Shown here: piece by piece, positions 1 to 64,000 of the stretch
How positions within the stretch are numbered: position 1 is the stretch's first letter
How the letters are laid out: every line of letters starts with the position of its first letter
Assembly: GCF_036181745.1 (NCBI RefSeq)
Contig: NZ_CP108080.1
Location: 248,001 to 312,000 of the forward strand
Source of the DNA: Streptomyces sp. NBC_00259
Lineage (GTDB): Bacteria; Actinomycetota; Actinomycetes; Streptomycetales; Streptomycetaceae
Direction of reading: 5' to 3'
DNA: 64,000 nucleotides
Position numbers and translations under genes: made by a program
The notes under the pieces: model-generated
What the model was told of the DNA's origin: nothing
The model's database searches: none
Seen by the model: only the letters and a program-made list of their open reading frames with translations

Positions 1-403
1 GCCGTTCCTCGGGCAGCGCGGCGGTCAGGTTGGCCAGCGCGAGCGGTACGGCCAGGGCGATGCCGAGGCCCTGCACACCGCGCGCCGCCACCAGGAAGAT
101 GCCGTCGGTGGCGATGGCGCACAGGCCGGAGCCGAGCGCGAAGCAGACCATGCCCAGCAGGAACACGCGGCGCCGTCCGACCACATCGCCGAGCCGGCCG
201 CTGATCACGGCCACGGCGCAGAGCGGGAGCAGGGCGGCGACGATCACCCAGTGAAGGGTGGAGCTGTCGATGCCGAGGTCCTTCTGGATCTGGGGCAGCG
301 CGACGATGACGGCGGTCAGGCTGGAGAACAGCAGGACGCTGGCGGTGATCGTGGCGATCATGACCGCACGCTGCGGTGGCGACAGTTCCCTCAGGGCGCC
401 CAT
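1..403 (-). CDS. MFS transporter, DHA2-like (partial, C-terminus outside window)
   Basis: The first 134 residues of a leftward membrane transporter are present; the rest lies beyond the window edge. After a short hydrophilic start the protein has a first membrane helix (about residues 15-35), then the sequence LHWVIVAALLP that opens helix 2. The loop 2-3 motif A follows as GRLGDVVGRRRVF at about residue 65. Helices 3 and 4 contain ARGVQGLGIALAVPLALAN, the arrangement of 14-helix drug exporters of the DHA2 group. The family uses proton antiport to expel drugs or metabolites. The substrate cannot be read from this fragment. The ATG at 403 is the only start that leaves a complete first helix. 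Confidence 0.85.
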   Translation of the reverse strand, partial: MGALRELSPPQRAVMIATITASVLLFSSLTAVIVALPQIQKDLGIDSSTLHWVIVAALLPLCAVAVISGRLGDVVGRRRVFLLGMVCFALGSGLCAIATDGIFLVAARGVQGLGIALAVPLALANLTAALPEER

Positions 404-568
404 GTCGGACAACTGTCCCGCGAGCCGTGACGGACGGCATCCGGTCACGGACCACCCGGGTGCGGGTACGTCAGGGCGGCGGCTCGTGTCTGTACGGGCG
501 GTCCGCGTGCGTACCAGCGGCCCGCGTGCGTACGGGCCGGAACGCTCCCCGTCACGGAGCGGCGGTGG

Positions 569-1069
569 TCACCGAGTCTTCGTACGGGCCGTGCTGTGGT
601 GCAGCCAGACGTAGTCGACCGGCTGGGCGGCGTTCCAGGCGGTGGCGAGATCGGGGTCGACGGGCAGGAACGCGGCTCGCCGGTAGCACCGCAGGGCCGG
701 CTCGTTGTGCGGGTGCACCCGCATGAAGACGTCCTCGTAACCGGCGTCCGTGGCGAGCGCGGTCAGCCGGCAGACCAGTTCCTGGCCGATTCCCTGGGCT
801 CGGGCGGCGGGCGAGACGATGATCCGGGCGAGTTCGGCCTCGTCCTCCTCGTCGTCGAACCACAACTCCCCGTAGGCGAGGAGTTCCTCACCGCGCAGGA
901 GCATATGGGCCCGCACGTCGTCGCCCGCCTGCCATTCGGCGATCGCCCGCGGCGGCAGGGGGAAGTCGTGGCGTCCGCACCACATGGCGACCTCGCCGGA
1001 CGTGGCCGGCCAGCCGGCGACCGTGGCCGCGTGCGTCACGTCGAAGGGCAGCAGTTCGATTCTCGCCAT
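569..1069 (-). CDS. GNAT family N-acetyltransferase
   Basis: This 166-residue protein has the single-domain GNAT size. The acetyl-CoA pyrophosphate-binding loop is visible as RAQGIGQELV near residue 90. It is preceded by the strand AELARIIVSP and followed by the C-terminal motif B region NEPALRCYRRAAF. Such enzymes move an acetyl group from acetyl-CoA to an amine on a small molecule, peptide or protein. Nothing in the sequence identifies the acceptor. It is read leftward, in the same direction as the exporter, with about 165 bases between them in which I see no gene. The ATG at 1069 starts directly at the first strand of the fold. Confidence 0.85.
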   Translation of the reverse strand: MARIELLPFDVTHAATVAGWPATSGEVAMWCGRHDFPLPPRAIAEWQAGDDVRAHMLLRGEELLAYGELWFDDEEDEAELARIIVSPAARAQGIGQELVCRLTALATDAGYEDVFMRVHPHNEPALRCYRRAAFLPVDPDLATAWNAAQPVDYVWLHHSTARTKTR

Positions 1070-1197
1070 GGGTGGCCACTGTAGGGGTGCTCGGTGTGGC
1101 GGGTGCGACCGCCCTGCGCCCCTCGTCCTCCCCGGGTGGAATACCGGAGGAAAGCAGGCAGGATGAACGGAACTGGACGGAAGGTGCCGGGTGAGCC

Positions 1198-2121
1198 GTG
1201 GATCTGGAGAGCGTCGCGGACGAGTTGTACGGGCTGCCGCCGGAGGACTTCACCGACGCCCGCCGTCGGCACGCGGCGGCCGCCCGCGCGTCGGGCGACC
1301 GTGGCCTGGCGACCAGGATCTCGTCGCTGCGGCGCCCGACGCTGTCCGCCTGGGCCTGCAACCTCCTCGTGCGGGCCGACCCGGACCAGGCGGCCGGGCT
1401 GCTCCGCCTCGGTGAGGGACTGCGGCAGGCGCACCAGGAGCTGGACCGGGACCAGATGCGGGAGCTCGGCAGCCGGCGCAATCGCCTCGTCGGTGCGCTG
1501 TCCCGGCAGGTGCGGGACCTGGCCGCCGAGGCAGGGCATCCGGTCAGCGAGTCGGTGCTGCGCGAGGTCGAGGTCACGTTGCAGGCGGTGCTGGCCGACC
1601 CGGACGCCGCGGCGGACTGGGCCACGGGGCAGCTGGCGAGGCCCCTCAGCCCGCCCGTCGGGTTCACCGAATCCGCCCTTGCCGCCGCGGCGCGCCGGCC
1701 GGCTCCGGCCGCTCCCGCCACGGCTCCGGAGGCTCCGGCCGCCCGCGGGGACGGACGGAAGGCGCAGGCGAAGAAACTCGCCCGGGCACGCCAGGACGCG
1801 GAGACGGCCGAGCAGCGGGCCCGCGAGCGGGAGGAGGCGCTCCGTGAGGCCGAGTCCGAGCACGAGCGGGCCGAGGCACTGCTGGAGCAGGCGGAGCAAC
1901 GGGCGGCCACTCTCGCCGAGGACGTCAGGACGGCCGAGAACCGTCTGCGCGCCGCCCGAAGGGAGCTGGACGAGGCGCGGGCCGAGGAGGGCACCACGCG
2001 CACCGCTCGTGACGGCGCGCGCAAGCGCGTGTCCGAGACCCGCCGTGCGGCCGGACAGGCACGCCGGGACGCCCAGAGCGCGGGCGACCGGGTCGAGGCT
2101 CTGGAGGCGGAGGGCGGATAG
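1198..2121 (+). CDS. conserved actinobacterial coiled-coil protein, function unknown
   Basis: This 307-residue protein starts with GTG. Residues 1-150 are mostly helical and include the segment LRRPTLSAWACNLLVR, a pattern I associate with a conserved but uncharacterised actinobacterial family. Residues 160-180 are a Pro/Ala linker. From about 185 to the end the sequence is a continuous Arg/Glu/Ala-rich coiled coil. No signal peptide or membrane segment is visible, so it should be cytoplasmic. It is divergent from the acetyltransferase gene. The ribosome site is weak: GGAAGG lies 12 bases upstream. I do not recognise a function; a structural or nucleoid-associated role is only a guess from the coiled coil. 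Confidence 0.75.
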   Translation: MDLESVADELYGLPPEDFTDARRRHAAAARASGDRGLATRISSLRRPTLSAWACNLLVRADPDQAAGLLRLGEGLRQAHQELDRDQMRELGSRRNRLVGALSRQVRDLAAEAGHPVSESVLREVEVTLQAVLADPDAAADWATGQLARPLSPPVGFTESALAAAARRPAPAAPATAPEAPAARGDGRKAQAKKLARARQDAETAEQRAREREEALREAESEHERAEALLEQAEQRAATLAEDVRTAENRLRAARRELDEARAEEGTTRTARDGARKRVSETRRAAGQARRDAQSAGDRVEALEAEGG

Positions 2122-2237
2122 CCGTACGGGCCGGCCGCCGCAACGCGCACAAGGCGCACGCCCGCAAGCCACACGCCACAAGCCACAAGCCGCACGAGCA
2201 TCCACGACCAGCCAGAAGCAGCCAGGAGCTGCCGCCG

Positions 2238-2822
2238 TCACCGCTCCTGGAGCGGCTCACCACCCATCAGGTCGTTGAGAGGACCCCCGGTCAGCGTGGC
2301 CCGCTGGTCCGTCACGAACGGCAGCCGCGCCACCGTCGCGGGGTCGATGAGCCCCGCCTGGGCGAGCACCGAGGCCTGGTCCCAGTAGATGTGCTCGCCG
2401 GAGATGAGCGGGCCCTCGAACGAGACGACGGCGAGGACCATGACGGTGATGGGCCGGCCGGTCGGGGCGACCGAGGGAAGGATCCAGGGCACCGGGACGT
2501 CGTGCGTGAACGAGACGAGCATCTCGTCGACGATGCGATCGCGGCCCGTGGTGCGGGTCAGCGGCGCGATGGTGAAGTCCTCCGCGTTGTGCCCCACGAA
2601 CCAGCGGCGGTAGAAGTCGCGCACGGCGTCCCGGCCGCGGGCGCCCATCGCGGTGGGCACATGCAGCACCACGGGGTCGTCCGTCATCGTGGCCATCGTC
2701 GCGTCGACGTCCCGCGTGGCGAACTCGCTGGTGGTGTGGAGGTCCCAGACACGCTCCAGCTCGGCCGGGGCGACGGGACCGGCGACGAGACCGGCGACGG
2801 GATCGGGGACGGGGGTCATCAT
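2238..2822 (-). CDS. SnoaL-like / NTF2-fold protein
   Basis: The protein has 194 residues. The central part shows the NTF2-like cone fold pattern of SnoaL-type polyketide cyclases and limonene-epoxide-hydrolase relatives: DLHTTSEFATRDVDATMATM, then HVPTAMGARGRDAVRDFYRR, then ISGEHIYWDQASVLAQAGL. The family binds a hydrophobic ligand, and many members have no known reaction. Its ATG overlaps the TGA of the upstream methyltransferase gene (ATGA at 2822-2819), so translation is probably coupled. It is the last gene of a three-gene leftward unit. The GTG- and ATG-rich start region offers a second ATG three bases downstream. Confidence 0.8.
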   Translation of the reverse strand: MMTPVPDPVAGLVAGPVAPAELERVWDLHTTSEFATRDVDATMATMTDDPVVLHVPTAMGARGRDAVRDFYRRWFVGHNAEDFTIAPLTRTTGRDRIVDEMLVSFTHDVPVPWILPSVAPTGRPITVMVLAVVSFEGPLISGEHIYWDQASVLAQAGLIDPATVARLPFVTDQRATLTGGPLNDLMGGEPLQER

Positions 2823-3649
2823 GGCGCCTCCTCGGGTTTCCATCCCCATGAGGTGATCATTCCTGGGGAGAGCGCGGCGCAGTCGGGCGAGTCCAGGTAA
2901 CGCTTCGCCTCGTCGATGACGTGGTCGTCGACGAGTCCGGTGCCCACGAGCGCGTCCCGGGCCCGGTCCCATGTCCCGCCCCAGAAGCGGCTGATGGGGC
3001 TGCCGGGCATCAGCGGCGGCACATGGACCTCGGCGGCCACGGACCTGAGCCCGGCCGCGTGCAGGAGCTGCGGGTAGCGCGTCACCCAGGTGATGTCGGT
3101 GCCGATGGTGTCCCGCAGTCCCTGCCACATCGCCCGCATGGTCCGTGAGTACGGGTCGTTGGGCGGCGCCGCCCCGGCGCTCACGTCGATCGCGTCACTG
3201 AGGACGAGAACCCCTCCGGGCGCGACGAGACCGGCCAGCCTGGTGATCGCCTCCTGCCGGGAGGGCAGGTGCATCAGCACGAACCGTGCGTGGACCAGCT
3301 GGAACATGCCCGGGTCGAAGGACGGGTCGGTGATGTCCGCTTCGAGGGCGGTGAGTCCCGGGGTGGGGTGGGCGGTGAGGAAGCGTACGTCGCGGTCGAC
3401 GGCGAGCACGGCCGCGACGCCGGCCCTGCGCAGGAGGCCGCGGGCCACGGTGCCGGTGCCGGCGCCCACGTCCAGGCAGTGCCAGTGCGGGCCGGCGCCC
3501 AGTTTCAGCAGGCGGGTGAGGGTCGTGTCGTCGTAGGTGAGCGCGCCGAGGTCGATGCGGTCGTCCTCGCCTGCCTGTTCCGGCCGGAAGACGGCCTCGC
3601 CGTAGCGGCCGTCGTCCCGGCGGTCACCGCCGTCCTGCGGGGTCGTCAC
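2819..3649 (-). CDS. class I SAM-dependent methyltransferase
   Basis: The 276-residue protein has a Rossmann methyltransferase core. Motif I is LDVGAGTGTVARGLL at about residue 60. The acidic end of strand 2 is AVDRDVRF, motif post-I is LEADITDP, and FQLVHARFVLMHLPSRQEAI is the strand-4 region. The sequence GLVAPGGVLVLSD is typical of small-molecule methyltransferases of the UbiE/Methyltransf_25 type. The acceptor is unknown. I choose the GTG at 3649 because it forms a GTGA overlap with the stop of the upstream small gene. The 3' end overlaps the SnoaL-like gene in the same way, so all three are probably translated together. Confidence 0.85.
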   Translation of the reverse strand: MTTPQDGGDRRDDGRYGEAVFRPEQAGEDDRIDLGALTYDDTTLTRLLKLGAGPHWHCLDVGAGTGTVARGLLRRAGVAAVLAVDRDVRFLTAHPTPGLTALEADITDPSFDPGMFQLVHARFVLMHLPSRQEAITRLAGLVAPGGVLVLSDAIDVSAGAAPPNDPYSRTMRAMWQGLRDTIGTDITWVTRYPQLLHAAGLRSVAAEVHVPPLMPGSPISRFWGGTWDRARDALVGTGLVDDHVIDEAKRYLDSPDCAALSPGMITSWGWKPEEAP

Positions 3650-3957
3650 GGGCCGATCCTCCACGGCGGACCGTCCACCCGGCCGAGGCGCGCCGCGCAC
3701 ACGTCCAACCGGCCCAGCGCCTCACATGCGTTCGGCAGGAGGTCGCTTCGCCGCGGGTGGTGCCGGCACAGGTCGTACCGCCCGCTGTCGCGGTGCTCAC
3801 CGGCGGCCGCGCGCAACCGCCGTATCCCGGTGACCAGTTCCTCGCGGCCGAGCCGTTCGGCATCTTGATCGACGGCCATGACGGCACGTTGGGCACCGGG
3901 AGGGCCATGGAACCACTCTCGGCCCTCTGCGGGGCGGGGACGGCATCGGTCGGCCAT
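3646..3957 (-). CDS. small conserved Streptomyces protein with a CxHHP motif
   Basis: The protein has 103 residues. I recognise the pattern LGREELVTGIRRLR, HRDSGRYDLCRHHPRRSDLLP from a family of small Streptomyces and actinophage proteins of unknown function. The conserved Cys-His-His could bind a metal, but this is inference. The ATG at 3957 is preceded by GAAGGA with eight bases of spacing, better than the in-frame GTG six bases upstream. It is first in the coupled trio and divergent from the amino-acid ABC importer. The 91 bases between them must hold both promoters. Confidence 0.65.
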   Translation of the reverse strand: MADRCRPRPAEGREWFHGPPGAQRAVMAVDQDAERLGREELVTGIRRLRAAAGEHRDSGRYDLCRHHPRRSDLLPNACEALGRLDVCAARLGRVDGPPWRIGP

Positions 3958-4048
3958 GTCCACGATCCTTCGGGACGCGACCGGCCAGGTGGCCTACGAT
4001 CATGAGTGGCGGTGCCATCCACCGTCCCCTGCGCCCATGGAGGTCACC

Positions 4049-4891
4049 ATGTCCAGGACTGCCGGCAGCCATCGCACCCACCCGATCCGCATCCTTGCGA
4101 CGGCCTGCGCGGCAGCGACCGTACTGTCGCTCGCCGTCGGCTGCTCGTCCAAGGAGGAGGGGAGCGGTGAGGCCGCGGGCGGGGTGCCGGTGGTCGAGAA
4201 GGGAAAGCTCACCACCTGTACGCACCTGCCGTATCCGCCGTTCCAGTTCGAGCAGGGCGGGAAGGTCGTCGGCTTCGACGTGGCACTCGTCGATCTCGTG
4301 GCGAAGAACCTGAAGGTCGAGCAGAAGATCGTCGACACTCCCTTCGAGAACTTCAAGACGGGGGCCTTCCTGAACTCCGGTCAGTGCGATCTGGCCGCCG
4401 CCGGTATGACGATCACCGACGAGCGCAAGAAGAACGTGGACTTCTCCGTCCCGTACTTCGACGCCACGCAGGCGTTGCTCGCCACCAAGAAGAGCGGCGT
4501 GACCTCGCTGGCCGAGGTCAAGGCCAAGGGGGCGAAGCTGGGCGCGCAGGCGGAGACCACCGGTGAGAGCTACGCGAAGTCGCAGGGCTTCGACCCGGTG
4601 TCGTTCGAGAGCTCGGACGCGGTGCTGAACGGGCTGCGCACGGGACAGGTCGACGCCGTCGTGATCGACTACCCCGTGGTCCAGGGCTGGCTCAAGGACA
4701 AGGCCAACGCCGACGCCTTCGCTCTCGGGCAGAACATCGAGACCGGTGAGCAGTACGGCTTCTCGGTGAAGAAGGGCAACGACAAGCTGCGGGCCGCCAT
4801 CGACAAGGCGATCACGGACGCCAAGGCCGACGGCACGTACAAGAAGCTGTACGAGCAGTGGATCGGGCCGCTGCCCGAGGGCCGGTCGTGA
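4049..4891 (+). CDS. amino-acid ABC transporter substrate-binding lipoprotein
   Basis: The 280-residue secreted lipoprotein has a lipobox, LSLAVGC, with the lipidated cysteine near residue 30. The mature part is a family 3 solute-binding protein. It begins GKLTTCTHLPYPPFQFEQGG, the conserved first strand of polar amino-acid binders, and contains GQCDLAAAGMTITDERKKNVDFS, the hallmark segment around the second lobe. It should capture an amino acid outside the membrane and deliver it to the permease encoded next. GGAGG lies five bases before the ATG at 4049, which decides the start over an in-frame ATG at 4037. The stop overlaps the permease start (GTGA). Confidence 0.92.
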   Translation: MSRTAGSHRTHPIRILATACAAATVLSLAVGCSSKEEGSGEAAGGVPVVEKGKLTTCTHLPYPPFQFEQGGKVVGFDVALVDLVAKNLKVEQKIVDTPFENFKTGAFLNSGQCDLAAAGMTITDERKKNVDFSVPYFDATQALLATKKSGVTSLAEVKAKGAKLGAQAETTGESYAKSQGFDPVSFESSDAVLNGLRTGQVDAVVIDYPVVQGWLKDKANADAFALGQNIETGEQYGFSVKKGNDKLRAAIDKAITDAKADGTYKKLYEQWIGPLPEGRS

Positions 4892-5688
4892 CCTCTCGGC
4901 TGACCAGGCGGCAGCGCCGCCGCGTGTCGCAGGGGATCCAGTACGCGGTCTTCGTGGCGGCCGTGGTCCTGATCGCCGTACTGGCCGACTGGGACCGGCT
5001 GCAGAACCAGTTCGCGCAGAAGGATCTCGCGAGCCAGCTGTTCCCGGACATCATCACGATCGCGCTGCGCAACACGGTGGTGTACACCCTGTCGGGCTTC
5101 GCGTTCGGCCTGGTGCTGGGGATGATCGTGGCGCTGATGCGGCTGTCGTCGGTGGCTCCGTACCGCTGGGTCGCGAGCGTCTACATCGAGCTGTTCCGTG
5201 GCCTGCCGGCTCTGCTGATCTTCATCTTCGTGGGGGTGGCGATCCCGCTGGCGTTCCCGGGGGCCGAGATCCCCGGCGGGGTGTACGGGAAGGTCGCCCT
5301 CGGTCTCGGTCTGGTCGCCGCCGCGTACATGGCGGAGACGATCAGGGCCGGGATCCAGGCCGTACCCAAGGGCCAGATGGAGGCGGCGCGCTCACTGGGG
5401 TTCTCGCACGCCCGCGCGATGGTGTCGGTGATCATCCCGCAGGCGTTCCGCATCGTGATCCCGCCGCTGACGAACGAGCTGGTGCTGCTGTTCAAGGACT
5501 CGTCGCTGGTGCTGTTCCTCGGCGTCACGCTGGACGAGCGGGAACTGACCAAGTTCGGGCGGGATCTGGCCAGTCAGACCGCGAACTCCACGCCGATCCT
5601 CGTCGCCGGGCTGTGCTACCTGCTGGTGACGATTCCGCTGAGTTTCGTCGTACGCCGGCTGGAAGCACGGACCGAGAAGGCCAGGTGA
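4888..5688 (+). CDS. amino-acid ABC transporter permease (HisM/GlnP type)
   Basis: The 266-residue inner-membrane protein has about five helices. The HisMQ pattern is clear: [20 protein letters not shown] at the start of the transport domain, and [20 protein letters not shown] with the conserved ELFRGLP. The ATPase-coupling EAA loop reads [20 protein letters not shown] at about residue 170. There is a single permease gene, so the channel is probably a homodimer. The GTG start overlaps the stop of the binding-protein gene by four bases, and the ATPase gene follows after seven bases. Confidence 0.93.
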
Positions 5689-5695
5689 GGACGGG

Positions 5696-6535
5696 ATGAC
5701 GCAGAACGAGATCGAGATCCGCTCGCTGCACAAGTCGTTCGGTGACAACGAGGTGCTGCGCGGCATCGATCTGGACGTCGCCCACGGCGAGGTGGTGTGC
5801 GTCATCGGGCCGTCCGGCTCGGGCAAGTCGACGCTGCTGCGGTGTGTGAACCTGCTGGAGGAGCCCAGCGCGGGCAAGGTCTTCGTGGGCGGTACGGAGG
5901 TCACCGACCTCGATGTCGACATCGACGCGGTACGGCGCCGGATCGGCATGGTCTTCCAGCAGTTCAACCTGTTCCCGCACGTGACCGTGACGGAGAACCT
6001 CACCCTGCCGCAGCGGCGCGTACTGAAACGCGACAAGGCCCGGGCGGCGGCGGTGGCGCGGGAGAACCTGGAGCGGGTGGGTCTCGCCGACAAGGCCGGG
6101 GCGTATCCGGCGCAGTTGTCCGGCGGTCAGCAGCAGCGGGTCGCGATCGCTCGGGCGCTGGCCATGGACCCGGAGGTGATGCTCTTCGACGAGCCGACGT
6201 CGGCGCTCGACCCGGAGCTGGTCGGTGAGGTGCTGGCCGTCATGCGCGTACTGGCCGCCGAGGGCATGACGATGATGGTCGTCACGCACGAGATGAGTTT
6301 CGCCCGGGAGGTCGCCGACCGGGTGGTGTTCATGGACGGCGGGGTCATCGTCGAACAGGGCCCGGCCGAGCAGGTGGTGGGCTCACCCCGACACGAGCGG
6401 ACCAGGAACTTCCTGAACCGGATCCTGGATCCGGCGGCAGCGGCGGAGCCGGGCGCGGGTCCGCAGGACGCCGGTCCCGGCCCCGGTACCGGTCCGGGTC
6501 CGGGGGACGCGGAGGACGTGCGCAAAGAGGGATGA
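5696..6535 (+). CDS. amino-acid ABC transporter ATP-binding protein (GlnQ type)
   Basis: The 279-residue cytoplasmic ATPase has all nucleotide-binding motifs. Walker A is GPSGSGKST at about residue 37, the Q-loop is MVFQQFNLF, the signature is LSGGQQQR, Walker B is [12 protein letters not shown], and the switch histidine is in VVTHEMS. The order and wording are those of polar amino-acid importers. It energises the importer formed with the two preceding genes. After residue 248 there is a low-complexity Gly/Pro tail of about 30 residues that is not part of the fold. It ends the three-gene operon. Confidence 0.94.
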
Positions 6536-6611
6536 CCGCTGGTGGCTGTCGTGCGCGGGCGGTCAGGCCGGGGGGAAGGGATTCCGGTGAAGACGATGAA
6601 TACGCCGAGTA

Positions 6612-6647
6612 CGCCGAATTCGGCGATTCCATGGCAACCATATGGTT
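6612..6647. promoter_or_regulatory. two adjacent perfect palindromes upstream of the AMIN-like gene
   Basis: Within the 175 bases before the secreted-protein gene there are two exact palindromes ten bases apart: CGCCGAATTCGGCG (6612-6625) and AACCATATGGTT (6636-6647). This is the most A+T-rich spot of the gap. It is a plausible operator and promoter region, but I see no confident -35/-10 pair. Confidence 0.4.
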
Positions 6648-6710
6648 ATCGGGAGTGTCTCCCCTGGTGACATCACTGTCCCCGTCATCAGGAGAAATGG
6701 GGGACGCCAC

Positions 6711-7232
6711 ATGTACCACCGTCCACGCCTCGCGGCTGTCGCCGCCGGCATTCTGCTCTTCACCGCGGCAGGGGCCACGGTCCCCGCTTCCGCGGCCCCG
6801 CACCGGTCCACGGCCGGGCACCTCGCACCGGCCACCGCTCTGGTCACCGACGCCCGCTGGGGCGGTCATGGGTCCTTCGACCGGATCGTCATCGACGTCC
6901 GCGGCACACTGCCGCCGGTCACGGTGCGGCCCGTGAAGGTCCTGCGCTACGACGGCACGGGGCACAAGGTCCCGCTCGCCGGGAAGTACTTCCTGGAGAT
7001 CAAGCTCTCCCCCGCCGCCGCGCACAACGACGCGGGCAGGTCCGTCTACCGGGGACCACGGCTGATCAAGATCTATCTGCCGACGCTCAAGGGTCTTGCA
7101 CAGACGGGCGACTTCGAAGGCGTGGTCACCTTCGGGGCGGCCTTCGACACCAAGCCGGTGTACAAGACCGCGAAGCTGCACGCGCCCGAACGCTTCGTGA
7201 TCGACGTCCGTCGTACGCCCGCGGGCGGGTGA
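6711..7232 (+). CDS. secreted AMIN-like domain protein
   Basis: The 173-residue protein has a Sec signal peptide (residues 1 to about 29, ending PASAAP). The mature domain matches what I know as the AMIN-like fold of actinobacterial exported proteins. It has TALVTDARWGGHGSFDRIVID near the start, VPLAGKYFLEIKLSPAAAH in the middle, and a final strand ERFVIDVRRTP. Such domains are thought to contact the cell envelope; no enzymatic residues are evident. The ATG at 6711 has GGGGGAC about seven bases upstream. A strong terminator hairpin lies about 70 bases after the stop. Confidence 0.75.
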   Translation: MYHRPRLAAVAAGILLFTAAGATVPASAAPHRSTAGHLAPATALVTDARWGGHGSFDRIVIDVRGTLPPVTVRPVKVLRYDGTGHKVPLAGKYFLEIKLSPAAAHNDAGRSVYRGPRLIKIYLPTLKGLAQTGDFEGVVTFGAAFDTKPVYKTAKLHAPERFVIDVRRTPAGG

Positions 7233-7299
7233 CGGCGGGACGGCGGCGGCGGAGGCGGAGGCGGGGCGGAGAGGCCGGGGAGGCGGAGGGGCGAAGACG

Positions 7300-7334
7300 C
7301 CGGCCTCAGCCGCTCGTTGAGCGGCTGAGGCCGG
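7300..7334. terminator. bidirectional terminator hairpin
   Basis: A perfect 16-base inverted repeat (CCGGCCTCAGCCGCTC at 7300-7315 and its complement at 7319-7334) has a three-base loop. It lies between two convergent genes, the AMIN-like gene and the AHSA1-like gene, as expected for a shared terminator. Confidence 0.85.
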
Positions 7335-7356
7335 ATGCGTCAGCGGGCGGAGACCG

Positions 7357-8097
7357 TCACCTCGCGAACACCTCGTCGAGCCGGCCGCGCCAGGCCTGCT
7401 CGGTCCTCTCGGCGTCGGCACCCGGGGCGAAGTCGTGGACGCTGACGCCGACGGGGGCCCCGAAGTGGTTACGGCCGAAGAGGCGGTACATCGCGTCGTC
7501 CGTGCGCAACCCGATGAAGTACTGGTTGCGGTAGTCGACGACCGCGTCGACGGGTCCGGTACCCGGCAGGTCGACCCGCACCGTCGTGCCCTCCACGGCC
7601 TCGTCGGACAGGCCCAGTCCACGGCTCGCGGTCTCCAGCGCATCGGGGGCCGTGGAGGCCGCGGGCGCGTCCAGGGTGGCGAACACGGCGGGACGGCCGG
7701 TGAAGTGCGTGAGGTACTGGCGCAGGGTGTGCAGGTAGAAGTCGGTGTGCTTGTTCGCGCCGTCGTACTGGTTCTCCCAGTCGTCGACGAGGATGCCGCT
7801 GTGGACGTAGCGGACCCGGCAGCCGCCGCCCTCACGGGGCTCGATGACATGGTCGAGCTGGTTGAAGGTCTGCTCGGCGATGCCCTCCACGTCCTCCGAA
7901 CGCGCGGTCAGGCGGTGCGGCGGGTCCCAGGCGGTGACGGTGCCGCCGTAGGGCGCCTCCCCGCCCTCCTTCGGCTCGTACTCCATCGGCCAGAGCCAGC
8001 CGCCCGTGCCCGAGGTGATGGCGGCCCACACCTGCTCGGGGCTCGCGTCGACGTCGAACTCGCGGACGATCTCGAATTCCCTGGATTCCTTGGACAT
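7357..8097 (-). CDS. SRPBCC/AHSA1-like (START-fold) protein
   Basis: This 246-residue protein begins EFEIVREFDVDASPEQVWAA, the first strand and helix of the START/AHSA1 fold. It continues with GTVTAWDPPHRLTARSEDV and CRVRYVHSGILVDDWENQYDG. A second, shorter alpha/beta region after residue 140 is less typical. The fold makes a ligand cavity and the ligand is unknown. It lies 22 bases downstream of a winged-helix regulator gene. That pairing is common in actinobacteria, where the regulator controls the START-like protein. Confidence 0.85.
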   Translation of the reverse strand: MSKESREFEIVREFDVDASPEQVWAAITSGTGGWLWPMEYEPKEGGEAPYGGTVTAWDPPHRLTARSEDVEGIAEQTFNQLDHVIEPREGGGCRVRYVHSGILVDDWENQYDGANKHTDFYLHTLRQYLTHFTGRPAVFATLDAPAASTAPDALETASRGLGLSDEAVEGTTVRVDLPGTGPVDAVVDYRNQYFIGLRTDDAMYRLFGRNHFGAPVGVSVHDFAPGADAERTEQAWRGRLDEVFAR

Positions 8098-8119
8098 GGT
8101 GACTCCTCGGGCCTGCTCG

Positions 8120-8767
8120 TCAGGCCTGCTCGGGCGCGCCGATGGAGGGCGCGGGTGCTTCCGGCGTTTCTGATGGTTCGGGGTCGGGCTTGACCGTGGG
8201 GTGGAGCGCCACGACGATCCGGTGGTCGCGGCCGCCTTCCGCGTGCTCGTCGTGGTACTTGGCGATGAGCGCGCTGACGCCGCGCGTCAGCTCCTCCACG
8301 AAAGCGGCCCGGTCGGCGGCGGAGGCGAACCGCACCTCGCCGTCGAGGGCGTAGGTGGCCAGGCGCTTGCGGGCCCTGGCTGCACCGGTGATCAGCGTGC
8401 CCACATCGCGCACCAGCCGCGCGGCGACCGCGAGCAGCCAGCGCGCGGAGAGCTGGTCGCGGAAGCGGCCCGGGTCGGGCTGCACCGCGGCGAGCGCGAG
8501 CGGGGAGATCACGTACGACGCGGCGGTGGCCCGCATGAGCCGCTCGGTGACATTGCCCTTGCGGCGCTCACCGGCCAGCTCCACCAGGCCGTGCCGCTCC
8601 AGGGCCTTCAGGTGGTAGTTCACCTTCTGCCGGGGGAGCCCGACGCGGCCGGCGAGCATGGTCGCCGAGGCGGGGCCCGCGGCCAGCTCGGCGAGCAGCC
8701 TGGCCCGCATCGGGTCCAGCGACACGGCTGCCGCGGAAGGGTCCTCGATCACGGTGACGTCCAACAT
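8120..8767 (-). CDS. ArsR-type winged-helix transcriptional regulator
   Basis: The 215-residue protein has an N-terminal winged helix: LDPMRARLLAELAAGPASA, then the recognition helix region GLPRQKVNYHLKALERHGLVELAGERRKGNVTERL. A longer helical C-terminal domain follows (residues 85-190), then a Pro/Glu tail. It lacks the metal-binding cysteines of classical ArsR, so it may sense an organic ligand or act with its START-like neighbour. GGGAGGG lies about nine bases before the ATG at 8767. It is divergent from the DeoR gene at 9081. Confidence 0.85.
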   Translation of the reverse strand: MLDVTVIEDPSAAAVSLDPMRARLLAELAAGPASATMLAGRVGLPRQKVNYHLKALERHGLVELAGERRKGNVTERLMRATAASYVISPLALAAVQPDPGRFRDQLSARWLLAVAARLVRDVGTLITGAARARKRLATYALDGEVRFASAADRAAFVEELTRGVSALIAKYHDEHAEGGRDHRIVVALHPTVKPDPEPSETPEAPAPSIGAPEQA

Positions 8768-9080
8768 GGGTGCCACCCTCCCACCGAAAACTTTTCTTGT
8801 CCAGACACAATCACTTGTCGGCGAGTCGGGCTCCGTTCGGGCAGCGGGCGCCGTTCGGGCGGCAGTGGTGGGCGGATCGGGCGGCGTCGTACCGCGCCGC
8901 GGCCGCGAAGTGACCTGTGACCTGGGCAAACAGATGCGATGAAACGGGCACGAACGGGCACAGCGAAAGCTGCGAAGAGCCTGGCACGACGCGGATGGTG
9001 CTTGTACAAACGACGCATGGGCCCGAACGGGCGCAGTACCCGCAAGCGCGAGTGAGCGGCTGGCAACGAGGAAGTGTGCC
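8768..9080. promoter_or_regulatory. 313-base divergent control region with repeated CGTTCGG boxes
   Basis: There is no gene in this stretch. It separates the winged-helix regulator (leftward) from the DeoR regulator (rightward). The octamer CCGTTCGG occurs at 8833 and 8851, and its complement CCGAACGG at 9023, where it is part of the palindrome GCCCG-AA-CGGGC. A near-tandem pair AAACGGGCAC / GAACGGGCAC lies at 8942-8961. Multiple copies of one box ahead of a DeoR gene suggest autoregulatory operators. The sequence CTTGTC is also repeated near 8797 and 8814, closer to the leftward gene. Confidence 0.45.
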
Positions 9081-9842
9081 GTGGACACCGAGGAGCGCCG
9101 CCGAGGCATTCTCGAGGCGGCCCGCAAGGACGGGGCCGTCGAGGTCAATGGTCTGGCCGGCCGGTTCCGGGTCGCCAAGGAGACCATCCGGAGGGATCTG
9201 CACGCCCTGGAGGAGCACGGGCTGGTCCGGCGTACGCACGGTGGCGCGTATCCGGTGGAGAGCGCCGGGTTCGAGACCACGCTGGCGTTCCGCACCACGC
9301 GGAACGTGCCGCAGAAGGCCCGTGTCGCGGCGGCCTCGGCCGAACTGCTGGGGGACGCGGAGACGGTCTTCGTCGACGAGGGCTTCACCCCACAGCTGAT
9401 CGCCGAGGCTCTGCCGCGCGACCGGCCGCTGACGGTGGTGACCGCGTCACTGGCGGTGGCCTCGGCGCTGGCCGGCGCCGCCCAGACCTCGGTGCTGCTG
9501 CTCGGCGGCCGGGTGCGTGGCGGCACGATGGCGACGGTCGATCACTGGGCCACACGGATGCTCGCCGGCTTCGTCATCGACCTGGCCTTCGTCGGGGCCA
9601 ACGGCATCTCACGGGAGTACGGGCTGACGACTCCCGATCCGGCCGTCGGCGAGGTGAAGGCGCAGGCGATGCGCAGTGCCCGCCGGCGCGTCTTCGCGGG
9701 GATCCACACCAAGTTCGGTGCGGTCAGCTTCTGCCGGTTCGCCGACGTGGGCGACTTCGAGGCGATCGTCACCGACACCGGGCTGCCCTCGGCCGAGGCG
9801 CAGCGCTACTCGCTCCTCGGTCCGCAGGTCATCCGCGTCTGA
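9081..9842 (+). CDS. DeoR-family transcriptional repressor
   Basis: The 253-residue regulator has the family architecture. The N-terminal helix-turn-helix shows VEVNGLAGRFRVAKETIRRDLHALEEHGLVRRTHGGA. The DeoRC sensor domain contains VFVDEGFTPQLIAE, LLLGGRVRGGTMATV and FVGANGIS, and ends IVTDTGLPSAEA. DeoR proteins usually sense a phosphorylated sugar and repress its catabolic genes. It is followed by a complete polyol/sugar uptake and catabolism operon, so it is the likely local repressor. It starts at GTG with GAGGAAG about seven bases upstream. Confidence 0.92.
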   Translation: MDTEERRRGILEAARKDGAVEVNGLAGRFRVAKETIRRDLHALEEHGLVRRTHGGAYPVESAGFETTLAFRTTRNVPQKARVAAASAELLGDAETVFVDEGFTPQLIAEALPRDRPLTVVTASLAVASALAGAAQTSVLLLGGRVRGGTMATVDHWATRMLAGFVIDLAFVGANGISREYGLTTPDPAVGEVKAQAMRSARRRVFAGIHTKFGAVSFCRFADVGDFEAIVTDTGLPSAEAQRYSLLGPQVIRV

Positions 9843-9858
9843 CCCGCCAACTCCCGCC

Positions 9859-9908
9859 CGTTCCTGCCTGTTCCTACCCCTTCCCACCCGTTCCTGCCCT
9901 TCCTGCCC
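9859..9908 (+). repeat. degenerate 10-base tandem repeat before the polyol ABC genes
   Basis: Five consecutive decamers related to CCGTTCCTGC occupy most of the 138-base gap between the DeoR gene and the binding-protein gene. Units 1 and 4 are identical. The repeat is pyrimidine-rich on this strand. It may be neutral slippage or part of the leader. Confidence 0.5.
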
Positions 9909-9980
9909 GCTCGCAGCACACCACCCGCCGGACGAGCCGCCCCTGGGCATCTCCGGCATGCCCGAAACAAGGAGAGAATC

Positions 9981-11339
9981 ATGACTCTGAGGCAGCGACC
10001 CTCGCGCATACCCGTCCGGCTGGGGGCCCTCGCGGCCGTCGCGGCGCTCCTCGCGGGATGCGCGGGCGCCGGCGGCGGAACGTCCGGCGACGGTGAGGCC
10101 CTCAACGTCCTGATGGTGAACAACCCGCAGATGGTGCAGTTGCAGAAACTGACCGCGGATCACTTCACCAGGAGCACCGGCATCGAGGTCCACTTCACGG
10201 TGCTGCCGGAGAACGAGGTCCGCGACAAGATCAGCCAGGACTTCTCCAACCAGGCGGGCCAGTACGACATCGCCACCATCAGCAACTACGAGGTGCCGTT
10301 CTACGCGAAGAACGGCTGGCTGCACCCGCTGGATCCGTACGTCGCCAAGGACAAGGCCTTCGACCAGGACGACATCCTGGAGCCGCTCTCCGAGTCGCTG
10401 ACGGCCGCGGACGGCAAGCTCTACGCCGAGCCGTTCTACGGCGAGTCGTCGTTCCTCATGTACCGCAAGGACGTCTTCGCGGCCAAGGGTCTGACGATGC
10501 CGCCGAAGCCGACCTGGCAGCAGGTCGCCGACCTCGCGGCGAAGGCCGACGGGGCCGAGAAGGGCATGAAGGGCATCTGTCTGCGCGGGCTGCCCGGCTG
10601 GGGCGAGGTGATGGCGCCGCTGACGACGGTCGTCAACACCATGGGCGGCACCTGGTTCACCAAGGACTGGAAGGCGCAGCTCACCTCTCCCGAGTTCACC
10701 AGGGCCACCGAGTTCTACGTCCGGCTCGTGCGCGAGCACGGCGAGGCGGGCGCGGCGCAGTCCGGGTACGCCGAGTGCCTCAACAACATGACGCAGGGCA
10801 AGTCGGCGATGTGGTACGACGCCACGGCCGGCGCCGGGTCGCTGGAGGCCGCGAACTCCCCCGTCAAGGGCAGGATCGGGTACGTACCGGCGCCCGTGGA
10901 CCGGACCGAGAGCTCCGGCTGGCTCTACACCTGGGCCTTCGGCATGCAGAAGGCCTCCAAGAAGGCCGACAACGCCTGGAAGTTCATCTCCTGGGCGTCC
11001 GGCAAGGAGTACGAGAAGCTGGTCGGGAAGCAGGTCGGATGGTCCGACGTGCCGGCCGGGAAGCGGAGTTCGACGTACGCCGATCCGGAGTACCGCAAGG
11101 CCGCCGCCGCTTTCGCCGACGTCACCAAGCAGGCCATCGACGCCGCCGACCCCGTGAACCCCGGGGTGCAGCCGCGCCCGGCCGCGGGCATCCAGTTCGT
11201 CGGCATCCCCGAGTTCACCGACCTCGGAACGAAGGTGTCCCAGGAGATCAGCGCCGCGATCGCGGGCCGCAAGTCGGTGCCCGAGGCGCTGGCCGCCTCG
11301 CAGAAGCTGGCCGAGAAGGTCGCCGAGGAGTACCGGTGA
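9981..11339 (+). CDS. sugar/polyol ABC transporter substrate-binding lipoprotein
   Basis: The 452-residue family 1 solute-binding protein has a signal peptide ending in the lipobox LLAGC near residue 30. The mature part includes LQKLTADHFTRSTGIEVHFT, the opening of carbohydrate binders, then ISNYEVPFYAKNGWLHPLDP and AMWYDATAGAGSLE. The fold closely resembles binders for sorbitol and mannitol. It is anchored outside the membrane and feeds the two permeases encoded immediately downstream. AAGGAG lies six to seven bases before the ATG at 9981. Its stop overlaps the first permease gene by four bases. Confidence 0.9.
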   Translation: MTLRQRPSRIPVRLGALAAVAALLAGCAGAGGGTSGDGEALNVLMVNNPQMVQLQKLTADHFTRSTGIEVHFTVLPENEVRDKISQDFSNQAGQYDIATISNYEVPFYAKNGWLHPLDPYVAKDKAFDQDDILEPLSESLTAADGKLYAEPFYGESSFLMYRKDVFAAKGLTMPPKPTWQQVADLAAKADGAEKGMKGICLRGLPGWGEVMAPLTTVVNTMGGTWFTKDWKAQLTSPEFTRATEFYVRLVREHGEAGAAQSGYAECLNNMTQGKSAMWYDATAGAGSLEAANSPVKGRIGYVPAPVDRTESSGWLYTWAFGMQKASKKADNAWKFISWASGKEYEKLVGKQVGWSDVPAGKRSSTYADPEYRKAAAAFADVTKQAIDAADPVNPGVQPRPAAGIQFVGIPEFTDLGTKVSQEISAAIAGRKSVPEALAASQKLAEKVAEEYR

Positions 11340-12301
11340 GCACGTCGGTCGGGACGGCCCCGAAGGTGTCGTCCGCACGCGCGGCGGCCCCCGTACGTCC
11401 GCGGGGCGGCCTGCGGGCCTGGGCCACCCGCGCCCCGCTGCTGCCCGCCCTGGTCTTCCTCGTCGCCGTCACCCAGTTGCCGTTCGTGGCGACGCTGGTG
11501 ATCTCGCTCTTCGACTGGAACTCGTACGATCCCGATGCCCGCCGGTTCACCGGACTGTCGAACTACGCGACCGTGGTCACCGACCCCGCGCTCCAGGAGT
11601 CCGTGCTGACGACGGTGCTCCTCACCGCCTCCGTCGTGATCGTGAGCGTGGTCCTCGGGCTCGGCCTGGCGCTGCTGCTTGACCGGGCCTTCTTCGGCCG
11701 CGGCTTCGTCCGCACGCTGCTGATCACCCCGTTCCTGCTCGTGCCGGTCTCCGCGGCACTGCTGTGGAAGCACGTGCTGTACAACCCGGAGTACGGGTTG
11801 CTCAACGGCGCCTGGGCATGGGTCGCGGGGCTTTTCGGGGACACGGATCCGGCGCAGCCGGACTGGATCTCCGGCATGCCGCTCGTCGCGGTCGAGGCGG
11901 CACTGGTGTGGCAGTGGACACCGTTCATGATGCTCATCCTGCTCGCCGGGCTGCAGAGCCGGCCCGGCGAGATGGTCGAGGCCGCCCGGCTGGACGGTGC
12001 GAACAGCCTGCAGATCTTCCGCTATCTGACGCTGCCTCATCTGCGCCGGTATCTGGAACTCGGCGTACTGCTCGGCTCGATCTACATCGTGCAGCACTTC
12101 GACGCGGTGTTCACGATCACCTCCGGGGGCCTCGGCACGGCCAACCTCCCGTACACGATCTACCAGACCTTCTACAAAGCTCATGAGTACGGGCTCGCGT
12201 CCGCGGCGGGCGTGGTCGTCGTGATCGGCACGATGGTGCTCGCGACGTTCGCGCTGCGCGTGGTCTCGTCCCTCTTCCGTGAGGAGGCGAACCGAGCATG
12301 A
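11336..12301 (+). CDS. sugar/polyol ABC transporter permease 1 (MalF-like)
   Basis: The 321-residue membrane protein has about six helices, beginning LLPALVFLVAVTQLPFVATL after a 30-residue cytoplasmic lead. The ATPase-coupling loop reads EAARLDGANSLQIFRYLTLP at about residue 218. The C-terminal helices follow PYTIYQTFYKAHEYGLASAAG. These features are those of the first of two permeases in carbohydrate importers. It starts with GTG inside the stop codon of the binding-protein gene (GTGA), which decides the start, and ends overlapping the next permease (ATGA). Confidence 0.92.
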   Translation: MSTSVGTAPKVSSARAAAPVRPRGGLRAWATRAPLLPALVFLVAVTQLPFVATLVISLFDWNSYDPDARRFTGLSNYATVVTDPALQESVLTTVLLTASVVIVSVVLGLGLALLLDRAFFGRGFVRTLLITPFLLVPVSAALLWKHVLYNPEYGLLNGAWAWVAGLFGDTDPAQPDWISGMPLVAVEAALVWQWTPFMMLILLAGLQSRPGEMVEAARLDGANSLQIFRYLTLPHLRRYLELGVLLGSIYIVQHFDAVFTITSGGLGTANLPYTIYQTFYKAHEYGLASAAGVVVVIGTMVLATFALRVVSSLFREEANRA

Positions 12302-13167
12302 CGAACACCACGGTCACCGCCAGGGCCACCGACGGGATCGCGCGGCGCGCGCGGCGGCGGTCCACGGCGCTGGGGCTGCTCGCCTGGGTGGTGGGGCTCG
12401 GCTTCTGTCTGCCGGCCGGCTGGATGCTCCTCACGTCCTTCCACTCGGAACAGGACGCGGCGGCCAACCCGCCCGCGCTCGGCGCCGCGCTGACCCTCGA
12501 CGGCTACCGGTCGTTCTTCGAACGCGGCGGCGACGGCCCCTGGCCGCCGCTCATCAACTCGGCGACGGCGGCGGTGCTCTCCACCGTGCTGGTGCTCCTG
12601 CTGGCCCTGCCCGCGGCGTACGCGCTGTCGATCCGGCCGGTGCGCAAGTGGACGGACGTGATGTTCTTCTTCCTGTCCACGAAGATGCTGCCGGTCGTCG
12701 CCGGACTGCTGCCCGTCTATCTGTTCGCCAGGAACACGGGGCTGCTGGACAACATCTGGCTGCTGGTCCTGCTCTACACCTCGATGAACCTGCCGATCGC
12801 CGTCTGGATGATGCAGTCGTTCCTGGCCGACGTGCCGGTGTCGATCATCGAGGCCGCGCGGGTCGACGGGGCACGGCTGCCGACGGTGCTGGGCCGGGTG
12901 GTGGCGCCGATCGCCGGTCCCGGTATCGCGGCGACCGCCCTGATCTGCTTCATCTTCAGCTGGAACGAGCTGCTCTTCGCGGGCGTGCTCACCGGGGTCG
13001 TGGCGCAGACCGCTCCCGTCTTCCTCACCGGATTCGTCACCAGCGAGGGCTTGTTCCTGGCCCAGCTGTGCGCCGCGTCCGTCGTGGTGTCCCTGCCGGT
13101 GCTGGCCGCCGGTTACGCCGCCCAGGACAAGCTCGTCCAGGGCCTTTCCCTTGGAGCCGTCAAATGA
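12298..13167 (+). CDS. sugar/polyol ABC transporter permease 2 (MalG-like)
   Basis: The 289-residue membrane protein has six predicted helices and the EAA loop EAARVDGARLPTVLGRVVAP at about residue 185. The segment FSWNELLFAGVLTG is a signature of the second permease of carbohydrate importers. It pairs with permease 1. No ATPase gene is present in the operon. In Streptomyces such importers commonly share the ATPase MsiK, which would be encoded elsewhere. ATG overlaps the preceding stop, and its own stop overlaps the dehydrogenase start (ATGA). Confidence 0.92.
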   Translation: MTNTTVTARATDGIARRARRRSTALGLLAWVVGLGFCLPAGWMLLTSFHSEQDAAANPPALGAALTLDGYRSFFERGGDGPWPPLINSATAAVLSTVLVLLLALPAAYALSIRPVRKWTDVMFFFLSTKMLPVVAGLLPVYLFARNTGLLDNIWLLVLLYTSMNLPIAVWMMQSFLADVPVSIIEAARVDGARLPTVLGRVVAPIAGPGIAATALICFIFSWNELLFAGVLTGVVAQTAPVFLTGFVTSEGLFLAQLCAASVVVSLPVLAAGYAAQDKLVQGLSLGAVK

Positions 13168-14156
13168 GGGCCGCGATCGTCGAAGCCCCCGGCAAGGTGT
13201 CCGTCACCACCGTTCCCGACCCGGCCCCGGGCCCCCGAGACGTCGTGGTGGAGGTCGCGTCGTGCGGGCTGTGCGGCACCGATCTGCACATCCTGCAGGG
13301 CGAGTTCGCGCCGACGCTGCCGATCGTGCCCGGCCATGAGTTCGCCGGCACGGTCGTGGCTGCCGGGGCGGACGTCACCGAACTCACGGTGGGCGACCGG
13401 GTCGCGGTCGACCCGTCCCTGCCCTGCCACGAGTGCCGCTACTGCCGGGCCGGACGCGGCAACCTCTGCGACCGCTGGCGAGCGATCGGCGTCACGGACC
13501 CGGGCGGCGCGGCCGAGTTCGCCGTGGCACCGGTGGCGAACTGCGTACGGCTGCCGGAGCACATCGACGTCCGGGACGCGGCGCTGATCGAGCCGCTCTC
13601 GTGCGCCGTACGCGGATACGACGTCCTCAGCGGCACGCTCGGCGCACAGGTGCTGATCTACGGCTCAGGGACGATGGGGCTGATGATGCTGGAACTCGCC
13701 AAGCGCACCGGCGCCGCGGGGGTCGACGTCCTGGACATCAATGCGGAGCGGCTCGCCACCGCGAAGCAGCTGGGCTGCTCCGAGGCGGCTGCCTCGGCGC
13801 GGGAGCTGGCGCGTGCGGATGAGGGCTGGGACGTGGTGATCGACGCGACCGGGAACGCCGGGGCGATCCAGGACGGGCTCGGCCGGGTCGCCAAGGGCGG
13901 CACGTTCCTCCAGTTCGGCGTGAGCGACTACGCGACGACGGCGGTGATCGAGCCGTACCGCATCTACAACCAGGAGATCACCATCACGGGTTCGATGGCG
14001 GTGCTGCACAGCTATGAACGGGCGGCGGCGCTGTTCGCGACCGGTGTGCTCGACCCGTCGATCTTCATCAGCGACCGGCTGCCGCTGGAGCGGTATCCGC
14101 AGGCGATCGACCGGTTCCGCGCCGGACAGGGCCGCAAGATCGTGGTGGAGCCGTGA
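13164..14156 (+). CDS. zinc-dependent alcohol (polyol) dehydrogenase
   Basis: This 330-residue medium-chain dehydrogenase has its catalytic zinc ligands in SCGLCGTDLH (Cys about 34) and GHEFAG. Structural zinc cysteines are in CHECRYCRAGRGNLC. The nucleotide-binding turn is GSGTMGLMMLELAKRTGA, with VDVLDIN ending in the Asp that favours NAD. It resembles sorbitol/threonine dehydrogenases. Placed between a polyol importer and a PfkB kinase, it probably oxidises an imported sugar alcohol to a ketose, which the kinase then phosphorylates. It starts inside the stop codon of permease 2. Confidence 0.88.
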   Translation: MRAAIVEAPGKVSVTTVPDPAPGPRDVVVEVASCGLCGTDLHILQGEFAPTLPIVPGHEFAGTVVAAGADVTELTVGDRVAVDPSLPCHECRYCRAGRGNLCDRWRAIGVTDPGGAAEFAVAPVANCVRLPEHIDVRDAALIEPLSCAVRGYDVLSGTLGAQVLIYGSGTMGLMMLELAKRTGAAGVDVLDINAERLATAKQLGCSEAAASARELARADEGWDVVIDATGNAGAIQDGLGRVAKGGTFLQFGVSDYATTAVIEPYRIYNQEITITGSMAVLHSYERAAALFATGVLDPSIFISDRLPLERYPQAIDRFRAGQGRKIVVEP

Positions 14157-15163
14157 GCGACGGTGCCGGATCGGTCCTCGTGCTGGGTGAGGCGCTCATC
14201 GACCTCGTGCCGGACGACCGTCTGCCGGCGTTGCGGCACGCCCAGCCCGGCGGTGCGCCGGCGAACGTCGCCGTGGGGCTGGCGCGGCTCGGCACGCCCG
14301 CGGTGTTCGCGGGCGGCGTCGGCGGCGACACGTTCGGCCGGACCGTGGAGGACTGGATGCGGTCGGCGGGCGTCGACACCGGGCTGTGCGCCCGCTCGCC
14401 GCTGCCGACCGCGCTGGCGGTGGCCGATCCCGGCCCCGACGGCACGGGCTACCACTTCCATCTGCGGGACACGGCCACGTTCCGGCTGCCGGAGGTGACG
14501 GCGGAGCTGGTGTCCGGCTTCGGCGCCGTCTACGCGGGCGGGCTGGCCGCCGTCGTCGAGCCTGCGGCCGGTGCGGTCGCGGCGGCGGCCCGCGAGGCGG
14601 CAGGTCACGGGCTGCTGGTGGTCGACCCCAATGTGCGCGAGGCCACGGACGGCGGCGGCGCGTCGCTGAGGGAACTGTGCGCCCTCGCCCACGTCGTGAA
14701 GGCGAGCGACGAGGACCTGGCGCGCCTCTGGCCGGGCGCGGACCCGTCCGCGTCGGCCGGCAGGCTGGCGGCGCAGGGGCGGCTGGTCGTCATGACCCGC
14801 GGGGCGCTCGGCAGTACGGCGTTCCTTCCGTCCGCCGCCCAGGTGTCCGTACCGGCCGTGCCGGTCGAGGTGGTCAACACCATCGGCGCCGGGGACGCGT
14901 TCATGGCGGCGGTGCTGGCCTGGCTCGGCGCCGCCGGGCTGCTGCGCCGCGGGGGTCCGGCCGGGCTCGGGCCCGACCGGGCCGGGGCGATGCTCTCGTA
15001 CGCCGCCGGCGTGGCCGCGGCGGTGTGCGGACAGAGCGGCGGGTGCGTGCCCCCGTACACGCACCCGCCGCTCGGCCCGCCCGCCTCGCCGCCCAAGGAG
15101 CCCTCCCCGGGCGGTGAGGCGGAGGTACGGTCGGGAGGAGTCTCCGGTCGCGGATGGGCATGA
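14153..15163 (+). CDS. PfkB-family sugar kinase (fructokinase-like)
   Basis: The 336-residue kinase starts VLVLGEALIDLVPD, followed by the first PfkB signature GGAPANVAVGLARLGTPAVFAGGVGGD. The second signature, with the catalytic Asp, is VNTIGAGDAFMAAVLAWL at about residue 240. It should use ATP to phosphorylate the ketose made by the preceding dehydrogenase; fructose is the best guess. The last 40 residues are Pro/Gly-rich and unlike the family. The GTG start overlaps the dehydrogenase stop, so four successive genes are joined by 4-base overlaps. Confidence 0.88.
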   Translation: MSDGAGSVLVLGEALIDLVPDDRLPALRHAQPGGAPANVAVGLARLGTPAVFAGGVGGDTFGRTVEDWMRSAGVDTGLCARSPLPTALAVADPGPDGTGYHFHLRDTATFRLPEVTAELVSGFGAVYAGGLAAVVEPAAGAVAAAAREAAGHGLLVVDPNVREATDGGGASLRELCALAHVVKASDEDLARLWPGADPSASAGRLAAQGRLVVMTRGALGSTAFLPSAAQVSVPAVPVEVVNTIGAGDAFMAAVLAWLGAAGLLRRGGPAGLGPDRAGAMLSYAAGVAAAVCGQSGGCVPPYTHPPLGPPASPPKEPSPGGEAEVRSGGVSGRGWA

Positions 15164-15279
15164 CCAGTACCAGGGAGTACTCGTCAGCTCAGTGAAGCCG
15201 TGCATGGTGCGTCCCCCGTCGCCCTGCCGTCGTGCCATGCGGTCTTGGTACGCCTGACGGTCACTCCTGGCAGAGTGGT

Positions 15280-15298
15280 CGTACGCGTGTCGCGTACG
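15280..15298. promoter_or_regulatory. inverted repeat upstream of the P450 gene
   Basis: A perfect 8-base inverted repeat, CGTACGCG-TGT-CGCGTACG, lies 52 bases before the P450 start. It is the size and symmetry of a TetR- or LacI-type operator. No regulator gene is adjacent. A further GC hairpin lies at 15307-15325. Confidence 0.4.
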
Positions 15299-15349
15299 CG
15301 AAGACGCCGCCGGGCTGCCCGGCGGTTCACGGCTCGGGGAGGCATCGGG

Positions 15350-16708
15350 ATGACCGCAGAAGCCGCAGTGCCCGGACGGGACACGGTCGTAGCCGGCCCG
15401 CGCCGGCTGCCGGGGCTCGGGAATCTGCCCGCGTTCGCCCGTGACCCGCTCGGCTTCTTCGTGCGGCTGCGCGGCTGCGGGGATGTCGTGGAGTGGCGCC
15501 TCGGGCCGCAGCGGGCCCTGTTCATCTCGCGTCCCGAGCACATCGGCGAACTCCTCACGGGCATCGAGACGGTGTTCCGCCACCCGGAACTCGGCTGGGC
15601 GTTCAAGCTGGTCCTCGGGGACGGGGTGGTGACGTCGGAAGGGCCGGCCTGGCGGCGCAAGCGGGCGCTCGTACAGCCCGCGGTGCGGCCCCGGCAGGTG
15701 CGGTCGTACGCCCGGACGATGGTGGAGTGCGCCGCCGAACTCGCGCACGCCTGGCAGCCGGGGCAGAGCATCGACGTGCGGCGGGAGATGCTGGCGCTCA
15801 CCCAGCGGATCGCCGTACGCACGCTCTTCGGCAGCGACACGGCCGGCCGGGAGGACGTGATCGGGTCGGCCATGGACGTGGCGCAGCGGGCGATCGGCGA
15901 CGAGTTCAGGGGGCTCACGCTGTTTCTGCCGCCCTGGGTGCCGACGCCGGGACGACGCAGGCTGCGCAGGGCCGTGGCGGTGATCGACGCCGAGGTGGGG
16001 CGGGTGACCGGGGAGCGGCGGCGCGATGGCGAGGACAGGGACGACCTGCTGAGCAGGCTGCTGGCGGCCCGCGACGAGGAGGGCGGGCCCCTGTCGGACA
16101 AGGAGGTGCGCGACGAGGCGGTGACGCTCTACATCGGCGGCCACGAGACCACCGGGACGACGCTCACCTGGGCCTGGTACCTGCTGTCCCGGAACCCGGT
16201 GGCCCGTGCGCGGCTCGCCGAGGAACTGAAGCAGGTTCTCGCGGGCCGTACGCCCGACTTCGACGATCTGCGTCAACTTCCGTACACCGAGCAGGTGGTG
16301 AAGGAGACCCTGCGGCTGTTCCCTCCGGTGTGGCTGATGACGGGCATAGCGAAGGAGGGTTCGGAACTGGGCGGGCTGCCGGTTCCGGAAGGGACGGTCG
16401 TGTGGTCCAGCCAGTGGAGCGCGCACCGGGATCCGCGCTGGTTCCCCGACCCGGAGGCGTTCCGGCCCGAACGGTGGGACGCGGACGCCGTGCCCGGGAT
16501 ACCGGATCACGCCTGGTTCCCGTTCGGCGGGGGCGCCCGGGCCTGTCTGGGGGCACGGTTCGCGATGGTGGAGGCGGTGCTGGTGCTGGCGACGCTGGCG
16601 CAGCGTTTCCATGTCGACGCCGGGCCGGGCGAGGTGGCGCCGAGGACGGGCCTGACGCTGCAGCCGGACTCCGCGGTACGCGCGGTGCTCCGCCCCGTGG
16701 AAGGGTGA
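15350..16708 (+). CDS. cytochrome P450
   Basis: The 452-residue haem monooxygenase has every diagnostic motif. The I-helix oxygen-binding segment is GGHETTGT (residues 263-270), ExxR is KETLR (Glu319, Arg322), and the PERF-type motif is FRPERW. The haem loop FPFGGGARACLGARF has Cys399 as the iron ligand. The Thr pair in the I-helix and the full-length N-terminus indicate an active enzyme. No ferredoxin or reductase gene is adjacent, so electrons must come from elsewhere. The substrate is unknown. The ATG at 15350 is preceded by GGGGAGG. It follows the polyol operon by 186 bases. Confidence 0.93.
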   Translation: MTAEAAVPGRDTVVAGPRRLPGLGNLPAFARDPLGFFVRLRGCGDVVEWRLGPQRALFISRPEHIGELLTGIETVFRHPELGWAFKLVLGDGVVTSEGPAWRRKRALVQPAVRPRQVRSYARTMVECAAELAHAWQPGQSIDVRREMLALTQRIAVRTLFGSDTAGREDVIGSAMDVAQRAIGDEFRGLTLFLPPWVPTPGRRRLRRAVAVIDAEVGRVTGERRRDGEDRDDLLSRLLAARDEEGGPLSDKEVRDEAVTLYIGGHETTGTTLTWAWYLLSRNPVARARLAEELKQVLAGRTPDFDDLRQLPYTEQVVKETLRLFPPVWLMTGIAKEGSELGGLPVPEGTVVWSSQWSAHRDPRWFPDPEAFRPERWDADAVPGIPDHAWFPFGGGARACLGARFAMVEAVLVLATLAQRFHVDAGPGEVAPRTGLTLQPDSAVRAVLRPVEG

Positions 16709-16857
16709 CGAACCCCCGCCGGGCCAACGGCATATGCCGGATGCACCACCGTATCGAGTGTTGCCAAATCCCTTACGTGCCATCGCTCCCTGTGCAACAG
16801 TCGTAACCGGTCCATTCCTTGAGACCTGGACATGCCGCGCCTGCATCGGAGTACGAC

Positions 16858-18339
16858 ATGCCGTCCCATCTGTTCGCGGACCGCCCCGCCCCGCAGCCGC
16901 CGGGGCGCGGCTCGGTGGACGAGTTGATCTCGCAGACCCGCCGCCTGCGCGGGGACGTGGACGCGGTCCGGCGTGACGCGGTGATGGACGAGGACGACCC
17001 GCAGGGACGCTGGCAGCGGGCACTGTGCGATCTGGCCGTGCATCAGCTCGATGATCTCGGCACGCACTTGGGCCAGCTCAAGGAGGGCATCCCGGCGTCG
17101 GCGGACCTGATCGACGGGCCGGGACCGGAAGAGTTCGGCACCGGCACGGAAGCCTTCGGCACGGAGGAGCCCGGACCGTACGAGCACGTGGCCGAGCACA
17201 CCGGTTCGCTGCTCAGCCGGGTCGGCAGCGCGGAGTGGAATCTACTGACGGACGAGGTCGTCTGGTCGGAGGAGCTGTACCAGATCTTCGGCCGGTCGGC
17301 GGAGAACGGTCCGATGTCGCTGGACGAGCTGCCGTCCATGGTGTTCGCCGAGGACCAGGGGCTGCTCACCGCGATGGTGACGGACTGCCTCATCGACGGA
17401 AGGCCGATCGACGGGGAGTTCCGGATCGTCTGTAGCGACGGCCGGGTCCGCACGCTCCACATGATGGGCGAGCCGGTCCTCGACGCCGACGGCTGCACCG
17501 CGTCGATGTGGGCCGTCTTACGAGACGTCAGCGAGCTGCGCCGCACACAGCGCGCCGTACGCGAATCGCGCGACACGCTCGCCCGTCGACAGCATCTCGA
17601 CCTGACCGAGCGCCGTATCGCGATGGAGATGCAGGAAGCGGTGCTGCCGCCGTGGCGCGGTCCGCTCGCACTCCCCGAGGACGGCCCCACGGCGCTGGAT
17701 CTGGCGGGCCAGTACCTGCCGTCCGCGAGCAGTGCGCTGATCGGCGGCGACTGGTTCGACGCGCTGGAACTCCCGGGCGACCGGATGCTGTTGAGCGTCG
17801 GCGACCTGACCGGCCACGGCGTGACCGCGACGTCCACGATGGCCATGCTGCTCGGCGCCCTGCGCGGGATGGCCGTGGCCGGCATCCGGCCCGGCGCCCT
17901 GATGGGCCATCTCAACCAGCTGCTGGACTCGTCGGCGCAGCCGGCCCTCGGCAGCGCGGTGTGCTGCCACTACGATCCGGACAGCCGGATGCTGTCCTGG
18001 GCGCAGGCGGGACACCCCGCCCCGCTGCTGTTCCGCGGCGGGACGGGGCAGATGCTGACACAGCCGGACGGGGTGCTCCTCGGGGCGACCACCGGAGCCG
18101 AGTACGAGCAGGCGGAGGTCGGGCTGCTGCCCGGGGATCTGCTGGTGTTGCACACGGACGGTCTGACCAGGAGCGCGGGCGCCTACGACGGGTCCGGAGC
18201 GGACCGACTCCTCGCTCTCGCCCCCCGCTTCGACGCCTCCCGGAGCGCACAGGAGTGCGTGCGGTTGATCGTCGAAGAGTTCGGTGGGAACGAGCGTCAG
18301 GACGACGCCTGCGTGATGGTCGCCAGGATCAGCGGCTAG
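16858..18339 (+). CDS. PAS domain / SpoIIE-type PP2C serine phosphatase, TTA-containing
   Basis: The protein has 493 residues. Residues 1-85 are a charged helical lead. About 110-225 form a PAS domain (SAEWNLLTDEVVWSEELYQI, then a PAC-like DGRVRTLHMMGEPV). Residues 265-490 are a PP2C phosphatase of the SpoIIE/RsbU type with metal ligands in GGDWFD, GDLTGHG, LHTDGL and RQDDA. Such enzymes dephosphorylate anti-anti-sigma factors in response to a PAS-sensed signal. GGAG lies about seven bases before the ATG at 16858. Codon 221 (17518-17520) is TTA, so translation should depend on the bldA tRNA. No partner kinase is adjacent. Confidence 0.9.
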   Translation: MPSHLFADRPAPQPPGRGSVDELISQTRRLRGDVDAVRRDAVMDEDDPQGRWQRALCDLAVHQLDDLGTHLGQLKEGIPASADLIDGPGPEEFGTGTEAFGTEEPGPYEHVAEHTGSLLSRVGSAEWNLLTDEVVWSEELYQIFGRSAENGPMSLDELPSMVFAEDQGLLTAMVTDCLIDGRPIDGEFRIVCSDGRVRTLHMMGEPVLDADGCTASMWAVLRDVSELRRTQRAVRESRDTLARRQHLDLTERRIAMEMQEAVLPPWRGPLALPEDGPTALDLAGQYLPSASSALIGGDWFDALELPGDRMLLSVGDLTGHGVTATSTMAMLLGALRGMAVAGIRPGALMGHLNQLLDSSAQPALGSAVCCHYDPDSRMLSWAQAGHPAPLLFRGGTGQMLTQPDGVLLGATTGAEYEQAEVGLLPGDLLVLHTDGLTRSAGAYDGSGADRLLALAPRFDASRSAQECVRLIVEEFGGNERQDDACVMVARISG

Positions 18340-18354
18340 GGGGACACCCCCTAG
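18336..18354. terminator. short hairpin over the phosphatase stop codon
   Basis: CTAGGGGG-ACA-CCCCCTAG is a perfect 8-base inverted repeat that begins at the stop codon of the phosphatase gene. It lies between convergent genes and is a likely terminator, although there is no T-tract. Confidence 0.5.
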
Positions 18355-18470
18355 ACCGGACAGACCCGTGGTTCCCGGGCAGGCGGCGCTTCCGGGCTCC
18401 TGCTCAGCTCTCCGTGTCGATTACGTGCGTGAAGGCGTGCATACCCTGGGTTCCGGCGTGTTGGGTGCCT

Positions 18471-19964
18471 TCAGATCTCCCTGTTCCGCGAGCGCTTGGT
18501 CGGGCTGTTGGGCAGGGCGATCTGGATCTCCTCGCGGAGGTCCTCGATCTTCGCGTAGCCGGAGTACTGTCCGGTGAGCCGGTACATCTCACGCAGCCGG
18601 TCCCAGGTGCGGTGCGACGAGGTCTCCCCCATCGACACCAGCGCCAGCCGGGCGTACCGGTCGGCCTGCTCCGGGTCGTCGGCGATGAAGCAGGCCGACG
18701 CCATGGAGATGTAGTCGAAGATCTTCGACCGCTGGCGGCCGCCCTCCCGCAGTTGCAGCGCCTGCCTGGCGTGGCGCTGTGCGGTGTTCGCGGCGGCGGG
18801 CTCGTGCTCGGCGAGGGTGCGGTAGGCGAGGGCCTGCATACCGTGCAGGTCCGCCTCGTCGAACATCTGCATCCAGCTGGGCGGTGGCACATCGCCCTTG
18901 TCGGAGACGAAGAGCTCCTCGGCCTCGCCGAGGGTGCGGCGCATGGCCTGGCCGCGGCCCATGGCGGCCTGTGCCCAGGCCTCGATGGTGCGCAGCATCG
19001 CGTAGGTACGCGGCAGGATCTCCTCGCCCGAGCCGGTCTTGGCGAGCTTCATCAGGTCGAGGGCGTCGTCCGGGCGGCCGAGATGCACCATCTGGCGGGC
19101 GGCCCGGGAGAGTGCTTCGCCGGCGCGAGGACGGTCGCCGCCCTCACGGGCCGCGTGGGCGGCGATGACGAAGTACTTCTGTGCGGTGGGTTCGAGGCCG
19201 ACGTCGTGGGACATCCAGCCGGCGAGGACGGCGAGGTTGGCGGCGACGCCCCACAGGCGCCGCTGGAGGTGATCGGGGTGATGGAAGGCGAGCATGCCGC
19301 CCACTTCGTTGAGCTGGCCCACGACCGCCTTGCGCTGGAGCCCGCCACCGCGGGCCGCGTCCCAGGCCCGGAACACTTCGACGGAGCGTTCCAGTGCCTC
19401 GATCTCCTGCGACCCGATGGGGGCGGCCTCATAGCGGTCGAACCCAGCGGGGTCGGCGTGCAGGGGGTCGTGGAGGCGAGGGGCGTCGGAGGCGAGTGCG
19501 GGGTCGGATTGCAGCCAGTCGTGCATGGCGCTGCTGAGTGCGGAGCCTGCGGCGAGCGCGGCGCCCGCGCCCACCAAGCCGCGTCGGTTGAGCATGAGGT
19601 CCATTCCCGTGAATTCGGTGAGGACCGCCGCCGTACGTTCGGGCGCCCAGGGCAGGCCGTCGGGGTTCTTGGTACCGCCGACGTCCCGCCTTTTTCCCGT
19701 GCGTCCGTGCCGTACGAACCCGAGGTCCTCGATGGTCACGACACGGCCGAGTCGCTCGGTGAACAAAGCTGCCAGCACTCTGGGCACGGGATCGCGCGGG
19801 GTCTCCCCCATGTCGATCCAGCGCCGGACCCGCGAGGTGTCGGTCGCCAGCTGCGGATGGCCCATGGCCGCCGCCTGCCGGTTCACGAGCCGCGCGAGTT
19901 CGCCCTTGGACCAGCCGGCGAGGCCGAACAGATCTGCCAGGCGGGTGTTGGGTTCTCCGGTCAC
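18471..19964 (-). CDS. NsdA-like TPR transcriptional regulator
   Basis: The 497-residue regulator has an N-terminal DNA-binding region with GWSKGELARLVNRQAAAM and TDTSRVRRWIDMGETPRDPVP (residues 15-60). A hydrophobic stretch, RRGLVGAGAALAAGSAL, lies near residue 128, and a helical TPR-like repeat domain extends to the C-terminus. This architecture and the wording match NsdA, which represses sporulation and antibiotic production in Streptomyces coelicolor. I read it as an NsdA-family paralogue rather than NsdA itself. It is divergent from a phosphotransferase gene and converges on the SpoIIE-type phosphatase. The start at 19964 fixes the helix-turn-helix near the N-terminus. Confidence 0.8.
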   Translation of the reverse strand: MTGEPNTRLADLFGLAGWSKGELARLVNRQAAAMGHPQLATDTSRVRRWIDMGETPRDPVPRVLAALFTERLGRVVTIEDLGFVRHGRTGKRRDVGGTKNPDGLPWAPERTAAVLTEFTGMDLMLNRRGLVGAGAALAAGSALSSAMHDWLQSDPALASDAPRLHDPLHADPAGFDRYEAAPIGSQEIEALERSVEVFRAWDAARGGGLQRKAVVGQLNEVGGMLAFHHPDHLQRRLWGVAANLAVLAGWMSHDVGLEPTAQKYFVIAAHAAREGGDRPRAGEALSRAARQMVHLGRPDDALDLMKLAKTGSGEEILPRTYAMLRTIEAWAQAAMGRGQAMRRTLGEAEELFVSDKGDVPPPSWMQMFDEADLHGMQALAYRTLAEHEPAAANTAQRHARQALQLREGGRQRSKIFDYISMASACFIADDPEQADRYARLALVSMGETSSHRTWDRLREMYRLTGQYSGYAKIEDLREEIQIALPNSPTKRSRNREI

Positions 19965-19991
19965 GTCAAGCCCCCAGGTTCTCGGCTGAGT

Positions 19992-20055
19992 TGACAGTAA
20001 CCCCCTGTCAGATGCGTTGCGACTATTCGCCAGGGTTCGCCAGGGTCCGCCAGAT
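19992..20055. promoter_or_regulatory. repeats in the divergent nsdA-like / phosphotransferase control region
   Basis: TGACAG-N7-CTGTCA (19992-20010) is followed by the tandem decamers TTCGCCAGGG (20026-20035), TTCGCCAGGG (20036-20045) and a diverged TCCGCCAGAT (20046-20055). They lie between two divergent genes, closer to the regulator, and could be binding sites. The sequence TTGACA at 19991 has no -10 partner that I trust. Confidence 0.4.
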
Positions 20056-20196
20056 GGTGTGCCACCCGCGATCCGGTGTCAGGTAGGAACGCGCCACCCC
20101 GCCCCGGGACCCGAGAGCATTCCCCAGGGTGCCGAAGGCTTCCGGGGCAGGGCCGCGCACATGACTTGCCGGCACACGAAGGGATCTGTATCTCCC

Positions 20197-21315
20197 ATGT
20201 ACACAGCATCGTCCTCCGTGTCCGCCCCGCCCCGCCCGCAGCGTTCCCTGCAGGCCGGCGGCGGGCCGTTTCTCGATCCCTCCCCCACCGGCCGGGCCCG
20301 GCGGTGGCCGGGGGCGGTCGGTCAACCGCTCAGCGGGCGAATCGACTTGTCAGGCCCTCAGGGCGCGCAGCTGCGGATGGCGATCGCGTCCGTGCACCGC
20401 ATCTGTCCGGAGTTCAATCCGGTCCAGGTGCTGCGCAGGAGCGGCCGCTCGGTGCTCCTGGTCGGTACGACGGGACGCACCACGGCCGTGGCCAAGTGCT
20501 TACTGGATCAGTCGCCGGTGTGGACCGAGCGGTTCAGGCACGAAATAGCTGCATATCGTGCGTTCGTCCGGCACCGCCCGCCGGTGCGTGTGCCTCGGCT
20601 CATCGCCGCGGACCCGGACAACTGCACGCTCGTCGTCGAGCGGATGCCGGGCCGTCCGGCGGCCCTCGCCCGGCACCCTTCCGAGGCTCCGCCGCGTGCG
20701 GACGTCCGGGCGGCGCTGGGAGCGATCGTCCGGCTCAACTCGTGGCGACCGCCGGCCGGAATGTTCGACGCACCGCTGGACTACGCGTCGCGGATCGCCC
20801 GTTACCACGAGCTGGGGCTGTTCACGGACCGTGATCTCGGCGATCTGCAGAAGCTGCTGCACGGACTGGCGCATACGGGCGGCCGGCAGGGCGTGGGCCA
20901 GTTCTGTCACGGTGACGCGCTGCTGTCGAACATCCTGCTGGCGCCGACGGGTCCGGTGCTGGTCGACTGGGAGCACGCGGGCTGGTATCTGCCGGGCTAC
21001 GACCTCGCGACGCTCTGGGCCGTCCTGGGCGACGCCCCGGTGACGCGGCGCCAGATCAGCCAGCTGGCACAGCAGTCGGGTCCCGCGACGCGGGACGCGT
21101 TCCTGGTGAACCTGATGCTGGTGCTCACCCGGGAGATCCGGACGTACGAGACCGCGGTGCAGCGGACCATGCGGGACGCGGCTCCGGCCGGGACCGTACA
21201 GCCCCAGCACGGAGCGATCTCGTCCGGGGAGGAGCAGCGGCTGCTGTTGCGGCGGCTGCACGATGACTGCGCGCTGGCACGGCGGGCCGTGCGCGCTGCG
21301 GTCGGCACTCGCTGA
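20197..21315 (+). CDS. aminoglycoside-phosphotransferase-fold protein, TTA-containing
   Basis: The protein has 372 residues. The first 55 are low-complexity. After that a protein-kinase-like fold is visible: TAVAKCLLD carries the ATP-binding lysine, the catalytic motif is CHGDALLSN (HGD-x4-N), and the metal-binding motif is VDWEHAG in place of DFG. The family phosphorylates small molecules. Resistance to an aminoglycoside is possible but not implied. Codon 102 (20500-20502) is TTA, making bldA dependence likely. It is divergent from the NsdA-like gene. The ATG at 20197 has AAGGGA about 13 bases upstream, which is long spacing; other starts extend into the control region. Confidence 0.8.
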
Positions 21316-21384
21316 CCGTCAACGGCGGCCGGTGGTCCGAAGGGGGCTGGTGCGCCCGGGGGCCGAGCGAGCCGTGAAGGGGGA

Positions 21385-21430
21385 AGAGCGCTGCGCGCCC
21401 AGTGCCGACACACTGGACGCGCAGCGCTCT
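21385..21430. terminator. rho-independent-type terminator hairpin
   Basis: A 20-base inverted repeat (one mismatch) with a six-base loop: AGAGCGCTGCGCGCCCAGTG pairs with 21411-21430. It lies 70 bases after the phosphotransferase stop. The 304-base gap 21316-21619 holds this hairpin, then a second inverted repeat nearer to the next gene; I see no gene in it. Confidence 0.8.
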
Positions 21431-21552
21431 GTTGGTGCCGGCGTGGCTGGTCCGCCGGTGCTTCCGTGACTGGTCCGCCCGGCGGTCGACGAGCCTCGCT
21501 CGGGCGGTTGCCCGGCCTGGGGCCAGGTGTGGGGAGAGCGCGAACGGGGAAC

Positions 21553-21572
21553 CCGAATCCGGTCGCATTCGG
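21553..21572. promoter_or_regulatory. inverted repeat upstream of the universal stress protein gene
   Basis: CCGAAT-N8-ATTCGG lies 47 bases before the ATG at 21620. It is a candidate operator; the match to any known stress-regulator site was not established. Confidence 0.3.
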
Positions 21573-21619
21573 CCGCAGGTCGTGGCCGTGCCTCTCGACC
21601 GGACGGAGACTCACCCCCC

Positions 21620-22510
21620 ATGGCCCGACCCATCACCGTAGGAGTGGACGGATCACCGGAGAGCCTGGCCGCGACGGGCTGGGCGGCTCGTGAAGCCACG
21701 CTCCGCGGGCTCCCCCTCCGTATCGTGCACGCCTGGCTGTGGCAGCCGTTGGACGTGCCGATCGTCCAGGACAGGGAGACGCAGGCACAGTCGGCCGACG
21801 GTGTGGTGCGCCAGGCCCAGGAGTATGTGGCCGAGCGGTACCCGGACCTGCCGGTCGGCGTCGAGGTGGTACCGGACACGGCGGTCTCCGCGCTGCTGAG
21901 CGAGGGCGAGCGCGCCGAGATGCTGGCCCTCGGATCCCGTGGCCACGGCGCGATCGTCGGCTTCCTCCTCGGCTCCTACGGTCAGCAGGTGATCGCCTCG
22001 GCCACGTGCCCCGTCGTCGCCGTCCGTGCCCAGGACGGGGAGGCACAGGATCAGAAGGAGGCGCGGCCGCAGGACGGCGGTGAGATCGTCGTGGGCCAGC
22101 ACGGCTCGCCCGAGGACAGCGCGTCGGCTCTGGGCTTCGCCTTCGAGACCGCGGCCGCGCACGGCGCCACCGTGCGAGCGGTGCGGGCGTGGAGCCTGCC
22201 CTCCCTCTACGCCTACAGCCCGGGGTCGATGCACCTGGCCGACGAGGCGGGCGGGCTGGAACCGTACGAGAAGCAGGCGCTGGAGCAGGCGCTCGCGCCC
22301 TGGCGGGAGCGCTTCCGCCAGGTGCCGGTGAGGGAACACGTCGAGATCGGCAGCGCGGGGCAGGTGCTGCTGTCGGCGTCCGCCCGTGCGCGGCTGCTCG
22401 TGGTCGGCCGCCGGGCTCACCGCTCCCCCGTCGGTGCGCGGATCGGGTCCGTCGCCCATGCGGGGCTGCACCACGCACCCTGCCCCGTGGCGGTCGTACC
22501 GCCGGCCTGA
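21620..22510 (+). CDS. tandem-domain universal stress protein
   Basis: The 296-residue protein has two Usp domains. The first begins RPITVGVDGSPESLAATGWAAREATLRG and ends with the ATP-loop GSRGHGAIVGFLLGSYGQQV plus CPVVAVR. The second starts EIVVGQHGSPEDSASALGFAFETAAAHG and ends LVVGRRAHRSPVGARIGSVAHAGLHH plus CPVAVVP. The first loop keeps the G-x2-G-x9-G(S/T) form used for ATP binding. In actinobacteria such proteins accumulate under hypoxia or stationary stress. It is a lone gene. The ATG at 21620 has ACGGAGAC upstream at long spacing. Confidence 0.93.
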   Translation: MARPITVGVDGSPESLAATGWAAREATLRGLPLRIVHAWLWQPLDVPIVQDRETQAQSADGVVRQAQEYVAERYPDLPVGVEVVPDTAVSALLSEGERAEMLALGSRGHGAIVGFLLGSYGQQVIASATCPVVAVRAQDGEAQDQKEARPQDGGEIVVGQHGSPEDSASALGFAFETAAAHGATVRAVRAWSLPSLYAYSPGSMHLADEAGGLEPYEKQALEQALAPWRERFRQVPVREHVEIGSAGQVLLSASARARLLVVGRRAHRSPVGARIGSVAHAGLHHAPCPVAVVPPA

Positions 22511-22634
22511 TCGCGGCCCGTGCAGCCGCCGCGGGGCGGGCGCGTCGGGCGCGGTGTCTGCGGAGCGATGTCGCGACGGCCCTTTGCGCCATCAAGGGTC
22601 CAAGCGGCGTTGCCGCCGGTCGAGTTGGCTGGGA

Positions 22635-22667
22635 CTTGTGTCGATGGCCGAACAAGCGCTGTCTTGT
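22635..22667. promoter_or_regulatory. three CTTGT/ACAAG half-sites before the ROK gene
   Basis: CTTGT at 22635-22639, ACAAG at 22652-22656 and CTTGT at 22663-22667 form two overlapping inverted repeats (spacers 12 and 6) just before the ROK start. ROK repressors often bind A/T-flanked inverted repeats at their own promoter, so this is a candidate autoregulatory operator. Confidence 0.4.
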
Positions 22668-22687
22668 GAGCGGCGGAAGTCCTCCCT

Positions 22688-23899
22688 ATGGTTTCCGGCA
22701 TGTCTTCGCCGACGGATCCCAGCTCCTCCGCCGTCCCGTACTCGCCCGGTGAGGTGCTCGCGCTGATCAGTTCCGGGGCCGCCGCGACCCGCGCCGACAT
22801 CGCACGGATCACCGGGCTGGCCCGGTCCACGGTGTCCCAGCGGGTGGACGCGCTGATCGCCCACGGCTTCGTCGACGAGGACAACGCCGACGGCGGGTCG
22901 ACGGGCGGAAGGCCCCCGCGCAGGCTCCAGTTGCGCACCGAGGAGCACGCGGTGGCGGGCGTGGACCTCGGAGCCTCGCACTGCCGGGTGGCGCTGATGG
23001 ACGTCGGCGGCGCGATGCTGGCCACGCGGGAGGATCCGCTGTCGATCGCGGACGGGCCCGACGTGGTGCTGCGTCATGTGGAGCGCACCATGCACACGCT
23101 GCTCGGGGAGGCGGGCCGCGAGGCGGGGACGTTGCGGTCGATCGGCGTGGGGGTGCCGGGTCCTGTCGAGTTCTCGACGGGCCGCCCGGTGGACCCGCCG
23201 ATCATGCCGGGCTGGCACCAGTACCCGATCCCGGAGTTCTTCGCGGCGGGCTTCGGTGTCCGCGCGCTGGTCGACAACGACGTCAACGTGATGGCGCTGG
23301 GCGAGCAGCGCCGTGCCTTCCCCGACACCCGTTTCCTGCTGTATCTGAAGGTGGGGACGGGCATCGGCTGCGGAATCATCGCGGACGGACGACTGCACCG
23401 TGGTGCGCGGGGCTGCGCCGGCGACATCGGGCACATCCGGGTCGGCGACCAGGAGGAGGAGTGCCGCTGCGGCAACTCCGGTTGTCTGGAGGCCGTCGCG
23501 GGCGGGGCCGCGCTGGCGGGGAGGCTGGCCGGACTCGGGCTGGAGGCGGCGTCGGGCAGCGATGTCGTCCGGCTGGTGAAGTCGGGCAACCGGGAAGCGG
23601 TCCGGATGGTGCGCGAGGCGGGGCGGGCGGTCGGCGAGGTGCTGGCGGGGCTGGTCAACTTCTTCAATCCGGACACGGTGGTGGTGGGCGGCGCCCTGGC
23701 CGCCGTACACGATCAGTTGCTGGCCGGCGTACGGGAGGCGGTGTACCGGCGGTCGCATCCCCTGGCGACGCATGTGCTGCGGATCGAGCCGAGCCGTACG
23801 GGTGAGAACGCGGCGGCGGTGGGTGCGGGGATCCTGGCGATCGAGCACGCCCTGTCGCCCGCTCAGGTGGACGGGCAACTGGCGAGGGCGATGGCCTGA
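22688..23899 (+). CDS. ROK-family transcriptional regulator / sugar kinase-like protein
   Basis: The 403-residue protein has an N-terminal winged helix (ALISSGAAATRADIARITGLARSTVSQRVDALIAHGFV). An ASKHA kinase fold follows: VAGVDLGASHCRVALMD, LVDNDVNVMALGE, then the ROK signature with GHIRVGDQEEECRCGNSGC, whose CxCGxxGC cysteines and His bind zinc. The combination is that of ROK repressors that respond to a sugar or its phosphate. No sugar-uptake genes are adjacent, so the target is unclear. ATG at 22688 has CGGAAG upstream; an ATG at 22700 is a possible alternative. Confidence 0.9.
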   Translation: MVSGMSSPTDPSSSAVPYSPGEVLALISSGAAATRADIARITGLARSTVSQRVDALIAHGFVDEDNADGGSTGGRPPRRLQLRTEEHAVAGVDLGASHCRVALMDVGGAMLATREDPLSIADGPDVVLRHVERTMHTLLGEAGREAGTLRSIGVGVPGPVEFSTGRPVDPPIMPGWHQYPIPEFFAAGFGVRALVDNDVNVMALGEQRRAFPDTRFLLYLKVGTGIGCGIIADGRLHRGARGCAGDIGHIRVGDQEEECRCGNSGCLEAVAGGAALAGRLAGLGLEAASGSDVVRLVKSGNREAVRMVREAGRAVGEVLAGLVNFFNPDTVVVGGALAAVHDQLLAGVREAVYRRSHPLATHVLRIEPSRTGENAAAVGAGILAIEHALSPAQVDGQLARAMA

Positions 23900-23938
23900 C
23901 GGGACGTCACCACGGCCTGCCGCACGGCTCCTCACCGG

Positions 23939-23957
23939 CGCGGCCGACCGGGCCGCG
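23939..23957. terminator. possible weak terminator after the ROK gene
   Basis: CGCGGCC-GACCG-GGCCGCG forms a 7-base stem 40 bases after the stop. There is no T-tract. Confidence 0.35.
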
Positions 23958-24042
23958 TCACGGTCATTGGTCCACGCCACTGACGCACCGCAGGCCGTCG
24001 GCCCCTCGTGCCTGGCGGTGAATTCCGCACCGTTGAGCCTCA

Positions 24043-24071
24043 TTGACGGATCGTCCGGGAGCCGCTACCCC
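24043..24071 (+). promoter_or_regulatory. candidate promoter of the amidase gene
   Basis: TTGACG at 24043-24048 is followed after 17 bases by TACCCC at 24066-24071. The -35 box is good and the -10 lacks its final T, so this is tentative. It lies about 40 bases before the TTG start of the amidase. Confidence 0.3.
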
Positions 24072-24112
24072 TGTACGGGTCCCTCGCGCACCACCCGTCA
24101 CTGGAGGCTGCA

Positions 24113-26053
24113 TTGCAGGCATCCGCCCTCGTACGACCGAGAAGCGCTCGTAGCCGGGGGGCGGTGGTCGCGGCGCTGCTGCTGACCCTGGTCTCGGCCG
24201 CTCCGTCCGCCACCGCGGAGCAGCCCGCGCCGTCCGGGGAACTGCAGCGCGCCTTCGCGGAGGCCGCGGCCGAGTACCGGGTGCCGCAGAGCGTGCTGCT
24301 CGGTGTCTCCTACCTGCAGTCCCGCTGGGACGGGCACGGCGGCGCCCCGAGTGTCACCGGTGGCTACGGCCCGATGCATCTGACGGACGCCAGGACGGCG
24401 CTGGCCGGAGCACCGCACCATTCGCACGGCTCGGAGGACGCCCGCGGGGACGCCGCGCGGGCACCGCGGACGAGCGACGCGACGGCGGTCGAGGACGGTG
24501 GGACGCTGCCCGCGCGGCTGCGGACGCTGGAGCGCGCCGCGCAGCTCACGGGTATCTCCCCCGAGCGGCTGCGCACGAGCCCCGCCGCGAACGTCCGTGG
24601 CGGGGCAGCCCTGCTCGCGGCCGCGCAGAAGCGTCTCGGCGGGCAGCCGAGCGATGACCCTGCGGACTGGTACGGGGCGGTGGCGCGGTTCTCCGGCGCC
24701 GACGACTCGGCGACCGCGAAGACGTACGCCGACGATGTGTACGACGTCATCCGCTCGGGCCAGAGCCGGACCACCGACAGCGGCCAGCGGGTGGCACTGC
24801 CGGCTGACGCCGGGCTGCGGCCGGACACGGCGACGGCCGACGGCCTCGGCCTGCGGACCGTCGACCAGGGGCTGACGGAGTGTCCGCGGTCCGTGGCGTG
24901 CGAGTGGATCCCGGCTCCGTACAAGGAGTTCGGCGCGGGCGACTACGGCAACCACGACAAGGGGAACCGTCCCGCGTCGCAGGCGGTCGAGTACATCGTC
25001 ATCCATGACACCGAGGCGACCTGGGACACCACGCTCCAGCTGGTCCAGAACCCGGAGTACGTCTCGTGGCAGTACTCGCTGCGCTCCTCCGACGGGCATG
25101 TGGCGCAGCATCTGCGGCTGAAGGACGTCGGCTGGCACGCGGGCAACTGGTACGTCAACGCCAAGTCGGTCGGCCTGGAGCACGAGGGGTTCCTCGTCAG
25201 TCCCGACGCCTGGTACACGGAGGCGATGTACCGCAGCTCCGCCCGGCTGGTGCGCTATCTCGCCAAGCGCTACGACATCCCGCTGGACCGGCAGCACATC
25301 ATCGGCCACGACAACGTGCCGGGCACGCTGCCCTCGACCATTGCCGGGATGCACACCGACCCGGGTCCGTACTGGGACTGGGCGCACTACTTCAACCTGC
25401 TGGGGCGGCCGCTCGTCCCGACCGCGGGCCCTGGCGCGTCCGTGGTGACGATCCGCCCGGACTACGACGACCACCGGCCGGTGTACACGAGCTGCGAGAA
25501 GCCCGGGGACACCTGCCCGGCGCACGGTTCGGGGGCGGTGCGGCTGCACACCGCGCCGAACGAGACGGCTCCGCTGGTCAGGGACGCCGGGCTGCGGCCG
25601 GGTGGCGAGGACTCCACGAACGGGGTCAACGACACGGGGGCACGGGCCTCGACGGGCCAGCAGTACGCGGTGGCGGAGCGGCGCGGTGACTGGACGGCCA
25701 TCTGGTACCTGGGCCAGAAGGCGTGGTTCCACAATCCGCGCAAGGAGCCGACCGCGGTGGGCGCACGGGCATCGGTCGTCGCCCCGCGCGAGGGCCTGAC
25801 GGAGGTGCCGGTGTACGGGCGGGCCTATCCGGAGGCCTCGGCGTACCCGGCGGGCGTGCCGGTGCAGGCGGTGACACCGCTGCCGTACAAGCTGTCGGCG
25901 GGGCAGGAGTACGTGACCGGGGGGCGGACTCCGGGCGAGTACTACTGGGCGACGACGTTCGACTCCTCCCACCACACGGTCGTTCGTGGCAAGGAGATGT
26001 ACTACGAGATCCAGTTCGGGCACCGGGTCGCCTTCGTGAAGGCTGCGGACGTG

Positions 26054-26071
<18 letters not shown>
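24113..26071 (+). CDS. secreted N-acetylmuramoyl-L-alanine amidase (Amidase_2)
   Basis: The 652-residue exported protein has a signal peptide ending PSATAE near residue 36. Residues 40-220 are a helical, goose-lysozyme-like segment (LLGVSYLQSRWDGHGG). About 290-430 is the Amidase_2 domain, with zinc ligands in YIVIHDTEATW and in GMHTDPGPYWDW, plus HIIGHDNVP. The rest is an SH3-like C-terminus (QYAVAERRGDWTAIWYLGQKAWFHN). It should cleave the lactyl-amide bond of peptidoglycan during growth or lysis. The start is TTG, decided by GGAGG five bases upstream. The N-terminal helical domain may aid substrate binding; no second catalytic Glu was confirmed. Confidence 0.9.
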
Positions 26072-28506
<2,435 letters not shown>

Positions 28507-28507
28507 G

Positions 28508-28621
28508 CTAGGACGGGCCCCGGTCCGGCCGGACGACACCTCGGTCGTCGATGACGTACCGCTGTCCGGCGCGCACCTTGAAGGGCGGGCCGTGGATCTC
28601 GATCGTGTCGTGCCGGCTCTA
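28508..28621 (-). other. short open stretch with coding character, no good start
   Basis: In the 157-base gap after geosmin synthase, the reverse strand reads TIEIHGPPFKVRAGQRYVID and ends DDRGVVRPDRGPS before a TAG at 28508. The composition and codon use look like the end of a real protein. An in-frame stop lies about 37 codons upstream and the only start is an internal GTG, so it may be a gene remnant. I do not recognise it. Confidence 0.3.
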
Positions 28622-28663
28622 CAGGAGTGGACCGGGAGTGCGGTGGTGGGTGGGACGGGCCGG

Positions 28664-29164
28664 TCAGCCTTGCTGGAAGAGTTCCGCGGGCAGCGGCTTC
28701 AGCAGTGCGTACAGGTCGTCGGTGATCGGCCGGTCCCAGCTGGCGATGGTGACGAGGACGTTGTCGCTGCGGTCGAACTGCACGCAGGAGATCCGGCCTT
28801 CGGAGAGCTTGATCCTGCGCACGATCAGCAGGTTGTCGCCCTGCATCACGGGGACGTCCTCGGTGCCGACGACCGTGACCTCCTCGTCGTTGTCCAGCGC
28901 CGCGAGCAGCTGGGCGACCTCGAAGGGGGCCTGGCCCTCGCCGAGCTCCCGGGCCGGCGAACCCTCCGGCAGATTGCCGATGATCATCGCGGGGCCGCGT
29001 CCGCCGAACAGGTCGTAGCGCAGGAACACGCCCTGGCAGCTCCCGTCGGGTGCGGGCAGCAGCCCGGCGCCCAGATTGCCCGGCCAGTCCCCCGGGTCCA
29101 TGGCCAGGACGTCGAAGTCCGGGCCCGCGGGAGTGGCGGCGCTGCGGCGGCGGAGGAAGGACAT
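28664..29164 (-). CDS. conserved hypothetical protein
   Basis: The 166-residue protein has no signal peptide or membrane segment. It reads MSFLRRRSAATPAGPDFDVLAMDPGDWP at the start. A well-packed alpha/beta pattern follows, with VFLRYDLFGGRGPAMIIGNLP, PFEVAQLLAALDNDEEVTVVG and GRISCVQFDRSDNVLVTIASWDRPI. Codon bias is strong and consistent, so it is a real gene. I do not recognise the family. It stands alone, leftward, between geosmin synthase and the inverted-repeat element. The ribosome site before the ATG at 29164 is weak. Confidence 0.75.
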   Translation of the reverse strand: MSFLRRRSAATPAGPDFDVLAMDPGDWPGNLGAGLLPAPDGSCQGVFLRYDLFGGRGPAMIIGNLPEGSPARELGEGQAPFEVAQLLAALDNDEEVTVVGTEDVPVMQGDNLLIVRRIKLSEGRISCVQFDRSDNVLVTIASWDRPITDDLYALLKPLPAELFQQG

Positions 29165-29306
29165 GCCGCCATGGTACGTGGCCGGGTCCCCCTGACGCCG
29201 ACCGGGCGCCCCCTGCGCGCGGCAGGTCGGAGGCGTCGCGGGCGGCCCGCGTGTCGCCCCTGTGCGGGGCCCTCGCGGCCGGGCGCGTCAGCGCGGGTGG
29301 GCGGCC

Positions 29307-29543
29307 AGGTCGTGTCTGACAAATAGCGCCGTCCGCCCGCAGGGCGGGGCGTGCGGCGTCCGGTGCGTGCAATCGCAAGGCGGTGGGGGTGCCCCCGCCG
29401 AAGGCTGGGGGAGATCATCCTCGTACTGGACGTACTTGGATGACTCCGACAACGCAGCGTGGGGGCACCTCCCGTGCCCGAAGGGCTACGGGGGAGTGCG
29501 TGCCGGGCGTCGCGCGCCAGGCGGGATTTGTCAGACACGGCCT
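29307..29543. mobile_element. MITE-like element with 18-base terminal inverted repeats
   Basis: This 237-base non-coding element is bounded by AGGTCGTGTCTGACAAAT (29307-29324) and its inverted copy (29526-29543), with one mismatch. Inside are GGGGGTGCCCCC and CTGGGGGAG-type hairpins, and a core around 29417-29453 containing CGTACTTGGATGACTCCGAC. I remember this arrangement from many Streptomyces intergenic regions. There is no transposase, so it is non-autonomous. No clear target-site duplication is visible. The right repeat supplies the last codons and the stop of the neighbouring ACT gene. It occupies most of the 366-base gap 29165-29530. Confidence 0.8.
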
Positions 29544-29926
29544 AGTTCCCTCAGCAGGGTGACGGCCTCCTCGGCACGCTCGTACGGCACGAACAGGTGA
29601 TCGTGGTGGAGGCCCGCGACGACGTTGCAGCTCAGGCCCGCGTCGGCGAGCGCGGTGGCGACGGCGGCGGTCAGTCCGACGGCGTCCAGCGCGGAGTGCA
29701 CGCGCAGGGTGATCCAGCCCGCGACATAGTCGTACGACAGCCCGGCGGCGTCGGCCAGCTCCTGGCGTACGACGAGGGTCAGGCCCTCGGCCTCGGCCAC
29801 GGTGACGACGGGCGCGAGACCGGGTGGCGGTGTGGGGCCGGGGACGGTGGTGAAGACATGGCGGCCGGGGTTGAGTTCGGGCCGCATGGTGGTCAGGAGG
29901 CGGTGGAGATCGCGCTCTGCACTCAT
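29531..29926 (-). CDS. ACT-domain protein
   Basis: The 131-residue protein has a tandem ACT-like layout. The first part is HVFTTVPGPTPPPGLAPVVTVAEAEGLTLVVRQE. The second half, WITLRVHSALDAVGLTAAVATALADAGLSCNVVAGLHHDHLFV, has the typical ACT strand-helix-strand and conserved Gly. ACT domains bind amino acids or small effectors; this protein has no attached enzyme. Its final residues (GRV) and TGA stop are read from the terminal repeat of the adjacent mobile element. The native C-terminus was therefore probably altered by insertion. The ATG at 29926 is followed by a normal helical start. Confidence 0.85.
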   Translation of the reverse strand: MSAERDLHRLLTTMRPELNPGRHVFTTVPGPTPPPGLAPVVTVAEAEGLTLVVRQELADAAGLSYDYVAGWITLRVHSALDAVGLTAAVATALADAGLSCNVVAGLHHDHLFVPYERAEEAVTLLRELGRV

Positions 29927-30063
29927 GATCCGCAGCCTAGATCACCGGCCGGGGCCCGATGTGGGCCATGAATGAAGGCGGCACGCGCGTGTCGCCCTTC
30001 GATTCGCCGGGTGCATCGGCGTGGCGGCCCGCCCGTCGGAGGGCCGCCCTCAGGGCCACCGTC

Positions 30064-30306
30064 TCAGGTGAGGTCGAACTCCCCCTCCCGGGCGTTGACT
30101 ACGAAGGCACGCCATTCGGCCGGGGTGAAGATCAGTGACGGGCTCTCGGGACGGCCGCCGTTCCTCATCGCGATGAAGCCCTCGACGAAGGCGATCTGAA
30201 CGTCGCCCGCTCCTTGGCTGCCCGACCGCCACTCCGCCTGGCTGAGGTCGAGGTCCGGCTTGTCCCAGCCCGTAAGCGGCTGGCCCGTGGTGATGGTCTC
30301 GGCCAC
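30064..30306 (-). CDS. DUF397 protein
   Basis: The 80-residue protein starts with GTG and has GGGAGGAG about seven bases upstream. It has the DUF397 pattern: LSQAEWRSGSQGAGDVQIAFVEGFIAMRNG near the middle and SLIFTPAEWRAFVVNAREGEFD at the end. In Streptomyces these small proteins usually pair with a helix-turn-helix regulator such as a BldB/AbaA-type or WhiJ-like partner. No such partner is next to this copy, so it is an orphan. Cytoplasmic, function in development suspected from family only. Confidence 0.9.
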   Translation of the reverse strand: MAETITTGQPLTGWDKPDLDLSQAEWRSGSQGAGDVQIAFVEGFIAMRNGGRPESPSLIFTPAEWRAFVVNAREGEFDLT

Positions 30307-30395
30307 GTCCGTACTCCTCCCGGTTCGTCGTCCGGGGCTCAGACTAGCGATCGGCCCCCGTCGCGGACAGGCCGCGACGGGAGAGGACCCGCCGC

Positions 30396-31565
30396 TCAGT
30401 TCGACGGCGGCTCCGCGCCGACCAGCCACATGGAGAAGAACTGCGAGCCGCCCCCATAGGCGTGGCCGAGGGCCTTGCGCGCGCCGTCCACCTGGTGCTC
30501 GCCCGCCTGCCCGCGCACCTGGAGCGCCGCCTCGGCGAAGCGGATCATCCCCGAGGCCCCGATGGGGTTGGTGGACAGCACGCCGCCCGACGGATTGACG
30601 GGCAGATCCCCGTCCAGTTCCGTGGCGCCGGACTCGGTCAGCTTCCAGCCCTCGCCCTCCGCCGCGAAGCCCAGGTTCTCCAGCCACATCGGCTCGTACC
30701 AGGAGAACGGCACGTACATCTCGACGGCGTCGATCTCACGGCGCGGATCGGCGATGCCGGCCTGCCGGTAGACGTCGGCCGCGCAGTCCTTGCCGGCCTG
30801 CGGCGACACGAAGTCCTTCCCGGCGAAGAGCGTGGGCTCGCTCCGCATCGCGCCGCCGTGCACCCAGGCCGGCGGTCGCGGTGAACGGGCCGCACCGGCC
30901 CGGTCGGTGAGGATCATCGCGCAGGCACCGTCGGAGGACGGGCAGGTCTCGGAGTAGCGGATCGGGTCCCACAGCATCGGCGAGGACTGCACCTTCTCCA
31001 GGGTGATGCCGTGCTCGTGCAGATGGGCGTAGGGGTTCTTCAGCGCGTTGCGCCGGTCCTTGTAGGCGACGAGGGAACCGACGGTGTCGGGTGCGCCGCT
31101 GCGGCGCATGTAGGCGCGCACGTGCGGGGCGAAGAAGCCGCCCGCGCCCGCCAGGAGCGGCTGCTGGAACGGAATGGGCAGCGACAGGCCCCACATCGCG
31201 TTCGATTCGGACTGCTTCTCGAAGGCGAGGGTCAGCACGGTCCGGTGGACGCGGGCCGCGACGAGGTTGGAGGCGACGAGCGCGGTCGAACCGCCGACCG
31301 AGCCCGCCGTGTGGACCCGGAGCATCGGCTTGCCGACGGCGCCGAGCGCGTCGGCGAGGTACAGCTCCGGCATCATCAGACCCTCGAAGAAGTCCGGGGC
31401 CTTGCCGATGACGACGGCGTCGATGTCCGCCCAGGTGAGCTGGGCGTCGTCGAGGGCGCGCCGCGCGGCTTCGCGGACCAGTCCCGCGATGGACACGTCA
31501 TGGCGGGCCGCGACGTGCTCGGTCTGGCCGACGCCGACGACGGCCACGGGTTCCTTAACCGACAT
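30396..31565 (-). CDS. thiolase-fold protein lacking the nucleophilic cysteine (SCP-x/Ltp2-like)
   Basis: The 389-residue protein has the thiolase fold. It starts VAVVGVGQTEH and ends with DLPVNPSGGVLSTNPIGASG and AYGGGSQFF. The residues that normally carry the acyl-accepting Cys read RVHTAGSVGGST (83-94), without Cys, and the usual GHP histidine is TNP. This loss is seen in Ltp2, the steroid side-chain aldolase that works with a DUF35 partner. I therefore expect a retro-aldol or carrier role rather than thiolysis. GGAGAG lies five bases before ATG 31565. It overlaps the next upstream gene by 11 bases and ends the operon. Confidence 0.85.
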   Translation of the reverse strand: MSVKEPVAVVGVGQTEHVAARHDVSIAGLVREAARRALDDAQLTWADIDAVVIGKAPDFFEGLMMPELYLADALGAVGKPMLRVHTAGSVGGSTALVASNLVAARVHRTVLTLAFEKQSESNAMWGLSLPIPFQQPLLAGAGGFFAPHVRAYMRRSGAPDTVGSLVAYKDRRNALKNPYAHLHEHGITLEKVQSSPMLWDPIRYSETCPSSDGACAMILTDRAGAARSPRPPAWVHGGAMRSEPTLFAGKDFVSPQAGKDCAADVYRQAGIADPRREIDAVEMYVPFSWYEPMWLENLGFAAEGEGWKLTESGATELDGDLPVNPSGGVLSTNPIGASGMIRFAEAALQVRGQAGEHQVDGARKALGHAYGGGSQFFSMWLVGAEPPSN

Positions 31566-32607
31566 GCGGCTCTCCTTCGAGGACGGCGACCAGGTTCTGC
31601 TGCAGGCAGGGGCCGGACGTGGCGTGGGCGAGGGCCCGCTCGGACTCACCGCGGTGGACGGCGGCGGCGGCCTCGCCGAGGCGGATGAGGCCGGCGGCCA
31701 TGACGGGGTTGGCGGCGAGGGCTCCGCCGGACGGATTGACCCTCACCCTCTCGTCGAGGTCGAGGGCCTTGCGGAGCACGACCTCCTGGGACGTGAAGGG
31801 GGCGTGCAGCTCGGCGGTGTCCACCGGCCGCTCGAAGGCCCCGGCCCGTTCGGCCGCGAGCCGGGTCGAGGGCGAGTCGGTGAGATCGCGCACGCCGAGG
31901 CTGTGGGCCTCGATGCGGTGGTCCATGCCGCGGATCCAGGCGGGTCGTTCGCACAGCTCGCGGGCCTTGTCCCCGGCGGCGAGGACGACGCCGGCCGCGC
32001 CGTCACCGATGGGCGGGCAGTCGCCGGTGCGCAGCGGCCGTACGAGGTACTCGCCCTGGTCGCGGGGCCCGCGCAGCTGGGCGTGCGGATTGCCGGCCGC
32101 GTCGCTACGGCTGCGGGCGGCGATCGCGGCCAGGGCCGGCTCGTCGGCCTCCCCGGCGTCGATCAGCGCCTGGGCCTGGAGGGCGGCGAGTGCGACGGAG
32201 TCGGGCCACAGCGGGGCGAGGTAGTACGGGTCCAGCTGGCGGGTCAGCACATCGCGGACCGGACCGGGCGAGGACTTGCCGTAGGAGTAGACGAGCGCGG
32301 TGTCCGCCTCGCCGGTGAGGAGCTTCACCCACGCCTCGTAGAGCGCCCAGGCACCGTCCATCTCGACATGCGACTCGGAGATGGGCGGCCAGGCGCCGAC
32401 TCCGTCGAGCGCCATGGTGAAGGAGAAGGCACGGCCGGCGAGATAGTCGGAGGAACCGGAGCAGGTGAATCCGATGTCCCCGGTCCGCAGCCCGGTCTGT
32501 TCGAGGACCTCGTGCAGCACCGGCATCAGCATCTCGACCTCCGAGAGCTCCTCGGTGCTGCGCCGGTGGTCGGTCTGGGAGAAGGCGACGATCGCGACGT
32601 CTCGCAT
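31555..32607 (-). CDS. second thiolase-fold protein lacking the nucleophilic cysteine
   Basis: The 350-residue protein begins VAIVAFSQTDHRR and ends with RVNPSGGALAANPVMAAG and HATSGPCLQQN, the C-terminal thiolase landmarks. The nucleophile segment is HVEMDGAWAL (80-89), again without Cys, and the His of GHP is replaced by Asn. It shares the fold but little detailed sequence with the downstream thiolase-like protein, so the two may form a heteromer. It starts two bases after the DUF35 gene and overlaps the next gene by 11 bases, implying fixed stoichiometry. The substrate is presumably an acyl-CoA. Confidence 0.8.
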   Translation of the reverse strand: MRDVAIVAFSQTDHRRSTEELSEVEMLMPVLHEVLEQTGLRTGDIGFTCSGSSDYLAGRAFSFTMALDGVGAWPPISESHVEMDGAWALYEAWVKLLTGEADTALVYSYGKSSPGPVRDVLTRQLDPYYLAPLWPDSVALAALQAQALIDAGEADEPALAAIAARSRSDAAGNPHAQLRGPRDQGEYLVRPLRTGDCPPIGDGAAGVVLAAGDKARELCERPAWIRGMDHRIEAHSLGVRDLTDSPSTRLAAERAGAFERPVDTAELHAPFTSQEVVLRKALDLDERVRVNPSGGALAANPVMAAGLIRLGEAAAAVHRGESERALAHATSGPCLQQNLVAVLEGEPHVG

Positions 32608-32609
32608 GG

Positions 32610-33578
32610 CTACAGCAGCTCCTTGTAGGTGTCGTAGTCCGCGTCGGGTTCGCCGGTGGGCCGGTAGTGGTCCGGGTGCCGGCCTCCCTCGGACCACACC
32701 GGTTCCACGCGCAGGCCCATGCGCACCTGGTCGTAGGGGATTCCGCCGATGCGGGCGTGGAGGGCGAGGTCGGCGCCGTCGAGGGCGATGTGCGCGTAGA
32801 CGTACGGCACCTCGATGTCGAGGTTCTTCGCCTTGATGTTGACGATGCAGTACGTGGTGACCGTGCCGCGCGGACCGACCTCGACCTGCTCGGAGGTGGC
32901 GACGCCGCAGGTGGGGCAGGCGCCACGGGGCGGGACGTACACCTTGCGGCAGGACGGGCAGCGCTCCCCGGTGATCCGCTGCCCGGCGAGGGCGTTGATG
33001 AAGCGGGCCTGGGCACGGCCGGGCGTGTAGGTGTAGTCGAGGCGGGCCGGGGCGACGACGCGGGTGACGGGGTCGGCGAACTCCCCGCTGTGATGGGGGG
33101 CGCCGTCGTGGTCGGGACCGGCGGCGCCGTCGTGCGGTTCGAAGCACGCGATGTCGGTGATCGCTCCGGTGCGCTCGGCGGCCCAGCGGACCCGGACGCG
33201 CATTCCGGTGCGTACGGCGTCGGGTCCCGGCGCGTCGAGGGCGTGGAGGAGGGCGGTGTCGGCGCCGTCGAGCCTCACCATCACCCAGGCGAAGGGGGTG
33301 GTGAGGGGCTGGGCGGGACGCGGCTCGGGGTTCCAGGCCCAGGTGGTGACGGTGCCGGTAGCCTCGACCTCGACGAGGTCGCGTATCTCCTCCGCGGTCT
33401 CGGGGTCGTACTCGACGGGCGGGACGAGGACCCGGCCACCGGAGGTCTTCACACCGAGGACGGTGCGCTCACGCAGTCCGGTGAGGAAGGCGGACTGGAC
33501 GGGGCCGAGGGAGCGGGTGAAGGGGAACTCGACGACGAGGGGTGCGCGGAGCACCTCCGGTGCGGGTGTGGACGGCAT
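32610..33578 (-). CDS. double DUF35 / OB-fold acyl-CoA-associated protein
   Basis: The 322-residue protein has two DUF35 units. The first (residues 10-150) keeps the helix AFLTGLRERTVLG and an OB-like region but has lost the zinc cysteines. The second (195-310) has an intact ribbon, CPSCRKVYVPPRGACPTCG, followed by the OB-fold GTVTTYCIVNIKAKNL. DUF35 proteins bridge thiolases or aldolases and bind the CoA part; known cases are the archaeal thiolase/HMG-CoA-synthase complex and ChsH2-Ltp2. It is first in the operon with the two thiolase-fold genes. AAGGAG precedes ATG 33578 by seven bases. Confidence 0.88.
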   Translation of the reverse strand: MPSTPAPEVLRAPLVVEFPFTRSLGPVQSAFLTGLRERTVLGVKTSGGRVLVPPVEYDPETAEEIRDLVEVEATGTVTTWAWNPEPRPAQPLTTPFAWVMVRLDGADTALLHALDAPGPDAVRTGMRVRVRWAAERTGAITDIACFEPHDGAAGPDHDGAPHHSGEFADPVTRVVAPARLDYTYTPGRAQARFINALAGQRITGERCPSCRKVYVPPRGACPTCGVATSEQVEVGPRGTVTTYCIVNIKAKNLDIEVPYVYAHIALDGADLALHARIGGIPYDQVRMGLRVEPVWSEGGRHPDHYRPTGEPDADYDTYKELL

Positions 33579-33740
33579 GCTGGGGCTCCTTGGTCTGGGG
33601 ACGGGTGAGGTGCGTGGGCCGCCGCGCAGGGCGTTCTCCCCTCCGCGCCGCCTGCGCCCTGCGACGCGGGGACCCCCACTTCCCGCCGGGAGCCCGCCAC
33701 CGGACCCCGGCACGCTCTGAGGGAGGCGGGGAGGGGCAGT

Positions 33741-34541
33741 TCACGCCCGCCGGTACACGGGATCGCGTTTCTCCGCGAACGCGCGGGCACCCTCCTTCGC
33801 GTCGGACGTGTCGAAGATCGGCCAGCCGCGTTTCAGCTCGGCCGCGAGGCCCTCCGTCTCCGTCATCTCAGCGGTCTCGTACACGGACGCCTTCACCGCT
33901 TCCACCGCGAGCGGACCGCACGCGTTGATCTGCTCGGCGATGGCGAGGGCCTTCTCCAGCGCGGTGCCGTCGGGGACGACATGGCCGACGAGCCCGATGC
34001 GTTCGGCTTCGGCGGCCGTGTAGGGGCGGCCGGTGAGGAGCATCTCGAGGGCGTGGGTGCGGGGGATCTGACGCTGGAGCCGTACGGTCGAGCCGCCGAT
34101 CGGGAAGAGGCCGCGCTTGACCTCGAACAGTCCGAACGTGGCGCTCTCGCCCGCGACCCGGATGTCCGTACCCTGGAGGATCTCGGTGCCTCCTGCGACG
34201 CAGTACCCCTCGACCGCGGCGATGACGGGTTTGCGCGGGCGGTGGTGCCGCAGCATCGCCTTCCAGTGCAGATCGGGGTCGGCCTTCAGCCGGTCCCGGT
34301 ACTGCTCGCCCTCCATTCCCCTTCCCGCCAGGGCCTTGAGGTCCATGCCCGCACAGAACGCGCCGCCGGCTCCGGTGAGGACGACGGAGCGGATGCCGTC
34401 GTCCTCGTCGGCCTGCACCCACCCGTCGTGCAGCCCGACCAGCATCGGCAGCGACAGCGCGTTCTTCGCCTCGGGCCTGTTCAAGGTGAGCACCAGCGTG
34501 GCGCCCTCGCGCTGCACGGTGAGGTGTTCCGTACCCGCCAT
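33741..34541 (-). CDS. enoyl-CoA hydratase/isomerase (crotonase family)
   Basis: The 266-residue crotonase has the oxyanion-hole residues in GAGGAFCAGMDLKALAGRG (about residues 55-75) and in VIAAVEGYCVAGGTEILQGTDIRVAGESATFG. The position usually occupied by the first catalytic Glu is GTEI, so a Glu is retained. It should hydrate an enoyl-CoA. It lies 162 bases upstream of the DUF35 operon in the same direction and is divergent from a FadD gene. Both probably share the operator at 34603-34626. The ATG at 34541 has GGGAGG upstream. Confidence 0.92.
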   Translation of the reverse strand: MAGTEHLTVQREGATLVLTLNRPEAKNALSLPMLVGLHDGWVQADEDDGIRSVVLTGAGGAFCAGMDLKALAGRGMEGEQYRDRLKADPDLHWKAMLRHHRPRKPVIAAVEGYCVAGGTEILQGTDIRVAGESATFGLFEVKRGLFPIGGSTVRLQRQIPRTHALEMLLTGRPYTAAEAERIGLVGHVVPDGTALEKALAIAEQINACGPLAVEAVKASVYETAEMTETEGLAAELKRGWPIFDTSDAKEGARAFAEKRDPVYRRA

Positions 34542-34602
34542 GACCGTCCTCCCGTCTCAAGACCTAGAACAGGTTGCAGGAGCCCGGGGTCCAGTTCAAT
34601 AG

Positions 34603-34626
34603 TTTTCTGACAGTCAGTCAGATTTC
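34603..34626. promoter_or_regulatory. palindromic operator TTTTCTGA-N7-TCAGATTT between crotonase and FadD
   Basis: The core TCTGA-CAGTCAG-TCAGA (34606-34622), extended as TCTGAC-N5-GTCAGA, is flanked by TTT on the left and TTTC on the right. It lies 65 bases from the crotonase start and 96 bases from the FadD start. The same core and flanks recur at 51215-51238. It is the size of a TetR-type site; no TetR gene is in the window. Confidence 0.6.
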
Positions 34627-34717
34627 TTCTGCGGGACCCCTTCCCAGTTGCGAGCGGCGGCGCTCTAATGACCGCTCCGAGGCAGTTGCGCCGTACGGGC
34701 CGGGGTCAGGAGGAACG

Positions 34718-36361
34718 GTGGAGTACAACCTTGCCGACCTGTTCGAGTCGGTCGTCGACGTGGTCCCGGACCGCGAGGCGCTCGTGTACGTCGACCATCC
34801 CGGTACGGGCGCGGAGCGCCGGCTGACGTACGCGGAGCTGGACGCCGCCGCGAACCGGATCGCCCACCATCTGATCGACGCCGGGCTGCGGCCGGGCGAG
34901 CACCTCGGGCTGCACCTCTACAACGGCGTCGAGTACCTGCAGACGGTCCTCGGCTGTCTCAAGGCGCGCGTCGTCCCGGTCAATGTGAACTACCGCTATG
35001 TGGAGGAGGAGCTGGTCTACCTCTACCGCGACGCGGATCTCGCCGCTCTCGTCTTCGACGCCGAGTTCACGGAGCGGGTCGCGGCAGCGCTGCCGCAGAC
35101 GGAGAAGCTCCGGCACCTCGTGCGGGTGGGAACGCCGGAGGAGGGCACGGCGGCCCTCGACTGCACGGAGTTCAGCGATGCCGAGGCGGCGGCTTCGCCG
35201 GAGCGCGGCTTCGTGCCCCGCTCGGCGGACGACCAGTTCATCATCTACACGGGCGGCACCACCGGGATGCCCAAGGGCGTGATGTGGCGCCAGGAGGACC
35301 TCTTCTTCGCCGGGCTCGGCGGTGGCGCGCCGACCGGTGAGCCGGTGAAGCGGCCGGAGGAGATCGCCGAGCGGGTCGCGGCCGGCGGCGACGGCATCAC
35401 CTTCTTCCCCACTCCCCCGCTGATGCACGGGACGTCGACGCTCACCTCGTTCATCGGCTTCAACTTCGGCCAGCGGGTGGTGCTGCACCGCAAGTACGTG
35501 CCCGAGGAGGTGCTGCGGACGATCGAGCGGGAGCGGGTGACGTCGGTGTCGCTGGTGGGCGACGCGATGCTGCGGCCGCTGATCGACGCGCTCAACGGGC
35601 CGCTGAAGGGCGCGGACCTGTCCTCGATGTTCAGTGTGTCGTCGTCCGGCGCGATCATGTCCGAGACGGTGCGCGACCAGTTCAGGGCGCTGGCGCCGAA
35701 CGTGATGCTGCTGGACAACTTCGGCTCGTCGGAGTCCGGCTTCAACGGTACGGCGACGGACGACTCGGGGCAGGACAACGGGTTCCGGGTGCGCGTCAAC
35801 GGCCGTACGCAGGTGGTCGATCCGGCCACGTTCGAGCCGGTCGCCGTCGGGGAGCCGGGCCGTATCGCCCAGCGTGGCCATGTGCCGCTCGGCTACTACA
35901 ACGACCCGGTGAAGACCGCCGAGACGTTCTTCCGCAAGGGTGACGAGCGGTGGGTGCTGCTCGGCGACATGGCGACGGTCGACGAGGAGGGTGTCGTCAC
36001 CGTCCTCGGCCGTGGCTCGCAGTGCATCAACACCGGCGGCGAGAAGGTCTATCCGGAGGAGGTCGAGCAGGCGCTCAAGGCCCATCCCGACGTGTACGAC
36101 GCGCTGGTCGCGGGGGTCCCCGACGAGAAGTGGGGCAACCACGTGGCGGCCGTGGTACAGCTGCGGCAGGGCGCGGCGGCCCTCGATCTGGAGTCCGTGC
36201 AGGAGCACTGCCGGGCCCGGCTTGCCGGGTACAAGATCCCCCGGCAGCTGGTCATCGCACCGGCGATCCAGCGCTCGCCCAGCGGCAAGGCGGACTACCG
36301 GTGGGCGCGGTCGGTGGCGGCGGCGGACGACGGGGGTCAGGTCAGTACAGCCAGGACCTGA
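34718..36361 (+). CDS. acyl-CoA synthetase (FadD, steroid-type FadD19-like)
   Basis: The 547-residue adenylate-forming ligase has the P-loop YTGGTTGMPKGVMW (about residue 185), the A5-type motif NFGSSESGF, A7 VLLGDMATVDEEGVVTVLGRGSQ, and GGEKVYPEEVEQAL. The catalytic-Lys region is SPSGKADYRW. The GGTTGMPKGVMW variant and the motif CINTGGEKVYPEEVE resemble mycobacterial FadD19/FadD17-type ligases for steroid side chains or other branched acids; this is by memory. It activates a carboxylic acid with ATP and CoA. GTG at 34718 has CAGGAGG about five bases upstream. Its divergent partner is the crotonase gene. Confidence 0.92.
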   Translation: MEYNLADLFESVVDVVPDREALVYVDHPGTGAERRLTYAELDAAANRIAHHLIDAGLRPGEHLGLHLYNGVEYLQTVLGCLKARVVPVNVNYRYVEEELVYLYRDADLAALVFDAEFTERVAAALPQTEKLRHLVRVGTPEEGTAALDCTEFSDAEAAASPERGFVPRSADDQFIIYTGGTTGMPKGVMWRQEDLFFAGLGGGAPTGEPVKRPEEIAERVAAGGDGITFFPTPPLMHGTSTLTSFIGFNFGQRVVLHRKYVPEEVLRTIERERVTSVSLVGDAMLRPLIDALNGPLKGADLSSMFSVSSSGAIMSETVRDQFRALAPNVMLLDNFGSSESGFNGTATDDSGQDNGFRVRVNGRTQVVDPATFEPVAVGEPGRIAQRGHVPLGYYNDPVKTAETFFRKGDERWVLLGDMATVDEEGVVTVLGRGSQCINTGGEKVYPEEVEQALKAHPDVYDALVAGVPDEKWGNHVAAVVQLRQGAAALDLESVQEHCRARLAGYKIPRQLVIAPAIQRSPSGKADYRWARSVAAADDGGQVSTART

Positions 36362-36403
36362 CGGGCCCCGGTTCCGCGGAATGCGCCGGTCGCCAACTGT
36401 TGA

Positions 36404-36415
36404 GCACGATCGTGC
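36404..36415. promoter_or_regulatory. palindrome upstream of the aminotransferase
   Basis: GCACGATCGTGC is a perfect 12-base palindrome, 52 bases before the aminotransferase start. It overlaps a TTGAGC (36400) that could be a -35 box. This is a candidate operator. Confidence 0.35.
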
Positions 36416-36467
36416 GGATGTACGTATTCCCCGGCAGGCAGCAGCCAGCCACCTCCGGAGGAACCTC

Positions 36468-37778
36468 ATGGCCGAAGCCGGCAGCAACGTCACCGCGCTG
36501 TTCCGTGCGTCGACGGCGCACAGCCCCTCGTACGCGGCGCTGAGCCGGGCGGGCGGGGACGCACAGGCGATCACCGACTTCTGCATCCCCTGCAACCCGT
36601 ACTTCCCGACGCCCGAGATGTTCGAAGAGCTGGGCGGCCGGCTGCGGGACATCCTCACGTACTACCCGAGCAGCGCGGACACCATCACCACCGAGCTGTG
36701 TTCCGTCCTCGGGCTCAATCCGCAGACGGTCGCCATGGGGAACGGGTCCACCGAGCTGATCACCTGGATCGATCATCTGCTGGTGCGGGAGTCGCTGGCG
36801 GTGCCGGTGCCGACGTTCGGGCGGTGGACGGACCAGCCGATGGAGACGGGCAAGCGGGTCGACATGTTCCCGCTGCCGGAGTCCGCCGGCTTCGCCCTCG
36901 ATCCGGCGTCGTTCGTGGACTTCGTCCGCTCGAGAGGGTCGCGTACGGCCGTCATCTGCAACCCGAACAACCCGGACGGCGGTCTGCTGCCGCGGCACGG
37001 CGTGCTCGCGCTCCTGGACCAGCTCCAGGATCTGGACCTGGTCGTCGTGGACGAGTCGTTCCTGGAGTTCGCTGACGCGGAGGCGGATTCCAGCGTCGTC
37101 GGCGAGGCCGTGCTGCGTCCCAACACGATCGTGCTGCGCAGTCTGGGCAAGAACTTCGGGTTGCACGGGGTGCGTTTCGGCTATCTCGTCGCCAATCCGG
37201 GACTCGCGGGGCGGGTGCGGGCGGCGTTGCCGAAGTGGAACCTCAACTCCTTCGCCGAGACCGTGGTGTTCATGCTGAAGGAGCACCGGCTGGAGTACGC
37301 GCACAGTCTGCGTCTGGTGCAGCGCGACCGGCAGGAGATGATCTGGCAGCTGAGCCGGCTGCCGGGGCTGACGGTGTACCCGTCGCAGGGCAACTTCCTG
37401 TACGTACGGCTGCCGGAGGGGGCCGACGGGGCGGTGCTTCGCGACCGGCTGCTGGAGGAGTACGGCGTGCTGGTGCGGGAGTGCGGCAACAAGATCGGCA
37501 GCTCCAGCCGGTATCTGCGGCTCGTGGTGCGGCCGCAGGCGGATGTGCAGCGGCTGGTGGCGGGGCTGGAGGAGACGCTGTACGCGACGCACCACGGCCC
37601 GGGCCGGAGCTACGGCCAGGGCCAGAACCAGAACCACGGCCAGAGTCAGGGCCAGGGCCAGGAGTACGACCGGATTCCGGCCCTCGAACCGGCCCGGAGT
37701 CCCGGGCCCATGCCGGCGTACGCGCTGCCGTACGGGTCCGGAACCGCGGCGGTGGACCGGCTCGTCAGGGGCGCGTGA
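36468..37778 (+). CDS. PLP-dependent aminotransferase, HisC/CobD-like, with Gln/Gly-rich tail
   Basis: The 436-residue fold-type I PLP enzyme has NPNNPDGG (residues 165-172) in the cofactor region, VVVDESFLEF with the PLP-ring Asp, the Schiff-base Lys in LRSLGKNFGLHGVRFGY (about residue 230), and the phosphate/carboxylate Arg in SSRYLRLVVR. It is closest to histidinol-phosphate or CobD-type aminotransferases, but no pathway neighbours are present. After residue 370 a 65-residue tail rich in Gly and Gln (GQGQNQNHGQSQGQGQ) is added, encoded by hexamer-like repeats. GGAGGAAC is four bases before ATG 36468, a strong site. Confidence 0.88.
   Translation: MAEAGSNVTALFRASTAHSPSYAALSRAGGDAQAITDFCIPCNPYFPTPEMFEELGGRLRDILTYYPSSADTITTELCSVLGLNPQTVAMGNGSTELITWIDHLLVRESLAVPVPTFGRWTDQPMETGKRVDMFPLPESAGFALDPASFVDFVRSRGSRTAVICNPNNPDGGLLPRHGVLALLDQLQDLDLVVVDESFLEFADAEADSSVVGEAVLRPNTIVLRSLGKNFGLHGVRFGYLVANPGLAGRVRAALPKWNLNSFAETVVFMLKEHRLEYAHSLRLVQRDRQEMIWQLSRLPGLTVYPSQGNFLYVRLPEGADGAVLRDRLLEEYGVLVRECGNKIGSSSRYLRLVVRPQADVQRLVAGLEETLYATHHGPGRSYGQGQNQNHGQSQGQGQEYDRIPALEPARSPGPMPAYALPYGSGTAAVDRLVRGA
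37613..37662 (+). repeat. imperfect GGCCAG/CAG hexamer repeat inside the aminotransferase gene
   Basis: Repeated GGCCAG, AACCAG and GTCAGG units encode the Gly/Gln/Asn-rich part of the tail. The pattern is consistent with slippage expansion of a linker. Confidence 0.7.
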
Positions 37779-37858
37779 GCCGCTCGGCGCCCGCTCGCTC
37801 GAGGCGTCCGCCGCGAAACTCCGTTGCCGCCGGTGCGGGCCGGTGGTGGAGTGGCCGG

Positions 37859-38692
37859 ATGGATCACGATGCGGTGCTGGCCCTGTACGACCGGCAGATG
37901 CGGCGGGACGCCCCCGCGGACGGGCCGGGGGCACGGGTCGAGCGCGTGGGTGGCGTGGTGCGGCAGACCGCCGGTGACCACGGCTGGAACGGCGTCCTCT
38001 GGTCCGGCCTGGACGCGACGACGGCGGACGCGGCCATCACGGAGCAGGTGCGCCATTTCGCCTCGCGCGGCTGCGAGTTCGAGTGGAAGCTGTACGGGCA
38101 TGACCGGCCCTTCGATCTCGCGGACCGGCTGCTCGCTGCCGGGCTCGTGCCGGAGCCCGCCGAGACGCTGCTGGTCGCGCCCACGGACGGGGTCGCGGCC
38201 GAGTCCGCGCACGGGCGTGCGGACGGCCGCCGGGACGGGCCGGAGCTGCCTACCGGTGTGGAGTTCCACCGGGTCACCGACGCCGCCGGCGTGGATCTCC
38301 TCGCCCGGGTCCACGAGGAGGCCTTCGGCACGGACTCCTCCCGGCTGAGGGCACAGCTGCTCGCACAGCTGACCGCCGGCCCGGACGGTCTCGTCGCCGT
38401 CGTCGCCATGGCCGGCGACGTGCCGGTGAGTTCGTCCCGACTGGAACTCCCGCCGGGACGACGTGACTTCGCGGGTCTGTGGGGCGGGGGCACGGTGCCG
38501 CGGTGGCGCGGCCGCGGCCTGTACCGCGCCTCGGTGGCCCACCGGGCCCGCATCGCGGCGGAACGCGGCTACCGCTACCTCCAGGTGGACGCGATGCCGT
38601 CGAGCCGGCCGATCCTGGAGCGCCTCGGCTTCACCGCGCTCAGCACGACGACTCCGTACGTCCACCGGCCGGGAGCACCGGGCCCGCACTGA
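37859..38692 (+). CDS. GNAT family N-acetyltransferase
   Basis: The 277-residue protein has a divergent N-terminal half and a clear GNAT domain in the second half. The strand pair VAVVAMAGDVPVSSSRLELPP is followed by the acetyl-CoA loop RWRGRGLYRASVAHRARIAAERGY (about residues 220-243, consensus R-x2-G-x-G/A) and YLQVDAMPSSRPILERLGF. The N-terminal half is likely a degenerate second GNAT unit. The acceptor is unknown. It is 80 bases after the aminotransferase gene in the same direction, and converges on a lipoprotein gene 20 bases after its stop. Confidence 0.85.
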   Translation: MDHDAVLALYDRQMRRDAPADGPGARVERVGGVVRQTAGDHGWNGVLWSGLDATTADAAITEQVRHFASRGCEFEWKLYGHDRPFDLADRLLAAGLVPEPAETLLVAPTDGVAAESAHGRADGRRDGPELPTGVEFHRVTDAAGVDLLARVHEEAFGTDSSRLRAQLLAQLTAGPDGLVAVVAMAGDVPVSSSRLELPPGRRDFAGLWGGGTVPRWRGRGLYRASVAHRARIAAERGYRYLQVDAMPSSRPILERLGFTALSTTTPYVHRPGAPGPH

Positions 38693-38712
38693 CGGCGGCG
38701 CGCCGCACCGGT

Positions 38713-39570
38713 TCAGCCGGCCGGCCGCAGCCAGCCGTGCACGCGGACCACCCCGGCGCCGAACCGCCGGTCCATGTCCCGCCGCAGCTCGTCGGTGGCG
38801 ACGTAGGTCCTGATGCTCACGGCGTTGCCCACGACGTCGATGCTCGCGCCCAGGAGGTTGGGCACCGCCTTCACCACCCGCTCCCGCACCGTGCGCAGTT
38901 CGGCCTGCGAGCGCGCGGCGGTCGTCAGACAGAGGGCGCCGCCCCAGGTCTTGCGGATCTCGCGTTCGTGGCCGGCGAGGTCCCGGGTGAACCGCATGAC
39001 GAGGACGGTGCCGCCGCCTTCGGTGTCGATCCAGCCGCCGGCGAACTCCTTGTCCTCCTCCGCCGAGCGAAGGGCACGCTCGTAGTCCTCGGCTCCCGCC
39101 TTCGAGGGGTCCACGGCCTCACGGTCCCCCGCCGCCGCACGGCACGGGCTCGTGAAGTCGGGTGCCTGGAAGTCGCCTTCGGGAACCTCGCGCGTGCCGG
39201 AACCGGAAGGGGAGAGCCGCGCGGGTTCGGTGAGCGTGAAGCGGCTGCCGTCCCAGGTGCCGACGAGGTCGTACGTGCCCCAGGTCGTTCCCTGCTGGGA
39301 CTCCCGCTTGACCGCGCTCCACTTCCAGCCGACGACATCGGGGCCGCCGCACTGGGGCGGCAGGGACGTCCGGACCATCGAGCAGAGCTGCGGTCCGTGC
39401 GAGGCGCTCTCCAGGACGGTCGCCCGGACCTCGTAGCGCTGTGCGGAGGCGGAGGGCGATGTGGAGGCGGACGCCGACGGTGAGGGGGACGCCGTACTGC
39501 CGGGAGTCGCCTGCTGCCCGCAGGCGACGAGGAGGAGGAGTGCAGGAATCGCGACGATTCTCGGCTTCAT
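38713..39570 (-). CDS. lipoprotein of unknown function
   Basis: The 285-residue protein has a type II signal with the lipobox LLLLVAC near residue 17, followed by a Ser/Ala/Thr-rich linker to about residue 42. The mature part contains VGWKWSAVKRESQQGTTWGTYDLVGTWDG and later LCLTTAARSQAELRTVRERVVKAVPNLLG, an alpha/beta arrangement I do not recognise. It should be anchored to the outer face of the membrane. Two starts are possible: ATG 39570, which gives the shorter n-region typical of lipoproteins, and a GTG eight codons upstream. It stands alone. Confidence 0.8.
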   Translation of the reverse strand: MKPRIVAIPALLLLVACGQQATPGSTASPSPSASASTSPSASAQRYEVRATVLESASHGPQLCSMVRTSLPPQCGGPDVVGWKWSAVKRESQQGTTWGTYDLVGTWDGSRFTLTEPARLSPSGSGTREVPEGDFQAPDFTSPCRAAAGDREAVDPSKAGAEDYERALRSAEEDKEFAGGWIDTEGGGTVLVMRFTRDLAGHEREIRKTWGGALCLTTAARSQAELRTVRERVVKAVPNLLGASIDVVGNAVSIRTYVATDELRRDMDRRFGAGVVRVHGWLRPAG

Positions 39571-39662
39571 GCTCGCTGCGACGGTTGATGGCACGGTTCG
39601 GTTCCCGCCAGATCTGGCCGGTTTCCGCCCTGGCGCCGGCCGGTGCGGCGGCGATGGCGGGA

Positions 39663-40577
39663 TCAGTCCGTGGACAGTCCCGCCGCCGCCCCCGCCAGGG
39701 CGTCGAGGACCGGGCTGAGGAGCGGATGGGCCTCCGCGCCGCGGCGGACCGCCGCGAAGACGCGCCGGGTGGCGGCCGGCCCCGCGACGGGGAGGACGAC
39801 GGTGTCCTTCAGCTCCATGCCGCGCAGCGCCGAGCGCGGGACGAGGGCCACTCCGGCGCCCGCACCGGCGAGGGCCACCACGGCGCGGAAGTCGTCGGAG
39901 GTGTGGGTCAGCCGGGGCTGGAAGCCCGCGAGTTCGCAGGCCAGCAGCATGACGTCGTGGCAGGGGTTGCCGGGGTTCTGGCCGATCCAGTCGCTGTCGG
40001 CCAGTTCGGCGAGCTCCACCCGGCTGCCGCCGGCGAGCGGGTGGCCGTGGTGCAGGACCGCGTCGAAGGGTTCCGCGTAGAGCGGGACACGGGCGAGTCG
40101 CCGGTCGTTCTCGCGGGGCGCCCCGCGGTACTCGACGGCGAGGGCCAGATCGGCCTCGCCGTCGAGGACCATCGGCAGGCTCTCGTCGCCCTCGGCGTCG
40201 CGGACGCGGACCCGGATGCCGGGGTGCTCGCCGGCCAGGCGTCCGATCGCGGGGGCGAGGACCTCGGCGATACCGGTCGCGAAGGCGGCGACCGTGACCT
40301 CGCCGGCCGCGCCGCCCGCGTAGGCGGCGAGCTCCGCCTCGGCCCGTTCCAGCTGCGAGAGCACCGCGTGCGCATGGGCGAGGAGGATCTCGCCGGCCGC
40401 GGTCAGCCGTACGCCGCGGCCGCTGCGGATGAGCAGGGTGTGGCCGGACTCCTGCTCCAGGGCGGCGAGCTGCTGGGAGACGGCGGAGGGGGTCAGATAC
40501 AGCGCTGCGGCCGCGGCGGTCACCGTACGGTGGTCCGCCACGGCACGCAGTATGCGGAGCCTGCGGGGGTCGATCAC
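39663..40577 (-). CDS. LysR-family transcriptional regulator, coupled to kbl
   Basis: The 304-residue regulator has the LysR winged helix ([58 protein letters not shown]) and a LysR-substrate domain with [26 protein letters not shown] and the hinge strand [16 protein letters not shown]. It is probably a sensor for a threonine-pathway compound. It starts with GTG inside the stop codon of kbl (GTGA at 40577-40574), so it is translated as the third gene of the tdh-kbl unit instead of from its own divergent promoter, which is unusual for LysR genes. Confidence 0.9.
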
Positions 40578-41773
40578 CCGGCCATTGTCGCCCGGGCGTC
40601 GACGAACGCCGCCACCGCCCGCTCCACGTCCTCGCGGGAGTGCGCGGCGGAGAGCTGGACGCGGATGCGGGCCTTCCCCATCGGGACGACCGGGTACGAG
40701 AAGCCGATCACGTACACGCCCCGCTCCAGCAGCAGCTCGGCCATCCGGCCCGCCTCGGCCGCGTCGCCGATCATGACGGGCGCGATCGCGTGGTCGCCGG
40801 GCAGGATCTCGAAGCCCGCCTCGGTCATCTTCGTGCGGAAGAGGGCGGTGTTCGCGGCGAGCTTCTCCCGCAGGTCACCGGCGGACTCCAGCAGGTCGAG
40901 GACCGTGAGGGAGGCGGCGGCGATGACCGGGGCGAGGGAGTTCGAGAACAGGTACGGGCGGGACCGCTGGCGCAGCAGCTCCACGATCTCGGCGCGGGCG
41001 GCGACGTAGCCGCCGGAGGCGCCGCCGAGGGCCTTGCCGAGGGTGCCGGTGATGATGTCGACGCGGTCCATGACGCCGTGCAGCTCGGGGGTGCCGCGGC
41101 CGCCGGGGCCGACGAAGCCGACGGCGTGCGAGTCGTCGACCATGACCATGGCGTCGTAGCGGTCGGCGAGGTCGCAGATCTCGCGCAGGGGCGCCACGTA
41201 GCCGTCCATGGAGAAGACGCCGTCGGTGACGATGAGCTTGCGCCGGGCGCCGCCCTCGGTGGCCTCCTTGAGCCTGGTCTCCAGCTCGGCCATGTCCCGG
41301 TTGGCGTAGCGGAAGCGGGCCGCCTTGGAGAGGCGGATGCCGTCGATGATGCTGGCGTGGTTGAGGGAATCGGAGATGACGGCGTCCTCGGGTCCGAGGA
41401 GGGTCTCGAAGACTCCGCCGTTGGCGTCGAAGCAGGAGGAGTAGAGGATCGTGTCCTCCTGGCCGAGGAACGCGGAGAGGCGACGCTCCAGCTCCTTGTG
41501 GACCTCCTGGGTGCCGCAGATGAAGCGGACGGAGGCCATGCCGTAGCCCCAGCGGTCCAGGGCCTCCTTGCCCGCGGCGACGACGTCGGGGTGGTCGGCG
41601 AGGCCGAGGTAGTTGTTGGCGCAGAAGTTCAGCACGTCACCGGCCGCACCGCCGGAGGTGACGGCCACGGAGGCCGACTGGGGGGTGCCGATGACGCGCT
41701 CGGGCTTGTGCAGGCCGGCGGCGCGGATCTCGTCGAGGGTGGCGCGGAGGTCGTCGCGGACGGACGCGTACAT
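40574..41773 (-). CDS. kbl: glycine C-acetyltransferase (2-amino-3-ketobutyrate CoA ligase)
   Basis: This 399-residue PLP enzyme is of the alpha-oxoamine synthase family. Landmarks are [15 protein letters not shown], the substrate loop [36 protein letters not shown] with the cofactor Asp, and the Schiff-base lysine in [15 protein letters not shown]. It splits 2-amino-3-ketobutyrate with CoA into glycine and acetyl-CoA, the second step of threonine breakdown. The gene lies 44 bases after tdh, which supplies its substrate, and overlaps the LysR gene. Length matches the E. coli enzyme (398 residues). Confidence 0.96.
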
Positions 41774-41817
41774 GGGGTTCTCTCCCTTGAGGGGTGGCTG
41801 CGGGCCGGGCCGGGGAC

Positions 41818-42846
41818 TCAGGCGGTCCAGTCGAGGATGATCTTGCCGCTGCGGGCGGTGGCGGCCTCGTCGAAGGCCGCGTCGAAGTCCTGGTAGCCGT
41901 AGCTGCCGGTGATCACGGGAGCGAGGTCGAGTCCGCCTTCGAGGAGGACCGTCATCGCGTACCAGGTCTCGAACATCTCCCGGCCGTAGATGCCCTTGAT
42001 CGTGATCATCGAGGTGACGATCCTGGACCAGTCGACGGCGAACTCCTGGGCGGGCAGACCCAGCATCGCGATCCGGCCACCGTGCGTCATGTTGTCGATC
42101 ATGTCGCGGACGGCTTCGGGGCGGCCGGACATCTCCAGGCCGACGTCGAAGCCCTCCTTGAGGCCGAGGGTGCGCTGTGCCGAGGCGATGTCGGTCTCGG
42201 CGACGTTGACGGCCAGCGTCGCGCCCACCTTGCGGGCCAGTTCGAGGCGCGGCTCGCTCACGTCGGTGATCACGACGTTGCGGGCGCCCGCGTGCCGGGC
42301 GACGGCCGCCGCCATGACCCCGATCGGGCCCGCGCCGGTGATCAGCACGTCCTCGCCGACGAGCGGGAAGGACAGCGCGGTGTGCACGGCGTTGCCGAAC
42401 GGGTCGAAGATCGCGGCGATGTCGAGGTCGACCTCCGTGCGGTGCACCCACACGTTCGACGCGGGCAGCGACACGTACTCGGCGAACGCTCCGTCGCGGC
42501 CGACGCCGAGCCCGACGGTGCTGCGGCACAGATGACGGCGGCCCGCGAGACAGTTGCGGCACTTGCCGCAGACGAGGTGCCCCTCGCCGCTGACCAGGTC
42601 GCCCACGGCGACGTCCTGGACGTCCGCGCCGACGGCCGCGACCTCGCCGACGAACTCGTGGCCCGCGACCAGAGGGGTGCTGATGGTCTGCTGGGCCCAG
42701 CCGTCCCATGAGCGGATGTGGAGATCGGTGCCGCAGATGCCGGTGCGGAGGACCTTGATCAGCACATCGCCCGGGCCGTATTCGGGCTCGGGGACGTCCA
42801 TGAGCCACAGCCCGGGCTCGGCGTGCTGCTTGACGAGTGCCTTCAT
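41818..42846 (-). CDS. tdh: L-threonine 3-dehydrogenase
   Basis: The 342-residue medium-chain dehydrogenase has the Tdh signature [34 protein letters not shown]. It carries the catalytic zinc Cys/His (Cys about 38, His about 63) and the structural zinc cysteines in [15 protein letters not shown]. The NAD turn is [19 protein letters not shown] with the acidic residue in VITDVSE. It oxidises L-threonine to 2-amino-3-ketobutyrate. It is first in the tdh-kbl-LysR unit. Its upstream 131 bases contain the A-rich stretch CTTAAGAAAACC (read leftward, 42949-42960), a plausible regulator site. Confidence 0.96.
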
Positions 42847-42977
42847 GGTGCGGCTCCAGGCATTGCGGGCGGGCGGACCAGGCAGGACGGCCGGGTCGGC
42901 GGACGACGTGGACCAATCTGCCGAGGCTCGGGCGTTCAGTCCATCGAGGTTTTCTTAAGCGGGCCGACAGCAGAGCT

Positions 42978-43850
42978 TCACACAGGCCCCGCCGCGGCGC
43001 CGGTGACGGCGGAGTCGAGGAAGCCGGTGACGGCGCGGGTGAAGGCGCCGGGGTCGTCCAGCCACGGGTAGTGGCCGGCGCCGCGCTGCACCACGGCCGT
43101 GCCGTGGCGGAACAGCGCGGCTGTCTTCCCGGCGCGTGCGGGGGTGGGCCCGCCGTCGTACTCACCGGCGAGGACGAGCACCGGCGCCTCCAGAGCGGCG
43201 AGCGCCTTCGCGGTCGTCGGCGGGTCGAAGGCGCCGTCGGCGAAGTAGGCGCTTCTCGCCTGCGGGTTGGACTGGTGGGCGTCGTCGGCCGCGTGCTCTC
43301 GCGCGGCCGCGTCCCAGCGCCCGTACATGAACGGCACGATGTCCGGCCAAAGGTCGTCGAGCTCGGCGCCGCCGAGGTAGGCCTCCCACGCCTGGTGGCC
43401 TGCCTCGTACCAGGGCTCGCCCTTGCGCAGCGCGACGGCGTCCCGCCAGTCCTGTTCGGTGGCCTCGACGCCGATGGCGCGGGTGCCGGGGGTGACGAGG
43501 GTCAGGGAGCGCACCCGCTCGGGGTGGGCGGCGGCGTGGAGCAGGGCGAGATTGCCGGCGGCCGAGTGGGCGAGGATGTCGGCACGCTCCAGTCCGAGGT
43601 GCTCACGCAGCGCCTCGACGTCGTCGACCTGCCGGTCGCAGCGGTACGTGCCCGGGTCGTCCGGTACGGCGGAGTCGCCGGTGCCGCGCAGGTCGAGCCG
43701 TATGAGCGTGCGACCGGCGGTGAGGCCGCCGAGCTCGCCGAGGTAGGCCGAGGCCCGCATGGGACCGCCCGGCAGACAGATCAGCGGCTCCCCCTCCCCC
43801 TCCGCGTGGCAGGCGAGCGAGGTGCCGTCGTATGCGCTGAAGGTCGGCAT
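42978..43850 (-). CDS. alpha/beta hydrolase (proline-iminopeptidase-like)
   Basis: The 290-residue alpha/beta hydrolase starts with [27 protein letters not shown]. The HGG-like oxyanion region is [17 protein letters not shown] is the typical loop, and the nucleophile elbow is LAHSAAGN (Ser about 107). The catalytic Asp is in GEYDGG and the His is in GAGHYPW. This is the size and order of proline iminopeptidases and related esterases; the substrate is open. GGAGAGG precedes ATG 43850 by eight bases. It lies in the tdh direction but 131 bases away, so it is probably separate. Confidence 0.9.
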
Positions 43851-43940
43851 ACCGCGATCCTCTCCGGGCGTCCGCGATCCCGCCAACGGGCTGATGTCTT
43901 GACGCCCGGCCGGGCGGCTGGATTACTGATCCCGGACAGT

Positions 43941-43958
43941 CGACCGAATGATCGGTCG
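43941..43958. promoter_or_regulatory. TetR-type operator upstream of paaK
   Basis: CGACCGA-ATGA-TCGGTCG is a perfect 7-base inverted repeat, 32 bases before the PaaK start. ACCGA-N4-TCGGT palindromes are typical of TetR regulators of acyl-CoA and phenylacetate genes (PaaR type, from memory). The hydrolase gene on the other side starts 90 bases away. Confidence 0.55.
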
Positions 43959-43990
43959 CCCGGTTTGCGAGTGACACGGGAGTCATCCGT

Positions 43991-45307
43991 ATGACGGATC
44001 GGACGGACCTGACGCATCTGACGGACCCGGCGGAGCTGCTGGACGCCGGGGAGCGCCTCGGCCGCGAGGAGCTCCGGGCCCTCCAGTTGGAGCGGCTGCG
44101 GGCGACCCTGCGCCATGCGTACGAGAACGTCGGCTTCTACCGGGAGTCGTTCGACAAGGCAGGGGTGCGGCCCGAGGACTGCCGCTCGCTCGACGATCTC
44201 GCCCGCTTCCCGTTCACGGCGAAGTCGGACCTGCGCGACCACTACCCGTTCGGGATGTTCGCCGTGGAGCAGTCGAGGGTGCGGCGCATCCACGCCTCCA
44301 GCGGGACGACCGGGCGGCCCACGGTCGTCGGCTACACCGACGGTGACCTGGACACCTGGGCGGACGTGGTGGCCCGCTCCATCCGCGCGGCCGGCGGACG
44401 GCCCGGCCACAAGGTTCATGTGGCGTACGGCTACGGGCTGTTCACGGGTGGTCTCGGCGCGCACTACGGGGCGGAGCGGCTCGGCTGCACGGTCATCCCG
44501 GCGTCGGGCGGGATGACGGCGCGGCAGGTGCAGCTGATCCAGGACTTCCGGCCCGAGATCATCATGGTGACGCCGTCGTACATGCTGACGCTGCTCGACG
44601 AGTTCGAACGCCAGGGCGTCGATCCCCGGTCCACCTCGCTGAAGGTCGGGATATTCGGCGCGGAGCCGTGGACCGAGGAGATGCGCCGCGAGATCGAGGA
44701 GCGCTTCGCGATCGACGCGGTCGACATCTACGGGCTGTCCGAGGTGATGGGCCCGGGTGTGGCGCAGGAGTGCGTCGAGACCAAGGACGGACTGCACATC
44801 TGGGAGGACCACTTCTATCCCGAGGTCGTGGACCCGTTCACCGGTGAGGTGCTGCCGGACGGGGAGGAGGGCGAGCTGGTCTTCACCTCGCTCACCAAGG
44901 AGGCCATGCCGGTCATCCGCTACCGGACCCGGGACCTGACCCGGCTGCTGCCCGGGACCGCGCGGGTGTTCCGGCGGATGGAGAAGGTCACCGGACGCAG
45001 CGACGACATGATCATTCTGCGCGGGGTGAACCTGTTCCCCACCCAGATCGAGGAGATCGTGCTGCGGACGCCGGGTGTCGCCCCGCACTTCCAGCTGAAG
45101 CTGACGCGCGAGGGCCGGATGGACGCGCTCACGGTACGGGCCGAGGCGCGCGAGGGGGTGCCTGCCGAGCAGCGGGAGGCCGCGGCCGGGCTGATCGCGG
45201 CGGCGGTGAAGGACGGGATCGGGGTGTCGGTGACGGTGGAGGTGGTCGACCCGGAGACGCTGGAGCGCTCGGTCGGCAAGATCAAGCGGATCGTCGACCT
45301 CCGGTAG
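43991..45307 (+). CDS. paaK: phenylacetate-CoA ligase
   Basis: The 438-residue adenylate-forming ligase has the PaaK-specific ATP loop ASSGTTGRPTVVGYT (about residue 100) and the motif IYGLSEVMGPGVAQECVETKDGLHIWEDHF. It also has RTRDLTRLLPG and the C-terminal GRSDDMIILRGVNLFPTQIEE. It activates phenylacetate to phenylacetyl-CoA with ATP. None of the paaABCDE ring-opening genes is in the window, so this is an isolated copy. It may supply an aryl-acyl-CoA to neighbouring enzymes. The ATG at 43991 has GGGAG about eight bases upstream. Confidence 0.95.
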   Translation: MTDRTDLTHLTDPAELLDAGERLGREELRALQLERLRATLRHAYENVGFYRESFDKAGVRPEDCRSLDDLARFPFTAKSDLRDHYPFGMFAVEQSRVRRIHASSGTTGRPTVVGYTDGDLDTWADVVARSIRAAGGRPGHKVHVAYGYGLFTGGLGAHYGAERLGCTVIPASGGMTARQVQLIQDFRPEIIMVTPSYMLTLLDEFERQGVDPRSTSLKVGIFGAEPWTEEMRREIEERFAIDAVDIYGLSEVMGPGVAQECVETKDGLHIWEDHFYPEVVDPFTGEVLPDGEEGELVFTSLTKEAMPVIRYRTRDLTRLLPGTARVFRRMEKVTGRSDDMIILRGVNLFPTQIEEIVLRTPGVAPHFQLKLTREGRMDALTVRAEAREGVPAEQREAAAGLIAAAVKDGIGVSVTVEVVDPETLERSVGKIKRIVDLR

Positions 45308-45477
45308 AACGGCCACGTCCCGAGAACGACCTCGGCCCACCACGGGTTCGGCGGCCGGTTCCCGGCGGCCCCGGGCGCCGGCCGGCCGACCTGATGCCGG
45401 AGCGGCACCGCCGACAGGATAGGCTCGGCAGCTGCTCCTGGTCCTCGGGAGCTGAACTCGCTTGAGGAAAGGGCTGG

Positions 45478-45660
45478 TTGGCTGTGTGGCAGGAGGCGCC
45501 GATCTACGACCGGCTCGTCACGGAACGCGGTGACGTGCCCGCGCAGGTGCGCCGGGAGGCCGAGCACGCGCTGCGGACTCTGGAGCAGGTCATGCGCTCC
45601 GGGCTGCCCCCGATCGGCATGCATCCGCAGCAGACGCAGCCGTACCCGACCGGCCCCTGA
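45478..45660 (+). CDS. small conserved Streptomyces protein (MAVWQEAPIYDRL type)
   Basis: The 60-residue protein has a TTG start and AGGAAAGG about six bases upstream. The opening MAVWQEAPIYDRLVTERGDVPAQVR is one I recall from a small conserved Streptomyces protein family, followed by a helix EAEHALRTLEQVMRSGLPP and a Pro/Gln-rich end. No function is known to me. It lies between PaaK and a convergent FadD. An in-frame GTG at 45484 is an alternative start. Confidence 0.65.
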   Translation: MAVWQEAPIYDRLVTERGDVPAQVRREAEHALRTLEQVMRSGLPPIGMHPQQTQPYPTGP

Positions 45661-45731
45661 CGGCACGTCCCTCGCGGTGAGATCCGCGGTGGGACCCGCG
45701 GTCAGGACCGGACCCGGCCGGCCCCTCGCGC

Positions 45732-47234
45732 TCAGGCGAGCCTGTCGCGCAGCTCCCGCTTGAGGATCTTCCCGCTCGCGTTGCGCGGCAGCTCGTCGAC
45801 GAACAGCACCCGCTTGGGGGCCTTGAACCCGGCCAGGTCCTTGCGGGCGTGGGCGAGGAGTTCCTCCTCCGTCACGCCGTCACGGGCGACGACGACCGCG
45901 GTGACGGCCTCGATCCAGCGGTCGTCGGGGAGGCCGATGACGGCGGCCTCGGCGACGGACGGGTGCGTGTAGAGGACGTCCTCGACCTGACGGGAGGCCA
46001 CCAGCACTCCCCCGGAGTTGATGACGTCCTTCACCCGGTCGACGATCGTGTAGTAGCCGTCGCCGTCGCGGACCGCGAGGTCACCCGAGCGGAACCAGCC
46101 TCTGCGGAAGGCGTCCCGGGTCTCCTCCGGCTTGTCCCAGTACCCCTCGCACAGCTGCGGTGACCGGTAGACGATCTCGCCGGCCGTCCCGTCGGCGACG
46201 TCCTCGCCGTCCTCGTCGACGACCCTCGCCTCGACGAAGCGCACGGGCCGGCCGCAGGAGTCCATCCGGCCCTCGTGCTCCTTGGGGCCGAGGACCGTGG
46301 CGAGCGGCCCGATCTCGCTCTGGCCGAAGCAGTTGTAGAAGGCGAGGTGCGGCAGGCGCTCGCGCAGTCGTTCCAGTACGGGCACGGGCATGATCGACGC
46401 CCCGTAGTACGCCTTGCGCAGGGAGCCCAGGTCGCGGGTGGCGAAGTCCGGGTGGTGGGACAGGCCGATCCAGACCGTGGGCGGTGCGAAGAGGCTGTCG
46501 GCGCGGCCCGCCTCGACCAGATCGAAGATCTGTGCGGCGTCGGGCGCGTCGAGGATGGTGTTCTCCGCGCCGACGGCCAGGTAGGGCAGCAGGAACACAT
46601 GCATCTGGGCGGAGTGGTACAGCGGCAGGGAGTGGACCGGCTTGTCGCTCTCGTCCAGGTCCAGGGCGGTGACGGCGCTGACGTACTCGTGGACGAGCGC
46701 CCGGTGCGTCATCATCGCGCCCTTCGGCTGGGCGGTGGTGCCGGAGGTGTACAGCAGCTGTACGAGCTCACGGGCGTCGCGGTCGGCGTCGAAGTCCTCC
46801 GGCTCGGCGAGCGCGTCCAGCAGCGAGTCGCCGGTGTCGCGCAGGGCCCGTACGGGGAAGCGGCCTGGCACCCGGTCACCGAGTGCGGGATCGGCGAGGA
46901 CGAGTGAACTGCCGGACTGGTCGAGGATGTACGCGAGGTCGTCGCCCGTCAGGTTGTGGTTGACGGGCACATGGACGAGACCCGCGCGAGAGCAGGCGAG
47001 GAAGGCGATCAGGTAGGCGTCGGAGTTGTGGCCGTAGGCGGCGACGCGGTCGAACGGGCCCAGTCCGTGCCGCTCGCTCAGTACGGCGGCCGCGGTGGAG
47101 ACGGCGGTGTCCAGTTCGGCGTAGGTCCAGGACCGGTCGCCGTACCTCACGGCGGTGCGGTCGGGGACGCGCTGGGCGGTGCGGCGCAGGACGCCGTCGA
47201 CCGTGCTGTGGACGAGTCGCTCCAAGGCTGCCAT
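45732..47234 (-). CDS. acyl-CoA synthetase (FadD family)
   Basis: The 500-residue adenylate-forming enzyme has the P-loop LLYTSGTTAQPKGAMMTH, the A5 motif YNCFGQSEIGP, the A7 motif SGDLAVRDGDGYYTIVDRVKD with GGVLVASRQVEDVL, and the A10 lysine in NASGKILKREL. It belongs to the long- or medium-chain acid ligase group; the acid is unknown. It is a separate leftward gene, 107 bases after the antiporter gene. The ATG at 47234 starts directly before the first helix. No operator like that at 34603 is found upstream. Confidence 0.93.
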   Translation of the reverse strand: MAALERLVHSTVDGVLRRTAQRVPDRTAVRYGDRSWTYAELDTAVSTAAAVLSERHGLGPFDRVAAYGHNSDAYLIAFLACSRAGLVHVPVNHNLTGDDLAYILDQSGSSLVLADPALGDRVPGRFPVRALRDTGDSLLDALAEPEDFDADRDARELVQLLYTSGTTAQPKGAMMTHRALVHEYVSAVTALDLDESDKPVHSLPLYHSAQMHVFLLPYLAVGAENTILDAPDAAQIFDLVEAGRADSLFAPPTVWIGLSHHPDFATRDLGSLRKAYYGASIMPVPVLERLRERLPHLAFYNCFGQSEIGPLATVLGPKEHEGRMDSCGRPVRFVEARVVDEDGEDVADGTAGEIVYRSPQLCEGYWDKPEETRDAFRRGWFRSGDLAVRDGDGYYTIVDRVKDVINSGGVLVASRQVEDVLYTHPSVAEAAVIGLPDDRWIEAVTAVVVARDGVTEEELLAHARKDLAGFKAPKRVLFVDELPRNASGKILKRELRDRLA

Positions 47235-47341
47235 GGCTGGATCCTGGGCCGTGCGGTCGCGCGGGTCAAGGAGCGCGTTCGTCGCGGGGCTCGGGCCGCT
47301 GGACGGCCGATCGGCTTCCGGGGCTGAACGACGGGAAGCCG

Positions 47342-48442
47342 TCAGGGACTGAACGACAGGAACACGAAGGCGGCGAACAGCACCAGATGCACGCCGCCCT
47401 GCAGGAGAGTGGCGCGCCCCGGCACCACCGTGAGGGCGCTGACCACGGCGGTGAGAGTGAGCAGCACTATGTGGGTGGCGTCCTCGCCCAGGATCAGCGC
47501 CCCGGGCAGCCAGATCGAGGCGAGCGCGATCGCCGGGATCGTCAGACCGATGCTCGCGATCGCGGAGCCGTAGGCCAGGTTGAGGCTGGTCTGCATACGG
47601 TCCCGGCGCGCGGCGCGCAGGGCGGCGAGGGTCTCCGGCATCAGCACCATCAGGGCGATCACGACCCCGACGACGGACTTCGGCAGCCCTGCCGACTCCA
47701 CCCCGCCCTCGATGGTCGGCGAGACGAGTTTGGCGTCGCCGACGACGGCGACGAGCGCCACGAACAGCAGCGCGACGCTCCACCAGGTCCGGCGGGCACC
47801 GGGCGGCGGGGCGTGTTCGTCGGGGTCGCTCCGCTGCCCCTCGCGGGCGACGGGCAGGAAGTAGTCGCGGTGCCTGACGGTCTGTACGGCGACGAAGAGC
47901 CCGTAGAGGCACAGCGAGGAGACGGCGGCGAACGTCAGCTGGCTGGAGGTGAACTCGGGGCCCGGCCGGCTGGTGGTGAAGGTGGGCAGCACCAGCGTCA
48001 TGGTGGCGAGGGTGCACACGGTCGCGAGCGCCCCGCCCGAGCCCTCGGCGTGGAAGACGGCGACGCGGTTGCGCACCGCGGCCACCAGCAGGGACAGCCC
48101 GACGATGCCGTTGCAGGTGATCATCACGGCGGCGAACACGGTGTCCCTGGCGTACGTGGACGCCTTCGCTCCGCCGCCGGCCATCAGGGTGACGATGAGA
48201 CCGACCTCGATGACGGTCACGGCGACGGCGAGGACCAGCGAGCCGAACGGCTCGCCCACCCTGTGGGCGATGACCTCGGCGTGGTGCACCGCCGCCAGCA
48301 CCGCGCCGACCAGGCACAGACCGACGAGGGTCACGGCGAGGCCGGGGAGATGGCGGCCCCAGCCGAGGACGAGCGCGATCGCGGCGACCACCGGCACCCA
48401 GGTGGTCCACTGAGCCCCCAGCCCTGTCGTGCCGGTCTTCAT
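47342..48442 (-). CDS. calcium/proton antiporter (ChaA-like, CaCA family)
   Basis: The 366-residue membrane protein has about eleven helices and matches the length of E. coli ChaA. Two copies of the CaCA repeat are visible. The first is HRVGEPFGSLVLAVAVTVIEVGLI (GEPFG motif with ion-binding Glu). The second is VIALMVLMPETLAALRAARRDRMQTSLNLAYGSAIASIGLT. A cytoplasmic loop near residues 205-220 is Pro/Arg-rich. It should exchange Ca2+ or Na+/K+ for protons across the membrane. The start is uncertain: ATG 48442 gives the family length, while ATG 48502 adds 20 residues. Confidence 0.9.
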   Translation of the reverse strand: MKTGTTGLGAQWTTWVPVVAAIALVLGWGRHLPGLAVTLVGLCLVGAVLAAVHHAEVIAHRVGEPFGSLVLAVAVTVIEVGLIVTLMAGGGAKASTYARDTVFAAVMITCNGIVGLSLLVAAVRNRVAVFHAEGSGGALATVCTLATMTLVLPTFTTSRPGPEFTSSQLTFAAVSSLCLYGLFVAVQTVRHRDYFLPVAREGQRSDPDEHAPPPGARRTWWSVALLFVALVAVVGDAKLVSPTIEGGVESAGLPKSVVGVVIALMVLMPETLAALRAARRDRMQTSLNLAYGSAIASIGLTIPAIALASIWLPGALILGEDATHIVLLTLTAVVSALTVVPGRATLLQGGVHLVLFAAFVFLSFSP

Positions 48443-48518
48443 GGCGGCCACGCTGCCAGGCCGCCGGGCGGGGCGCGCGGGGTGCTGGGCCAACGGAGCC
48501 ATGGCGGCCCCCACCGGG

Positions 48519-50069
48519 TCAGAGCGGGCGGTCGTGTCCCGCCCAGTAGGGGTCCCGCAACCGGCGCTTGTAGAGCTTGCCGTTGGGGTCGCGCGGCATG
48601 GTGTCGATGAAGTCGACGCTCTTGGGGCGCTTGTAGCCCGCGAGGTGCTGCTCGCAGTGGGCGAGGATCGCCGCGGCGAGGTCGGGGCCGGGGACCCGGC
48701 CGTCGGCCGGTTCCACGACGGCCTTGACCTCCTCGCCCCAGTCGGCGTGCGGGATGCCGAAGGCGGCGGCGTCGGCGACCGCGGGGTGGCTGAGGAGCGC
48801 GGCCTCGATCTCGGCGGGGTAGATGTTCACTCCGCCCGAGATGATCATGTCGATCTTGCGGTCGCGCAGGAACAGATAGCCGTCCTCGTCGAGGACACCG
48901 AGGTCACCGACGGTGAAGAAGTCGCCGATGCGGTTCTTCCGCGTCTTGGCCTCGTCCTTGTGGTAGCTGAAGCCGCCGGTCGACATCTTCATGTAGACGG
49001 TGCCCAGTTCGCCGGGCGGCAGGCGGTTGCCGTCGTCGTCGAAGACGGCGAGTTCGCTGATCGGCCAGGCCCTGCCGACCGTGCCGGGCTTCTTCAGCCA
49101 GTCCTCGGCGGTGGCGAAGGCACCTCCGCCCTCGCTCGCCGCGTAGTACTCCTCGACGCAGTGGCCCCACCACTCGATCATGGCCCGCTTCACATGGTCG
49201 GGGCAGGGTGCGGCGCCGTGGATGGCGTGCCGCATCGAGCCGACGTCGTACCGGCCGCGGACGTCCTCGGGCAGCGACAGCAGCCGGTGGAACTGGGTCG
49301 GGACCATATGGGTGTGGGTGCAGTCGTACGTGTCGATCATTCGCAGCATCTCCTCGGGCGCCCATTTGTCCATCAGCACCAGCCGGTGGCCGATGTGCAG
49401 GGACGCGCCCGCGAACTGGAGCACGGCGGTGTGGTAGAGCGGCGAGCAGACCAGATGGACGTTGTCGTCGAAGGGCCTGATGCCGAAGATGCCGAGGAAG
49501 CCGCCCAGATAGGTCTCCTCGGGGAGCTTTCCTGGCAGCGGGCGGCGGATGCCCCGGGGCCTGCCCGTGGTGCCGGAGGTGTAGTTCATGACCCAGCCGA
49601 GGGTGCGCTCTCCGGGCACCGTGTCCGGCTGTCCTTCGAGGAGTTCGGCGTACGTGCGGAAGCCCTCGACCGGGCCGACGGCGTAGCGGTGGGTGGGCGG
49701 CAGGTCCGCCTCGTCGGCCGCGGCCCTCGCGGCGCCGGCGAAGCGCTCGTGGGCGATGAGGACCTTGGCTCCGGAGTCGGCGACGATCCAGGCGATCTCC
49801 GGTCCCACGAGGTGGTGGTTGACGGGTACGAGATAGAACCCGGCCTGGGATGCGGCGAGGTACGCGGTGAAGAACTCGACGCCGTTGGGGAGGACGACGG
49901 CGAAGGCGTCGCCCCGCCGCAGTCCTGCGGCGCGCAGCCCGTGCACGAGGCGGTTGACGTCGGCGTGCAGCCTTCCGGCGGTCCACTCCTCGCCGTCGGG
50001 CGCGATCAGGACCGTACGGCCGGGGTCGGCCGCGGCCTGGGCCCAGAATCCGTTCGGGGACTGATTCAT
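48519..50069 (-). CDS. acyl-CoA synthetase, coupled to a nitronate-monooxygenase-like gene
   Basis: The 516-residue adenylate-forming ligase has the P-loop MNYTSGTTGRPRGIRRPLPG, the A5 region YYAASEGGGAF, TVGDLGVLDEDGYLFLRDRKIDMI and GGVNIYPAEIEAALLSHPAV. The catalytic-Lys segment is PNGKLYKRRLRD. The variant GTTGRPRGIRR resembles mycobacterial FadD4-like ligases (memory). It starts inside the stop of the upstream flavoprotein gene (ATGA at 50069-50066), so both are co-translated and probably act in one pathway. Substrate unknown. Confidence 0.92.
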   Translation of the reverse strand: MNQSPNGFWAQAAADPGRTVLIAPDGEEWTAGRLHADVNRLVHGLRAAGLRRGDAFAVVLPNGVEFFTAYLAASQAGFYLVPVNHHLVGPEIAWIVADSGAKVLIAHERFAGAARAAADEADLPPTHRYAVGPVEGFRTYAELLEGQPDTVPGERTLGWVMNYTSGTTGRPRGIRRPLPGKLPEETYLGGFLGIFGIRPFDDNVHLVCSPLYHTAVLQFAGASLHIGHRLVLMDKWAPEEMLRMIDTYDCTHTHMVPTQFHRLLSLPEDVRGRYDVGSMRHAIHGAAPCPDHVKRAMIEWWGHCVEEYYAASEGGGAFATAEDWLKKPGTVGRAWPISELAVFDDDGNRLPPGELGTVYMKMSTGGFSYHKDEAKTRKNRIGDFFTVGDLGVLDEDGYLFLRDRKIDMIISGGVNIYPAEIEAALLSHPAVADAAAFGIPHADWGEEVKAVVEPADGRVPGPDLAAAILAHCEQHLAGYKRPKSVDFIDTMPRDPNGKLYKRRLRDPYWAGHDRPL

Positions 50070-51175
50070 GCCTGGCTCCGTCCGGCGATGCGGTTGATGC
50101 GGTCGACAGCGCGTTCGAAGCCGCGGGTGAGGTCGTCGAAGACCTGCTGGACACTGCGTTCGGCGTTCATCCGGCCGACGATCTGGCCGACGGGCGTGCC
50201 GAGCAGCGGTTCGATCTCGTGCTTCTGGATGCGGGAGACGGCGTCGGCGACGAGGAGGCCCTGGAGCGGCATGGGCAGGGTGCCGGGGCCGCTGGGGTCG
50301 TCCCAGGCATCGGTCCACTCGGTGCGCAGTTGCCGGGCGGGCTTCCCGGTCAGGGCGCGCGAGCGGACGGTGTCGCCGGAACCCGCGGCGAGGAGTTTCC
50401 CGGTGAGGGCGCGGGAGTGGAGGTCGGCCTCGGTGGTGGTGAGCCAGACCGAGCCGAGCCAGACGCCCTGGGCGCCGAGGGCGAGTCCGGCGGCCATCTG
50501 TTCACCGCTGCCGATGCCCCCGGCGGCGAGTACGGGCAGCGGGCCCACGGCGTCGACGACTTCGGGGGTGAGCACCATGGAGGCGATCTCGCCGGTGTGG
50601 CCGCCCGCCTCGTATCCCTGGGCGACGACGATGTCGATGCCCGCCTCGGCGTGCCGGCGGGCGTGCTTGGCGCTGCCGGCGAGGGCGGCGACGAGGACGC
50701 CGCGGTCGTGGGCGCGGCTGATGACGTCGGCGGGCGGGGAGCCGAGGGCGTTGGCGAGGAGCTTGATCGGGTAGTCGAAGGCGACGTCGAGCTGGCTGCG
50801 CGCGACCTGTTCCATCCAGCCGGTGATCCGCCAGCCGGACGCCTCACCCTCCGGCATCGCGGGTACGCCGTGCTTGGCGAGGGTCTCCTCGACGAAGCGG
50901 CGGTGTCCTTCGGGGATCATCGCCTCGACATCGGCTTCGGAGACGCCCTCGACCTTCTTGGCGGGCATCACGACGTCGAGGCCGTACGGCTTCCCGCCGG
51001 TGTGCTCCTGCATCCAGTCGAGATCGCGCGCGAGATCGCCGGGAGCGGTGTAGCGCACCGCGCCGAGGACGCCGAAGCCGCCCGCTCTGCTGATGGCGGC
51101 GGCGACCGCGGGGAACGGCGTGAAGCCGAAGATGGCGTGCTCGACTCCCAGTTTCTTGCTCAGCTCCGTCTCCAT
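50066..51175 (-). CDS. nitronate monooxygenase-like flavoprotein (2-nitropropane dioxygenase family)
   Basis: The 369-residue TIM-barrel flavoprotein has FGFTPFPAVAAAISRAGGFGVLGAVRY at the start. The FMN phosphate region is VAQGYEAGGHTGE and PVLAAGGIGSGEQMAAGLALGAQGVWLGSVWL. The motif QGYEAGGHTG is shared by this family. Members coupled to acyl-CoA genes, such as mycobacterial IpdC, act on CoA thioesters rather than nitroalkanes, so the nitronate name may be wrong here. Its promoter carries the same palindrome as crotonase/FadD. It is first in the two-gene unit with the acyl-CoA synthetase. Confidence 0.9.
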   Translation of the reverse strand: METELSKKLGVEHAIFGFTPFPAVAAAISRAGGFGVLGAVRYTAPGDLARDLDWMQEHTGGKPYGLDVVMPAKKVEGVSEADVEAMIPEGHRRFVEETLAKHGVPAMPEGEASGWRITGWMEQVARSQLDVAFDYPIKLLANALGSPPADVISRAHDRGVLVAALAGSAKHARRHAEAGIDIVVAQGYEAGGHTGEIASMVLTPEVVDAVGPLPVLAAGGIGSGEQMAAGLALGAQGVWLGSVWLTTTEADLHSRALTGKLLAAGSGDTVRSRALTGKPARQLRTEWTDAWDDPSGPGTLPMPLQGLLVADAVSRIQKHEIEPLLGTPVGQIVGRMNAERSVQQVFDDLTRGFERAVDRINRIAGRSQA

Positions 51176-51214
51176 GGGCGCAGGATGCCGCAGCGGAACG
51201 GCCGAGGGAAGAGA

Positions 51215-51238
51215 TTTTCTGATGCAGTGTCAGATTCT
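51215..51238. promoter_or_regulatory. palindromic operator TTTTCTGA-N7-TCAGATTC before the flavoprotein gene
   Basis: TCTGA-TGCAGTG-TCAGA (51218-51234) has the same arms, spacing and T-rich flanks as the site at 34603-34626. It lies 43 bases from the flavoprotein start and 91 bases from the divergent serine hydrolase start. It suggests control of both regions by one regulator. Confidence 0.6.
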
Positions 51239-51247
51239 TGACCGGTC

Positions 51248-51279
51248 TTGACGCACCCTCACCCCGGTAAGAAAGTTTC
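51248..51279 (+). promoter_or_regulatory. promoter with overlapping palindrome GAAAGTTTC
   Basis: TTGACG (51248-51253) and GAAAGT (51271-51276), separated by 17 bases, form a plausible promoter for the serine hydrolase. The -10 box is inside the palindrome GAAAGTTTC (51271-51279). An operator over the -10 would allow repression. Confidence 0.4.
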
Positions 51280-51324
51280 ACGTGTTGCGCGATCTACGAA
51301 GGATTCTTTCAGGGAGGGTGAGGT

Positions 51325-53127
51325 ATGACGGATGCCTCGGCGGGCAGAGGGATCAGCCGCCGCCGACTGGGCGGCGCCGCGCTGGCACTGGGAGGTGCGC
51401 TGGTGATCGGACCCTTCCCGGGGGCCGCGACGGCGGCGCCGGGCGGAAACGGCGGCGGAAGCGCTGGGCGGCGGCGCACGACGCTGCGACGCGGCTCGCC
51501 AGAGCGGGCCGGGCTGATCGCCACGCATCTGGACAAGCTCGTCGCGGACGCCGAGAAGTACCTCGCGCCCTCCCCCGAACACCCCTGGTACGCGGGCGCC
51601 GTGCTGCTCGCCGGCCGCGGCGGGACGGTGGCCCTGCACCGGCCGGTCGGCATGGCGGTGCGCTACGCGGCGTACGACGAGAAGACCGACACCGGCGTGG
51701 AGTTCCCGCCGGAGCAGCAGATCCCGATGGCCGAGGACACCGTCTTCGACCTGGCGTCGGTGTCCAAGCTGTTCACGTCGATCCTCGCGGTGCAGCAGAT
51801 CGAGCGGGGCGCGCTGGAGCTGGAGGAACGGGTCGCGGCGTATCTGCCGGAGTTCGGGGCGGCCGGCAAGCAGGACATCACCGTACGGCAGCTGCTCACG
51901 CACACCTCGGGCTTCCGGGCGTGGATCCCGCTCTTCAAGGAGCCGACCCGGGAAGGGCAGCTGCGGCTGCTGTGGAACGAGGCGCCGGCCAGTGCGCCGG
52001 GCACCAAGTACCTGTACTCCGACCTGAATCTGATCTCGCTGCAGCTGGTCCTGGAGAAGATCACCGGCCGCGGACTGGACGCCCTGCTCCACGACGAGAT
52101 CACCGCCCCGCTCGGCATGCACCGCACACGGTTCAATCCCCCGGCATCCTGGCGGCCGGGGATCGCCGCGACCGAGGACGCCCGGCTGCCGTGGTCCGGC
52201 CTGGACCGCGGGCTGGTGTGGGGCGAGGTGCACGACGAGAACGCGTACGGATTCGGCGGCGTCGCCGGGCACGCCGGGGTGTTCTCCTGCGCCTGGGACC
52301 TCGCGGTGCTCGCCCGCACCCTGCTCAACGGCGGCGCGTACGGCGCGGCGCGCATCCTGTCCGGCGCGTCCGTGGAGCTGATGTTCACCGACTTCAACAC
52401 GGCGTTCCCCGGTGACGAGCACGGACTCGGCTTCGAGCTGTACCAGCACTGGTACATGGGGGCGATGGCCACGCCCCGCACCGCCGGGCACACCGGCTTC
52501 ACCGGCACGAGTCTCGTACTCGACCCGTCGACGGACTCGTTCCTCGTCGTGCTCGGCAACTCCGTGCATCCGGTGCGCAGTTGGCGCTCCGGCAGTGCAC
52601 CGCGCGTCGCCGCCGCCAACCATCTCGCCCGGGCCGTCGCCGTACGCCCCGACGAGGGCCGCACCGCCTGGTACTCCGGCATGGCCGCGGCGACGACCGC
52701 GACCCTCACACTGCCCGAGATCACTCCGCCCTCCGACCGTGCCGTGGTGCGCTGCTCCCTGTGGTGGGACACCGAGCCCGGCGCCGACAAGGTCTTCCTG
52801 GAGGCCTCGTCCGACGGGGGCACCACCTGGCAGGCGGTGCCCTTCACCACCGCCCGCAAGGGGCAGCAGCCCGAACCGCGTCCCGCCGGCTCGGTGACCG
52901 GCTGGTCCGGGCGGGTCTGGCACCGGCTGGAGGCGTCCCTGGCCGGGTGGCGCGGGCGGCCGGTGCGGCTGCGGTGGCGCTACGCGACGGATCAGCTGTA
53001 CGTGGGGCGGGGGGCGTACGTGGACGGGCTGCGCGTCGAGGACGGTGGGCACGTGCTCTTCGACGAGCGGCGGCCGGGGGACGCGGGGCGCGTCGAGGCC
53101 GTGGGCTGGACGGTGTCACGCGACTGA
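51325..53127 (+). CDS. Tat-exported serine hydrolase (beta-lactamase/PBP4* fold) with C-terminal beta-sandwich
   Basis: The 600-residue protein starts with a twin-arginine signal, SRRRLGGAALALGGALVIG, cleaved near residue 40. Residues 50-430 are a class C beta-lactamase-like fold. The SxxK is LASVSK (Ser145, Lys148), the second motif is YSDLN, and the third is GHTGFTGTS (HTG). From about 470 a beta-sandwich follows (CSLWWDTEPGADKVFLEASSDGGTTW and WRYATDQLYVGRGAYVDGLRV) like a carbohydrate-binding or MAM-type unit. It probably acts on peptidoglycan or esters in the wall; drug resistance is not implied. GGGAGGG precedes the ATG. Confidence 0.9.
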   Translation: MTDASAGRGISRRRLGGAALALGGALVIGPFPGAATAAPGGNGGGSAGRRRTTLRRGSPERAGLIATHLDKLVADAEKYLAPSPEHPWYAGAVLLAGRGGTVALHRPVGMAVRYAAYDEKTDTGVEFPPEQQIPMAEDTVFDLASVSKLFTSILAVQQIERGALELEERVAAYLPEFGAAGKQDITVRQLLTHTSGFRAWIPLFKEPTREGQLRLLWNEAPASAPGTKYLYSDLNLISLQLVLEKITGRGLDALLHDEITAPLGMHRTRFNPPASWRPGIAATEDARLPWSGLDRGLVWGEVHDENAYGFGGVAGHAGVFSCAWDLAVLARTLLNGGAYGAARILSGASVELMFTDFNTAFPGDEHGLGFELYQHWYMGAMATPRTAGHTGFTGTSLVLDPSTDSFLVVLGNSVHPVRSWRSGSAPRVAAANHLARAVAVRPDEGRTAWYSGMAAATTATLTLPEITPPSDRAVVRCSLWWDTEPGADKVFLEASSDGGTTWQAVPFTTARKGQQPEPRPAGSVTGWSGRVWHRLEASLAGWRGRPVRLRWRYATDQLYVGRGAYVDGLRVEDGGHVLFDERRPGDAGRVEAVGWTVSRD

Positions 53128-53133
53128 CGCCGA

Positions 53134-53168
53134 GCCGGCGGCGGGCTCCGGAGGGACCCGCCGCCGGC
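53134..53168. terminator. bidirectional terminator hairpin
   Basis: A perfect 12-base inverted repeat, GCCGGCGGCGGG (53134-53145) with its complement at 53157-53168, has an 11-base loop. It lies between the convergent serine hydrolase and flavoprotein genes. Confidence 0.75.
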
Positions 53169-53200
53169 CGGGGGCGCCCCCATGCCGGCCGCAGCGCCCG

Positions 53201-54766
53201 TCACCGCCCCAGTGCCGCCATCGCCGCGTTGTGGCCCGGGATGCCGCTCACGCCGCCGCCCCGCACCGCGCCCGCCCCGCACAGCAGCACGTTCGCGTGG
53301 GCGGTCTCCACACCCCAGCGGCCCGTCGAGTCGTCCGCGTAGGGGAAGGCCAGGTCGCGGTGGAAGATGTGCCCGCCGGGCAGCCGCAGGTCGCGCTCCA
53401 GGTCCAGCGGGGTCTTGGCCTCGATGCAGGGCTGTCCTGCCTCGTCGAGTGCGAGGCAGTCGGTGATCGGCTCGTCCAGGTGGGCGTCGAGTTCGGCGAG
53501 GGTGGCCTTGAGCAGCGCGTCGCGGGTCGCGTCCGGAGCGGCGGCGAACAGCCGGGCCGGGGTGTGGAGCCCGAAGAGCGTCAGCGTCTGATAGCCCTGG
53601 GCGGCGAGTTCGGGCCCGAGGATGGACGGGTCGGTCAGGGAATGGCAGTAGATCTCCGACGGCGGGGCCTCCGGGAGGCGGCCGGACGCGGCCTGGGCGT
53701 ACGCCGTCGCCAACTGGCCGTAGCCCTCGGCGATGTGGAACGTGCCGGAGAACGCCCGGCGCGGGTCGACGGCGTGGTCGCGGAGCCGTGGCAGCCGGCG
53801 CAGCAGCATGTTGACCTTGAGCTGGGCGCCCTCCGCCGGCGGCGGGGGCTCCTCGCCGAGCAGGGCGGACAGGGCCTGCGGCGAGGCGTTGACCAGGACC
53901 TTGCGCGCGGCGACCGTGCCTTCGCCGTCGTCCGTGCGGAAGGCGACCTCCGCGGTCTCCCCGTCCGTCTCGATCCGGATCGCCTCATGACCGGTGGCGA
54001 TCTCGGCGCCCGCTCCGCGCGCGGCGCCGGCGAGCGCGTCGGTCAGCGCCCCCATGCCGCCGACGGGGACGTCCCAGTCGCCGGTGCCGCCGCCGATGAC
54101 GTGGTAGAGGAAGCAGCGGTTCTGCACCAGGGACGGGTCGTGGGCGTCCGCGAACGTGCCGATGAGCGCGTCGGTCAGGACGACCCCGCGGACGAGGTCG
54201 TGGCTGAAGTTCTCCTCGATCGCGGTGCCGATCGGCTCCTCGAACAGCATGCGCCACGCCGTCTCGTCACCGACCCGCTCGCGCAGTTCGTCGCGTGTCG
54301 GCAGCGGCTCGGTCAGCGTCGGGAAGATCCGCTCCGCGAGGCGCCCGGTCATGCCGTAGAACGCCTCCCACGCCTCGTACTCCCGGTCGGAGCCGGTGAG
54401 GTCCGCGAACGACTCACGGGTACGGTCCCCGCCGACCAGCAGCCCGGTCGCGCGGCCGTCGCGCACGAGCGGGGTGTACGAGGACACGGTCCGCTTGCGC
54501 ACCGAGAACGAGAGGCCGAGGTCGCGGACGATCCGCTGGGGCAGCAGGGAGACCAGGTACGAGTAGCGGGACAGACGGGCGTCGACCCCGGCGAACGGGC
54601 GGGTGGAGACGGCCGCTCCCCCGGTGTTCCCGAGGCGCTCCAGAACGAGGACGGAACGGCCCGCCCGGGCGAGATAGGCGGCTGCGACGAGTCCGTTGTG
54701 GCCGCCGCCGACGATGACGGCGTCGTACACGGAGCGGCTGAAGGTTTCGGCAGAGGCTGCTGGCAT
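53201..54766 (-). CDS. phytoene-dehydrogenase-like FAD oxidoreductase
   Basis: The 521-residue flavoprotein has the N-terminal dinucleotide fold YDAVIVGGGHNGLVAAAYLARAGRSVLVLE, then GGAAVSTRPF. The C-terminal FAD motif is LCGAGAVRGGGVSGIPGHNAAMAAL. This is the layout of carotenoid desaturase and ketolase relatives, but no crt genes are near, so the substrate is open. The start is uncertain. ATG 54766 has GAAGAGG only one base away, which is too close, while a GTG at 54781 in the same frame would add five codons including a TTA. Codons after 54766 are beyond doubt. It is separate from the DUF2252 gene. Confidence 0.88.
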   Translation of the reverse strand: MPAASAETFSRSVYDAVIVGGGHNGLVAAAYLARAGRSVLVLERLGNTGGAAVSTRPFAGVDARLSRYSYLVSLLPQRIVRDLGLSFSVRKRTVSSYTPLVRDGRATGLLVGGDRTRESFADLTGSDREYEAWEAFYGMTGRLAERIFPTLTEPLPTRDELRERVGDETAWRMLFEEPIGTAIEENFSHDLVRGVVLTDALIGTFADAHDPSLVQNRCFLYHVIGGGTGDWDVPVGGMGALTDALAGAARGAGAEIATGHEAIRIETDGETAEVAFRTDDGEGTVAARKVLVNASPQALSALLGEEPPPPAEGAQLKVNMLLRRLPRLRDHAVDPRRAFSGTFHIAEGYGQLATAYAQAASGRLPEAPPSEIYCHSLTDPSILGPELAAQGYQTLTLFGLHTPARLFAAAPDATRDALLKATLAELDAHLDEPITDCLALDEAGQPCIEAKTPLDLERDLRLPGGHIFHRDLAFPYADDSTGRWGVETAHANVLLCGAGAVRGGGVSGIPGHNAAMAALGR

Positions 54767-54827
54767 GCCTCTTCGTAACACGCGAAGATCGCCCCGGACC
54801 AGAGGTGCGGCCGCGGCGGTGCCCGTC

Positions 54828-56165
54828 TCAGGTGACGGTGGCGGCCTCTATCGCGCCCGACGCTATCGCCGCCTGAAGCGCCGCGTGGTCCTCCACGGTC
54901 CGGTCCGCGTAGGCGAGCGCGAAGGCGGCCATGGCCCGGTCGAAGGTGTCGGAGCCGCCCAGATACGCGGCGATCGCGATCCGGTCGCCGGACCGGGCGT
55001 GGGCACGGGCCAGCGCCCTGCCGCACAGCGCCGCGTAGTCGCGCAGCAGCGCCGGGGACATCGTGGCGATGTCGGCGGAGCCCTTCATGTCGCGCAGCTG
55101 CCGCCAGTAGAAGTGCCGGCCCTGCGGACCGCTCACCCAGCCGAGGAAGATGTCGCTGGCAGCCTGGAGCAGCCGCTGGCCGGCGACGACCCGCTGGCCC
55201 TGGTGACGGTAGGCCGACTTCGGCAGATGGGGTTCGAGGACGGACCGCTGGGCCTGCTTGATCTGCAGGAACAGCGGATCCTCGTCGTCCCGGCCGGTCA
55301 TCAGCGCCACGAAGCAACGGGTGCCGACGCTGCCCACCCCGACGACCTTGCGGGCCGCCTCGACGAACCGGTACCGGTCCAGCAGGACCCTCCGGTCCTC
55401 GGGCAGCGTGCTGCGGTAGTCGCTGAGGATCTTCCGTACGGCCGCCGCGTCGATGTCCGGCGCCGCTTCGAGCAGCGGCGGGTCGTGGACGATGCGGCGA
55501 TGTCCGTCGACGGTCTCGGTGAGCTTGTCCACCGCCTGGAGGCTGGTGCGGCGCCGGGCCTTCTCCAGCTGGGAGTGGAAGCGCTCGCGGTCCATCTTCC
55601 GCACCAGCGGCACGATGTCCTCGGTGGTGATCCGCTCGTACCAGACGTCGAGTTCACCGAGGCCCGCGAGGCGGCGCATGGACAGCCGGTACGACTCCGC
55701 CGCGGCCCGCGCGGCCTGCCAGGCCCGCGCGTCCGGCTGACCGTTGTCGCGCCCGGCCACGGCCACGCTCGCGACCAGTCGTTTCACATCCCATTCGAAG
55801 GGGCCCGGCAGCGTCTCGTCGAAGTCGTTGAGGTCGAACAGGAGCGCGCGTTCCGGTGAGGCGAAGACGCCGAAGTTCAGCAGATGGGCGTCGCCGCAGA
55901 GCTGCACGGTGAGTCCCGTCTGCTGCTGTCCGGCAAGATCGGCGGCCATCACTGCCGGAGCGCCCCGCAGATACGTGAACGGCGAGACCGCCATCCGGCC
56001 GTAGCGGATGGGCACCAGGTCCGGCTCCCGGCTCTTGGCCTGCGCCTCGAGGACGGCGAGCGGTTCCGGCCGGCCGGCGGCGGGGATCCAGCGGCCGTGC
56101 GAGGTGCGCGGCGCCTGTTTGCGCGCGGCGCGACCGCGCCGTATCTCTTCGGCCAGGTCCGTCAT
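54828..56165 (-). CDS. DUF2252 protein (kinase-like fold)
   Basis: The 445-residue protein has the DUF2252 landmarks: RYGRMAVSPFTYLRGAPAVMAADLA, LCGDAHLLNFGVFASPERALLFDLNDFDET and WDVKRLVASVAVA. The CGDAHLLNFG and FDLNDFD segments resemble the catalytic HGDxxxxN and metal-binding DFD motifs of phosphotransferases, so a kinase activity is plausible but unproven. Later segments include GVGSVGTRCFVALMTG and the C-terminal RALARAHARSGD. No signal peptide is visible. It begins with ATG at 56165 and lies 60 bases upstream of the flavoprotein. Confidence 0.92.
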   Translation of the reverse strand: MTDLAEEIRRGRAARKQAPRTSHGRWIPAAGRPEPLAVLEAQAKSREPDLVPIRYGRMAVSPFTYLRGAPAVMAADLAGQQQTGLTVQLCGDAHLLNFGVFASPERALLFDLNDFDETLPGPFEWDVKRLVASVAVAGRDNGQPDARAWQAARAAAESYRLSMRRLAGLGELDVWYERITTEDIVPLVRKMDRERFHSQLEKARRRTSLQAVDKLTETVDGHRRIVHDPPLLEAAPDIDAAAVRKILSDYRSTLPEDRRVLLDRYRFVEAARKVVGVGSVGTRCFVALMTGRDDEDPLFLQIKQAQRSVLEPHLPKSAYRHQGQRVVAGQRLLQAASDIFLGWVSGPQGRHFYWRQLRDMKGSADIATMSPALLRDYAALCGRALARAHARSGDRIAIAAYLGGSDTFDRAMAAFALAYADRTVEDHAALQAAIASGAIEAATVT

Positions 56166-56260
56166 GGTGACAGTGTGCGGGCGGGCCGGGCACCGCGACA
56201 GGGCCGAATGGACCGTTCGGGTGAGGCCGCACCCGCGAGGAGGCCGCCGGCCCGCGGTGG

Positions 56261-56382
56261 CCGGCGCCGGCGTGGCTCAGCGGCCCCGGCTGTCCCGCTG
56301 CTGGCGCAGGGCGGCCACCCGCCGGCGCCGGCGTGGCTCAGCGGCCCCGGCTGCCCCGCTGCTGGCGCAGGGCGGCCACCCG
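56261..56382. repeat. 61-base tandem duplication at the 3' end of the kinase gene
   Basis: The block 56322-56382, which holds the last 15 codons and stop of the kinase gene, is repeated at 56261-56321 with one substitution (TGTCCC versus TGCCCC). The extra copy would encode the same end with Asp in place of Gly. It lies in the 172-base gap before DUF2252. Confidence 0.85.
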
Positions 56383-58584
56383 CCGGTACAGCTCGACCGC
56401 CTCGCCGCCCCGGCCGAGCTGCTCCAGGCAGTGGGCCTCGTCGTTGCGGCTGGCCAGCGAATCGGGGTGGTCGGCGCCGAGGACGCGCTCGCGGGCCTCG
56501 GCGACCTGGCGGTAGACCGCGAGGGCGTCGCCCCAGCGACCGAGCCAGCCCAGGCCGACGGCGATCTCGCGGCGGCTGACGAGGGTGTCCGGATGGTCGG
56601 GGCCCAGCACCCGCTCGCGGATCCCGCAGACGTCGCGGGCCTCGGCCAGCGCCTCCTCCCAGCGGGCGAGCCGCCCCAGGTTGACTCCGACGCCGTGGCG
56701 GGCGCGCAGGGTCTCGGCGTCGCCGGGGCCGTGGACCCGGGTGCGGTCGTCGACGAGGGCCCGGTACAGCTCCAGGGCCTCGGCGCTGCGCCCGAGGCGA
56801 CCGAGGCTGATGCCGACCTCGTAGCGCGCGGAGAGCGTGTCGGGGTGGTCGGGTCCGAGCGTCTGTGCGCGGCCGGCCGCGACCTCCCGGTAGGTCGCCA
56901 GGGCTTCGGTCCACCGGCCCAGCTGTCCGAGCGCGTACGCGACCTCGTAGCGGGTCACCAGGGTGTCGGGGTGCCCAGCCCCGAGCACCCGGGCACGGGC
57001 CGTGGCGACCTCGTCCGCCATGCGGTAGGAGTCCTCCAGCCGGCCGAGCCGGCTCAGGTTGAAGGCGAGGTTGTGGCGGCAGCGCAGGGTGTCGGGGTGC
57101 TCGGGGCCCACGGTCCGCATCCGGGAGGCGAGCACCGACGTGTACACCTGGTGCGCGTCGAAGTGACGGCCGAGCTGGCCGAGGACGTACGCCGTCTCCT
57201 GGCGCGCGGCGAGGGTCTCCGGGTGGTCGGCGCCCATGGTGCGTTCGCGGCCTTCGGCGACGCGGCCGAACTCGCGGAGCGCGTCCGCCGTGCGGCCGGT
57301 CCTGCTGAGGGTGAAGCCGACCTCGTAACGGCTGGCGAGGGTGTCGGGATGGTCGGGTCCGAGGGCATGCTCGCGCTCGGCGGCGACTGCGCGGTGCACC
57401 TCGCCGGCCTCCTCCCAGCGGCCGAGCCGCCCGAGGCTGAGGCCGGCGTTGTGCCGGCTGGTGAGGACGGCGAGCAGCTCGGGCGAGGGGGTGGGGCGTT
57501 CCGGGCGGGGCGGCTGCACCAGGACGGGGTCGTGGAGCCGCACGCCCGTGGTCCACTCGCCGGTGAGGCCCGCGGTGTGGTCGGGCGGCACGGCGCTGAG
57601 AGCGGAGACGCCGGCCGCCTTGTGACCGGTGGTCATGCCGCGGGTCCAGGACGGCAGCCCGCGCTCGCCCGACCGCGGGTGCGGGACCTGCGGCGGGACC
57701 GCCGGGTTCACGGGAGCGGGTGCGCCGGGCGCGGTGCGGACGGCGGCGGTGATCCTGCGGCGCAGGTCCTTGGCGTCCTGCGGACGGTCCTCGGGGGTCT
57801 TGGCGAGGAGGTCGAGGACGATCCGGTCGATGAAGCCGGGCAGTTCGGGGCGGTGGGTGCGGAGCGGCTCGGGCGGGGTGTCGCGGTGTCCGACGAGGAC
57901 GCCCCAGGCGTCGTCGAGGTCGAACGGCGGGACGCCGGTGGCGATCTCGTACAGCACACAGCCCAGCGAGTAGAGGTCGCTGCGGTGGTCGACGTGGCCG
58001 CCGCCGATCTGCTCGGGCGACATGTAGTGCGGGGTGCCCATGGCGATGCCGGTGCCGGTCAGCCGGGAGGTGAACCCGATGTCGTGGCCGAGGCGGGCGA
58101 TGCCGAAGTCGCAGATCTTCACGGTGCCGTCGGTCAGCCGCATGATGTTGGCGGGTTTCAGGTCGCGGTGGACGATGCTCTGTTCATGGGTGTAGGCGAG
58201 GGCGTCGGCGACCTGCTCCGCGATGTCGACGACATCGGACACCGGCAGCGGGTGCTGCTTGTTGTCCTCCAGCAGCTGGCTGAGGTTGCGGCCTTCGAGG
58301 AGCTCCATCACCAGGTAGAGCACGCCCTCGTCCTCACCGAAGTCATGGACGACCGTGACTCCCCGGTGCTGGAGTGCGGCGGCGACCCGGGCTTCTCGGC
58401 GGAAGCGTTCACGCAGGACCCGGATGAAGGTCTGGTCGTGCTGTGGTCCCAGTGGTTTGAGGCACTTGACCGCGACGTGCCGCCCCAGCGACTCGTCGCG
58501 GGCCTGCCACACCTCGCCCATGCCGCCCCGGCCGATCAGATCCATCAGCCGGTACCGGCCGTGGATCAGCCTGGTGTCCGCCAT
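56338..58584 (-). CDS. Ser/Thr protein kinase with C-terminal TPR array
   Basis: The protein has 748 residues. Residues 9-285 form a Hanks-type kinase: GRGGMGEV glycine loop (18-25), Lys40 in AVKCLK, HRDLKPAN with catalytic Asp141, DFG at 159-161 and GTPHYMSPEQ. A Pro-rich linker follows. From about residue 370 to the end there are nine TPRs with a 42-residue period, consensus GPDHPDTLASRYEVGxxLGR then LGRWEEALAxYRxVAxxR, as in kinesin-light-chain-type repeats. There is no membrane helix and no PASTA domain, so it is probably cytosolic, with the TPRs recruiting partners. Its terminal codons are duplicated downstream. Confidence 0.93.
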   Translation of the reverse strand: MADTRLIHGRYRLMDLIGRGGMGEVWQARDESLGRHVAVKCLKPLGPQHDQTFIRVLRERFRREARVAAALQHRGVTVVHDFGEDEGVLYLVMELLEGRNLSQLLEDNKQHPLPVSDVVDIAEQVADALAYTHEQSIVHRDLKPANIMRLTDGTVKICDFGIARLGHDIGFTSRLTGTGIAMGTPHYMSPEQIGGGHVDHRSDLYSLGCVLYEIATGVPPFDLDDAWGVLVGHRDTPPEPLRTHRPELPGFIDRIVLDLLAKTPEDRPQDAKDLRRRITAAVRTAPGAPAPVNPAVPPQVPHPRSGERGLPSWTRGMTTGHKAAGVSALSAVPPDHTAGLTGEWTTGVRLHDPVLVQPPRPERPTPSPELLAVLTSRHNAGLSLGRLGRWEEAGEVHRAVAAEREHALGPDHPDTLASRYEVGFTLSRTGRTADALREFGRVAEGRERTMGADHPETLAARQETAYVLGQLGRHFDAHQVYTSVLASRMRTVGPEHPDTLRCRHNLAFNLSRLGRLEDSYRMADEVATARARVLGAGHPDTLVTRYEVAYALGQLGRWTEALATYREVAAGRAQTLGPDHPDTLSARYEVGISLGRLGRSAEALELYRALVDDRTRVHGPGDAETLRARHGVGVNLGRLARWEEALAEARDVCGIRERVLGPDHPDTLVSRREIAVGLGWLGRWGDALAVYRQVAEARERVLGADHPDSLASRNDEAHCLEQLGRGGEAVELYRRVAALRQQRGSRGR

Positions 58585-58610
58585 CGCGTGCCGTCGCCCC
58601 CGTCGCTTCG

Positions 58611-59471
58611 CTACGCCCTCCCCGGCCCGTCCAGTATGGCCGCCTGTCTGCGTAGTTTGTACGGTGCGGGGCGGCTCCCGGGGCCGAGTCGGGCCATCGC
58701 CTTCAAGATGTGACCTGGCGGCAGCTGCCAGCGCAGCCGTGCGGGAACGCAGCGCAGGGCCTTGCCCGTGGCGGCGAGCCGGCGGGTCACGCGCTCCTGC
58801 GGGGGCGCCGGGCGGCCGTACAGCTCGTGGGCGTACGGAGGCAGCGCGTCGTACGCGAGCGTCGCGACGCGCCGCCAGAGCAGGTCCCGCGCCGGGACGA
58901 GAAGCGTGTGAACCGGCGGGCTGCGCAGGAAGTCGTCGACGACGCGGGCGTCCGCGCCGGCTTCGAGTGCGGGGCGTACGGCGCTGAAGTAGTCGGCGAG
59001 TGCGGCTCTGGAGGCGGGGACCTCGGCCGGTTCGAGTCCCACGAGGCGGGCGCTGACGCGGTGTTCGTCGATGTACCGGTCCGCCTGGGCGTCGCTGAGT
59101 GGGAAGCCGGAGCGGCGCAGGACGGCGAGGTAGGAGTCCACCTCGGCGCAGTGCACCCAGAGCAGCAGCTCGGGTTCGTCCACGCCGAGAAGCCGGTGGA
59201 CCTTGCGGACGCGTGCCCCGGCCTTCTCGGCCGCCTCGGTGGTGCCGTACGAGAGGGTGCCGACGAAGTTCGCGGTGCGCAGCAGCCGGCCCCAGGCGTC
59301 CTTACGGAAGTCACTGTTGATCATGACGCCGCGGACGGCGCGCGGGTGCAGGGCCTGGAGGTAGAGCGCGCGGACACCGGCGACCCACATCATCGGGTCG
59401 CCGTGCATCTGCCAGGTGACCGAACCGGGGCCGAACAGGCCCGGGTCCCGGTCCTCGGTGACGGCGCTCAT
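58611..59471 (-). CDS. MpaB-type oxygenase (DUF2236)
   Basis: The 286-residue protein has the DUF2236 pattern: FGPGSVTWQMHGDPMMWVAGVRALYLQALHPRAVRGVM near the start (HGD and LQALHP are conserved), followed by FVGTLSYGTTEAAEKAGARVRKVHRLLGV and LLWVHCAEVDSYLAV. Relatives include latex-clearing proteins and MpaB, where conserved His residues bind haem. The reaction is unknown here. It lies 26 bases upstream of the kinase gene in the same direction and may be co-transcribed with it. The ATG at 59471 is the only start at the fold border. Confidence 0.88.
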   Translation of the reverse strand: MSAVTEDRDPGLFGPGSVTWQMHGDPMMWVAGVRALYLQALHPRAVRGVMINSDFRKDAWGRLLRTANFVGTLSYGTTEAAEKAGARVRKVHRLLGVDEPELLLWVHCAEVDSYLAVLRRSGFPLSDAQADRYIDEHRVSARLVGLEPAEVPASRAALADYFSAVRPALEAGADARVVDDFLRSPPVHTLLVPARDLLWRRVATLAYDALPPYAHELYGRPAPPQERVTRRLAATGKALRCVPARLRWQLPPGHILKAMARLGPGSRPAPYKLRRQAAILDGPGRA

Positions 59472-59506
59472 GTCTCGACGTCGTGCCTCACAGCTCCGGT
59501 TCCCAC

Positions 59507-59533
59507 CAACGTACAGGCCTCAACGTACAGGCC
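59507..59533. repeat. short tandem repeat CAACGTACAGGCC
   Basis: A 14-base unit (CAACGTACAGGCCT) occurs twice in succession, the second lacking its last base, in the 95-base gap before the oxygenase gene. No function is evident. Confidence 0.6.
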
Positions 59534-59566
59534 GTACCGCCACGTGTTCGAGTGCGCGCGTCCCTG

Positions 59567-60541
59567 TCAGGGCAGCGTCCAGATCTGGGTCGTGACGACG
59601 AAGAAGAAGGCCACCCAGAACAGCATCGCCACGGCGACGATGCCGAGGCCGACGCGGTTGGACCTCGCCGCCGGTTCTTCGGGCGACGGCCGCAGCCACC
59701 GCTTGAGCAGCGGGTTCACGTAGTAGGGCATCGTGAGGAAGCTCATGGCGAAGCTGGAGAACAGGTTGCCCACGAGCAGCCCGAGCCAGAGCGGCATGTT
59801 CAGCGGTGCCAGGGCGAGCGCGAGCAGCACGACGGTCGGGTACAGGCCGACCCAGACCGCGATGGCGGTCTTGGTCTCCGAGGGTGGCGGCGCTTCCCTG
59901 CCGTTGTCCCTGAAGGCGAACCAGCTGCCGAACGAGTTGTCGATCGTGCGCATCCTGAAGTCGTTGAACTTCGTGCCTTCGGCGAGGATCTCCTTCCGCC
60001 TGGCCGACGTCAGCCAGGAATTGAGGTGCTCGGCGTTGTCGAAGCGGTACAGCGTGGTCCATTCGTCCTGGAGCCCCTCGACCGGCCGGAAGATCTCCGT
60101 TCCGCGAAAGCCCTCGAATGTGCTCTTCTCCTGGCTCATGCGGCTCTGCCAGTCGAGGAAGTCGTCCACGTGGTTCGGGTGGACGCGATGGGTGACCATC
60201 ACGGTCACCAGCGGATCCTCCCTCGGCCGTGTGCCGCCGGTGACGACCTGCTGCGTCGCGGGACCGTCGAAGTAGTTTCTGCCGGTTTCCAGAAGACTCT
60301 GCCGGGTCGCGCTGTTGATCCACACCTGCAGATGGGCTGTCGAGTCGAATCGGTACACGACGACCCAGTCGGACTGCAGGGATGTCGGCGGGGAGATCTC
60401 GGCACCCAGGAACCCGGTGTACTCGGCGGCGACGGCGTTGACGGTCTCCTGCCACGTCTCGAACTCCCGCTCATGTCCGGGCAGGACCTTCTGGCCGATG
60501 ATCGCCGTCGCCGTGGCGTCTCCGAGCCTTTCGGTGCCCAT
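59567..60541 (-). CDS. membrane protein with two antibiotic-biosynthesis-monooxygenase (ABM) domains
   Basis: The 324-residue protein has two ABM-type ferredoxin-like domains. Domain 1 (residues 10-100) shows AIIGQKVLPGHEREFETWQETV and WVVVYRFDSTAHLQVWINSA. Domain 2 (110-200) shows TVMVTHRVHPNHVDDFLDWQSRM and WTTLYRFDNAEHLNSWL. About three transmembrane helices follow (AIAVWVGLYPTVVLLALALA, LWLGLLVGNLFSSFAMSF, GLGIVAVAMLFWVAFFF). ABM domains bind or oxidise aromatic substrates or haem. It starts three bases after the fused molybdoenzyme gene, so it may be a membrane docking partner. Confidence 0.88.
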   Translation of the reverse strand: MGTERLGDATATAIIGQKVLPGHEREFETWQETVNAVAAEYTGFLGAEISPPTSLQSDWVVVYRFDSTAHLQVWINSATRQSLLETGRNYFDGPATQQVVTGGTRPREDPLVTVMVTHRVHPNHVDDFLDWQSRMSQEKSTFEGFRGTEIFRPVEGLQDEWTTLYRFDNAEHLNSWLTSARRKEILAEGTKFNDFRMRTIDNSFGSWFAFRDNGREAPPPSETKTAIAVWVGLYPTVVLLALALAPLNMPLWLGLLVGNLFSSFAMSFLTMPYYVNPLLKRWLRPSPEEPAARSNRVGLGIVAVAMLFWVAFFFVVTTQIWTLP

Positions 60542-60544
60542 GGC

Positions 60545-63262
60545 TCAGTCCGTCCGCACCGGCTGGTTCTCGCCGAGCCGGCTGTAGATCCGCTCCGGAG
60601 TCAGGGGCAGCGCGCGGTAGCGGACGCCCGTCGCGTCCTGGAGCGCGTTCGCCAGCGCCGGGGCCACCGGATTGATGCAGCATTCCGCCATGCCCTTCGA
60701 CCGCATGGGCCCGACGGAGTCCGAGGAGGCCACCAGGAGCAGCTCGGTGCGAGGGATGTCGGCATAGGTGGGGATGCGATAGTTGCGGAAGTTCGGGTTG
60801 GCCATCACGCCGTTCGCATCGACGTGGTGGTTCTCCGTCAGCGTGAAGCCGATTCCCTGGGCGACACCGCCCTCCACCTGGCCGCGCACCTGCGCGGGGT
60901 TGATCACCACGGCGGCGTCGGTCGCGTGGACGCTGTACAGGACGCGGATCTCACCCGTCACCCGGTGGACGGCTATCCGGAATCCCTGCGTATTGGAGAC
61001 GACGCTGCGAGGGGAGCCATAGGCCTTGCGGGCGGCGGTGAACCGGATGCCGCGCGCCCGGGCCACGGCGACAAGCTCGGCCAGGGACACCCGCTGGTCG
61101 CCGCACAGGACGGCGTCGTCGTCCATGGAGCACATCACGGGGTGGACACCGGTGCGCGCGGCCGCGAACTCCAGGATGCGGTCACGTACGGCGTTGGCCG
61201 CGCGAAGCACCGCGTTGCCCGCCACGAAGAGGCCCGCGCTCGCGAAGGCCCCGGTGTCGAATCCCGTACGGTCGGTGTCGGACTGCACCAGGCGTATCCG
61301 CGACGGCGTCGTGCCCAGCTGGTTGGCCGCGATCTGGACATGCGCGGTGGACGTGCCCTCGCCGAACTCGACCGTCCCGACCGCCACCTCGTACACGAGG
61401 TCGTCGCCGAGCGTGACCCACGCCTCGGAGATGTGCTCGGTCGGGGGCGCCGTCTCGTGCAGGGAACTCGCGACGCCCGCCCCGACGAGCCACCCGGGAC
61501 CCGGGGACGGCTGATCTGCCGTGCGGGCCAGGGCGTCGTCCACCCGGTCGATGCACTTCCCGAGTCCGTCCTCGGTGAACACCACGTCGTCGGGGCCGTC
61601 ATGCAGGGCGACGAGCGGGTCACCGGGCCGCACGATGTTGCGTCGTCGCAGTTCGAGCGGGTCGATGTGCAGGGCGCGGGCCAGTTCGTCCATCGCCGAT
61701 TCCACGGCGAACGCCGGCTGGGTCATCCCGTAGCCGCGCAGCGCCCCGCTCGGCACGGTGTTCGTGTAGACGGAGAACGCGTCGTACTTCTTGTTGGGGC
61801 AGCGGTAGATCATGACGGCGGCGCCGCCCGCGAACAGCGTTTCGCCGCCGTGGTTGCCGTAGGCGCCCGTGTTCGACACGTTGCGGACCTGGAAGGCCGT
61901 GAGCGTGCCGTCCGCCTTCGCGCCGAGCGTGACCGTCAACGTCATCGGGTGGCGTGGCGAAGCGGTGGTGAACTCCTCCTCACGCGTGTACTCGAAGCAG
62001 ACGGGCCGCCCGGTGTCCAGGGTGGCGAGCGCGACCAGATCCTCCGAGATCACTTCCTGCTTGCCGCCGAAGCCACCGCCGACGCGTTTGCAGAACACGC
62101 GGATCCGGTCCGGTCGCAGAGCGAAGAGATGGGCGAGTTTGACCTTCGCGATCGACGGCGACTGCGAACTGGTGCGGACGTTCAGACGGCCGTTCTCCAT
62201 CCAGGCGATCGAGCCGTGGGTCTCGAGATGCGCGTGCTGCACGCGCGGTGAGAAGTACGTCCCTTCGTGGATCACGTCGGCCGCGGCGAACCCCGCGTCG
62301 ACGTCGCCGATGTGCGCATGGATCTCCAGCAGGATGTTGTGGACGGGATCGCGGACGAACGGATCCTCGGCGCCGTGCAGTTGGGGCGCTCCCTCGGCCA
62401 TCGCCTCTTCGGGATCGAGGACGGCCGGCAGCACCTCGTACTCCACGACGACCCGTCGGCAGCCCTCTTCCGCAGCCCCGACCGTGTCGGCCAGCACCGC
62501 GACGACGCGCTGGCCGACGAAGCGGACCGTGTCGTCGAGGATGAAGGTGTCGTCGGGGTCGACGAGATGGTCGGTGTGGATCGCGGTGGTGAAGCGCTTG
62601 CGCGGCACGTCCTCCCAGGTGTAGACCCGCCGCACGCCGGGGACGGCGAGTGCGGCGGTCCTGTCGATCGAGACGATCCGGGCGTGCGCGTGCGGTGAGT
62701 GGAGCACCTTGAGGTGCAGCATGCCGTCGACGTGGGTGTCCATCGTGAACTCGGCGCGGCCGGCCACCACGTCGTTGGCCGCCGGCGCGCCGACGCTCGT
62801 CCCGACGGCCTTTCCCGGCGCGGCCGTCTCCACACCGGCGACGCCCTTCACGGCGTCCTCGATCGCCCGATAGCCGGTGCAGCGGCAGAGGTTGCCCTTC
62901 AACGCCCGTGGCAGGTCCGCCTTCTGGGCCTCGGTGAACGTCGCCGACGTCATGATCATCCCTGCGGTGCAGAAGCCGCACTGGAACCCCGGGGCGTCGC
63001 GGAACCGTCGCTGCATCGGATGCAGGTTGCCGGGCGACCCGATGCCCTCGATCGTCGTCACCTCGTGTCCGTCCGCGCGGAAGGCGGGGGTGATGCAGCT
63101 GTGCACCGGACTGCCGTCCAGCCACACGGTGCATGCGCCGCAATCGCCCGCGTCGCAGCCCTTCTTGACGCCGTAGTGGCCGAGTGAGCGCAGGAAGGTG
63201 CGCAGGCACTGGCCGGGTTCCGGTTCCTCGTCGAAGCTCCTGCCGTTCACGCGGTACGTCAT
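60545..63262 (-). CDS. xanthine-dehydrogenase-family enzyme, fused 2Fe-2S and molybdopterin subunits
   Basis: The 905-residue protein is a fusion. Residues 1-150 are the two-cluster 2Fe-2S subunit: Cys36, Cys41, Cys44 and Cys56 in CDAGDCGACTV, then Cys95, Cys98, Cys126 and Cys128 in QCGFC and CRCTG. From about 165 to the end is the molybdopterin-binding subunit with RVGGGFGGKQ, NPAQVRGQVEGGVAQGIGF and the active-site Glu860 in KGMAE. These enzymes hydroxylate aldehydes, purines or N-heterocycles with water. The substrate is unknown. ATG 63262 overlaps the FAD-subunit stop (ATGA), and the ABM gene follows after three bases. Confidence 0.94.
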   Translation of the reverse strand: MTYRVNGRSFDEEPEPGQCLRTFLRSLGHYGVKKGCDAGDCGACTVWLDGSPVHSCITPAFRADGHEVTTIEGIGSPGNLHPMQRRFRDAPGFQCGFCTAGMIMTSATFTEAQKADLPRALKGNLCRCTGYRAIEDAVKGVAGVETAAPGKAVGTSVGAPAANDVVAGRAEFTMDTHVDGMLHLKVLHSPHAHARIVSIDRTAALAVPGVRRVYTWEDVPRKRFTTAIHTDHLVDPDDTFILDDTVRFVGQRVVAVLADTVGAAEEGCRRVVVEYEVLPAVLDPEEAMAEGAPQLHGAEDPFVRDPVHNILLEIHAHIGDVDAGFAAADVIHEGTYFSPRVQHAHLETHGSIAWMENGRLNVRTSSQSPSIAKVKLAHLFALRPDRIRVFCKRVGGGFGGKQEVISEDLVALATLDTGRPVCFEYTREEEFTTASPRHPMTLTVTLGAKADGTLTAFQVRNVSNTGAYGNHGGETLFAGGAAVMIYRCPNKKYDAFSVYTNTVPSGALRGYGMTQPAFAVESAMDELARALHIDPLELRRRNIVRPGDPLVALHDGPDDVVFTEDGLGKCIDRVDDALARTADQPSPGPGWLVGAGVASSLHETAPPTEHISEAWVTLGDDLVYEVAVGTVEFGEGTSTAHVQIAANQLGTTPSRIRLVQSDTDRTGFDTGAFASAGLFVAGNAVLRAANAVRDRILEFAAARTGVHPVMCSMDDDAVLCGDQRVSLAELVAVARARGIRFTAARKAYGSPRSVVSNTQGFRIAVHRVTGEIRVLYSVHATDAAVVINPAQVRGQVEGGVAQGIGFTLTENHHVDANGVMANPNFRNYRIPTYADIPRTELLLVASSDSVGPMRSKGMAECCINPVAPALANALQDATGVRYRALPLTPERIYSRLGENQPVRTD

Positions 63263-64000
63263 GCCGCGCCCCCGCCCATGAGTTCGCGACGGATCTCTTC
63301 GGCGAAGTGCTTCGTCAGATGGCGGCGGTGGCCGGGGGTCCCGTTGGGATCGGCGAACCAGACGTCGGCGGGGATGACATCGATGCTCTGCTGCAGGGTT
63401 CCGGCGTCCGGCATGGTGTCGAACGCGATGCGCACGGGCCGTGCGGTACCGGCCGTGACGGTGAGCAGCAGATCGCTCGTTCCCGGCGTCTGCGTACCGA
63501 TGAGGAACACCGTCGAACGGCCCAGGCGGGTCAGTGAGAAGCGACGGTGCGCGATGCGCTTTCTCAGGGCGCGCGCCGGAATCTCGATGCGCCGCAGGAT
63601 CTCGCCGGGGGTCAGGACGTTCCGATGGTCACCGGTCACGAAGTCGAGGGCGTCGACGGTGCGCGTGGATCCGTCGGGAGCCCACAGCTCGTACCGTGCC
63701 TCCAGTGCGACCGTCAGCGTGATCATCGGGCCTGCGGGCAACGACATGCAGATGTTGCCGCCGACGGTCGCCGAGTTCCAGACCTTGAACGAGGACAGGA
63801 ACGCCTCGCAGCTCTCGGCGAGAAGGGGGCCCGCGAGCCACTCGCCCGGGGGCGCGAAGGCGTACAGGTCGCGGATGGTGCAGGTGGCGCCGATCTCGAG
63901 GCCCGTCTCGCTCGGGACGAGGGGATCCCAGCGCAACGCCGTCAGGTCGATCAGCCGACGCAGACCCGGCTGCTCCGCGGAGAACAGCCACGTTCCGCCC
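63259..64000 (-). CDS. FAD-binding subunit of a molybdenum hydroxylase (partial, N-terminus outside window)
   Basis: About 247 codons are present and the start lies outside the window. The reading frame runs to the edge with GGTWLFSAEQPGLRRLIDLTAL. It continues with GLEIGATCTIRDLYAF and the FAD signature SATVGGNICMSLPAGPM, and TVALEARYELWAPDGSTR; the C-terminal CO-dehydrogenase-like domain reads FSLTRLGRSTVFLIG. It transfers electrons from the iron-sulfur centres to an acceptor. Its last codon overlaps the start of the fused Fe-S/Mo subunit, so the three genes form one leftward operon. Confidence 0.92.
   Translation of the reverse strand, partial: GGTWLFSAEQPGLRRLIDLTALRWDPLVPSETGLEIGATCTIRDLYAFAPPGEWLAGPLLAESCEAFLSSFKVWNSATVGGNICMSLPAGPMITLTVALEARYELWAPDGSTRTVDALDFVTGDHRNVLTPGEILRRIEIPARALRKRIAHRRFSLTRLGRSTVFLIGTQTPGTSDLLLTVTAGTARPVRIAFDTMPDAGTLQQSIDVIPADVWFADPNGTPGHRRHLTKHFAEEIRRELMGGGAA

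Follow-up and report, generated by a model that had tools for sequence, protein, structure and literature searches.

A conserved palindrome at acyl-CoA gene promoters of Streptomyces and a PF19352 TetR as its predicted regulator

Why does one palindrome stand at two separated acyl-CoA promoters of a Streptomyces genome, and which protein, if any, would bind it? The stretch of DNA analyzed here (the window) comprises 64 kb, C1:248001-312000 of an 8.16-Mb genome. The original prediction held that the two copies look like a selected operator and not a repeat, and that the two units probably form one regulon, possibly under an unlinked TetR-type regulator. Our findings uphold this model as a strong prediction from sequence comparison, and point to a candidate protein.

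The two palindromes and their conservation

The genes and sites concerned are as follows.

30396..31649, minus strand: SCP2-type thiolase domain protein, behind the crotonase (PRK08313, 718 bits against a cut-off of 514)
32610..33713, minus strand: ChsH2-type OB-fold (DUF35) protein, downstream of the crotonase (PF01796, PF12172; weak match to ChsH2 6ok1)
33741..34541, minus strand: crotonase, EchA19-type (PF00378; PRK07799 over cut-off; just under the cut-off of the steroid-specific EchA19 model, 378 against 400 bits)
34606..34622, no strand: palindrome 1, predicted TetR operator between crotonase and FadD (exact match, TCTGA-CAGTCAG-TCAGA)
34718..36361, plus strand: FadD, PRK07798-type acyl-CoA synthetase (751 bits against a cut-off of 543; conserved GTG start)
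48519..50318, minus strand (longest ORF): FadD4-like acyl-CoA synthetase (PF00501, PF13193; below the cut-offs of the best-matching named models)
50066..51175, minus strand: nitronate-monooxygenase-like flavoprotein (PF03060; FabK model below cut-off)
51218..51234, no strand: palindrome 2, predicted TetR operator (exact match, TCTGA-TGCAGTG-TCAGA)
51325..53127, plus strand: β-lactamase-fold protein, divergent from the flavoprotein across palindrome 2 (PF00144, MAM-type domain)

The same palindrome does stand at both promoters: the two copies are exact and their flanks agree, with TTT before and TT after. The refined site common to them is TCTGAC-N5-GTCAGA (17 bp), from which palindrome 2 departs by one arm base. 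That the palindrome occurs nowhere else in the window was borne out for exact copies; nine further matches have two mismatches each, a total of 11 against 12.8 expected by chance. Palindrome 1 lies 65 bp upstream of the crotonase and 96 bp upstream of the divergent FadD, whose start (GTG 34718) is conserved. Palindrome 2 lies 43 bp upstream of the flavoprotein, the distance first given. The flavoprotein/FadD unit at this site is as had been described, but the divergent β-lactamase-fold gene, 91 bp from the palindrome, had gone unmentioned. The FadD4-like synthetase probably begins downstream of its longest-ORF start, since the first 90 residues of that ORF match no domain.

At orthologous promoters the site is retained throughout the genus. 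The crotonase is present in 30 of 37 Streptomyces genomes, our own included, and the flavoprotein in the same 30; this joint presence was dropped as independent evidence because the genes adjoin in many genomes. One crotonase locus ends at a contig edge and was left out; the crotonase/FadD promoter keeps the site in all 29 readable loci, again with our own (25 exact, 4 with one mismatch). The flavoprotein promoter keeps it with at most one mismatch in 29 of 30, own locus included (23 exact, 6 with one mismatch, 1 with two). Similarly, among 80 named Streptomyces records, the best 80 of 501 crotonase relatives and some apparently the same strains as loci of the 37-genome set, the crotonase promoter retains the site in 79 (76 exact, 3 with one mismatch; the remaining locus has two). 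Ten different centres occur across these 80 loci, and reversed, N6 and N8 patterns in none of them. Motif loss at orthologous promoters, the outcome named beforehand as adverse, was thus not seen in Streptomyces (29/29, 29/30, 79/80), but in the sister family f3 the palindrome (up to two mismatches) is absent from all five crotonase promoters sampled out of 10 orthologs. Palindromes 1 and 2 are two instances of the same conserved promoter site.

The site across the genome

Genome-wide, exact TCTGA-N7-TCAGA occurs 14 times, against once for the reversed pattern, and exact TCTGAC-N5-GTCAGA six times against none; with up to two mismatches the refined site has 208 matches and its reversed control 63. 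A chance origin of the sites is ruled out by these reversed controls, as well as by the lack of reversed, N6 and N8 patterns at the crotonase loci. Not all exact matches are operators, however, since at least one of the 14 (C1:3816948-3816964; L011) resembles, in its sequence context, part of a tRNA gene and another falls inside a TetR coding region. Occurrences within coding sequence had been raised as a point against the prediction. Among 41 places in the genome with at most one mismatch, or an exact match in the shorter form, some are indeed coding or far from starts, and several of these are probably chance, but those belonging to catabolic genes fall at gene starts. Genes at these places were called by a simple longest-ORF caller, so some apparently coding sites really lie just inside over-long starts, palindrome 1 being an example.

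The densest cluster of sites, 16 with up to two mismatches, occupies a 56-kb acyl-CoA catabolic block (C1:3377983-3434382) that encodes luciferase-like monooxygenases (LLM), amidohydrolase, SDR, thiolase, FadD, acyl-CoA dehydrogenase and crotonase types; one of the 16 is coding and the remainder are near gene starts. Elsewhere, a steroid 3-ketoacyl-CoA thiolase (NF005889, over cut-off), with a divergent P450, is found beside site 2296182. Other sites near starts accompany an acyl-CoA dehydrogenase/ChsH-like/Ltp-type set, a double-length acyl-CoA dehydrogenase with a lipid-transfer thiolase, an aldehyde dehydrogenase with a pyridine-nucleotide reductase, two LLM genes, a ferredoxin-reductase-type protein and an AMP-ligase. 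The site therefore recurs at gene starts of acyl-CoA catabolism, those of steroid side-chain type among them.

Three loci may be recorded individually. A palindrome stands at a start in L018:6317-8988 (steroid thiolase with divergent P450) and in L024:2925-7956 (Ltp-type thiolase, ChsH-like protein, acyl-CoA dehydrogenases), and a DDE-type transposase gene (L016:682-1773; C1:2249681-2250772) starts 97 bp from the one-mismatch site 2250869.

A PF19352 TetR as candidate regulator

Inside the 56-kb block, unlinked to the window, lies a regulator gene.

C1:3399005-3399652, strand not given: TetR of family PF19352

It is present in 37/37 Streptomyces and 14/14 f3 genomes, with one close relative found per genome, and in G043, an f3 genome, an orthologous block likewise contains many sites together with the TetR, most paired genes being 57-78% identical. 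The site shares its neighborhood with this TetR and co-occurs with it across the class; beside at least 95 other TetR genes, it is the one for which co-occurrence was profiled. Among relatives, WCTGAC-N5-GTCAGW occurs 1-19 times in each of the 51 genomes with the PF19352 TetR, and in 1 of 10 without it, as a single site; control patterns reach 3. Among 216 genomes sampled from the class, at least four sites are seen in 25/40 with the TetR versus 1/176 without, where the sole exception is a 68% complete genome and genomes lacking the TetR are often smaller. Excluding our own genus and family f15, the figures are 7/17 versus 1/176 (p 8e-8, uncorrected for relatedness), the other 10 of the 17 having 0-3 sites. 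Within family f16, site counts are 6-12 in all seven genomes with the TetR and 0-1 in four of the five without it. Two relatives that retain the TetR, G010 and G029, have no more than 2 and 1 sites, respectively, and lack the block.

A TetR gene whose own promoter contains the site had been suggested as support, and here the evidence divides by lineage. In the distant families f14 and f16 the site stands at 8/8 loci in the promoter of an SDR-TetR operon, in which the SDR gene comes immediately before the PF19352 TetR (2 exact, 6 with one mismatch), and at three of the eight a further site with one mismatch lies 42-55 bp upstream of the TetR itself; in Streptomyces, however, no site with up to one mismatch lies within 1.5 kb of the gene at any of 30 loci (four cut short). 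The recognition segment ATFYQYF is identical in 23 of 24 aligned PF19352 homologs.

Next to the TetR lie a VOC gene and the gene of a Ser/Thr kinase that bears PQQ-type repeats. Since these neighbors fit SCO4421 and afsK (SCO4423) of S. coelicolor, the protein is, judged by synteny, likely the SCO4421 ortholog; SAV3818 may be another. Overall, we suggest, with a probability of about 0.68, that palindromes 1 and 2 are operators of this single unlinked TetR. In the sections of the SCO4421 report drawn on here, SCO4421 is described as a TetR near afsK that is reduced in a whiA mutant and active in spore chains (PMC3878966). Its deletion gave no visible phenotype, and those sections mention neither growth on steroids or lipids nor an operator or target (PMC3878966).

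The KstR-type element and other readings of the site

A second element and a second TetR bear on the ownership of the palindrome.

34565..34578, no strand: KstR-type element TAGAACAGGTTGCA, predicted second operator, fitting TnnAACnnGTTnnA
C1:2278366-2279190 (L017:5367-6191), strand not given: KstR-like TetR (193 bits against the KstR equivalog cut-off of 280)

The 14-bp consensus TnnAACnnGTTnnA is that given for the KstR operator in the consulted part of PMC1995591. The element begins 41 bases from the start of palindrome 1 and, with the first base of the consensus relaxed, is found at 79/80 of the named Streptomyces loci; near palindrome 2 no exact match to the consensus occurs within 150 bp, so that element and palindrome are both seen at site 1 and the palindrome only at site 2. 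The KstR-like protein has KstR among its best relatives of solved structure, and SCO2319 of S. coelicolor may be its ortholog.

Could this protein, or some other TetR, own the palindrome? Five sites with at most one mismatch (2250869-2296182) surround its gene, one about 1.9 kb off, the gene is found in 36/37 Streptomyces and 10/10 genomes of f3 genus g3, and the PF19352 gene of Streptomyces, as noted, has no site of its own. Yet the KstR-like gene is missing (E 1e-45) from G010, G040, G044, G045 and G047, which bear the PF19352 TetR and still have 2-10 sites, so it makes a poor owner; nor was a link of the kind seen between site and SDR operon observed for it, and beside palindrome 1 a separate KstR-type element is conserved. 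Weakened by the five site-bearing relatives and by this element, ownership by the KstR-like or another TetR seems unlikely. We give still less credence to two operator classes sharing the same arms, in which the TCTGACG...CGTCAGA sites of the block would serve the PF19352 TetR and the window sites a different protein. Such a split would suit the preference of the block sites for G/C next to the arms, the CA-N3-AG kept in the crotonase centre of most of the 80 named records, and palindrome 2, which reads TCTGATG; but arms and spacing are identical, centres are mixed at the side-chain-type sites 2256900, 2296182 and 3829780, and only one close PF19352 relative was found per genome.

That the palindromes are repeats or terminators is very improbable. 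The idea draws on family f15, where similar palindromes are very numerous, 26-144 copies per genome, and where in a 318-kb sample of G135 three of five sites abut gene 3' ends (L316:6344, L318:9069, L320:17636). The f15 palindromes thus look like terminators or a repeat, not operators; their counts, at first taken to strengthen the co-occurrence, were dropped after that sample, and the family was left out of the conservative test for the same reason. Both window sites, however, lie between divergent starts, and their arms are conserved while the centres vary and the distance stays fixed, in keeping with the original view of a selected operator.

Returning to the PF19352 TetR as the preferred regulator, a dimer would bind each palindrome and repress the target units, and it would be released by a ligand, which may be an acyl-CoA or an intermediate from the sterol side chain. 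The crotonase/FadD promoter would be under added control by the KstR-like protein through the KstR-type operator; given that operator 41 bases from palindrome 1, this promoter likely answers to two TetR regulators, the second being the protein at C1:2278366. In f3, an exact KstR-type element lies 44-76 bp upstream of the crotonase at three of the five loci sampled, and a KstR-type element lies 32-45 bp upstream of 3/3 flavoprotein homologs (3 of 10 sampled; 55-57% identity, orthology uncertain), while the flavoprotein homolog of G054, from another family, has one far away only. On the simplest reading, the operators changed between the Streptomyces family and f3, in a direction that these data do not set. 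We further propose, tentatively and as a possibility short of even odds, that the spore-expressed SCO4421-family TetR beside afsK acts as master repressor for the catabolism of sterol and acyl-CoA side chains, and that promoters controlled in the sister family via a KstR-type operator acquired the operator of this TetR in Streptomyces, tying the use of sterol-type lipids to both substrate and developmental state.

The regulon appears to be new, though of the known TetR-operator type; a literature search, mostly outside subscription journals, found no description of it. It links the PF19352 TetR to steroid side-chain-type genes and provides a testable operator and target list for a TetR that all 37 Streptomyces have and to whose likely ortholog in S. 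coelicolor no function has been assigned. A further point of interest is the promoter pair with different operators in the two sister families, an instance of regulatory rewiring open to bench tests.

Several known systems invite comparison. The two genes Rv3515c and Rv3516 are, we assume, fadD19 and echA19. As far as the consulted part of PMC1995591 goes, the KstR (Rv3574) regulon of Mycobacterium is likewise a TetR-type regulon of lipid and steroid genes, and a KstR site is listed between Rv3515c and Rv3516, a divergent FadD/crotonase pair as at palindrome 1; its 14-bp operator differs from the 17-bp palindrome. SCO4421, a TetR near afsK, matches our candidate in neighborhood (PMC3878966, sections cited above). 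The TetR SAV151 of S. avermitilis has sites with TCTGACA/TGTCAGA-like arms in the table of PMC10933834, a likeness of the listed sites alone, but these arms are spaced wider, in 22- and 26-base sites. Finally, the Nocardioides simplex motifs Lcin1 and Acin1/SRTF1 are, in the portions of PMC7593942 and PMC7807495 used here, also TetR-linked, promoter-predicted and tied to steroid catabolism, and Lcin1 differs in reading TCCCGGT[C/G]ACCGGGA.
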